Assembly (NCBI RefSeq): GCF_040054535.1
Contig: NC_090783.1
Span: 7,274,001-7,338,000, forward strand
Reading direction: 5' to 3'
Length of the DNA stretch: 64,000 bases
Origin: Antennarius striatus
Lineage: Eukaryota > Chordata > Actinopteri > Lophiiformes > Antennariidae
A model generated the notes under the pieces. The model was not told where the DNA came from. It worked only from the letters and a program-made list of their open reading frames with translations, and searched no databases. Both the position numbers and the translations under genes were made by a program. This document shows, piece after piece, positions 1 through 64,000 of the stretch; within the stretch, counting starts at the first letter, position 1; the number at the start of each line of letters is the position of its first letter.

Positions 1-199
1 ATACAGCATTTATTATACAGTCACATGGATCAATGAAATGCTACAAACTCACAGGCGAGGCTTGAGGTTAGAAACAGAAGTCTCGTCTTTCGGGAAGGGG
101 AGAGAATGGGTAGCAGTGAACAGTCAGGGTCGGAACTGGGAAAGAAATTGAATACTGCTCTGTTACACAGTCATGAGCTCACCAAAGCAGCACATTTGA
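1..199 (-). other. possible 3' end of an unidentified minus-strand transcript
   Basis: No protein is recognisable here. Read on the minus strand, the stretch runs from the snoRNA-like copy at 200-320 to the window edge and holds an AATAAA hexamer at 9-14 (TTTATT on the plus strand). It could be the last exon of a noncoding snoRNA host gene or of a gene lying outside the window. There is no splice or expression evidence, so this is inference from one hexamer and the neighbouring RNA-like element. Confidence 0.25.
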
Positions 200-320
200 C
201 GCTGTTGGGACAGGGCAGGACCACAAGCTTTATCATAGGAGGCTGCAGTCTTTTTTCATGGTCATTCCCAACTGTAATGGTTATTAGCTCGTAGAGAGGG
301 GATTCAATTAACCACATCTG
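200..320 (-). ncRNA. candidate H/ACA-type snoRNA, copy 1
   Basis: Read on the minus strand this folds as two hairpins joined by a short hinge. The first stem pairs plus-strand 309-314 with 278-283. The hinge is 272-277. The second stem pairs 266-271 with 205-210, and inside it 259-263 pairs with 219-223 around an internal loop like a pseudouridylation pocket. An ACA box follows the last stem, three bases from the inferred 3' end (ACAGCG, 200-205). The hinge (TTACAG) does not match the ANANNA H-box well, which is the main weakness. A second copy lies in a dhx15 intron at 13010-13130, with 4 mismatches over the 141 bases 204-344 versus 13014-13154. A 38-codon open frame is also shared and could be chance. 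I do not recognise the RNA or its target. Confidence 0.48.
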
Positions 321-1313
321 TAAAACAAGAGTTTTCACACAACTCAGGCTTCAAACTTAAAGATAACAAACTGCAAATATTTTTTTAAGAATCAACGACA
401 TGTGAGACACAATCGTGAAGTGTAACCAAATTTATTCAACATTTCATATTGTGTTTACAGATAAAAAAGTGAAAAGTAGGATGTGAAAAACTATTGGCCC
501 CCTGTTCTCTCAGCTCAGCCAACCGACTCTAGAAGTTCTGTGATGACTTCTGAATGATTCAATGTTGACCTAAATGACTAACAATGACAAACAGAGTGCA
601 CCTATGTGTCATTTGGTCTCAGTTTAAATGCACCTGCTCTGTGATGGTCTCAGAAGTCTGTGAAAGGAACGCTGGATACAAAAAGATTTCACAATATTTA
701 AACGTCTCCCGGAGCACTGTGGGAACAATAATATTAAAATGGAGAGAGCATAAAACCACTGCAACCCTACCAAGACCTGGCCGTCCCTCTAAACTCAGCC
801 AAAACAGACAGCAAACTAAGCAGAGAAGCAAACAAGAGGCCCATGATCACGCTGGATGACTTGCAGACATACACAGCTGAGGTGGGACAATCTGTCCATA
901 AGACAACTATTAGTCGTACTCTGTATTAATCTGGCCTTTATGGAAGAGTGGCAAGAAGAAAGCCATTTCTGAAAGAAAACCATAAAAAGGCCCGTTTCGA
1001 GTTTGCAAGAAGCCACATGGGAGACAGATAACATGAGGAACAAGGTGCTCTGGTCAGATAGATGAGACAAAAAATTTAATTTTTGGGCTGAATGTGAAAC
1101 GTTAAATTTGGCGTAAGAGTAGCGCTGCATATCACCCTGAAAACACCATTCCCACTAACGGACACCTTACAGACAGACCCCAGTACCTCCATATGGGGCA
1201 CTGTTTGTCTTCTATGGTGACCAGCAGCACGGGGGCGCCACAGGGGACCGCGTTCTCCCCCATTCTCTTCACCCTCTACACATCGGACTTCAAGCACAAC
1301 TCGTATATATGCC

Positions 1314-2564
1314 CAGGGCTCGATTTAACTTTTTGTCTTGGTACCATTGGTGCTCCCAAATTTAGAAGTTAGTAGCACCAGCAAAGACTTGAGGAGCACC
1401 TACCCAAAGCAAGGCAGTGACAGACCGATAGAGACGGCTCCGTCCATCCCAGTTCCACGCGCCTCTCTCCCTCATCCAGGAGAGCAGCCGCAGCTGCGCT
1501 CTCATTGTTTCCTGGCAAGACCGCAGGAGCGCAGTCCTGCTCAGACTGTTCCGCGCACATTCTCTGGCAGGTCCACACTCACGTGTCTGCATCAAACAAA
1601 CTGTCGCAGTAGTGCACACAGAACAGTTTGAGAGACGCTCACCTGAGGATGCTGCGTTGGTCCGCCTCTGGGTCAGGGGCCAAACTGAGGCACTACCTGG
1701 GTGTGGCTTAAACAGCGCATTTTGGTGCGCTGTCAGGCCAGCCTGGTACCTGGACTGAACCATTTTGGTTATTATTGCATTGTTTTGTATTTTAAAACAT
1801 CACTAAAAGTGATGTTTTAAAATCACTAAAAGTGATGTTTTAAAATCGTCATTAAAAGTGATTTTAAAAGTGATGTTTTAAAATCATGGTGGAGTTTGTT
1901 GCCCCAAACTCCACCATGCCTTTAGTGAACATTTGTTTGCATTTTTCTGTCATTTTGCCCTTAGCTCGGATTTCAGGGGTTAATTTTGCACAAAAGATCT
2001 GTGCTTTGTTACATAGTGGTGCTTCGTGTTACCACTTCTAATTCATGCTATGTGTTCAGACCATATGAGGTAAAATGGTTTTGAACTGCCTGATGGAGAA
2101 ATAAACATAAATTCCGTCCTCCCTTTGTTTGGAGCTATGCTGTCTCCCTTCTTCTGTGCTCCTATAGCGGTAAACCCACAGCGGTAGCAAGCTGTCTCAC
2201 TTCCTGGTGCACTGACACCGCAGGGTAGACAAACAATCTGATTGGCTGAACTGAGTGGAGCTATTACCGTATTAACTGGAGGAGCAGCGCCTGCCGTCTG
2301 TTGCCGCGAACTGCAAGTAAAAATGCGCCAAGAAAATCTACTCTCGTGAATTATCATGGAGTGGTCACGGGTCCGGACAGAACCATCACGCAGTCCGCCA
2401 TTTGGTGACCCCTGCTCTATAGAGAGAGAGAAAGAGCGAGAGAGAAGAGGGAAAAAAAGGCGCACCAGATTTTTTTCCCTAGTTGCACTGGTGTTTCCAA
2501 ATATATTTAATAGTCGCACTGATAAAAATTTGGGCGACCAAAATGGTCTCAATTTCGAGCCCTG
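1314..2564. mobile_element. hAT-type DNA transposon (non-autonomous) inside the LINE
   Basis: The element begins CAGGGCTCGA and ends TCGAGCCCTG, with imperfect inverted similarity running about 60 bases inward. It is flanked by ATGCC on both sides (1309-1313 and 2565-2569). Removing it and one ATGCC restores the LINE reading frame across the junction, which proves insertion. hAT elements usually make 8-bp duplications; only 5 bp match here, so the other bases have mutated or the family assignment is wrong. I see no transposase inside. Internal features are an AT-rich short repeat at about 1795-1880 and a perfect hairpin at 1885-1918. Confidence 0.7.
1885..1918. repeat. perfect hairpin inside the hAT element
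   Basis: Two 14-base arms (1885-1898 and 1905-1918) are exact reverse complements around a 6-base loop. Just upstream, 1795-1880 holds several copies of a unit close to TTTAAAATCACTAAAAGTGATG that is itself nearly palindromic. Such fold-back stretches are common in non-autonomous DNA transposons. Confidence 0.8.
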
Positions 2565-3547
2565 ATGCCCCATTCAGAAGTCCTCCGATGACACTGCAAT
2601 TGTGGCATGTATCCGGGAGGGTAATGCGGGGGAGTACAGGGCATTGGTGGCTGACTTCGTGGAGTGGTGCCAACAGAACCAGCTCCAGCTTAACGTCTCC
2701 AAGACGAAGGAGATGGTGCTGGATTTCTGGCGGGCACCTCCCTCTCCACAGAGAGGGGGGTGCCCTGTAGTCTCCAGTGTGCTGTAGTCTCCAGTGTGCT
2801 GTCATATGCCATTGTGTGTTGGGGTGGCGAGGCCAGGAAAAGAGATATGGACTGTCTGAACAGACTCATCCGCAGAGCAGGCTCAGTGGTCGGGCTGAGC
2901 CGGGACTCTGTGGAGAGGCATCTGGAGAGCAGGACCATGTCTAAAGTCAGGGCCATCATGAACAACACCAGTCACCCCCTACACACCACCTTCTCCCAGC
3001 AGAGAAGCACCTTCAGCGGCAGACTGCTGTCACACAGCGCCTCCTCAGAGAGGCTGAGGTCCTCCTTCGTGCCCCGTGCTATCAGGGGGTACAATGACTC
3101 TCTCAAGAAGAGCAGGGGGGAGGAGGCGAGGTCTGCACGCGGTTGAATGGTGGGGAGGAGATGTCAGCCTGTGCTGCAGTGTAGTGGGGCCAAGGTGTTG
3201 TGTGTTGTGTTTTGATATTAAATAGTGACGCCTTATATTTTTGACCATTGTGCGATAGATATTAGATAGATATTAGATGTTGTGATTCTCTGGGGTTGCT
3301 TTTCTTCAGCAGGGACTGGGAAGATCGTTTGATGTGATGGGAAGATGGATGGAGCCAAAAGCAGGGTGATTCTGGCAGAACATCTGTTGGAGTCTGCAAA
3401 AGACCTGAGGATGGGGCGGAGGTTCACCTTCCAGCAAGACAACGATCCTAAACATAAAGCCAAATCTGCAATGGAATGGTTTAAAAAAACTAACCATATA
3501 AAGGTGTTAGAATGGCCAAGCCAAAGTCCGGACCTTAATCCAATAGA

Positions 3548-4021
3548 TTTTTTTTATTTTTGCAAAAACACTTTAATCACATTCAAACATTTAGCAATTT
3601 TACATTACATGAAGCACTAAAGTGCTTCAGAAGAAGATTTTTTGCAAAAAAAACTTCAATCACATTTAGAACATTTAGAAAATTTAGAACATTTTACAAT
3701 ATTTCATTAGATGAAACTTCAAAACCACTAAACACTCAAAAACACTAAACACCAATAAACAAAGGGAAATACAATTTAAAAATTAGTACATTATAACAGG
3801 AAGTTTGCAAAAGTGAGGTGGTCATCAACTAAAGTGCATAGGACATTTTTGTGACACCAGATGTTCCTAAAGTTATTCAGGTCTTTTGTCAATTTATAGA
3901 AACCAAATTCTAGTTTTAAGCGACATCTGATGTTACAGCAAAAAAACAGTAGCTGCTTCTTGAACAGTATTGCTTTCAATTGTCCTCTTCCTGGTCACTT
4001 AAATTGCAAGTTTTGCCTCTC
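3548..4021 (-). mobile_element. retroposed insert of unknown source with 11-bp target duplication
   Basis: The insert is bounded by AATCCAATAGA at 3537-3547 and 4022-4032, the same Tc1 transposase codons twice. The plus strand starts with a T-rich run, which is a poly(A)-like tail if the insert reads on the minus strand. A 62-codon minus-strand frame (3791-3979) ends shortly before the tail and could be the C-terminus of an element or gene protein, but I do not recognise it. It may be a 5'-truncated LINE or a processed cellular transcript. Confidence 0.6.
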
Positions 4022-4443
4022 AATCCAATAGAGCATCTGTGGAAAGATCTGAAAATTGTTGTGCACAACTGATCTCCATCAAACCTTAAGGAACTGGAGC
4101 TGTTTTGTAAGGAGGAATGGGCAAATATTTCCATCTCAAGATGTGCAAAACTTATGGAGACATACCCAAAAAGTCTTGTGGCAATGATCGCAGCAAAAGG
4201 AGGTCGTACAAAGTATTAACGCAAAGGGGACCAATACTTTTGCATGTCCTACGTTTCATTTTTTTTATTTGTGAACACAATATAAAATATTGAATAAATT
4301 TGGTTCCACTTCACCATTGTTTCTCACATGTTGTTGATTCTTAAAAAAATATTTTCAATTTGATATTTTTAAGTTTGAAGCCTGAAATCTGGCAAAATGT
4401 CAAAAAGTTCTTGGGGGGGCTAATACTTTTGCAAGGCACTGTA

Positions 4444-4935
4444 TGTTGGTGACAGTGCCATGTCTCTACCACATTAAACCCTTAAAAAAAAACATTAATG
4501 CATCACAACAAGACTGACTTGATGTATTTATAAAGCATTAAAATTAGGCTGCGACACAGTTATGTCTCAGATCAAATACAGTGTATAAAGGTTAATTCAG
4601 TGTGTCCCTTAAGTCAAATATTAACTTGTGTGCTAACCTGAAAAGACCAAAGTTGCTGCTAAACTCGTGTCTATGATTTACGTATCCCATTATGGGGAGG
4701 CCGACTTGACTTGACCCGACTTGCCTTGAAGCTCTCACGTACAGGTGGGTGTATAGCACAATAAATCTGCTACCGCGTCATCACTCTGAACCAATCAGAG
4801 GCAGAGGAGCGTGGGGCATAGCAGCAGCACAGCGGAATGAATACATTTATAGTTTCACGTCACAGGCAAGTTTGCAGAAGTCATTATTAAGAGTTTATTG
4901 ACAGTGAGACATTTTGCGTGTAATAACAGTCCACA
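4444..4935 (+). promoter_or_regulatory. upstream region of the slc22a7-like gene
   Basis: This is the sequence between the Tc1 element and the transporter start codon. It contains a CCAAT box in the context AACCAATCAGAG (about 4788-4800) and a short run of repeated ACTTGAC/GACTTG words near 4700. No clear TATA box was seen. The nearby transposon edge could have contributed to the promoter, but there is no evidence that it does. Confidence 0.35.
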
Positions 4936-7900
4936 ATGAGGTTCGAGAGCATTCTGACAGGAATTAATGGATTTGGGAGATTTCAGAAGATGATCCTCGC
5001 AATGTGCTTCATTGGCCGCTTCTCCATTCCCTGTCACTTCATGCTCAACAACTTCATTGCGGACGTTCCTTCTCACCACTGTGACTTCAGCTCTTTGGAT
5101 GATGGAGGTGTTTTTAGGAATTTATCCATGGAGGAGAAGCTTGTTGTTAGTATTCCTGTCCAGGAGGATGGGACTCCGAGCTCCTGTCGAATGTTTGCAG
5201 AACCTCAGTATCACCTGCTGCAGAACTCCTCCAACTCTCCTGACGCACGGACGGTGCCATGTCAGACTGGATGGGTGTACGACAACACCACCCTCAGGTC
5301 TACTGTGACGTCACAGGTGACTGACATTTATTTAAAATTATAAAACAAACTAAAATGTTAATTTTCTCCATCATAAACGTGCTTTTTTAAATGCTTGATC
5401 ATTCACACACAGTAAACATGACATTTGTGATGTCATAATTTAGTTATGTGTTTTAATACATTTTATCAGCCTGGCATGTTTTATCCCTTTATGGTTTTAA
5501 ACAAGTGGGACTTAGTGTGTGAAAGAAGTGGGAAAAATAAAGCAACTGCCACCATCTTCTTTATCGGAGCGATGATTGGAGCCATTACTTTTGGAAGTTT
5601 GAGTGACAGGTGGGCCAGTTTGCCGATTGATTATTCATACTCTACCTCTGACTGTGATTACCAAAAGATCACTAAAATATAACTTGAACCCCTCATAGGT
5701 TTGGCCGAAGGAGCATGATCCTGGTGTCGTACACGTCTGCAATGCTTTTTGGTTTTGCCAGTGCTCTCTCTACTTCCTATGTGATGTTTATGGTGCTGAG
5801 ATTCTTCACTGGGTTTTCTATAACTGGCATCACCATCATTGCAGCAGTCCTCAGTAATTATTAACTTTGATATAGATTGCAAACAGTATTCACCCGAGAA
5901 GGCACAGCATATAGGCCTACAAAGAATAAAATGTCAAGTTTCCTTAGAACTGTGATTTTTGTAAAGTGAAGACGTGTTTCTTGTTTGCAGCTGTGGAGTG
6001 GGTGGACATTGAACACAGGAAACTGGTGGGAGTGATCGACGGTTTTGCCTGGACATTTGCGAGTGCAGTATTTGCAGGAATTGCTTACCTGGTGACCGAC
6101 TGGCGGTGGCTGACTGTCAGTGTCACCTCACCTCTGATCCTGGTCATCATCACCTGGTGGTAAGGCTGAAAAGCAGGTATTTTAGTTCAGTTGACCCCCC
6201 ACACACACACACAGAGAGACAGTAAATGTCCTAATTTGAGTTGCTGCTTAGCGTTCAAATAATTTAATTGAAACAGTGATTTTTTTAAAATAGATTTTAG
6301 ATTTAACCACACAAATTTTAAATACTGCAAGCCTTTCTACTAATAATATCTTACCACTCAAGAGTTTTAAAAATTAAAGAGCACAAAATATTAAAATATT
6401 TCATTAAATCGTACAAAAAAATACAGAAAAGTCAACCTTCTGAAAATTAGGTTTAGTTGATGCTGTGACTCCAGCCTAGTAAGTTCACTCCTTGTGAAGC
6501 TTCCTCAAGTTCTTGAACTAGCTCTGACTGACAATCTCTTGAGGCTGCAGTCATTCTTGACACTTGGACACCTTTTCCATCCATGATTTTCCCTTCCAGT
6601 CAGCTCTCCGGTGAATGTTTTTGATATAGCGCTGTGTGAACAGCCAGTCCTTACAGCAATGATCTTCTGTTGCTTACACTCCTAGTGGAGGGTCAGTAAG
6701 TTCCTTCTGGACAACTAGTCTTCCTAATTATTTCTGTTGTATGTACTGAACTGAGTCATAGATTTATACTTTATAAATAGTGATTTAGTCATACTTGACA
6801 TGAAATATTGTAATATGAAAGATGCTTAACATTTACCTTAGATACAAAGAGTCTAGTATTTACAGTTTAAAAAAAATATTTATCCATGATGTAATTTTTT
6901 TAGATATACAATCTACAATTGTCACATGTTCATCTCTTGCTAGACGTCCAGGGTGTACCCTGCCTCTCACCTGACCTCGAGGCTCCAGGGTTACCCACAA
7001 CCTGCAAAGCCAAAAAGCGGCTGAAGTCAAGACATTTACGGTCTTCTTTTTTTTAAGAAAATGGATGGATGGATGGATGGATGGCTGGCTGACTGGATGG
7101 ATGGATGGATGGATGGATGGATGGATGGATGGATGGATGGATAATAAAGTCAAGAGCAGCATAAACTCTTGGACATTTAGCTGGATGAGGATGTGAATGA
7201 CAAATTTATTTTACCTCTGACTGAACATTTTGTTGAAGTCCTGATGAAACCAGATCTTGGGGGAGTATTGTTACTTGAAATCTCTGTCTTTAAATTCTGG
7301 ACCATTAACACAGTATAAAAATGTCTTTGTCGTCAACATTAGGTGGCTGCCAGAGTCAGCAAGGTGGCTCATAGCCAAGGGAAAGTACGAGCAAGCTCAT
7401 ATGTACTTGAAGAGATGCGCCAAGATGAACCAAGCAGAGAATTTCATTGACACAATTAAAACAGAGGTTAATTTTCAAGATGTTTCATAATTTAATAGAA
7501 CAAACAGAAGTCCGTGAGTTTGAAATCTTCCAGATTAACCTTTTCTGTTACACTGTTATAATTACTAATCCTGTTCATTTCTAATACTGCTCTGAATTTT
7601 GAAGACTTTATCAACCATTGTTGTGACTGAGAAAAAAGATCGGACCTATTCCTTGTTTGATCTGATAAGAACACCCAAAATGAGGAGACTGGCCCTCTGC
7701 TCTGGTTTACTATGGTCTGTATTCACTGAATAGTAATTTTGAATAGTAACTGAATAGTAACTTTTAGGTTTTAGATTGAATATATGTATATATGTAATAT
7801 TGTGGACAGTGAGTTTTATGTTTTATAAATACAGAAGAACAGTTCTGACTGAGCATACAATCAACTTTGTCTTCCCCCAGGATTTGTATGGCAAATGCAT

Positions 7901-10300
7901 ATTTTGGCATCATCTTCAACATCAAAGGCTTCTGGTTAGACATGTATTTCACCCAGTTTGCTTATTCTTTGATCGAGATCCCAGCAAAAATAGCACTTTA
8001 CTTCTTACTGGATAAGATAGGTAGACGATCCACAGTGGTGGGAATTCAGCTGATGGTCGCGATCTGTCTTGGAATCAACGTTTTACTCCCTAAAGGTACA
8101 CATTCACATGAGGAAGATTCTCAAAGATTTAGGCTGGTGTGAAGAAATATTATAAAGTAATAATGCTTTCAACATTCAAAAATTCTATTGTTTATTTTTA
8201 TCAATTCATAATACACAAAGTAAGTATTGTGTGTGTATTGGTGTGGCCACCTATTGTCTTCAATACAACAGTTCTTCCAGAAACACTTGCACACAGTTTT
8301 GAAGGAAGTCATCAGGTCGGTGTTTCTGTCAGGTTCAAGCAACCTAAAACATTTAAAACACAGACACAAAAAGGAGAAGACAACAGTTATATTTTTTTAC
8401 TCGCGAGGAGAACGGACAGAGATATGCTCGGTTACAGATGTCTACCCGCTCTCAACATGTCTCTGCCGAATCCTCTTTTTTATTCTCTTGGGACGTTCCC
8501 TGTTTACATTCTTTTCTAAGGGATGGTGGACAGAAAACAACAGTAAAACAACACCTGTAGCAAGATGCCATAAAAGAGTAATACATTCTTCTGTTTACGG
8601 CATTCTCTCAACAACCAGGCACATTCCTGATTAGCAGTTCAGAGGTCACGCCCTGCTCAAGGGACCTCTGCTATCACTCTGGTGATCCCCTTGCTGATGT
8701 TGGCCCCTTAAAAAATAACTCAATACATAGCAAGACACTAACACACAGATATAAACATTTATATGGCCACGCTATGTACTACAAAGAATAAAAGAATATA
8801 AAAGAGTAAATGTGAGATAACTTATATACATTATTCTAACATTTTCCAAACATTTTGGAGGATGAACCACACATCAGTTGTGGGATGTGTAGATGTAGAC
8901 AGACCTACTGTCTCTTTGTTTGATCCAGGAGAGACTGGATGTGATGTTGACATCAGGGCTCCATGGGGGCAATATCACCACTTTCGGAATTCCCTGTTCT
9001 TCTTTATGCTGAAGATAGTTCCTAATGATCTGGGCTGTATGTTTGGGGTCACCTTCCTACTACAGAATGAAGGTGAAGCCAGATGCATCCCTGATACTAG
9101 GGGCTGATGGAGAAGTGTCTACCTGTATGTCTGTGTAGGTTCTCCGTCGTCCATGTCGAAGTAAATCAAGAAGAGCAGAAAAGAATCAGCTTTGGGTTTG
9201 TTTGTTTTTTAGCCCTTCAATATTTATCTGCCTGCATTTCTCAATGTTGAGAAATCAAATTGACACCTTAAACTTATCAAAATATCCAAATCCATTTGAA
9301 GAAATTCAGCCCAACATTGGCAAGGAAACTCCACTGTTTCACTGTTCTTTGAAAACAATTCCTGGCCAGACTTCACCAGACAGTAGATGAGTGTACCTGG
9401 GTCACACTGGTTTCTGGTAGTTCTGAGCTGATGGTATTACTGGACATCTTCTGATTTCAAATAGACGTAAGAATAGTTTGCGTTTCATCCGCTGCTTGAA
9501 TGATCCTCCACAATGACCAGTTCTTTGTGCTCGGACAGCACATCTTATATGCCACTTAGGTTTGAAATGTTTCCCCGCTTATGTTTCGCTGAGTTCAGTC
9601 TTGGTATATTTATTAAATATACTCCTGAGTGTAACCCTTGAAAATCTGACTCCAATTCAGTCAATGCTATTGTGAAGACTGATCACACTATTTAAGTTTT
9701 GTACTGTACCATATACATAAGATTTTGATTTAAAATCACAACAGTATTCAATAGACTACATTATTTGTATTAATTACAACAAAAAATATTCTAATGCCAG
9801 TAATGAAATCAACAACTGGAACACTGTGGATTCTTCTGTCCTGTTTCCAGAGTTGTCTCTGGTCAGAACAGTGGTAGCCGTTATTGGAAAAGGCTTTTCT
9901 TCAGGAGGCTTTACAGCTCTTGCACTCTACAGTTCAGAGATCTATCCCACAGTAGTAAGGTAAGTTGTCATGCTTTACTATAAATATAAAAGTGCACAAT
10001 TTCTTTCGACCTAACATTACTAATCATGCACAGCAATGACGTTTTTTCCTCTGCAGCTAAGAACTACTGTACATGTTGTCTTTATTTAGGCAGATCGGTC
10101 TGGGCTACAACTCCTGCTTGGGTCGAGCTGGAATGGCTGTGGCTCCTTTCGTTCTCTTACTGAACGAGGTGTGGAAGGACCTACCCCAGGTCGTGCTATG
10201 CTGTATGGCCATGCTGGCAGCAATACTGACTAGAATGCTGCCAGAAACCTCCAACAACTGTATGCCAGAGACCATAGATGATATAGAGCAGCAGAGATAG
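4936..10300 (+). CDS. slc22a7: slc22a7-like organic anion transporter (OAT2 type)
   Basis: Nine coding exons: 4936-5316, 5506-5609, 5699-5853, 5991-6159, 7343-7466, 7605-7714, 7881-8095, 9851-9959, 10090-10300. They total 1578 bases, 525 residues plus stop; exon sizes of 104, 155, 169, 124, 215 and 109 are typical of SLC22 genes. The product is a 12-helix major facilitator membrane transporter. Visible marks are an N-terminal GFGRFQ segment, a large cysteine-containing first extracellular loop with N-glycosylation sites (NLS, NSS, NTT), the loop motif SDRFGRRS near residue 160, PESARWL near 275, IGRRS in the second half and PETIDDIE near the end. Human OAT2 moves nucleotides, cGMP and organic anions across the basolateral membrane of liver and kidney cells; substrate here is inferred. 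Other OATs such as SLC22A13 fit less well. Introns 5 and 7 hold transposon relics. Confidence 0.88.
6300..6760 (-). mobile_element. Tc1/mariner-like relic in slc22a7 intron 5
   Basis: On the minus strand this stretch resembles the N-terminal half of a fish Tc1-like transposase gene, with the inverted-repeat-like motif near 6420-6450 (AAAGTCAACCTTCTG). It is heavily decayed and lacks a usable frame. Identification is by memory of common teleost repeats, so the exact family is uncertain. Confidence 0.5.
6930..7142 (-). repeat. LINE/SINE tail remnant followed by a TGGA microsatellite
   Basis: A degenerate retroposon tail (about 6930-7060, with the words CAGGGTGTACCCTGCCTCTC) leads into (TGGA)n at about 7062-7142, interrupted once by GGCTGGCTGACT. 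ATGG-type repeats at the ends of fish non-LTR elements are common. Confidence 0.6.
8150..9780 (-). mobile_element. Tc1-like transposon relic in slc22a7 intron 7
   Basis: Minus-strand transposase remains run on both sides of a solo LTR: 8225-8326 (GTGTGGCCACC-type start) and 8842-9570. The order of remains is that of a common teleost Tc1 family read backwards, from catalytic domain to helix-turn-helix. The frame is broken many times. Outer ends are approximate because the inverted repeats have decayed. It fills most of the 1755-bp intron and spares both splice sites. Confidence 0.65.
8327..8841 (-). mobile_element. solo LTR (fossil of an LTR retroelement), copy 1
   Basis: The unit is about 515 bp with TG...CA termini, and imperfect 5-bp flanks (GTTTC and TTTTC) look like the target duplication. 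It lies inside the Tc1 relic, so it is younger than that element. A related copy lies at 32434-32961 in the opposite orientation. No internal coding region is attached. The divergence between the two copies suggests a moderately old family. Confidence 0.75.
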
Positions 10301-10336
10301 TAGTCCCAACATGTCGATACAATTTCCTCGGGGTTT

Positions 10337-10342
10337 AATAAA
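10337..10342 (+). terminator. poly(A) signal for the slc22a7-like gene
   Basis: AATAAA lies 37 bases after the stop codon, inside the phrase TTTCCTCGGGGTTTAATAAAGTATCTATCT. That phrase resembles the 3' tail of a common fish retroposon, so the transporter's polyadenylation site may be borrowed from a repeat. The (TATC)n run after it fits this. Confidence 0.5.
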
Positions 10343-10669
10343 GTATCTATCTATCTATCATGGCTGTTTCATGGGTTTATGATGAGTGGTTTACCTAAAT
10401 GTTTCATTATCTGTACTTTTTTCTATAAGAAAAAGTTTTTAAAAATAGCTATCTTGTACTCATCCATTCTTAATTTTGATCATGCAGTCCTTTGTAAAGG
10501 CCTTTTTTTGTCTAAATAGTAATTGTTTTCACTTGACTTGAGTTCATTCATGTAGTTATAACTTCAATTTAAGTGATAGCATGTTAGAGGTATCTGTATT
10601 GCGCCCTTTATAAAAATGTATTCACTTTTTAACCTACAATACTTAAGTCTTCAACTATTATCACAGTAA
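10343..10669. other. gap between two convergent transcripts
   Basis: About 330 bases separate the poly(A) signals of slc22a7 (plus) and dhx15 (minus). The stretch holds a short TATC microsatellite and otherwise nothing I can identify. The genes are tail to tail. Confidence 0.6.
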
Positions 10670-10675
10670 TTTATT
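10670..10675 (-). terminator. likely poly(A) signal for dhx15
   Basis: TTTATT on the plus strand is AATAAA on the minus strand, 388 bases beyond the dhx15 stop codon. That makes a 3' UTR of about 0.4 kb. I saw no better canonical hexamer between it and the stop codon. Confidence 0.5.
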
Positions 10676-11062
10676 CGAAGAAAAAACTCCTCTGGAGACA
10701 GCACTAATTTTGTAATCGGAGGCTTTACTTAAGGTGTACACAGAAACTAAGTCAAAGCTCCTTTATAAAAGAAACAAAACATCTCATTTTTTAGACTCAG
10801 CCATCAACTGGAGGAAAGTCAACCACATCTAAAAGACGCTTCTCATTTTCCTGATGAAAATCTTCGTAGTTCTAATGTTTACCGCTGATGCTTCCTTGGA
10901 CATGAAAGTTTAATAATTAAAGTTGATGGAAAACAAAAACAGACAAAAAGCAAGCAAAATATAAAAATCAAATGCCAATTTTAAAACATCAAGATACAAT
11001 GATACAGAAAGACCTAAAACTACTGTATCCTGTGTTTTTCTAGGACACTCCTTGGATGTTGT

Positions 11063-19578
<8,516 letters not shown>

Positions 19579-20222
19579 CTTTAGGGAAAAAAGCAGCTTA
19601 TATTTTATGTAATAGCGCGAACACAATTCTACCGGGCAATATGGTAACGCTTGGATTCCAGGTTCCGGTACTCGTGTTTGCCTGCTGTGAAGAACAATGT
19701 GTGGATATTACCTTACCGCCCCCTACCGGCCAGGAGGTTGCTCTTGTATTTACGTCACCATCAGGTCGTGGTCGACCACGCAGCCTGGAAAACGGCCATG
19801 ACCTGCACCATAACATGTATGTTTGATAGAAGTTTTGTAATAATTAACTGATGATTTGCATATTATTATGAACCACAATATCAACACAAGTACTACACTA
19901 TCCGTAATCTCCAATTATGACTTGAAAGGTATTTCATCAAACTCTAGTATTAAGTTCTGATGTTTAGCAAAATAATATTAAAAGTAAACACTGCTTGATA
20001 ACATCAGCTGGGTGGCCAATCAGACCGGACTGATTGGTTGATTCAAGTCAGGTGCTGAATTTAAATACCGTACCTACTTAAAGAGTGCGCTTTGTGTGTG
20101 TCCCTTACAACAGCAGGCGACGAGATCAGACGCGACCATTGGTGCGACATTTACACGACAACTGGTTCACCAGCATTTACTAGGTTCACTGTGAGCTGTT
20201 TCATCGAGGGGGGGAAACGTTC
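19579..20222. promoter_or_regulatory. shared upstream region of dhx15 and sod3 copy 1
   Basis: dhx15 (minus) and sod3 copy 1 (plus) point away from each other with about 640 bases between them. Near the dhx15 side is a CRE-like TTACGTCA (19750-19757) and a CTCF-type motif (19716-19729). Near the sod3 side is AATTTAAATACC at about 20056, a weak TATA-like word. No further gene is seen. Confidence 0.5.
19716..19729 (-). promoter_or_regulatory. CTCF-consensus motif beside the dhx15 promoter
   Basis: On the minus strand the sequence CCGGTAGGGGGCGG matches the CTCF core CCRSYAGRKGGCRS at all 14 positions. It lies about 140 bases upstream of the dhx15 start codon, between dhx15 and the sod3 array. 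Occupancy is unknown. Confidence 0.5.
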
Positions 20223-20245
20223 ATGACGAAAATGCTTCCCCACGG
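20223..20245 (+). other. sod3 copy 1, first exon with in-frame upstream start
   Basis: A donor site (CACGG then GTAAGAG) ends this exon, and the acceptor TTTTCAG at 20581-20587 opens the main exon. The ATG at 20223 gives 23 bases, so the split codon GG+A restores the frame of the main exon. Translation could start MTKMLPHGS and run into the signal peptide. The 5' limit of the exon is not visible. Confidence 0.55.
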
Positions 20246-20591
20246 GTAAGAGCTAATTTCTCGTTTCTGTGCTCTTTGACTTTATTTGCGGTGTAAAGTC
20301 CGACGGTATTGTTTGTTTAATGACACAACAGCTGTCTGGATAACGCTCCTGATCCATATTCAGACCTCATACGTTATAATTGAAGATGATTTGTATTCAC
20401 AAATATTGGGACGGACGACGTTTGATTGGGAACAATGCACATTCAGTCTTATAATTGGATAATTATGTATTGAAAAATGACATTCACTTCGGTGCTGTGG
20501 GCAATTCTTTCAGTAGTTATGTAATGTTTTTTCTTGAAAACAAATTATTCTAATTTAAAAATGTACAAAATTATTTCCTATTTTCAGATCA

Positions 20592-21194
20592 ATGAATATC
20601 TTGGGAGCAGTGTTTATTATTCTGGCAAGCTGTCTACAATGTGTTTCTGCTGACTGCGACCCTGAACCTCCACCAGAGGTCTTGCCAGACAATGGTGCTC
20701 TGTATGCAGCCTGTAAAATGAGACCCAGTTCTAAACTGGATGAGGATCTGCCCCAAGTGTATGGTCAGGTGCTGTTTAAGGAAGATTATCCCAAAGGAAA
20801 GCTCAAAGTCCTCCTTCAGATCAATGGTTTCCCCACAGACCATGATCCTGGGCTGAAAGCGGTCCACATTCATCAATACGGAGACCTGAGCCATGGGTGT
20901 GGTTCAACTGGAGGCCACTACAATCCACTTGGAGTAGTTCACCCCAACCACCCTGGAGACTTTGGAAACTTTGCGGTTCACAAAGGAGAAATCATCGCTA
21001 TGATACAATCTAATGCAACGCTGTTTGGAAGATTGTCTGTTATTGGAAGAGCGGTGGTGATCCATGAAAAACAAGATGACATGGGAAAAGGTGGGGACGC
21101 TGGAAGCCTGCTGAATGGGAATGCTGGGAGAAGACTGAGCTGCTGCGTCATTGGAATTTCTTCCTCAAGCCTCTGGGACACTAGCCTTAATTAG
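20592..21194 (+). CDS. sod3: extracellular Cu/Zn superoxide dismutase, copy 1
   Basis: The single main coding exon (acceptor before 20588) encodes 200 residues from the internal ATG. It converts superoxide to hydrogen peroxide and oxygen in the extracellular space. A hydrophobic signal peptide ends near CVSA (residue about 21). All metal ligands are visible: HIH (residues 92 and 94), GGHYNP, VVHPNH, HPGDFGN and VVIHE. The disulfide cysteines (SHGC and LSCC) and the active-site arginine (NAGRRL) are present. One N-glycosylation site (NAT) corresponds to that in mammalian SOD3. The C-terminus (SSSLWDTSLN) lacks the basic heparin-binding tail of mammalian SOD3. It is the copy closest to dhx15 and least like the other two. 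Confidence 0.93.
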   Translation: MNILGAVFIILASCLQCVSADCDPEPPPEVLPDNGALYAACKMRPSSKLDEDLPQVYGQVLFKEDYPKGKLKVLLQINGFPTDHDPGLKAVHIHQYGDLSHGCGSTGGHYNPLGVVHPNHPGDFGNFAVHKGEIIAMIQSNATLFGRLSVIGRAVVIHEKQDDMGKGGDAGSLLNGNAGRRLSCCVIGISSSSLWDTSLN

Positions 21195-21266
21195 TATTAT
21201 AGCAGCGATCTGTTAAGCTGTTGTATTTACTGACTTTGTACGCCTTGTCCTATATGAAAACGGTCA

Positions 21267-21272
21267 AATAAA
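21267..21272 (+). terminator. poly(A) signal for sod3 copy 1
   Basis: AATAAATAAATG begins 72 bases after the stop codon and supplies overlapping AATAAA hexamers. Confidence 0.65.
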
Positions 21273-21824
21273 TAAATGTTACATAAATTGTGCTGCGCCT
21301 CTTCAATGGTAGCTGAAGCTTGCTGTGGTAGTCTGTGCCAATTGTCAACAGGTTTAATAAATTCACATAATCAGATACTGGTTAAAGGGCATTTCACTGG
21401 TCGTTGCAGCATTTTGAGGAACTCTTCAATGTCAGTTGCTTGGCTTTTTTACTCATTTGATACGATGTATTTGTCAGGGGTAAGCAGGCTAGAACGTTCT
21501 GGTCATCATTCCCAGACAATGTTTCTTCCAGCAACGACAAAGATGTAATTTCAGGAAGTGATAAGGGTCATTGGCATCATTTAATTTGTTTCGTTCTAGC
21601 CAATCTTTGGTAAGACCTGATGCCATTGAGTCTCAACATCAAAGAAACACTAATCTCAACTATGCCTGGGAGGATCTTTTCACTGAAATAATTCCTCCCC
21701 CAACAGGGTCATCCTGCCAATCTTGTTTTAGCAGTTGGTTTCTGCTCTCTGATCAAAACACTCTGACATTTGATATTTACGATTTATAACCCAGACCTTG
21801 AGTGGACGGGGAACATGACATTCA

Positions 21825-21927
21825 CATATTAGAATATGCAGAACCATTTTGATAAAATGGTGCAGAACCATTTTGATAAAATGGTTCTGCATTTGGTCCT
21901 GCAAATGGTTCTGCATATTCTAATATG
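21825..21927. repeat. nested palindrome upstream of sod3 copy 2
   Basis: Perfect 25-base arms (21825-21849 and 21903-21927) enclose a second perfect palindrome (21862-21890, 13-base arms around GAT). A further partial copy of the arm follows at 21924-21945. The equivalent site in the other duplication unit (about 35380-35420) has just one arm, so the fold-back arose here after the duplication. Confidence 0.9.
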
Positions 21928-21954
21928 CAGAACCATTTGATAAAATTCCATCTA

Positions 21955-22160
21955 GTTAATGTAGGGTGCACCAGGAAGGAGCTGACCGCCACTCGACCTC
22001 CCATTTCATGCCCATTTCAGGCCTCGTGTGCGTGCGCGCTACATGCGCCGTAAACACGAATGTATGCATGCGTTTGAAGAATTACTAACTACATTGTGCT
22101 CTTCATTTTCCTTCGGGGATCAGGCTAGTATACAATTATTTTTTTTTAATTGCATCAGCT
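21955..22160 (+). repeat. short retroposon-like repeat, copy 1
   Basis: This stretch matches 32195-32400 (words such as GGTGCACCA.GAAGGAGCTG, GTATGCATGCGTTTG and CCTTCGGGGATCA). The ending CCTTCGGGGATCA...T-rich is a common fish retroposon tail. Internal structure such as tRNA-like boxes was not seen. Confidence 0.55.
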
Positions 22161-22796
22161 GAACAGTGAGTGAGCCTTTAAGGCATAGTGATAAACTACA
22201 TAAAATGATTACAGGCTTGAGCAAACATCACTTATTTAACTAGGTTGCTTATAAAGTTTTTTTCTGGTTGAGTAAATGACATTCAGACTAAAGACTTGGG
22301 GGGAAAATGCACATTATTGAAATAAATTTTATTAACACGAAATTCACCAAAGGACTTATGTACACAACACATTCTTATAGAGCTTAACCAGTCAAAGGAC
22401 TACAAATTAAAAAGTTTAAAATGATTCTAAGATCAATTGCAGGAATAAAAATACTCCCTACACGACATCAGCTGCTGTGTCTCCAGTGCTTTTACGTTTT
22501 CACGATTTGATAGTTGTGGGTCACTTTTTGATTCATAGTCAGAAATAAAACCACGTAGTTGTGTCTTCCATTCCAATGTTTTTAGAAAAATTATAGGCAA
22601 TTTGAAGAGCAGCACAAATTGCACAGATTAAACTTCTGCGGTGCGAACCATCACGACATAGAATTTATTTGACCACCACCACCCCCTCCAGCCGCCCTCT
22701 GGCTTGCTCCGCCCGGGGAAACCACGTCCCACAAACGGGACTACATGAGAGCGTGTGGTCTCGACTCTCAGGTCATCGCTGAAGGTCTTCGCGCTG

Positions 22797-22813
22797 ATGA
22801 TGGGATTCCACGG
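22797..22813 (+). other. sod3 copy 2, first exon with in-frame upstream start
   Basis: ATGATGGGATTCCACGG ends at a GTGAGT donor (22814). Spliced to the acceptor at 24761-24762 it gives MMGFHGSMNMLGAV in frame. The upstream bases align with copy 3, but where copy 3 has TATAAAAG copy 2 has TACATGAGA, so its TATA box appears lost. The exon extends upstream to an unknown start site. Confidence 0.55.
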
Positions 22814-23200
22814 GTGAGTGGGCTGTTTGACGTGATTTACACGGAGAAAAAGGTCCTCTTTGGAGCTCCTCATATCCGTGGATCATTTTTAGTAACGTTT
22901 CATAATATTTGGGGTATGGGGTATTTTACATAAATATTCGACATTATTGTTTACTTAGTTTTTCAGTGGAGAAAGTAAAGCTTTTTACTTCAGCGGTGTT
23001 TGTTTGTTTTGCTACTCAGCATTTTTGCAGTAGGTGGAAGTTTAGAACTTTTTACCTCTATAATGAGTTTATTTAAAAACGTTTAACATGACAATCTTGC
23101 ACAATTCAACGATTAGCCAAGTTCTATTCCACCGTTAATCATTAATTCTTAGGGTGCACAAAAATGCAGCAGCACTTCGTATTCTTGCAAAGTTGCTTAA

Positions 23201-23399
23201 GTAGATTGTGTCAAATCAGTAGATTGTCTAAAATCAGTAGATTGTGTCAAATCAGTAGATTGTCTAAAATCAGTAGCTTGTGTCAAATCAGTAGATTGTC
23301 TAAAATCAGTAGATTGTGTCGAATCAGTAGATTGTCTAAAATCAGTAGATTGTGTTGAATCAGTAGATTGTGTAAAATCAGTAGATTGTGTCATATCAG
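23201..23399. repeat. 18-bp minisatellite with 36-bp higher-order period in sod3 copy 2 intron
   Basis: Eleven units of GTAGATTGTGTCAAATCA or GTAGATTGTCTAAAATCA follow each other. The first eight alternate strictly between the two forms, giving a 36-bp higher-order unit; the last three are mixed variants. It lies in the intron between the first and main exons of sod3 copy 2. Because 18 is a multiple of three, both strands stay open, but the repeat is not coding. Confidence 0.95.
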
Positions 23400-24766
23400 A
23401 ATAACAATCAGCATTTCTTGGAACAGATTTTGGACTACAAATTATTACCCAAAAGAAAGAAACTGGGGGGTATATGTGACGACCACATTTCTCAGGTGAT
23501 ACAACTGCAGGTACATTTTTCTCTGTGGGGTATTAGTGTGTTCACATTTGCACTCATCATCATTATGTTCTGATTGACCTAAAGGGAATCATTGACCCTG
23601 ACAACTTCTACAATAACAGGATAGACAATAGTTGTTGCTACACCAAAGACCAGTGCAACAAAATCACTTCAATAGTAAGAGCCTTTACAACAGTTATGGG
23701 GCATTATTGATTACATTCAACATCATCGCAGTGTCAGAAACATGGATTAATGAAATAAAGACTTGGATTCCTGCTTGGAGAAATCCATGTCTTTATTTCA
23801 TCAAGTTTGAGACTTTAAAGAGCAAGTTGATATCTGTTGATAATATAATGTGTAACTGTTGAAGTGTCTGTGACAAACTGGTAATTATTGGATAAACACT
23901 GTCTGTCTGAAGAGGGAGGTTAATACAATCATTATATTTTTGTCGAGAACACTGTCAAGATAACCTTGTTTTGAACATCTATAATGTGAACATGCCTTGT
24001 TGTTCCTTGGAAGAATGTTAATTAAGCTCAAAGTTACATCTGGAACGAAGGCTAATATCTGGAGTTGGAGAAAATTGGATGTAAGATGTTATGACTGATA
24101 AGAGAATGGATGGTTGAAAAAACAATGTGCCACAGGGACTGTCAAAATTCAATGTATGAAATTGTTGAAAATGTATTGTGATGAGAGAAGTGTTTAAATT
24201 GAACTCTGGGTTAATGAACTATCAAAGCCAGACAGATTCTACCCATCAGCCCTTTTTTTCCCCTGGATGTTGTTGATGTTGCAAGTGAGATGAAGGTGGG
24301 GAACACTGCTGTGATAACATGTTCAAAAAATAAAATAAAATAAATCACAACAGTAATTCTCCCACTAATGGACCTTAGTAGGCTGATTGCCACGATCCTG
24401 GGTTGTTACGTGTGATCCACGTGTGAGCATGGACAGTCTTTCACCACTGTGGCATAATTAGTCCTGACTTATCTGACATCTCGTCTTTTGGACTGTTTGT
24501 CCCACAAGACCAAGGTCATGTTAATCAACTTCCATGTTGGCTTTATACCAAAACCTTTTCTACATACAGATGTACAGAATTTCACAATAAATAAAAGCTA
24601 TTCTCAAAGTGGACCAAAAAAAAAGAGTGGTGCTGCAATATTAGACACTAGTATTGTATGAAAATCACGTTTACATGAAGAATTAATGTTTACTAAAATT
24701 TGAACATGCATGGATTAAGAATTTCCAAGGCTTTCTCTCCTAATGGTTTTAATTTCTTTCAGATCA

Positions 24767-25378
24767 ATGAATATGTTGGGAGCAGTGCTGATTGTTCTGG
24801 CAGGCTGTCTACAATGTGTCTCTGCTGACAGCAACACTGAGGCTCCACCAGAGGTCTTGGAGAACAATGGCACTTTTTATGCGGCCTGTAAAGTGAGACC
24901 CAGCTCCACACTGGCTCCCGGTCTGCCCAAGGTGTATGGCCAGGTGTTGTTTAAGCAACATTTTCCTGACGGTATCCTTCAAGTTCGTGTAAGCATCAAT
25001 GGCTTCCCCGCAAATAGTGACATTCAGCTCCAAGCGATGCACATCCATCAATATGGAGACTTGAGCCGCGGGTGTGTCTCGACCGGTGGCCATTACGATC
25101 CATTTGGTGATGATCACCCTGAACACCCTGGAGACTTTGGAAACTTTGAGACTCAGAAAGGAAAGATCAACGCAGTAATACAATCTAATGCCACGCTGTT
25201 TGGAAAATGGTCTGTAATCGGAAGAGCAGTTGTGATCCATGAAAAACATGATGATATGGGGCTAGGTGGAGACGCCAGGAGCCTGTTGCACGGAAATGCA
25301 GGACCCAGACTCGGCTGCTGCATTATCGGAATCTCCCCCCCCAGTCATTGGAACACGAGGAGCCTGAGGAGATATTAA
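24767..25378 (+). CDS. sod3: extracellular Cu/Zn superoxide dismutase, copy 2
   Basis: The main exon (acceptor ends at 24762) encodes 203 residues from the internal ATG. The signal peptide is MNMLGAVLIVLAGCLQCVSA. All copper and zinc ligands are kept: HIH at residues 92 and 94, GGHYDP, DDHPEH, HPGDFGN and VVIHE. Disulfide cysteines, the active-site arginine (NAGPRL) and an NAT glycosylation site are present. The tail is SHWNTRSLRRY, which has a few arginines but no long basic heparin-binding segment. It is much closer to copy 3 than to copy 1. The enzyme should be active on its residues. Its upstream TATA box looks degraded relative to copy 3. Confidence 0.92.
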   Translation: MNMLGAVLIVLAGCLQCVSADSNTEAPPEVLENNGTFYAACKVRPSSTLAPGLPKVYGQVLFKQHFPDGILQVRVSINGFPANSDIQLQAMHIHQYGDLSRGCVSTGGHYDPFGDDHPEHPGDFGNFETQKGKINAVIQSNATLFGKWSVIGRAVVIHEKHDDMGLGGDARSLLHGNAGPRLGCCIIGISPPSHWNTRSLRRY

Positions 25379-25536
25379 TCTAACAGAAGTGTTATATGCT
25401 AAAGCTTTAGTGTTTGTATTCAATCTTTCTATTCCATTCTTTGTGTGATGCCACGAAATGTCAGTGAGTCAGTCAAATCTCTCCTGTGTAAATACTGAAC
25501 AGTGGTTTATCAATCCTAGCAGAGGCTTGCTATAAT

Positions 25537-26425
25537 AATGTAAGGGGAGGCACTGACTTCATCATAATCACATTCACAAACATGAACCTACTGTGTAGCT
25601 TAGTCACCATTTAATGAGCAACAGTGAGTGGGTTATGTTTAAATTCTCATCAGAATTATTTACACATACAAACTGTGACACATAAATAAGCACATTTGAT
25701 TAAAAAATCGTTGTTACCTAAATGTTTGTTTATATGTTATGTTTAGTTATGAATGAAGTCCATGCGCAGCTCCTTCTGAAAAAAAGCAAAAAAATTTTGA
25801 GTTGAGATATGTAATCCTCCATTTTTTTAGTAAGGGGAGGCGAGCAGAAAAAACAAATAAATGGCTGCACTTGACTTGCTGCCTACGGATCGTAGCTTGC
25901 TGTCACTTTATTCTGCGGCCGAGGAGTCCCAAGAAAAATCCTTGGGATCACCAGCGCCCCCTACCATGAGGTTGGAGAACTGCATGCCTCACTTACAGCC
26001 TTTTCCCAGTCGTTTCAACTAAAAGACATTAAACACATACAGTTGTTGACAAAAAATACAGTACATTATATACAATAGCTAAATTGTGGAAATTTAGTTC
26101 ATATAGCAAACATGTTCGAACATTTTAATAGCGACATATAGATAGACAGCATTACAGTCTCACTGTTTAGCTACAGCACAGGAAGCCGAGTCATTGAGTA
26201 ATCCATGGTGAGGCTCAGCTGGCTGGTGTCTCACCACAGGTCTCTTCTCCTAATCTCTTCTCAGTATTGCAGCGGTAAATGTGAAAATTCAGCGATTTGG
26301 GGTAAAAATAAGCTTATAATGCACATCACTGGATAAATATAACCATTTAATTTATTTCTTCCATTTTCCAGTTTTTTCTTTCATGACAACAAGTGAGGCT
26401 GTGCCTCACCTGCCTCCCCTGACTG
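25537..26425. mobile_element. possible non-autonomous DNA transposon downstream of sod3 copy 2
   Basis: The block starts near GTAAGGGGAGGCACTGAC and ends near GCCTCACCTGCCTCCCCTGAC, an inverted AGGGGAGGC/GCCTCCCCT pair, and it is absent from the same place in the sod3 copy 3 unit. A third AAGGGGAGGCGAGC at about 25831 suggests two elements or an internal repeat. No target duplication was found and the family is unknown. Confidence 0.4.
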
Positions 26426-28199
26426 CACGTCAGTGTGAAATATCTATTTTCACAGAAGCATAGTCACAAAACATCAAATTCCCATGGTAAAGACCCAAAT
26501 CATTTTGATTCTATATGTTGAAAAGGCCAACAGTACTTGGACTACTCCAGCCCTCTCCATAGGAATGGTAGATTCCGCGCCCCTTCTCCCAAGTGGTGCA
26601 GTCCATCTACCCACTGCAGTTGACAGAGATGACAGTGAAGTTTGCAGAGTTCAGTCATTACCCTGATTAAGTTTCAGACCGGTGTTACAGCTATTGTTTA
26701 CAACTGTTGTGTGTCTCCATAGAAATAAACCACACACACAAACTCAGACAGATCTAGTCAGTTATAAGTTACTGTACATCCTGTCAAGCCATTTTGACGC
26801 CAATAAATTGCTCAACCAGACTTCTGGAGTAGCAGTGATTTGATCAGTCACCTCAGTGGTGGGTTGTGATTTCTGGAACCTAAGTTTATGAGAGAAGCCA
26901 TTGTCAGCCTACTCTTTCTTATATCTAAAACATTATATTTGTCATAAATAAATAAATCTTGCATATATTTCTAGCTCACATTCAACACATATACATATGG
27001 CTCTATTTAATTCCGATTTAATTCCTATGTGGTAAACTCATATTTTCACAAGACATAAAAAATGAAGATATCAGTGCTGGTAATCTAATAAATGTTCTGT
27101 AAATTTTGTAAGATCTCTTTATTCACTATTAAATAATGCTTGTACTTCATCGAATATTTGTTAAGAATTCATCTGTCATGGAATCAGATGAAAGCATGGA
27201 TTAAAGAAAATGAAATACTTTGTATAACACTACAATTGTAAAACAAAAACTGTCTTTTCAAAAATACTTTTAAACAAATTCAATAAAAGAACTGAAGGTT
27301 GTTGAATCTGAATGAGGTGACTGCAAGAGTTTGTAATACATTAAGGAAACAGCCTGAAGCTGCTGCTTTGTTTGAAGGTTTGAACACAGTTCAGGGTTGT
27401 CCCCCCCAGGTAAAAATGATCTAGACAGAGATCACACCAGGTAAGTTAGTGAGTGAATAAGAAAAGGAAAGAAGTTAACAATAATGTTATTGATAAGTCA
27501 AACAAGCATACAGTAATGTCATTTTTTGAAAAGACTTTTGTGAATTTTTAAAGGACAGACACACCCACATGTGGAGACATAGAGTGAGGGGGAGAGAGAG
27601 AGACAGAACCACAGAGAGAGCTGGGTTGATGCTCAGACACCATCCAAATACAACAGAACACTAAAAAAATGAAGAAACTACAGGCAGAGGGCAAGTTTCC
27701 TGTTGAAACTTTTCCTACCATGCCTTTCTAGTGAGTCATAAATGGGGATCTGAACTGACTACATTAGTATGAGGCAATATTTTCTTTCAAAGAAAAGCAC
27801 TACAATGTTTTGAACATTGTTCACAATAGCTTCTGTCTTTGCTGACATTGTAATCGATGCAGTGGGATTATGACTGAGGTTTGTGGTCGGGGAGAAGGAA
27901 GGGAGAATATTTGCTGGCAATTCCTGTCTGAGCAATGTTTGTGGATTCTGTTCAGCTGACAGGGGAAATAAAACACCGTGCATCGTATTCTTAAATTTGA
28001 TTTGCAATAAGATTTAATACTGAATATGTGTTTTACACCAGCAGAAATGTCACAAAAATTAAATTCTCGCCTTTGAGTCATGGAAACTCTCACACTGATA
28101 GAGTTACAACAATAAATGGAACTGCATATGGAAATCCCCCAAAGCACACAGACAGTAACATTTTCTCGCATATGAGACAATTGCAATCTTATCATCTAC

Positions 28200-28395
28200 A
28201 GACACTTGTCTGCCTTGCGGGTAACAGGTAGGCTGGAGTCTAATCTATCTGGATACAGACGAGAGGTTGGGTACACCACGGATGAGACATCAGTTCATTG
28301 CAGGGCCACATGAAAGACAAACAAACACACAGGATGACAACCACACCAACGGACAATTTAGTGTGATCAATTCACCTAAGCTGCATGTTTATGTT
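28200..28395 (+). repeat. L2-like LINE 3' segment, copy in unit A
   Basis: Words such as GAGACATCAGTTCATTGCAG and CGGACAATTTAGTGTGATCA are those of a widespread fish LINE 3' region. The same segment lies at 38720-38995 in the other unit, so it was present before the duplication. Here the sequence after it, corresponding to most of ccdc149 exon 12, is missing. Confidence 0.6.
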
Positions 28396-28417
28396 GGTCG
28401 TCACTCACTTTTTTCTG

Positions 28418-28691
28418 ACTTTTCATCACCTGTAAGAGTAGATTTATAAAATATAACCAATAGATGGCCCTCACGCCCTCAGTCAGCTGGGATAGACTCC
28501 AGCTCCCTGTGACCCGCGATAGCGGATGAAGCGGTTGTGAAAATGAATGAATGAATGAACCAACAGATGGTACGACAGACTGATAAGTCAGACACACAGT
28601 CACCATGTTGAGCATTCACCTTCCTCTCTGCGAGACTCTTTTGACTCTTCCTGCTGAGCCTTCGGAATAATGGTGTTGTTTCCTCCTGTTG
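28418..28691 (-). pseudogene. ccdc149: ccdc149 fragment (start of exon 12 and exon 11)
   Basis: A stub of exon 12 (about 28418-28433, reading GTGATGAAAAGTCAG on the minus strand) precedes a full-length 66-base equivalent of exon 11 (28620-28685) with both splice sites kept. Between them is a retroposon tail (about 28455-28558, ending in GAATGAATGAATG) not found in the functional gene. The rest of exon 12 is gone, so no normal C-terminus can be made. It is a by-product of the tandem duplication that created sod3 copies 2 and 3. Confidence 0.85.
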
Positions 28692-30238
28692 TGACAAGAT
28701 TATAATTACATCCAAAGATGCTTCTCCTTCACTCACTTTCGGAGAATGTAGCCTTGGCCAGGATGAGTTAATGTCATCAGGTGGTAACCAAGTTCATCCG
28801 GTGTTTCAACCCTGAACCACAACACCCTCCCAGTGGTGGCCAAATCACTGCCCGTCTCCTCCCTTGGCTTCCAGCTAAACCCCTTTCTTCTGCTCGATAA
28901 CCAGCAAGAAACTCTCTCTGCTGCCTCCCTCATCCTGCGAGCTGCTGTTTTTCTCTCCCTTCCTGTCATTCCAATGGCTGTGAGCATCCTCTACGCTGAC
29001 TGAGCAGTGAATCCTCTACAGCTGACCTCAACTGGGCCTGCCATCTTTTCCCCCTGCAGTCATGTGAGAGATCCCGGTATTTGGTGTTCTTTCTCTCTAA
29101 CGCCTGCTCACAACCCTCTTCCCATGGGACTGTAAGTTCTATGAGGATGATGTTGCCTGTTCAGACCACATGACCACATCTGGCCTCAGGGTTGTCTGGA
29201 CAACCTGGGGGAATTGCAGTCTTCCCCCCAGGTCTACCTCTATTTCCCATGATTGGGCATTTTGTAGCAGGTTGCTTCTTGTTGTTACTGTGGTGGGTGG
29301 CTTTTCTTCCTACCGAACAAACTTAATAGATCGCATTGTTTTCATTGTTGTGGTTTCTCGCATCTCTCCTGCTACAGAGCATTAGCAAGTGTCATGAGCA
29401 TCTTGTCCTGACACCACCTGTATCTTCATTGGGCAGGATGACAGAATGTGCGCCATGGTACCGCTCTCACCGTACAGCTTGCACAGTGGGTCCTCCCTCA
29501 AGCCCCATTTGTGTTAGTTTGTCTGTGCCAGCAGTGTCATACACCAATCTTAGCAGGAAGGAGATGTGGAAAAGCTCCAATCTCCATAGATCTGCCCGTG
29601 TGATCTTCCACTTTGGTAGGTCCCATTTGGCCCATGCTCCCTGGGACGCTAGCTCCGCTGCTTTTGCCCTTCAACTTTCCTCCTTCAGGCTTTGTACTTC
29701 CACCTGGATCGTGGCCCTTTGGTCCTTGGTTCCTGTCTTCCCCCTGTGCATGGTGTACCAGTGATGCCACGTACCTGCAACATACTTTCAGCTTGTGCAA
29801 CAGACAAGTCACCTGCCCAGTTGTGTCCAGATCTTGTGAGGATGCCTGCCTGTCTGACTTGTTTGTTCTGGGAGTCTCTGTATGTCACTGAGACTGTGCA
29901 CTTGGCTACCTTAAATTCCTCCACCATGGACAACAGAGGAAGTTGGAGCTGCCCTAATCTTATATACAAGCCAACTGAAGTGAAGCTTGGAGGGATTCCT
30001 AACCATATTTGGAGGTACTTATTGATCTTCCTCTCCACTTCTTCCACGCTCGTTATTGGAACTTCATACACTGTCATCAGCCCCATGCGGCTTGGCAGCA
30101 ATCCATGCTGATAAAGCCATGCTTTGAACTTCCCTGAGAGCCCTGATTTCTCAATTCTTCTCAGCCCTTCCTCTGTCTGCTTTTCTGAACTTGTGACGCT
30201 GTTCCTGTCAGCAAGTGAGTCATCAAATCACTTTCTGA

Positions 30239-30706
30239 GGCACTTAGATTATCCTCCATCGATGGAATCCCTTCTCCTTGTACCTGCAGCTTGACCCTGT
30301 TTATTAATTTACCTTTCCTGATCACCATTGCCCTGGATTTCACGGGCTTAAATTTCATTCTGGTCCATGTTGCCAGAACTGTTAGCATCCACCTCACCTC
30401 CACAAGTTGTGGTCATCACTGTAAGGTCATCCACATAACCTCTTATTCGGGGTTGTTGGACGCCCGATTCCATATTGGGGCCTTAAGCTTTCTTCCCAGC
30501 AGCTGCTGTTAGGAGGTTTATACCCATGATGAAGAGGATGGGGGAGAATGTACAGCCAGTCATGATTCCCTTTTCCAGAGTTTGTCACTGTGTTGTAAAA
30601 TAGGCAGTTTTGAATTGTAGCTGGATTCCGCCACAGTAGCTCATGATCAATCCCTTGATGTGCTGAGGGATGAGATAATGCTCTAGTGCTGCATGGATGA
30701 GGGTGT
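30239..30706 (-). repeat. direct repeat A, copy 1 (LINE segment)
   Basis: 468 bases, matching 31540-32007 with about two differences that I could find. Together the copies flank the 829-base block X (30710-31538). The segment encodes part of the LINE reverse transcriptase on the minus strand. Confidence 0.92.
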
Positions 30707-30709
30707 CAG

Positions 30710-31538
30710 CCTCGTCTGTCAGCCTGTCCATCACCATAGCGAACAAGAAGGGGCTCAGAGCTGATCCCTGATGCAGTCCCACCTCCACCTTGAACTCCTC
30801 TGTCACACCTACAGCACACCTCACCACTGTCTCACAGTCCTCATACATGTCCTGCACCATTCTAACATACTTCTCTGCCACTCCAGACTTCCTCATACAA
30901 TACCACAGTTCCTCTCTGGGCACCCTGTCATAAGCTTTCTCCAGATCTACAAAAACACAACTCAGCTCCGTTTGGCCTCCTCTGAATCAAGTGATTTAGA
31001 ATGAAGCACTTATTTCATGGGTGGATTTGAGGAAACCTTGTTTTTAACTTAAGAATGGGTTTCACTCAATGGCATCAGGTTTTACCAAACAGACGTCTCA
31101 ACACCAAAGAACCACTAATCTAAACTATGTCTGGGAGGCTCTTTTCATTGAAACATTTCCTCCCTCTACAGGCAAAGCAGAGTGACCCTGTCTTGTTTAA
31201 GTGATTGGTTTCTGCTGTCTGATTAGAACGCTCTGACATTTGAGACTTACAATTTATCACCCAGATCTTGAGTGCATGGGGAACAGGACATTCAGTTACA
31301 TATGAGAATACGCAGAACCATAAATTTAAATGATATAACTCCATCACATAAGCTGAACATTGAATGAGCCTTTAAAGCATAGTTATATGTATAAAATGAT
31401 TACATGATTGAGCAAGTATTGCTTATTTAACTAGGTTACTTATATGTTAAGTTTTGTCTGATTGACTAAATAACATACTCACTTTGAAGACTGTAAAGAC
31501 TATTGTGACTAAAGACTTGCAAAAACTGCAAATTTTTG
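30710..31538. repeat. block X: transposed copy of 34795-35623
   Basis: 829 bases with the same length and only a few differences from 34795-35623. The source block spans the 5' part of the RTE-like LINE, a piece of ccdc149 intron 9, the duplication junction and sod3 copy 3 upstream sequence. Because it covers several unrelated origins it cannot be a normal transposon; it is a segmental copy. The near identity means it is recent. Confidence 0.92.
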
Positions 31539-31539
31539 G

Positions 31540-32007
31540 GGCACTTAGATTATCCTCCATCGATGGAATCCCTTCTCCTTGTACCTGCAGCTTGACCCTG
31601 TTTATTAATTTACCTTTCCTGATCACCATTGCCCTGGATTTCTCGGGCTTAAATTTCATTCTGGTCCATGTTGCCAGAACTGTTAGCATCCACCTCACCT
31701 CCACAAGTTGTGGTCATCACTGTAAGGTCATCCACATAACCTCTTATTGGGGGTTGTTGGACGCCCGATTCCATATTGGGGCCTTAAGCTTTCTTCCCAG
31801 CAGCTGCTGTTAGGAGGTTTATACCCATGATGAAGAGGATGGGGGAGAATGTACAGCCAGTCATGATTCCCTTTTCCAGAGTTTGTCACTGTGTTGTAAA
31901 ATAGGCAGTTTTGAATTGTAGCTGGATTCCGCCACAGTAGCTCATGATCAATCCCTTGATGTGCTGAGGGATGAGATAATGCTCTAGTGCTGCATGGATG
32001 AGGGTGT
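31540..32007 (-). repeat. direct repeat A, copy 2 (LINE segment)
   Basis: Second copy of the 468-base LINE segment at 30239-30706. Past its right end the LINE continues (reading GVVWLDLANA on the minus strand), so this side is the natural junction and the copy 1 side meets block X. Confidence 0.92.
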
Positions 32008-32194
32008 TGGGGATTGATCCTTAGGCATTGGCCAAATCCAGCCAAACAACACCCAAGCTGCTTTTGCTGATCTTGGCCTCCCAGATCTTCTAATTGAGAA
32101 CTCAACTGTGTTCCAGACATCCAGAGAAGCCTGCAATCCCACCTTTCTGGCTAGCGCTGTTGATGTATCCGTGCTCTGTCATGTATGACAAAAA

Positions 32195-32400
32195 AATTGC
32201 TCATTTGAGGCGCACCAAGAAGGAGCTGCCTGCCACTCTACCTCCCCTGCATGCCCACAGGCCCCCTTGTGTGTGTGTGTGATACAGGGGCCTGTACTCA
32301 CATGTATGCATGCGTTTGTAATCAGTAGCTAGAGTGTGCTGTCTTAATTTCCCTTCGGGGATCAAACCAGTATATAAAATTTAAAAAAAAAAAAAAATGA
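32195..32400 (+). repeat. short retroposon-like repeat, copy 2
   Basis: Matches 21955-22160. It ends with CCTTCGGGGATCA, an A-rich stretch and a run of about 15 A. It lies inside the LINE complex. Confidence 0.55.
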
Positions 32401-32433
32401 GGTCATCCTCTTGGCCAGTACAGAAAAGAAGAT

Positions 32434-32961
32434 TGTTAGAATAATGTATATAGGTTTTCTCATATTTACTCTTTTATATTCCTTTATTCTTTGTACTACA
32501 TAGCATGACCATATAAATGTTTATATCTGTGTCTGAGTGTCCTGCTATGCATTGAGTTATTTTTCAGGGAGACAACAGTAACAATGGGATCACCGGTGTG
32601 ATAGCAGGAGGTCCCTTGAGCAGGGTGTGACCTCTGAACTGCTAATAAGGGATGTGCCTGGTTCTTGCTTCCAAACGAGAGGATGCCATAAAAAGAAGAA
32701 TGTATTACTCTTTTATGGCATCATGCCACAGACGTTGTTTTACTGTTGTTTTCTATCCCCCATCCCTTAGAAAAATTATATAAACAGGGAATGCCCTAAG
32801 AAAATAAAAGAGAGGATTCGGCAGAGGCATGTTTGAGAGCAGGTTGGAGATCTGTAACTTAGCACATCTCTGTCCTTTCTCCCCGCGAGTAAAAAATATA
32901 ACTGTTGTCTTCTCCTTTTTGTGTCTGTGTTTTAAATGTTCTAGGTTGCTTGAACCTGACA
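32434..32961 (+). mobile_element. solo LTR (fossil of an LTR retroelement), copy 2
   Basis: 528 bp with TGTTAGAATA...CCTGACA ends, flanked by AAGAT on both sides (32429-32433 and 32962-32966), a perfect 5-bp target duplication. It is related to the copy at 8327-8841. It is inserted into the LINE complex, so it is younger than that LINE. No internal region is attached. Confidence 0.88.
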
Positions 32962-33325
32962 AAGATTTTGAAATCTACACTTAAGACTGAGATTGTTCTA
33001 AACAAGTCTATGGTTGAGGAATTCTCTTTTGGCACAAAACAGCCTTATGACTTTTTACAGCATGGTGGAATAATGGCCTTCTTCCAGATCCTCTGGAACA
33101 GCTTCCACAGCCTCCGAAGGAGCAATGGGCACTGCTTGTATACCTTGTAGGGTATACCACTTGGACCGGGGGCAGATCTTGTTCTGGCCTTCTTCACCAC
33201 CTCCACCACCTGCTCTTTTCCAGGTGGAACAATGCTGTCTATGTTAGTGTGGGCATCCAGGGCCTGATTTCTGCAGGTGTCTTTGTGGGTCTCCCTCAGA
33301 AACGCCACCACATTACATTATCCCA

Positions 33326-33968
33326 ACATTATCCAAAGTTGAAATGTTATGAATGCAGCAGAAATTTTTTAATTTGTGTGTCACTACTTGAATGTACAAA
33401 TTAACATGAGAGGCTCTTCCTCTCAACTGTAATGGTGTTTATCCGTCGAGATAATTTTAGAGTGAGCAGCTGAGGTTTGGAGATACTGACTTAGCTCTTG
33501 TACATAATTGACTGCATGATGATGAGACTGGTAGACATAGGAGAAAATAGATAACATATAAAGCGTTGAGATGATCTCCAAAACTCAACATCTCACACTA
33601 AAATGATCCAAATGATTTGTTTTTCTGGAAGTGAACTGTATTGGAACGGATAGAAATGAGTCATTCTAATCAACACAGGTATGAAGATGGTACATAACAG
33701 TTATGAGAGGTATATACTTATATGAATCCCCAAAGAGACATGCAAAAAAGGACAAAAGGAAAAAGATAAGGACTATAATGACTGTAATTAGTGTGTACTA
33801 GACCACAAATGTCAATCAAACACAATAATATCAAATTTCTAATAAGTTGATGTTCACCTGGCAGGTTCCACAGGTCAGATGTTTCTAGTGCTTTCAGTTT
33901 TTTCTCCAGTTCTGCCACTCAAGTTCCAAGAATACTTAAAAGACATTCACGTTGCTGTTGATGTGTAC
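33326..33968 (-). pseudogene. ccdc149: ccdc149 fragment (intron 10 part and exon 10)
   Basis: This continues the duplicated ccdc149 segment after the LINE complex and matches 40010-40690. The exon 10 equivalent is 33858-33934, 77 bases as in the functional gene, encoding AELEKKLKALETSDLWNLPG. Upstream exons 1-9 are absent, so it cannot make a normal protein. It could still be spliced into a read-through transcript, but nothing shows that. Confidence 0.88.
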
Positions 33969-33986
33969 AATCAAGTGATTCAGAAT

Positions 33987-35069
33987 CTTCTTTTCCTTTC
34001 GGCTTTTCCCTCCAGGGGCCGCCACAGCAAATCAATTGCCTCCATCTAACCCTGTCCTTTGCATTTTCTTCTCTCACACCAACTACCTTCATGTCCTTTC
34101 ACTACATCCATAAACCTCCTCTTTGGTCTTCCTCGAGGCCTCCTGCCTGGCAGTTCAAAACTCAGCATCCTTCTACCAATATATTCACTATCTCTCCTCT
34201 GGATATGTCCAAACCATCTCAGTCTGGTCTCTCTGACTTTATCTCCAAAACTTCTAACATGTGCTGTCCCTCTGATGTACTCATTCCTGATCCTATCCTT
34301 CCTGGTCACTCCCAGAGAGAACCTCAGCATCTTCATCTCTGCTACCTCCAGCTCTGTCTCCTGTCTTTTCTTCAGTGACACTGTCTCTAGACCAAACAAC
34401 ATCGCTGGTCTCACCACAGTTTTGTACACCTTTCCTTTCATTTTAGCTGAAACTCTTCTATCACACATCACACCTGACACTTTCCTCCACCCATTCCATC
34501 CTGCCTGTACACGCTTCTTCACCTCTTTTCCACACGCTCCATTGCTCTGGACTGTTGAGCCTAAGTACTTAAAATCCTCCACCTTCTTGATCTCTTCTCC
34601 CTCTAACCTCACTCTTCCACTTGGGTCCCTCTCATTCACATGCATGTACTCTGTCTTACTGCGGCTAACCTTCATTCCTCTCCTTTCCAGGACAAACCTC
34701 CACCTCTCTAGCTTCTCCTCCACCTGTTCCCTGCTCTCACTGCAGATCACAATGTCATCTGCAAACATCATAGTCCATGGAGATTCCTGTCTAACCTCGT
34801 CTGTCAGCCTGTCCATCACCATAGCGAACAAGAAGGGGCTCAGAGCTGATCCCTGATGCAGTCCCACCTCCACCTTGAACTCCTCTGTCACACCTACAGC
34901 ACACCTCACCACTGTCTCAGAGTCCTCATACATGTCCTGCACCATTCTAACATACTTCTCTGCCACTCCAGACTTCCTCATACAATACCACAGTTCCTCT
35001 CTGGGCACCCTGTCATAAGCTTTCTCCAGATCTACAAAAACACAACTCAGCTCCGTTTGGCCTCCTCTG
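33987..35069 (-). mobile_element. RTE-like LINE, 5'-truncated, with 18-bp target duplication
   Basis: The plus-strand flanks AATCAAGTGATTCAGAAT (33969-33986) and AATCAAGTGATTTAGAAT (35070-35087) are the duplicated target, which is ccdc149 intron 9 sequence (compare 40690-40707). Inside, a 320-codon minus-strand frame (34046-35008) encodes the end of a reverse transcriptase: [11 protein letters not shown], the catalytic MMFADDIVI, FKYLGSTVQ and a C-terminal [29 protein letters not shown] segment lies just upstream of its Met. The N-terminal endonuclease is missing. The last part of the C-terminus reads out of the frame kept in the copy at 36324. RTE assignment is from memory. Confidence 0.85.
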
Positions 35070-35087
35070 AATCAAGTGATTTAGAAT

Positions 35088-36146
35088 GAAGCACTTATTT
35101 CATGGGTGGATTTGAGGAAACCTTGTTTTTAACTTAAGAATGGGTTTCACTCAATGGCATCAGGTTTTACCAAACAGACGTCTCAACACCAAAGAACCAC
35201 TAATCTAAACTATGTCTGGGAGGCTCTTTTCATTGAAACATTTCCTCCCTCTACAGGCAAAGCAGAGTGACCCTGTCTTGTTTTAGTGATTGGTTTCTGC
35301 TGTCTGATTAGAACGCTCTGACATTTGAGACTTACAATTTATCACCCAGATCTTGAGTGCATGAGGAACAGGACATTCAGTTACATATGAGAATACGCAG
35401 AACCATAAATTTAAATGATATAACTCCATCACATAAGCTGAACATTGAATGAGCCTTTAAAGCATAGTTATATGTATAAAATGATTACATGATTGAGCAA
35501 GTATTGCTTATTTAACTAGGTTACTTATATGTTAAGTTTTGTCTGATTGACTAAATAACATACTCACTTTGAAGACTGTAAAGACTATTGTGACTAAAGA
35601 CTTGCAAAAACTGCAAATTTTTGAAATACATTTCATGAACACAAAATTCACAAAAGAAATTATGTTATGTACACAACACATTCTTATAGAGCTTAAGCAA
35701 TCAAAGAACTCCAAATTAAAAAGTTAAAATTGATTCTAATATAAATTGCAGAAATAATTAAAACACTCCCTACAAGATATCAGCTGCTGTGTTTCCAGTG
35801 CTTTTACATTTCACTTTTTGATACATACATTGAAGAATAAAACCACATAGATGTGTTTTTATGAAATATTTATCCATCGTAATGTTTGACAGAATTAGGA
35901 AAGTGATAGGCAAACAATTTTAAGAGCAGCACAAATTGCACAAGCTTCTGTTTTATGAACCGTCACGACATTTGAATAAAAACGGAATCAGCTTATCTTG
36001 ATCAGAAAATCAAAAGTAATAAAAGTGCTACCGGCTGATTACGGGCACCACCACCCACGCCCCCCCGCATACCCTCCCACGGACAAAATCGTATAAAAGC
36101 CTGTGGTCTCGACTTTCAGATCATCACTGAAGGTCTGTTCACGCTG
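35088..36146. other. duplication junction and upstream region of sod3 copy 3
   Basis: 35088-35130 still matches ccdc149 intron 9 (40708-40760). After about 35130 the sequence matches the area upstream of sod3 copy 2 (21560 onward). This is the joint between the two tandem units. 34795-35623 is the source of block X. The promoter of sod3 copy 3 lies at the right end, with a TATA box at 36092-36099. Confidence 0.75.
36092..36099 (+). promoter_or_regulatory. TATA box of sod3 copy 3
   Basis: TATAAAAG stands 48 bases before the upper ATG of the first exon. The aligned bases in copy 2 read TACATGAGA. A start site about 30 bases downstream would give a first exon of roughly 40 bases. Confidence 0.65.
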
Positions 36147-36163
36147 ATGATGGGATTCTACAG
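36147..36163 (+). other. sod3 copy 3, first exon with in-frame upstream start
   Basis: ATGATGGGATTCTACAG ends at GTGAGT (36164). Spliced to the acceptor TTTCAG at 37320-37325 it gives MMGFYRSMNMLGAV in frame, as in copy 2. Confidence 0.55.
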
Positions 36164-36323
36164 GTGAGTGCTCTTCGTGGGCTGTTTGACTTGATTTACA
36201 TGGAGAAAAGTAGCTGTCCTCTTTTGAGCAGTGATGACGCTCCTCACTCTAATTTACTATACTCAGTTTTTCAGTGAAGGAAACTAAAGCTTTTATCACA
36301 TTTAGCTTTGTTTTGGTTTTTTT

Positions 36324-36629
36324 CAGGAATGAGTACATCAGAGGGACAGCACTTGTGAGAGGTTTTGGAGATAAAGTCAGAGAGGCCAGACTGAGATGGT
36401 TTGGACATGTCCAGAGAAGAGATAGTGAATATATTGGTAGAAGGATGCTGAGTTTTGAACTGCCAGGCAGGAGGCCTAGAGGAAGACCAAAGAGGAGGTT
36501 TATGGATGTAGTGAAAGAGGACATGAAGGTAGTTGGTGTGAGAGAAGGGGATTCAAAGGACAGGGCTAGATGGAGGAAAATGATTCGCTGTGGCGACCCC
36601 TGAAGGGAAAAGCTGAAAGGAAAAGAAGA
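36324..36629 (+). mobile_element. RTE-like LINE 3' fragment in sod3 copy 3 intron
   Basis: It encodes NEYIRGTALVRGFGDKVREA through RARWRKMIRCGDP and a stop, the C-terminal end of the same family as 33987-35069. The flanks AGCTTTGTTTTGGTTTTTTT (from 36304) and AGCTTTGTTTTTGTTTTTTC (from 36630) form an imperfect target duplication. Only about 300 bases were inserted. Confidence 0.82.
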
Positions 36630-37329
36630 AGCTTTGTTTTTGTTTTTTCTTGCTACCGGTACTCAGAATTTTGCTGTAGATTGAAATCTAGAACTTGTCA
36701 CCACTATAGTGAGTTTATGTAAAATGCTTATCATGACCATATAAGGCAAGGCTGGAGTTGGAGAAAATTGGATGTAAGATGTTATGACTACACAGATAAG
36801 AGAATGGATGGTTGAAAAAACAATGTGCCACGTGTGATCCACCGTTTGGTCCACTGAGCGTGGACAGTGTTTTCACCACTGTGGCATAATTAGTCCTGAC
36901 CTATCTGACATCTCGTCTTGTGGACTGTTTGTCCCACAAGACCAAGGTCATGTTAATCAAATTCCATGCTGGTTTTTCTCCCTAATTTTCATGCCTTTGT
37001 GAGGATTATGTTAATGAGCAATTTCTCTCAAAACAGTTTTCAGACAGATTACAATACAGAACTCACAAAAATTTGACAAGCATTACCAAACTTCAGTGAG
37101 ATTTATCACAAAACCTTTTCTACAAATAGATGCACAGAATTTCACAATAAATAAAAGCTATTCTCAAAGTGGACCACAAAAATGAGTGTTACTGCTGTGC
37201 TGTAAATCTTTGACACTAGTATTGTATGAAAATCACATTTACATGTAGAGTTATAGCAACATGTAAACATGCATGGATTAAGAATCTACGAGACTTTCTC
37301 TCCTAATGGTTTTAATTTCTTTCAGATCA

Positions 37330-37944
37330 ATGAATATGTTGGGAGCAGTGCTGATTGTTCTGGCAGGCTGTCTACAATGTGTCTCTGCTGACAGCAAAAC
37401 TGAGGCTCCACCCGAGGTCTTGGAGAACAAAGGTAGTTTTTATGCAGCCTGTAAAGTGAGACCCAGCTCCACACTGGCTCCCGGTCTGCCTGAGGTGTAT
37501 GGCCAGGTGTTGTTTAAGCAAGATTTTCCTGACGGTATGCTTGAAGTTCTTGTAAGCATCGATGGCTTCCCCACAAATTGTGCCATTCAGCTCCGAGCGT
37601 TGCACATCTATCAGTATGGAGACTTGAGCCAGGGGTGTGCCTCGACCGGAGACCACTACGATCCATTTGATGATGTTCACCCTGAACACGCCGGAGACAT
37701 TGGAAACTTTGAGCCCCGGAACGGAAAAATCAGTGCAGTGATACAATCTAATGCCACGATGTTTGGAAGATGGTCAGTAATTGGAAGAGCGGTGGTGATC
37801 CATGAAGAAGAAGATGATATGGGGCTAGGTGGAGACGCCGGGAGCCTGTTGCATGGAAATGCAGGAGCCAGACTCGGCTGCTGCATTATTGGAATTTCCC
37901 CCCCCAGCCACTGGAACACGGAGAGACCCAAAATAGTTAATTAA
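37330..37944 (+). CDS. sod3: extracellular Cu/Zn superoxide dismutase, copy 3, copper ligand replaced
   Basis: The main exon (acceptor ends at 37325) encodes 204 residues from the internal ATG, with an intact frame and signal peptide (MNMLGAVLIVLAGCLQCVSA). The copper-binding pair HIH is HIY: codon 94 (37609-37611) is TAT, where copies 1 and 2 have CAT. The other ligands remain (GDHYDP, DVHPEH, HAGDIGN, VVIHE), as do the disulfide cysteines and NAGARL arginine. In Cu/Zn SODs this histidine holds copper directly, so activity should be weak or changed. The tail SHWNTERPKIVN has no heparin-binding run. The open frame argues against a plain pseudogene. It is nearest to copy 2. Confidence 0.9.
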   Translation: MNMLGAVLIVLAGCLQCVSADSKTEAPPEVLENKGSFYAACKVRPSSTLAPGLPEVYGQVLFKQDFPDGMLEVLVSIDGFPTNCAIQLRALHIYQYGDLSQGCASTGDHYDPFDDVHPEHAGDIGNFEPRNGKISAVIQSNATMFGRWSVIGRAVVIHEEEDDMGLGGDAGSLLHGNAGARLGCCIIGISPPSHWNTERPKIVN

Positions 37945-39278
37945 TCTGGTCAAATTTGATCCTGATTAAATATCTGTTTTCACAGAAGCCTGGTCACAAA
38001 ACATCAAATTCTCATGGAAAAGACCCAAATCATTTTGATTATCTAAAACATTTTATTTGGCAGAAATAAATAAATCTTGCACATATTTCTTGCTCACATT
38101 CAACACATATACACGACTCTATTTAATTCCTATGTCGTGAGGTCATGTTTTTACATGAAAACCACAATGAAGATATCAGTGATGATAATCTAATAAATGT
38201 TCTGCAGATTTTGTGAGATCTTTTTATTCACGATTAACTGAAAAATGCTTGTATTTCGTCAAATAATTGTTTAGAAGTCATCTGTCAAGGAATCAGATAA
38301 AAACATGGATAAAAGAAACTGAAATAGTTTGTAATCTTTTAAAAGTGTATTGCAGAGGTGTCAACCTCATTTTTCACTGGGGGCCACATCAGCATAACGA
38401 CTGTCCTCAAAGGGCCACATGTAACTCATAAATTTAACTAAATGTAACTCAATGTAATGTAAAATGAATGTGACTACTCCTTAATGTTAAATAACTCTGA
38501 ATGTATTACTTATTCAAGTTACAAACATTACAGTTGCATCTTATTCTTAAATTTGATTTGCAATTTCAAAAACTGAATCAGTGTTTTGCACCAGCAGAAA
38601 TGTATCACAAATTAAATTCTCACCTTTGAGTCATAGAAACTCTCACACTGGTGGAGCTACAATGAATGAAACCGCATATGGAAATGCCCCAAAGCACACA
38701 AACAGCCCGGGGACTAACATCTATTTTCTCATAGATGAGACAAGACACCAGCTCATTGCAGGGCAACATGAAACACAAACAAACACACAGGCTGACAACC
38801 ACAGCTACGGACAATTTGGCGTGATAAATTCATCTAAGCTGCATGTTTTTGAGATGGGAGAAAGCCAGAAAACCTGGAGAAAACCCACGCGGACATGCAA
38901 ACATACAAACTCCACAAAAAAAGAAAATCAAACCTGGAACGTTCTTGCTGTGAGGAAAATGCGCTTCCCGCTTGTGCCAACATGCCATCAAGGATTTACA
39001 TATCTAAAAAATGTAAAAGGTTGAAGTATGTGAGAATCAAAATTGTTATCATAGATAGTTAAGTGTTCTAAATCATTCATACTACTTTGATCAAGGTTTA
39101 TAAATGAGAAAATGAGCTGTGAAGTTAAAGTTGCTGACACGTCGGTTTGGTTACTTCTTGGATTAAAACAGATGAAATCATTTTGATTTGATAAACAATA
39201 AGAGGTCCTTAGTCTCACTTTCTCCTGACTGAACAACATAAACCGTTTTAAATGCATCCTTCAACCTTTTACATTTTA
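37945..39278. other. region between sod3 copy 3 and ccdc149
   Basis: It holds the sod3 3' flank shared with copy 2 (37960-38260), a hAT-like terminal fragment near 38352-38410 (CAGAGGTGTCAACCTC, GGGGGCCACATCAGCAT) and an L2-like LINE 3' segment (38720-38995). Nothing else coding is seen. The genes sod3 copy 3 and ccdc149 are tail to tail. Confidence 0.65.
38720..38995 (+). repeat. L2-like LINE 3' segment, copy in unit B
   Basis: It contains GACACCAGCTCATTGCAGG, ACCTGGAGAAAACCCACGCG and TTCTTGCTGTGAGG, hallmarks of a common fish LINE 3' region. It matches 28260-28395 in unit A. Confidence 0.65.
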
Positions 39279-45406
<6,128 letters not shown>

Positions 45407-45600
45407 CTTCGAAAGAAAAGATTAATAATTAATGACGCAAAATCACTTTCAAATCAATGTCCTCATGCCAATTCTGGTGATCAGACTTCCTGCCATTTTT
45501 ACATCATCAAAACGGCTTAGCTAATTGAGAAAACGTAGGCTGCATCACTTCCGGCTGTCTGACGTCAAGAAAACGTCACGACGCATTTACAAACCTCGTA
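45407..45600 (-). promoter_or_regulatory. ccdc149 promoter with CRE and ETS sites
   Basis: Upstream of the start codon on the minus strand lie a full palindromic CRE, TGACGTCA (45560-45567), a second ACGTCAC half-site nearby (about 45574-45580) and an ETS-type CACTTCCGG (45546-45554, plus strand). These are typical of housekeeping, TATA-less promoters. No TATA box was seen. Confidence 0.5.
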
Positions 45601-46973
45601 CAGATGAAACTCCATATAAAAGCTAAAAAAAAAAAAGTAATAAAGGACAAAGAAATGCATTAATGACTTATCGTATACTTTAGTTTAGCAGTACTTATAG
45701 AAGTGACAGGATAATATTAAAATAGCTCTAAAAGTATCTTAATTATTGGGTCTTTTTTTTTCTTTTACAGCTTCAAGGCCAGAGCAATTAATATACATAC
45801 TAGGAAGTTATTCAAGCAATCCTGAAGTGCACAAATGATAAAGAATGTATTTACTCAATAAAACGTAGGAATATTGGTAGTAGTGGTGGTGGTATAAGTA
45901 GTAGTAGTAGTAACAAAAAAAAAACACCCCAAAACAAGTAAAACTAAGTACGAAAATGACATTGATCTCAAAGAAGGAAAGTTCTGGTTCTAGATGTAAA
46001 ACATGTTCTGGTTCAATCCATTTTGAATAGGATCAAATGTGGATTGATTCTTTTCATAGTTTAACACCTAAAAAAACCATGTACAACTGGTTGAAATATT
46101 TGGATATTAAAATAGTTTCTGGCAGACAATGCAAGACTTTAATTGGTGTATGATTGCAAGGCTAGAGATAAATTGAATCATACCTCCATTCATTCATTCA
46201 TTCATACCTCAATATCAAATGTAAAAACAAATGTGTAGGGAAACAAACCAATGCTTATAAAACGCTTTCAACACTGCTGCAGACTAAAAAACAATCATAT
46301 AATTATGTTTGCTATTGTAGCTAAAAGAAAATGTGGTCTCAGGAGGAAATGGAAACAGCACTATCCATTGAAATACGCTGCAAGAAAAGGGGAGACATTG
46401 AAAACATCTGAATAAAAAAATGTGGTTAAATGGCCTTTAATGCATGTACACAGTTGTGTCTTTAAATAAATCAAACATAATTTCTTTTTTTTATAGCAGC
46501 ACACAGTTAATCTTGTGATTGTAGTTTAGAGCAACATTCCGTTTTCTACACTTTGCATAGGAATAAAGATTATATTCAGTTTTTATTTCATGAGGCACTC
46601 ATAACGGTAGCTAGTTAAAATATTGTAGTTAGGCCAAAATCTTATTATATAATATTAAGCAAATACACTCTGTTGTATTCTGGATAAGAAGAAAATACAT
46701 TTGACAAAATGAAAGGTTTCACTCAGTTTAGAGACATTTTGCAAGTGGATCATCTGAGCAGTTTTAGATTAACTATTTGAGGACTATAATTAAATGTGCC
46801 TCCTTAATTGCTAGTAAAGCATATAATTTGCAGATACTTTCCAAAGACAATTGCCTCAAAGGAAAACTCATATCTATTTGTATAAGTAAGATAAAGTGCG
46901 AGTAAGATAAAGAGCATTTCAGATTCCTTTGTGGTATATCTATAATTTCATTAGTCATTATTTTTGCAAGACA
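45601..46973. other. intergenic region between ccdc149 and lgi2
   Basis: The stretch is AT-rich with a short AGT/GGT trinucleotide run near 45889-45912 and an ATTC run near 46192-46206. No gene or clear transposon was found. The 3' UTR of lgi2 lies at its right end. Confidence 0.6.
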
Positions 46974-49350
46974 TTATAAGCTTAAATCTACAATCACATG
47001 TTCAAAAACTAGTGATTTTCCCTTGAGGCTGGAGGAGAAAATGAAATTCCTCCTGTCAGTGATCACTGCTGTAAATGACCGGGGCGACTGCACATAAATG
47101 TCCTTGAACTTGCGAAATGTTTTTGTGTCCACATCCCAGAGGTAGATTTGTGTGAAAGAATAATCACTGCCCAGCGCGAGGTACTGCCTGCCTGTGAAGG
47201 CGAAGGGTTGGAGAATCATCGCTCCTCGAGAAGGCAGGGCCTGCACCTCAGAAAACTGCTTACTGGCCCACTTGAGTATTTTAGAGTCACCGATATAGCA
47301 AGTCATGGCCAGATACAATTCACCATCCTGTCGGAAGGCTTTCACTGCCACTATGTCATCAACGTATGGGATTTGAATGTGAAGTATGAACTTCTTGGTA
47401 CTCTTGTTCCACAAGAAGATGACAGGTGGCTGAGAGCGACTTGACATGATGAGGTAGGACTTCCCATCCACTGTGACAAACTCGGCATCTGTATCACGAA
47501 ACCACTCGTGGAGAAACTGGTAGGAGTAGAATCCGGTTTCGTTGCGGTCTGGTTGGTCAGTCCACTTGTACAGAGTAGACAAACCAGCCTTGGAGCTGTC
47601 CACAATCACAAAGTACCAGTCACCATCTATTTGGAAGACCTCAATGTCGTTTGGCTTTGAAATGTTGAAAACCTCAATAGTTTGAAACTTTGTGAACTTG
47701 TTTTGCCGGTTGTCAAACTTGTAAATGTGGGAGCCACCAAAGAGCTGAGTAACAATTATCAGGACATGATTGTCTATCAGAATCGACTGACATCCAACGA
47801 CAGACTTCCCTGTGAGGATAGAAAAGTTTTCAGCAACAAAAAGCAACTCGGAAAATTAAAATATAACTATAATTTTGTTGAAATAATTCATTATTGAAAT
47901 ATTCTCTCATATAATGACAATATTCTAAATATTATTGGCTGAAAATATAGAACAGCACAATAATGAATAAAACTAGAAACTTTAGTTTTTAAGTGGTCTG
48001 TTATACCTGTTATATTGTCAAATTTCCTGAAATTCATTTCAATGTGATCCCATTCCATGATTATACAGCTGTTGAAGTTAGGGGCGGCCATCACCACATA
48101 GATGTCCTCTTTGAAGGAGAAGATGTCAGCTGACATGGACTGAATGGGAATGGACTGATGACGCACAAAGTCTGAAAGATGCGGACAAAAACAGAAACCA
48201 CTGACGATGCTGAAAAAACAAGTAAAAAATTTAGAACCTTAAAGCTTTTGTCACGTATTGATCTGAATGCAGGATGCATTCAAATGTTGATATCGTATAC
48301 TAAGTATTTATGAAATACTCACAAAAATGTAAATTGACGTAGTTGTTTTGAAAATGTCATCTTTGTTACAAATTCAGATCTTACATCGTACTCTTTTTCT
48401 CACATGAAGCTAATTTGCAGAGTTAATTAAAATTGTTACAAATCAAAACAATACTTGGAAATACTTTTTTTTTCTTTACTAATACAGTTGAAACTATTGC
48501 GGAAAACACAATTTTTGTAACACTGCAATTCTGTTTTTTCTTTCTTTTTCTTGCTATGCTAGTGGCTTTTTAAAAATGTATTGATATAATTCAACTGTGA
48601 GTTGATTATCGTGAATGGCTCTTCCATGAAACTTGACCCTAAATGCACCCTATTAATAGTATTGCTGATCCACAAATTTATTTTTCAGTGAAATCAAATC
48701 CCACCTGGACTTTCTATGTCGTACTGATTAGCAAATGCTACCAAACCATTCCAAACTCAGGATGAATATGGTTAAAATCAAAATGATTTGTATTTAAAGG
48801 ACAGTACACTAACCATAGCATGTAGCTTACAGCATTCCTGTGCCCAAGACTGTTATTAAGTGCTTAGAAGTGCAGGGTGGTTTCCTGATGAATTATTTAA
48901 TATTGATTTTTTTTCTTTCTTTCTGTGGATCTCTCAGCTTCTACATATAAACATGTCTTTTCCTGCGTACCTGTGGAGATGCACGCGGCCGGGGGAATGG
49001 GAAGGTCATTGAGTCGCTTCCCCTTCAGGTCACTGGGACCTGCGCAGAAGACATCTGATACTGTAGCGTTTGTGTTTTTCAGCCATGTCATGAGCCACTT
49101 GTTCATACAGTCACACTGGAAAGAGTTTCCTCGCAGATCTCTGAATGACAGAAAGAATCCTCTGTCAGGTAGGAACATTTACAGAACAATAAAAGGGAAA
49201 AAACACGAAATCTCCAAAATCTGAACTTTGCAGAAATGGCTATAGATATTAGTTGTTTTTGCTTAATAATGAAGTGTTTCAGTATTCAGCCACAGTATTG
49301 TATATGCTGCCAAACACAAAGTAGTGCCTGGGTCGATTTGCTTAGGATTG

Positions 49351-49394
<44 letters not shown>

Positions 49395-49430
49395 TATTAT
49401 TTTTTTTAAAAACACATGCACGCACATGCA

Positions 49431-49500
<70 letters not shown>

Positions 49501-50865
49501 TGACACCGCAACTGCTTACTCACATTTCCAGCAATGAATCCAAGTCAAAAAACAGATCTCTTGGCAGAGATCTCATCTTGTTATTGGCAAGTGATCTAAA
49601 TCAAAGACACAGACAAGCCAAAAACATGCATACAGTATTATATTGTAAGTTTTGCCTGCGTCATCAGTCTGTAGCAGTAAGTTGCTGCAGATGCTGCATG
49701 TATAAACAGAATAACAACAGACTTACAAGTGAGTCAAATCTCGCAGACCACGAAAGGAATTTTTGGTGATCGTTTCAATCTTGTTCCCTTCAATAAATCT
49801 GTCAAGTAAGTGAAATCCATTTATCAACGTGGACAAGCAAAATGTGTATTGCATAAGGACTTACTGTACAATATCATATAATGTGACATTTATATATCAG
49901 GTCTGGATTATCATATTTAGTAGAGTTATTTCTGACACACTGAGTGGACTGATGAGTTGAATTGGAAGCTGAGATGGGTACATTGGAAGGTGGGGATGGA
50001 GTAGGAGAAGTTATTAGCAGCTGTTTTTACATCCTTATATAGTACAGGCCTTTAACTTACTTACTTCTATTATGTCACATGGTTTAACTTGAAAGGTTAA
50101 AGATTATCACAATAATGATCATAATGAAACATGATTTAATTCTGCTGAGATTAACAGACTGTACTCACAAATATTCTAGATGTGGAAGGCCAGAGAAGGC
50201 ATCATCCTTGATTGTGGTGAGAGAATTAGCATTTAATAGTCTGTGGGGAAAAAATGTTGAAAACTACGTAAACAAAGATGAAAACCTCCTACTTTGTTAC
50301 TTTGCTTATTTTGTAACTCCATATTTCATAGCTTTTGCAACAGTTATAATTCATATTTTATATGAATATATATATATATTATTAGTCTGTGTTGCACCAC
50401 TACAATATGCCCTGATGTCATTTATCAACCTGTCAACCATTTCACTTACAGCAGCTGAAGAGAGGGCATGAGTGCAAACATTCCTTCTGTAATTTCAGAA
50501 ATGGATCCATTTACTATGCTTCTGTGGGAACAAGCACACAAATGAAAGTGTAACTCGGTTTGGGGCACGTTAACACTGCACTACATTTACCGAGAGAATA
50601 GCGCAGAATAGAGCCTGACACTGAACGCAGCTGTACTTGGTTTGTGTGTTATTGAAGGGATACTTGCAGAAACTCAACTAGTTACTCACAATGAGGTGAT
50701 CTCATTCGGTGCGGTCCGTGGAATCTGTGATGCTCCGACGCAGATGATGGTCTCCTTGGAGCAGGCGCATCCCGAAGGGCATTTGAAATTCCTTTTACAT
50801 TCAGCTGCGCCATAAATATATAAAAGCGCAATCCCGGCCAGGAGCCACTTTTTAGGGCATGTCAT
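46974..50865 (-). CDS. lgi2: LGI2, leucine-rich glioma-inactivated family secreted protein
   Basis: Eight coding exons on the minus strand: 50690-50865, 50450-50521, 50169-50240, 49727-49798, 49524-49595, 48971-49140, 48007-48171, 46974-47809. They total 1635 bases, 544 residues plus stop (human LGI2 545). The four 72-base exons each encode one leucine-rich repeat, a hallmark of the family. The protein has a signal peptide (MTCPKKWLLAGIALLYIYG), a cysteine-rich cap (CPSGCACSKETIICVG), repeats, a C-terminal cap (FQCDCMNKW), then seven EPTP/EAR propeller repeats ending FEHVIVDLSL. LGI proteins bind ADAM22/23-type receptors at synapses. LGI1 and LGI3 are alternatives; VDLSL and the sod3-ccdc149 neighbourhood favour LGI2. 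A short insert (TDQPDRNETGF) in the propeller carries an extra NET glycosylation site. Confidence 0.95.
49353..49497. repeat. (AT)n and (CA)n microsatellites in lgi2 intron 5
   Basis: An AT run at 49353-49390 is followed after 30 bases by a GCAC/CA run at 49420-49497. The CA run ends only 26 bases from exon 5 (49524), on the donor side of the minus-strand gene. Length changes could affect splicing of that exon. Confidence 0.95.
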
Positions 50866-51351
50866 GTTGTATTTTGAACATTAATGGTCAGTGAGCCGGC
50901 GGTCGGTGATGGCTGGAGCTGAAACACTCCTTGGCCACATAAATACTGTTCACAGCAAAGCCCCGTCCCAGGATGGTACGACTGCAGCAGCGTCACAAAT
51001 GACCGCTCCGGTTTGGGACGGGCGGGAAAAAAAAAATCGAGTTTTTTGTAATAATAATTTTTTTTAAATTTCTAAAATGAATGCACGCAGGTTTATTTCA
51101 TATAGATTTCAAATTTACACCACTCAAATAAAATTCTTTGTCTAAATGAGGGGAAATTAAAACATCTACGAAGAGATGTAAATATTTCAGAACATAGGAG
51201 AGCGTTGTCAACTTTGAACATTATATAACTTTACTCATACATTATACCAAACACGTATTATTAATCTCTGAGAAAACAACGTGAGTTCATTCGTTTGTCC
51301 TGATACTCTCTCTGTGGTGTTCTGGTCTCTGTGTGCTGTTACATAAATATA

Positions 51352-51365
51352 CCGCTAGATGGCAG
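51352..51365 (+). promoter_or_regulatory. CTCF-consensus motif
   Basis: CCGCTAGATGGCAG matches CCRSYAGRKGGCRS at all 14 positions. It is about 490 bases upstream of the lgi2 start and could insulate lgi2 from the next gene. It points right, while the motif at 19716-19729 points left. Binding is not known. Confidence 0.5.
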
Positions 51366-54300
51366 CCAATGAAAACCAAAGTCTTTCTCTGACTAATATT
51401 CATACACAGTAATTATAAGTTTTATTTCTAGAAAAATTATGTTAACTTCAATTCAATTCATGTTTCATTTGTCAAATGCATCTATCTAAAACTACTACTT
51501 CCTTTCCACACTTGGGTTATCTTGTTTTGTTTTTTATTTAAAAATATAAAAACAGTAAAATGAATGCATTGGTTGTAATTTACAATTCATCCATCAATTT
51601 ATAAATATTTAACTTTTCAGAGAAAAAAAGTGCAATCATTTTTTCTACATTTTTCATTTTTCTCCATTTTATCTTTCCTTTTGGTTCCTCATATTTCCAT
51701 TATTCATGAACAATAGGGTTTTTAGTTGTCGCACCAGGTCCTAACAAGATGTTGACCTTTGCTGGAGGACCAAGAGTTTACAAGCACAAGTGAAACTTAA
51801 ACCATTTGCAAGAAGGGAGCAATCGTACATGTCTGCCATTGCTGGCATAATTTATGACAGCTCTCATCCACCATTGCTGTTTTTAGTCTAGAGTATCCCT
51901 GAAACACTCAGGACACGTGCAAACTGAAACCAGACAACACCCCGGGAAACATCTCTTTGCTATTCCTTTCTACATAGCCATGAAGGTGTGATTAAGAAAC
52001 TTGAAACAGTCACAGAATTTTTTATTTTTTTTAAAACATTTTCTCTCTGTGAACCGCAAACTCGTCACATCAAGTCCAGCCATCTGTCTCCCATGAACAT
52101 GACAAGAGGCCCATTATTGATGACCTCTGACACAGTTAATGTCACATCATTACATTTTGCTCATATTTTGGATGTTTGTACAACTTTATAAACAGAGTGA
52201 AATATATTTATTTACTTTTGAGAACTCACAAAAAAAATGCATTTACAGCTTGAAACTGCTGATACAAAATAGTGAAATTAACTAAAATAAAAGTGAAATA
52301 AGGGGCATAAAATGTCTACTCTGTTTTGTTCTTATTTAATGTCAGTGGTTGTGCGTCAAATACAACATGGTTATTTTCATCACAAACCTTTGCAAATAAA
52401 AATATCAACAAATCAGCATAAATTAATTTAATAGTGGCTGCAGGATTTTTTTCCCTTGTAGATACTAAATAAGTCAAAATCTATTGTAACTGATAACATA
52501 ATATAAAATAAATATGAAATTAAATGTACTGCAGATTAGACACAAAAATATGCACAAGAGTTCATGGTATGGTAATTTATTCTACATGTTCTCATGCTAT
52601 ATTTCAAAATTGCAATCTCATTAAAAGCCAACAATGTCACTAAAAATCAACTTGGCTTTTGTTTCTTTAATCACATCCGATAATCTTATGATAACAGCGT
52701 ACATTTTCACAATATGGAGTAAATGAAGATGATATTTTACGTTAAATTTAATTAATTTGATTTTGACACACAAGGTCTTCATGGAGTACCTAGCTGGTTA
52801 AAGGCTTCATTAAAGGGCCTTTCCAGAGAAACTACAGAGCTAACTGAAAAGGCATCGGCAGCAGATGAAGGAAAGCACCATTTGCACTTGATAATAACTC
52901 GTTATTGATTTGCAGATATTAGCTAATGAATCATGAACTGCCAGTAAATCACCTCTTATAGAGTGTAGGGTTAAAAACAGGCACCAGTACTTTGGATAAA
53001 CTGATGTTTATTAATTCACAGACGGTCTCTCATGATTTAAAGTCATGAAACCTTTTCGGGCTCATTGTAGAGTATGTATTTCTCTTCAGAGATGTATGTT
53101 ACCCAGAAATTGTGAAAGCTAATGTGCCCAGAATAAGTTTAAGTACAGTTAAAGTAATCTATCTACTCTGAGAGCATATTTATCCCCCTTAAGTGAATTG
53201 TCATTATCTGTGTTTTAGAGTACTACTCTAATTCCTTACATCCACTGAACTAGCTCACACATGACACTTTCAAATCCAAAGATGACCTTTTACCCTTTGA
53301 ACTATGAAACCCTTGGGGTTTAGAGGGGGGTAACCTGGAGAAGTGAGGTGTCTGGCTGCTGGTGACTGCTTCACAGCAGGTGTTTGGGCTCTCGAAGTTC
53401 TCCAGTTCCCACTCAGGAGCAGCAGAAGGCTTAGCAGTCTGAATCAGAAACTCCCAAGTGCTGCTAAAGGCCACAAATCCACAGGAAACACAAGTTGCTG
53501 CTGTACATGTATAAAAAAATGAATTTTACAACAGAGAATAAAGAACCATATTTCAAATAAGGCTCATGAATGAAGCAAAATGGTCATTTATTGACCTCCT
53601 TTACTGACATTTTAAACACATTTTTTGTGGATTTTGTAAGATACAGACACACAACTGTAACGGCCCAGGACCGAATGTAACTATTTCATTCTTGCAAATA
53701 TTTTGGAAGTACTTCTGAACTATAACCTTTTCCATACATCGCTGATTGCAATACTGAAGGAATAACTTGTGCTTCAATGACCAATCTTCTTTAAAATGCT
53801 AAATCCAAAGTTCCCTCTTTTATGATGTGAAACGAAAGGAAGCAGCGACGTCACATTTGTTGATTTTGAAACTGATATCTATTTCAATGCTCCTTATGAT
53901 CAGTGCTGAAAAGTATATGACTTCAATTTGAGATATGCTACTTTAAAATAAGAGTCACTGTTGCTACAGGAGAATTTTAAAAGGTTGAATACATACTGTT
54001 GGAAATGTTTAAGTTTTACTCGAATATGTTCATACGTAGGTCATTTTATTGGCTATTATAAATTAAATTTAAGTAAGAGGGCAAATTTAGAACCAACTTG
54101 TTTTGATTTACATGGAAGGACAATGAGGTTGGATGGGTTTATTTTAAAAAATGTTTTCTTTTCAAGATCTTGATCTGTGTCCTTTTGGAATTCTTTTGGA
54201 ATGCTGTCAATTATTAAGAGATTCTGTTTCAAACAATAAAATAATCTTATATTAATTCCTAATAGAATTGTTTATTAATAAATAATGACATAATAAAATG

Positions 54301-55217
54301 TTTTATTGATTGGATGCTGTTGTTAAATCTTATAACAGCCTGGCAATCTCTAGAGGAGTTCAGTGTTGAGTGCATCAGCACTAAAAATAATGCACTAGAA
54401 ATCCAGTGAAACACTGTAATATTATAAATTTCCTCAATATATTAACTAATTGTTAAGTTTTTTTCTAAGTGTTGACATTAAGTACAACAAAATGAATTTT
54501 AAACAAGTTTGTGTTCATCTTGCTGTATTTTCAACTAAACGCTGCTGCTTTCAGTAAAATAAAAGAATGTAATAACTTTGTATATGAAAATGCTGTTTCC
54601 TACTTTTGCATTTAAAGTTTCCATTTCTGTAATTTAAATTTGATCTTGTCAGCTGTGCCCTATTGGTTGGAGTCCGGCCAGCCAGAGGTTATGCCCCTGC
54701 TCTGTGTACTCATCTAATTTTAGCTTTTAAAAGTAAAACATAAAATTAAAACTTATAGTTTTTCCATGTGCAAACTGGAGGCTTCATAAAAACACATTTA
54801 TCAGAATTGAATCAGATAAAAAGACATGAAATGCTCTGAAATATCCTTTTTAGAGCCATGTCAGCCCTCTGAGTGAATAAACAACTGTCTGGCCAACACT
54901 TGTCATCTCTGTCACTGGAAAATCATCGCTTGTTAACACTGGAAGATTTGCTGTGTTCCTGTCCAACATATCCTTCACACTCAAATGGTTATTTTTAGAG
55001 CAGGTACATATTGTGTATTCTGTATCAACATCTGATGTGTGAGAGGAAGGGCTGAAACTGTCTTCAATGCTTCTGACATTGATTAATGGTGCTCATAATT
55101 TAACACCTGCTGTTTTAATGTAGCCACTGTAAGAAACTGATCTCAACATGCTTGTGTGAGTGGTGTTCCCATTTTAAATAGCGGACTAAATTTATCAGCT
55201 TTGTGGAGGTCAGTTCA

Positions 55218-55220
<3 letters not shown>

Positions 55221-55314
<94 letters not shown>

Positions 55315-55414
55315 CGTGTGTGTGTGTGCGTGCGTGTATTTTGGCACAGAAAGATAAATATCAAATCTTTAATAACTCGAACTTTAAGGGAATAAATAAC
55401 AATGGAATACACAC

Positions 55415-55499
<85 letters not shown>
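55221..55499. repeat. inverted (GT)n ... (CA)n microsatellite pair plus (TCTG)n
   Basis: A GT run of about 118 bases (55221-55338, with a few GC changes at the end) is followed after 70 bases by a CA run (55409-55464), then TCTG repeats (55471-55499). Because GT and CA are complementary, the two runs can fold back on each other. Confidence 0.95.
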
Positions 55500-55502
<3 letters not shown>

Positions 55503-57258
55503 GACTGATATACTTGTTACTATAGCAGTCAATTAGACTCAATAGAGTAAAAGTATAATAATATTCCTCGGTGAAACGCTCCAGATTGTAGTTCAACATG
55601 GACTCTGAATAAACAGACTCAGTTTTTTTCCATCAATGTTCACAAACCACATGTTTCAACGAGGTTAGAGCACACGGATGACGCCGAGGGTAAAAGTGAA
55701 CATAACAAAGGCTTTACACTGCTGGCCTCTGTCCTTGATACTGCTGTCAGTGTGCCCTCCACATGGAGCAACTGTTGGGCCAAACCCCTCCCTGCTGCAT
55801 ACCACCAAAGTGAGGCCCTGCAGAAACAACAGTTGTGTCTTCAACACTAGACAGAGTTCCAAAAACTTAGTTATTATCATGCAAGATAGCTTTAATTAGC
55901 ATTGTTTTAACGGCAAATATGATTGTTGAACATCATCGCTCAATGTCCAATCTCCCATGAGCTGTTATTAGCCTAGTGGCACAAAAAGGAACAACAGTTT
56001 AGATTTGCTCAGGGCTACATCTTTGGATGAATGAATAGATAGTTCTTCTGGCTGACTGGCACCAGCTGGTGGTGAAGAAGCAGCTGCTTCCGTACGATGG
56101 CTCAACTCCGATGGCCTATCACATACACAAATATTAAGTAACGTATGTAGTGATAGTAATATAGTAATGCATATTCACGCTAAACATTTATATCCGCATA
56201 TTCTACATGCCCAAGGTACTCTCATATTTCCAACACTAGAGAACAACCATGTATAGATAGTACTAACTCAATGTGTAAGTTGTTTAATCCGAATCTGCCC
56301 TGTGTCACCATGTAAATATGTTGACCTATTGACAACAAGAGTTCAGATTTTGGACTTCAGATTTGTTATGTTTACTACTTAGTTTTGTAGTCAAAGTCCA
56401 ATTTAATTCCGTCAATTCTAATTTGACTCAAGGCCTCAGTTCGATTAACAGTGCTCAAATGTCAAGCTGAGAACCAACTTCATTGCCTATGCAAGAAAAT
56501 GTTTATTTGTATTTGTTCTAAATTTAGATTTAATGTTTCATTATAAATTAAGTGATAAACAAGGCACGGATTAAAGAAGTCTGAAAATTCACACTGTACA
56601 AAGTAAGTTGACTTGCAGTCGGTCAAGTTGACTCAAATATGTCAACTATTTGAGGGTTAATATGATCCCCACCTTTACCAGATGAAACGTGCAAATAAAT
56701 GAATGATTAGACACAAATGCATCAGTAATAATTTCCAGGTAACATGACATGATGAAATGGAATAATGTGAATTTTTTTTATACATCTACTGTAGATTTGA
56801 CAGTACAACTTAAGTTTTATCAATGATTTTACTTTTCATATGACAGTTTTGCTACATTTATTTCATTGGAACCTTCATCAAGCATTGTTTTTTGTTTTCC
56901 CTATGGCATGCCAGGCTTTAATATGTGTTGTGCTCCTGACTGTAATGTTTAGAGAGCCTGCTCATTGAAACCTGCAAAAACTCTGGTGGAGCTGTTCTTC
57001 TGAAAAAAGGTGCTGAATCTTGGCACTTCTTGGAGGCTGACTTGTAAATCTTTGAAGACTCTTCACACTGACATTCACATGGGACACAACCACGGTGGGG
57101 GTTCTCTTTAGGACTACCCCCGTCTCTCTCTCCCTCCCTCACCCACTCGCCCTCCTGGCGCGCTCTGCGTCCTCCTGTCCCACCAGCCTGCAGAGTTTTC
57201 CGTCCTGTGTTGGGATAACATCAAAAAGGAGGACCACCCGAGGGTAAGACCGGACTAA

Positions 57259-60200
57259 ATGGAAGCAGCGGAGGAAACTCTCACTTATCGAGATGTCACC
57301 GGACTTCACAGGAAGCTGCTCCCCGAGGACAAGACAAAGGACACGGACAGTCAGGACCACGCCACCGAGATTAAAAGTGACGAGTCTAACTATGTGGATT
57401 TGAACATGAAACCGGACGTCACAAAAACAGTGAAAGTAAGTTTCACTGGCGAGGGGAACCAGCTGTCTGTTGGGAAATGTGACAATTCAAAGCAAAGGGA
57501 GCATGAGAGAGAAGAGGAGCCCATGTCAGGGGACTCGGCTGAAGAGCAGTCGGGGGACAGGCGCTCCTCCGTTCCGGGGCCTGTTTCGGATGAGCGTCCT
57601 TTGGAAACTCTGATCGAACTTCCCAGCAGCGATCAGGACTCGGATAACGACAAGCAGCTCCAGACCGAGCTCGACTGCAGTGAACACTTCCGAAGTGAGA
57701 GTGATGAGCTCCAGTACACGGACATGTATCTAAACAGTAAAACGGAGTCTGATGATGGTGCCAGTGCGGTGCTGTCAGACCACTGTGGATCCGACGCCGT
57801 GGAAGACGAGTCTCATTATATCACGACGCACGAAATCCAGTTGACCGAGCTCGATCACGATGTAGATTACGACCTGGGGCGAGGGACGTGTTGGGATTTT
57901 GAAGACAACAATTTGGTCTATTCCTTTGTGGATTATGCGTCTTTTGAAAGCGATGACACGCAGGAGGGGACATTGATACTGGAGGGCAGGAGCCGCGCAA
58001 AAACGCAGTCAAAGCTTGGAGTAGCAGTTCCCAGCACCGAGCAGGAGGATAGTGATCTGTGTGACTCAGACAAATGCGCGAGTTCAGATGAAAGCGTGTG
58101 TGAAAACCAAAGTGGAGACGTAAATAAGGGGGAAATACATTTATCAATAAAAACATCGTCCAGGGCTGTGAACGCACCTGTCAACATCTTTGACAATAAG
58201 ACAGGAGACAGGAGCCATTTCTCTGTTGTGAGCTCTGGCGCCATGGTGGCCCCCCTGTGTGACAGGGCCAAATATTTCATCCCTGCCCCGGGCCGTCAGC
58301 ACCTTGCAACCAAACTAAGACGGAAAGATATCAATGAATATTCCAGCGGGGCGTCCAGTTCCATCAGCGAGCTGGACGACGCCGATAAAGAGGTGCGTAA
58401 TTTAACAGCCAAGTCTTTCCGGAGCTTAGCATGTCCATATTTCGATGCCATTAATCTTAGCACCTCCAGTGAGTCCTCAATGTCGGATTATGGGCTGCAT
58501 AAATGGTCTTCTTACTGGAAGGATGGAAGCATATCAAGAGGAAGAGGACGAGGGGTAATTACGCACAAGTCTTCCAGCGCATCTTTGGAAATGAATAAGA
58601 TTGTGGACAGTAAGATTCATGGTAAGTCTGTTACCGGCATGAAGACTCCACAAACCAAATTGTACTCGCTTAACAAGAGAACAACTCATCAGTCGTCCTC
58701 CTCTAGCGTAAATACTGACCCAAAGCCGAGTGGAATTACGCTCAATGTCCGCTGTAATGTGGAAAAGCATGAAAGCGCCAGGCGTCCAAAATGCTCCAAA
58801 AAACCAAGAGCCAACGAAGATACGAGGACTTTGTTGGCCAGGTCAGGGTGTGAGATGCGATATCATCGCACGGATAGCACAGGGGGTACACACAAAAGGG
58901 CGGTTTTTGCATCGAGTCTGTTGAAAAATGTGATTTCTAAAAAGATGCAGTTTGAACAGGAGCGCAAAATGGAGAGAGGCGAAATTTGTGACACATACCA
59001 AGCAATCTCTCCGTGTTTTCAATTAAAAGATCAAGATGGAATTAAAGACAGGAGTCAAGGAAGAGGCTTCCAAAGACAGCATTCAGAAACAAGCTCAGGA
59101 TTCTCAATGAATTCTGTTGATGATCAGCATCTGGAGGGTAGCAGACCCAATTCCTGCGACCCTAAAGAGGAGTATAAAAGCTACAAAACACCAGATGATT
59201 CAGTTGAGTTGGAACATTCGCCTTTAAAGGCACCACCTAGCCCTGATCAAAATGCTGCTGTCGACTCAATGAAAGAGGATGAACCACAATCTGTAAAAGA
59301 GGCTGAAAGCATATCTGGAAGTGACCCACAGACCACAGACAGAAAGGGATTAGACACAAGCAGCATGCTGACCAAGCTGCTTTTTGTACCAAGCTGGCAG
59401 CTCTTTTCAAAACAGAAGGAATATTCAGAAGATCTGCTAAGTTGTCCTGGTCCACAGAAATGTGAAAAAGAGTTCAAAACAGACAATAATGGAAACATAC
59501 TAGGCAAAGAAGTAAAAGAGAAAACAGGAAAAACCCCTGAGATAAAAATATGCCTTAGAAGTGTAAAAGAAAATAAAGGCTGTACGCTGAATATTGCCAG
59601 TTTGTTAACTCCTAAAATAAGTTACAACACTGTTAACACTTTCAGGATGGCAGGCAATGCAAAGTGTCAAAATTATTTTGCTTCAGATAAAATCCCAAAC
59701 TTCACAGTTAGAGACATAAGAGACACTAAGTGCAAGTTTCAAACACCAATATATAATGTGAGAGATGTCCGTAAATTGGTCAAAAGTTCATATCGATTTG
59801 TTTCTTTGGATAAAAGTGACAGCAAAAGTTCCTCAACAGCTGATAAACTTGAAGAAACTGCCACAAAGGAGTCGATTAAACATTCATTACCATCTCCTAT
59901 AGTAATTAAATGTCACTCTGTAAAAACAAATGCTAAGCAACAGATAGCCGAGGAGTCTGACAAACAAGCAGAGATCCCACTTAAAACATCTCAAAGTGAA
60001 AATACACCATTGCATTGCGTGACTAGCCAGATGTCAAATAATTTAACCAAGCAGGTACATCCTGAGCTGTCAGAACCACATGTTGAAACCAAACTGACAA
60101 GACAGAGGCAAGAGAAGTTTGCAGGTGACCTATCTGAAAAGAAGAATGAACCTAAAATACCTAAGCAGGCTGTGTTAGAGAAGCTTAAAGCTGCTGTCAG

Positions 60201-61542
60201 AACAATGGAGCAGCTTTATGTCTATGATAGAAATGAATGGAAGCGGAAAACTCAAGCTCCACAACCAATTACTGACAGCCATGTATTGTCGCTTATTGCT
60301 CATGAGGAGCAGGGTGCTGAAGAGATCGACATGATGCAAACTGAAAGGTTTACTAAGTCTTCGACAGATACCACAGACGCAAGCAAAGCACAGGAGGACA
60401 AAGGTGCTCTGAATTTCATACACGTTCCTTATAACACTGACTCATTTGAAACGCAATTACAGAAGGATGAAACATCCAAAAACAGAAACATCCTTCATTT
60501 TGGCAATAAGGCACATGTAAGTATTACTTCAGTTGGGAACCATAGTTCACAAAGCTCTGTGGTGCAGACATCCTCGACTATGAAAAGCTCCAACACTCTA
60601 GTGGCTCCACTGTCTATGAAAATAGAGACCCTGAAAAACAGCCAGGTGGAGCAGGGAAAGGTCAACATCATTCCCACTAATCCTATGGTTGCACCGGACT
60701 CTGAAAACTATTTATCCATACCAGGGCAGGGGTGCACAAATGAAATCAGAATACTGAATCGAGAGCCTGCTTCTGGAGAAGTAAGTTCAAAAATAAGCCA
60801 AGTCAAAACACTGGAGCAGATGTCTCCTTTAGTGACAGAATACCCAGTATCAAACATCTACCCCAACACTGGGGCAACAGCAGGGTCTCAAACACAACAA
60901 CAGGTGGTGTATTTGTCTCCTTCTGTCTCGGCTATATCACCTGCCCCTTCAACTGGGCAGACGCTCACACAAACTCAACGCAAAATGCTTTTGGACCCGA
61001 CCACAGGACATTATTACCTGGTGGACACTTCCACACAGGCCACCACAAAGAGACTGTTGGATACTGAGACTGGCCAGTATGTGGATGTACCTGTACCCCA
61101 TTCTCCTGTGGCACCTGTCGCCCCCGTCACTCCTGTGCCTCTCTCTTTGTCCCCCATGGCACTGAAACCAGGAGCATATACCCCCACCTACATGATATAC
61201 CCAGGCTTTATCCCCTCACCCACTCTGCCAACCCATGTTGTGTTGCCACAGTCACCATGTCACTCTATAGAAGGAGGCACAGAAATGGTTAAAACTACCA
61301 GAACCCCTAAACCAGAAACTAATGCAATGTGGGGTGAGAACACATATTACAGTGCAACAAGTGAGGCGTCACACAGCCCACAGAAGCTACCTGTGAACCT
61401 GGGACATGTGACTGCCAGAGGCGGTACAACATCCTCTGGAAGGAAGCCAGTTATAAGCATCACCACACAACAAGGTCCAAGAATCATCGCTCCACCCTAC
61501 TTTGATGGAACTACGATGAGCTTTGTAGTGGAGCATCGGTGA
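57259..61542 (+). CDS. DUF4585-family protein, C4orf54-like, single coding exon
   Basis: An unbroken 1427-codon frame with no intron. It begins MEAAEETLTYRDV and has a long acidic, low-complexity N-terminal half. Conserved islands are SISELDDADKEVRNLTAKSF (residues about 363-385) with CPYFDAINLSTSSE after it, LLTPKIS near 780, a VRDVRKLVKSSY segment near 833, and the DUF4585-type motif near 1240-1280 (LLDPTTGHYYLVD, then LLDTETGQYVDV). The C-terminus is PPYFDGTTMSFVVEH. From memory the family members are C4orf54, CEFIP (C10orf71) and PROB1; the long N-terminus before LDDADKEV favours C4orf54 over CEFIP. Function is not firmly known; CEFIP acts at muscle Z-discs. No membrane segment or signal peptide is seen. 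Confidence 0.8.
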   Translation: MEAAEETLTYRDVTGLHRKLLPEDKTKDTDSQDHATEIKSDESNYVDLNMKPDVTKTVKVSFTGEGNQLSVGKCDNSKQREHEREEEPMSGDSAEEQSGDRRSSVPGPVSDERPLETLIELPSSDQDSDNDKQLQTELDCSEHFRSESDELQYTDMYLNSKTESDDGASAVLSDHCGSDAVEDESHYITTHEIQLTELDHDVDYDLGRGTCWDFEDNNLVYSFVDYASFESDDTQEGTLILEGRSRAKTQSKLGVAVPSTEQEDSDLCDSDKCASSDESVCENQSGDVNKGEIHLSIKTSSRAVNAPVNIFDNKTGDRSHFSVVSSGAMVAPLCDRAKYFIPAPGRQHLATKLRRKDINEYSSGASSSISELDDADKEVRNLTAKSFRSLACPYFDAINLSTSSESSMSDYGLHKWSSYWKDGSISRGRGRGVITHKSSSASLEMNKIVDSKIHGKSVTGMKTPQTKLYSLNKRTTHQSSSSSVNTDPKPSGITLNVRCNVEKHESARRPKCSKKPRANEDTRTLLARSGCEMRYHRTDSTGGTHKRAVFASSLLKNVISKKMQFEQERKMERGEICDTYQAISPCFQLKDQDGIKDRSQGRGFQRQHSETSSGFSMNSVDDQHLEGSRPNSCDPKEEYKSYKTPDDSVELEHSPLKAPPSPDQNAAVDSMKEDEPQSVKEAESISGSDPQTTDRKGLDTSSMLTKLLFVPSWQLFSKQKEYSEDLLSCPGPQKCEKEFKTDNNGNILGKEVKEKTGKTPEIKICLRSVKENKGCTLNIASLLTPKISYNTVNTFRMAGNAKCQNYFASDKIPNFTVRDIRDTKCKFQTPIYNVRDVRKLVKSSYRFVSLDKSDSKSSSTADKLEETATKESIKHSLPSPIVIKCHSVKTNAKQQIAEESDKQAEIPLKTSQSENTPLHCVTSQMSNNLTKQVHPELSEPHVETKLTRQRQEKFAGDLSEKKNEPKIPKQAVLEKLKAAVRTMEQLYVYDRNEWKRKTQAPQPITDSHVLSLIAHEEQGAEEIDMMQTERFTKSSTDTTDASKAQEDKGALNFIHVPYNTDSFETQLQKDETSKNRNILHFGNKAHVSITSVGNHSSQSSVVQTSSTMKSSNTLVAPLSMKIETLKNSQVEQGKVNIIPTNPMVAPDSENYLSIPGQGCTNEIRILNREPASGEVSSKISQVKTLEQMSPLVTEYPVSNIYPNTGATAGSQTQQQVVYLSPSVSAISPAPSTGQTLTQTQRKMLLDPTTGHYYLVDTSTQATTKRLLDTETGQYVDVPVPHSPVAPVAPVTPVPLSLSPMALKPGAYTPTYMIYPGFIPSPTLPTHVVLPQSPCHSIEGGTEMVKTTRTPKPETNAMWGENTYYSATSEASHSPQKLPVNLGHVTARGGTTSSGRKPVISITTQQGPRIIAPPYFDGTTMSFVVEHR

Positions 61543-64000
61543 CCAAGGAAATCTCTCATCACACATGTAAGTTAGCACAAATCGCTAATGTTCATTCACA
61601 GTCTCTCAACTAGTGTATTTGAAAACATAACTCTTGTGTATGCCATTCTTTTACCTTCTTTTCAACATATTCTGTTGCATTTGTCATGAATGTAAAAAGT
61701 CCCAGTACTAGAGTTCTTGTTGTTGGAGGTCGTTTTGTGGTTTGTTCTCATTGTATATGTTAATATTAGCAAAGTGAAGTCTGAGCCAAGAGTATTTTGT
61801 CAATCCATTGAGTCTATACATCATTTCTGTCTAGCAAATATTTTAAAGCAGCAGTCCAGCTCATGTGCTGGACTGTCAGTGTTAATAGACATGCAGCAGC
61901 TTCATGACAGGTAACCTGACTCCACTAGGCTGTGACTGGTCTTGCTGGGAGATGGATTTTCAGCTGAAGTCCAAAGCGAGTTCCCTTTTCTCATCATTGA
62001 GCTATTTTGCGTGATTTGCTTTACGGTTTATTCTCAAGCTTGGCAAGTGTCAAAAAAAACAAACATTTCCGGTATCTGCCTATATACTGTATGTCTGCTG
62101 TACAATCTCAGAAGTACATAATAGAAATAGAAATAGAAAGCCTTTATTGTCACTATACATGGTATAATGAGATTTGGTGGCATGGCAGATACTCTAATTG
62201 GGTAATTCAAGCAGATTTGCTCTCTGCCCCTTCCCAAGCTGTGGAGGAACTTCCACCAGCCATCTGTAGAGAAGAACCAGGATAAAATATTTTCCTCATC
62301 AGAACACCTCAAGATCAGCCAGCGACTCTCCCAGATAGGAATATGAAGGTTGGCATCCTTTGGGCCTTTGAAAACAATACTTGGATCACACTGTGAACCA
62401 TCATCTCGAACATCACAGGAAAAAAGTGATCAATGCCCCTTAGACCTAGGTTAGATGAAGGATGCTATCTTTTCTGGTGATGGCAGGATTTCTTTATTTT
62501 TCGTCTCAATGATAGGATCAAAGGAAATATCGACCCATCACCTTGACTTGCATGTCATGTGCTGCATGTCCTATAACCAACATGGCCCTCAGTGAATCTT
62601 CCATGAATGGAGGTTTAAGTGAAACTGGTAGTCCAGGAACATGGTCAAAATTATCTAAGGGACTGTGCCTTGAGTCACCTGGGTCGGTGCCATCATGCCA
62701 GTATTTGTGCTTTTGACTATTGCACTCAGAATGTGGCTAGTCGTACTATAGGCAGTGTCATCAAAGAGGCTAAATCCTCCTGTTGCAACATGGACTGCCA
62801 AAATCATTTAAGATACCTCACCAGTCTTGATGTCAGAGGAAGTGATGTGGAGTCAGTACAGACCAGTTCCCAGCTGTGTCTCTGCCTCTGAGTGATGTTC
62901 AATGAGCTAAATGGTATGCTTAACAAAATTTTGTATCTTATTGGTTCTATTTGTGCCGTGTACTATTTTCATTTCACATTAGGTATACAAGTGAGCTCAG
63001 GCACAAACCGTGGTGTGAAGGCACTGCCCTCGGCTCTTTTTTCTATGTTTTCCTTTACTGTTTTGGGTTACCAAGCTGGAAACAATCAACGTGAAAGTGA
63101 GCCTCCACCACATGTCAGCACCGTACTTCACTCTTTCTATTTGTGTTACTATGGCTTCTTTTAATTACTTGGTGTATATAGAGACAGACTCCTTTCTCAA
63201 CATAGACGTGAGCACTGTTTCACTACACAGCCCCTTGCGTTATGGCCAACAATTAAAATTCTGTAGTTGTATCATCATTTTGCAGCTTTTTTTTTTTTTT
63301 TTGGACTTGCACCCTGATCACACTGCAGCTTTCTTGGTACATGATTGTGACTGCAGATCAACAATGAAACCATATCAACTGAGTCAGTAATAAGCTTTCA
63401 GTGCTCTAGGCACCGAATAATAGCATTAGCTGAATTATTGTCTAGAATCATCTCGGGTTCTCTAAAATATGGTACCAGCAGAGATCTAAAATAGAAATAC
63501 GTAAACTGTGAGAAAGAAATATTTCCATTGTGTCCAGCATAGCATTATGATGTTAGTGGTGTCTCAGACTTATCAATCACCAGATATCTACACTGAAAGT
63601 TCATCATGGAAGTGCATCCAACTCCCTGCTGGTTTTGTAGTGACTTCCATCTCGCACTCAGAAGTACTAAGTAGCTATTAGTTACCCAAATAAAATGTAA
63701 GCACCTTGTAATTGTTATGAGTGTAAAAACTAGGTAAGTGTACTTACACAAAGTTCAGTACCAGATATTAAGTGCTTAACGTCAGGGATGCTGTTTTTAA
63801 GGATAGTATTCACAAACTGAATATGACAAATGTATTTAGGTTCTTTATAGATTTTTGTGCCTTGTGGACTGCTTTGTAAGGTTTTGAAAAGATTTTTGAC
63901 TGGGAAGAATTTGTTGTTTTTCTGGTTCCTTAAACATGAAGCAAACATTTTGGGAAGGACCGACACTAAACAGAAGAATATGAAAAAAAAAAAAAAAAAC
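61543..64000 (+). other. 3' flank of the C4orf54-like gene
   Basis: The stretch probably holds the 3' UTR. A short retroposon-like phrase (about 62125-62185, AGCCTTTATTGTCACTATAC...ATGAGATTTGGTGGCA) is familiar from fish repeats. An AATAAA occurs at about 63691 and a poly(A) run at the window edge. No second gene was recognised; short open frames here have no support. Confidence 0.5.

Follow-up and report, generated by a model that had tools for sequence, protein, structure and literature searches.

Results of our analysis of the window (the whole stretch of 64,000 nucleotides of Antennarius striatus DNA) indicate that the third of its three sod3-like genes, referred to below as copy 3, encodes tyrosine in place of a copper-binding histidine, and that this gene is, on balance, probably a tandem sod3 duplicate with a broken copper site and recent or weak constraint, at an early stage of decay. 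Early decay had been named as an alternative in the first-pass annotation of this DNA, and it is the alternative that fits best. According to the explanation that we favor, copy 3 would still encode a secreted SOD-type protein, the copper site of which would be broken by the His94 to Tyr change. With a bulky aromatic residue at one of the four copper-ligand histidines, copper would be bound poorly or not at all, and since the zinc ligands and disulfide cysteines stay, the product, if made, would most likely be secreted, folded with zinc and a disulfide, copper-poor, and of little or no dismutase activity. The H94Y change may have been tolerated through redundancy, because copies 1 and 2 retain the full site. 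As to the timing of ligand loss, copy 3 would have been kept as a protein for most of its history and would now be under weak or no constraint, with decay beginning.

Organization of the sod3 Locus

The three sod3-like coding exons form a tandem array, all on the plus strand of the window. The features of the array are as follows.

20592-21194, plus strand: sod3-like copy 1, 200 aa, with HIH; the more distant paralogue, used as the outgroup in the analysis
24767-25378, plus strand: sod3-like copy 2, 203 aa, with HIH; the sister of copy 3
37330-37944, plus strand: sod3-like copy 3, a single coding exon of 204 aa and a stop codon (37942-37944), with Tyr94 at a copper-ligand histidine position
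36752-40011, plus strand: duplication unit of copy 3, in 9 aligned pieces collinear with the copy 2 unit (24059-28697)
37324-37325, plus strand: AG of a presumed splice acceptor, TTTCTTTCAG followed by ATCAATG, the same in copy 2 by sequence inspection
38065-38070, plus strand: AATAAA motif that follows copy 3, by which a candidate polyadenylation signal is assigned

The presumed acceptor (CAG followed by ATCAATG) directly precedes the start of each of the three copies. No convincing fourth sod3 copy was found when the three proteins were compared with the whole window by tblastn (next best E value 0.055). By sequence, all three copies belong to the Cu/Zn SOD family, as their scores against the Pfam Sod_Cu profile (PF00080), 94.5 bits for copy 3, 104 for copy 2, and 105.1 for copy 1, pass the curated cut-off of 28.9 bits. 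The closest PDB match of copy 3 is human SOD3 (2jlp, E value 6.8e-49, residues 32-198 aligned), and this nearest similarity, together with a hydrophobic N-terminus recognized by inspection, is of SOD3 type. At the protein level, copies 2 and 3 are 83.3% identical over 198 residues, and their identity to copy 1 is 66.7-69.5%. The tail of copy 3 is short (ending with TERPKIVN) and devoid of the mammal-type basic C-terminal heparin-binding extension; copies 1 and 2 likewise terminate shortly past the SOD domain.

About 1.1 kb directly after the coding end of copy 2 (25358-26437) is without a counterpart at copy 3 (37921-37967), and therefore the 3' ends of these two copies differ. Two pairs of repeats in the spacer between them are nearly identical (30704-31538 and 34788-35623, 99.4% match; 30232-30706 and 31533-32007, 99.2% match), which indicates that recent repeat activity stretched this spacer to about 12 kb. 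The spacer also contains a 320-aa reverse-transcriptase frame (34046-35008, minus strand; Pfam RVT_1, 68 bits), which is likely a young retroelement fragment. Upstream of copy 2 lies a short-period tandem array (23200-23399) whose self-matches are offset by multiples of 18 bp. Elsewhere in the window, a frame at 17485-17913 is presumably DHX15-like, its Pfam match being of low complexity and below the cut-off, and an LGI-type frame with EPTP repeats is present at 46974-47846. Positions 57259-61542 of the plus strand are taken up by one open frame (1427 aa), which contains a DUF4585 domain (86.5 bits) and, as an uninterrupted exon, is unusually long for a vertebrate gene.

The Copper Site of Copy 3

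The residues and codons that distinguish or preserve the site in copy 3, numbered from MNMLGA of this copy, are the following.

37609-37611, plus strand: TAT codon of Tyr94; CAT at the same codon in copies 1 and 2
37579-37581, plus strand: TGT codon of Cys84, a new cysteine; His and Ser in copies 1 and 2
37654-37656, plus strand: His109, the bridging ligand (SOD1 His63), kept, with the copy-3-only change G108D just before it
37801-37803, plus strand: His158, a copper ligand (SOD1 His120), kept according to the alignment
37330-37392, plus strand: codons 1-21, the signal-peptide region, with zero differences from copy 2, synonymous ones included

Direct reading and a script both confirm the earlier observation that residues 92-94 are HIH in copies 1 and 2 (the HIH codons start at 20865 and 25040) and HIY in copy 3, by a change of CAT to TAT. 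The statement that the lost histidine is a copper ligand also holds, as its column is that of the second His of the H-x-H motif in alignments with human SOD3 and SOD1; we take this column to be SOD1 His48, a direct copper ligand. The roles of ligands, cysteines, and the arginine were set from the same alignments and from the SOD1 numbering. A competent Cu/Zn SOD has four copper histidines, and in copy 3 the second of them is Tyr94. The other six metal ligands (H92, H109, H117, H120, D123, and H158) are present, including the complete zinc set (H109, H117, H120, and D123), as are the disulfide cysteines C103 and C184 and the active-site arginine R181. Thus, the frame, signal peptide, disulfide cysteines, and remaining ligands are all intact in the sequence and alignments, in agreement with the first-pass annotation. 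It is extremely improbable that Tyr94 represents a sequencing error or a rare allele: the difference is a single C to T at one base of one assembly, but the nearby codons differ from those of copy 2 at many sites, and so copy 3 is not a mis-assembled copy 2.

Besides Tyr94 and Cys84, copy 3 has acquired G108D, G114D, and K160E and has lost the N34 sequon of copy 2. Cys84 lies near the start of the metal-binding strand and, in a secreted protein, may form an additional disulfide or stay as a free thiol. Two of the changes have counterparts in other solved SODs, namely, Asp before the bridging His in 5in2_A and HAGD in 4oja_A. The net charge of the mature protein (K+R minus D+E) is -11 in copy 3 as compared to -1 and -5 in the other two copies, and the fraction of simulations with a charge as low is 0.011 with one ancestor and 0.088 with the other. 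Of the ten domain changes specific to copy 3, nine (all but L144M) were introduced singly into the domain of copy 2, which scores 105.7 bits against the Pfam profile. The effect of H94Y was -4.3 bits, while those of the remaining changes were -1.5 (G108D), -0.7 (K160E), -0.6 (G114D), -0.3 (N78D), -0.1 (F124I), 0 (D85A), +0.4 (K131N), and +1.6 (P121A). H94Y is therefore an outlier in cost, the other eight changes costing at most 1.5 bits. A structure model of copy 3, predicted from an alignment with its two paralogues, was set aside because its mean pLDDT was 32.6.

Among the five SOD chains shown in the alignment, four have His in the column of residue 94 and one, 1jk9_A, has Phe; this chain is presumably yeast SOD1 H48F in complex with the copper chaperone for SOD, the mutation having served to trap that complex. 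Like copy 3, it carries an aromatic residue in this very column, although, unlike copy 3, it represents a laboratory mutation of a cytosolic enzyme. ALS mutations at copper-ligand histidines of SOD1 reportedly, to judge from the title of a paper, diminish copper binding and dimer stability. These effects bear on the possibility, which appears unlikely, that the copper site is altered rather than lost, with Tyr94 or other groups completing it, and confers a weak or different redox activity. Three of the four copper-ligand histidines remain in copy 3, and tyrosine can ligate copper in other enzymes; on the other hand, G108D, G114D, and K160E place acidic residues close to the site and should not help an anionic substrate. 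Moreover, SOD1 H48F is unable to bind copper, according to an excerpt of PMC5264640, and an aromatic residue at the position of residue 94 is in this respect a known route to copper loss. Weak or no dismutase activity of copy 3, as proposed earlier, is likely from its sequence, given that Phe or Gln at the His48 site has been reported to abolish or impair copper binding, and a loss of this activity may also be regarded as likely.

Substitution Rates and Selective Constraint

Over 197 codons, copies 2 and 3 differ by 32 amino acids, of which copy 3 accounts for 11 and copy 2 for 6, with 15 unassignable, and by 18 synonymous codon differences (4 assigned to copy 3, 10 to copy 2, and 4 unassignable); the split of replacement versus synonymous changes between the two copies gives a Fisher P of 0.07. 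In a free three-branch codon model, the dN/dS values are 0.39 for copy 1, 0.29 for copy 2, and 1.29 for copy 3, with a 95% range for copy 3 that has its lower end between 0.4 and 0.5 and its upper end beyond 8. When dS is made equal in copies 2 and 3, the values become 0.38, 0.40, and 0.77 (about 0.4-1.45), respectively. The equal-dS model is not rejected against the free one (2dlnL 1.55) and is the more sensible of the two, because the branches of copies 2 and 3 span the same time; the value of 1.29 results in part from the uneven split of synonymous changes. Positive selection on copy 3 is not claimed.

A dN/dS of 1 is rejected for copy 2 (2dlnL 6.19 in the free model and 5.20 with equal dS), which is under constraint, and is not rejected for copy 3 (2dlnL 0.19 and 0.63, respectively). 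The proposal that copy 3 makes a stable protein had been coupled with a dN/dS below 1 on its branch, but one estimate lies above 1 and the other below it, and neither differs from 1, with intervals that also extend down to about 0.4. This outcome agrees with the dN/dS half of the refutation set out beforehand (a value near 1 together with a lack of expression) and counts against the protein being maintained. The values of 1.29 and 0.77 for copy 3, set beside 0.29 and 0.40 for copy 2, support the reading of early decay, although the difference between the two copies is not significant (2dlnL 3.31 with 11 of 120 parametric bootstrap replicates in the free model, and 2.03 with equal dS), so that a relaxation specific to copy 3 is unproven.

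The synonymous divergence of copies 2 and 3 is about 0.147 in the equal-dS model. Their K2P distance in the coding region (0.100, 591 sites) lies between those of the 5' flank (0.077, 424 sites) and the 3' flank (0.126, 835 sites), and no clear gene-conversion tract was called from the sliding identity of these copies. Copies 2 and 3 are closest at codons 1-30, with 2 differences in 90 bases, and furthest apart near codons 106-150, with 14-15 in 90 bases; in this latter stretch, copies 1 and 2 are relatively alike.

Traces of Probable Past Constraint

No stop codon, indel, or other frame-breaking pseudogene lesion is present within the coding exon of copy 3 (591 aligned sites). The absence of a stop says little, because 36-56% of simulated frames stay open by chance. 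In the case of indels, the flanks have 15 gap openings in 1262 sites and the 591 coding sites have none. The number expected in the coding part of one branch is 3.5 (P 0.03), and it rises to 5.4 (P 0.005) when 8 breaks between the aligned blocks are also counted, though the flanks contain repeats and their indel rate may overstate these expected numbers.

The kind of replacements was evaluated by a neutral test, in which the Pfam score of the copy 3 domain (96.3 bits) was compared with those of domains mutated randomly by an equal number of replacements. Starting from an ancestor biased toward copy 2 (102.8 bits, 22 changes), none of 18 simulations reached copy 3 (range 62.1-90.3), and the same was true of all nine that started from one biased toward copy 3 (102.9 bits, 13 changes; range 74.0-91.6). 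The weakest design was limited to the 10 unambiguous changes (96.2 bits); here, 2 of 9 simulations scored as high (range 82.7-102.4), and the case for past constraint is therefore not robust in this design. Over the three designs together, the real score is reached by 2 of 36 neutral simulations, and these two are the ones of the weakest design. Thus, while no constraint is detectable on the number of replacements, their kind is mild, and past constraint on the SOD fold of copy 3 is likely but not secure. The lack of coding indels and the scores above neutral in the two full designs are the grounds on which this constraint may be extended to most of the history of copy 3.

The same data make it highly improbable that copy 3 is a long-dead pseudogene whose frame is open by chance. 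Its dN/dS near 1 and the chance of 0.36-0.56 of meeting no stop would suit such a gene, but the lack of indels and a Pfam score above all 27 neutral simulations of the two full designs argue against it. Loss of a ligand is common once constraint is lifted: after 20-36 unconstrained substitutions, one or more of the 7 ligands are gone in 45-65% of the simulated frames that stay open, and among the 18 simulated proteins with 22 changes, 15 are short of one or more of the 10 critical residues, while 7 lose one or none. Tyr94 alone therefore gives no indication of a new function.

Possible Retention of an Inactive Protein

Rather unlikely, in our estimation, is that copy 3 has been maintained as an inactive, secreted, zinc-binding protein of SOD fold with a non-catalytic role, for example as a partner of active SOD3 subunits in mixed dimers or tetramers, in matrix binding, or in metal buffering. 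The absence of indels and stops, the retention of all the other ligands, a signal-peptide region that matches that of copy 2 fully, synonymous sites included, replacements that are milder than those of the neutral simulations in two of the three designs, the more acidic mature protein, and the precedents of leporipoxvirus decoys and Bacillus YojM discussed below are consistent with such a role. However, the dN/dS of the copy 3 branch is not below 1, and the significance of the charge shift hangs on the ancestor chosen. A particular form of this idea, in which a copper-free, zinc-bound, more acidic SOD3 with an extra cysteine assembles with active SOD3 subunits into mixed oligomers and, though not catalytic itself, modulates how superoxide is handled outside the cell, seems to us quite improbable.

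If copy 3 is merely decaying, its fate is an ordinary one for a tandem duplicate, observed here while the catalytic lesion is still a single one. Should Tyr94 be fixed and the protein produced, copy 3 would provide a secreted vertebrate SOD without a copper site, a natural counterpart of the copper-ligand mutants of SOD1, and would caution against taking additional tandem sod3 genes for additional antioxidant capacity, a practice applied to the expanded sod3 clusters of cold-water fish.

Comparison with Known Systems

Of the features of human SOD3 (2jlp), copy 3 has kept the signal peptide, the disulfide cysteines, the active-site Arg, and six of the seven metal ligands, and it differs in Tyr at the second copper-ligand His, in the new Cys84, and in its C-terminal tail. 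Three tandem sod3 copies with signal peptides are also a feature of the blackfin icefish, as opposed to one sod3 gene in typical percomorphs, according to an excerpt of PMC7307600. The icefish duplicates are dated there as recent as about 2.3 Ma; copies 2 and 3, at about 22 Ma by the rate formula of that report, do not match this date, because their synonymous divergence is too great. Ligand loss, present in copy 3, is not mentioned for icefish sod3 in the excerpt. No fish sod3 with a lost copper ligand was found in the literature searched, most subscription journals being outside its scope. A search of genome contigs with the alignment of the three copies gave 34 pattern matches and no relative, and a search of viral contigs gave 50 pattern matches and no relative. 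With a C-terminal part, four loci were found in genome contigs, three with a SOD-like frame carrying HIH and one with an unrelated frame.

The SOD homologues of leporipoxviruses are catalytically inert and bind the copper chaperone for SOD (CCS), as an excerpt of PMC10211241 states. In their inertness they resemble the proposed product of copy 3, but they are viral and target CCS, which copy 3 should not meet because of its signal peptide. According to part of PMC8067471, SOD3 acquires its copper along the secretory pathway, without any specific chaperone having been identified, and a decoy mechanism of the leporipoxvirus type is for this reason unlikely for copy 3. For any role that might be retained, mixed oligomers with active SOD3 subunits would be a better candidate than a CCS decoy.

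A second precedent is YojM of Bacillus subtilis, like copy 3 a naturally occurring homologue of SOD whose copper site is disrupted; it differs from copy 3 in being bacterial and in the loss of two copper ligands. The absence of these two ligands is announced in the title of the 2005 paper by Banci. One of the replacements in YojM is reportedly a tyrosine. Excerpts of PMC10432803 and PMC8382915 describe YojM as a SOD homologue without copper binding or activity, the fold of which is nevertheless kept. SOD homologues with a dead copper site are thus already known, from Bacillus and from leporipoxviruses.
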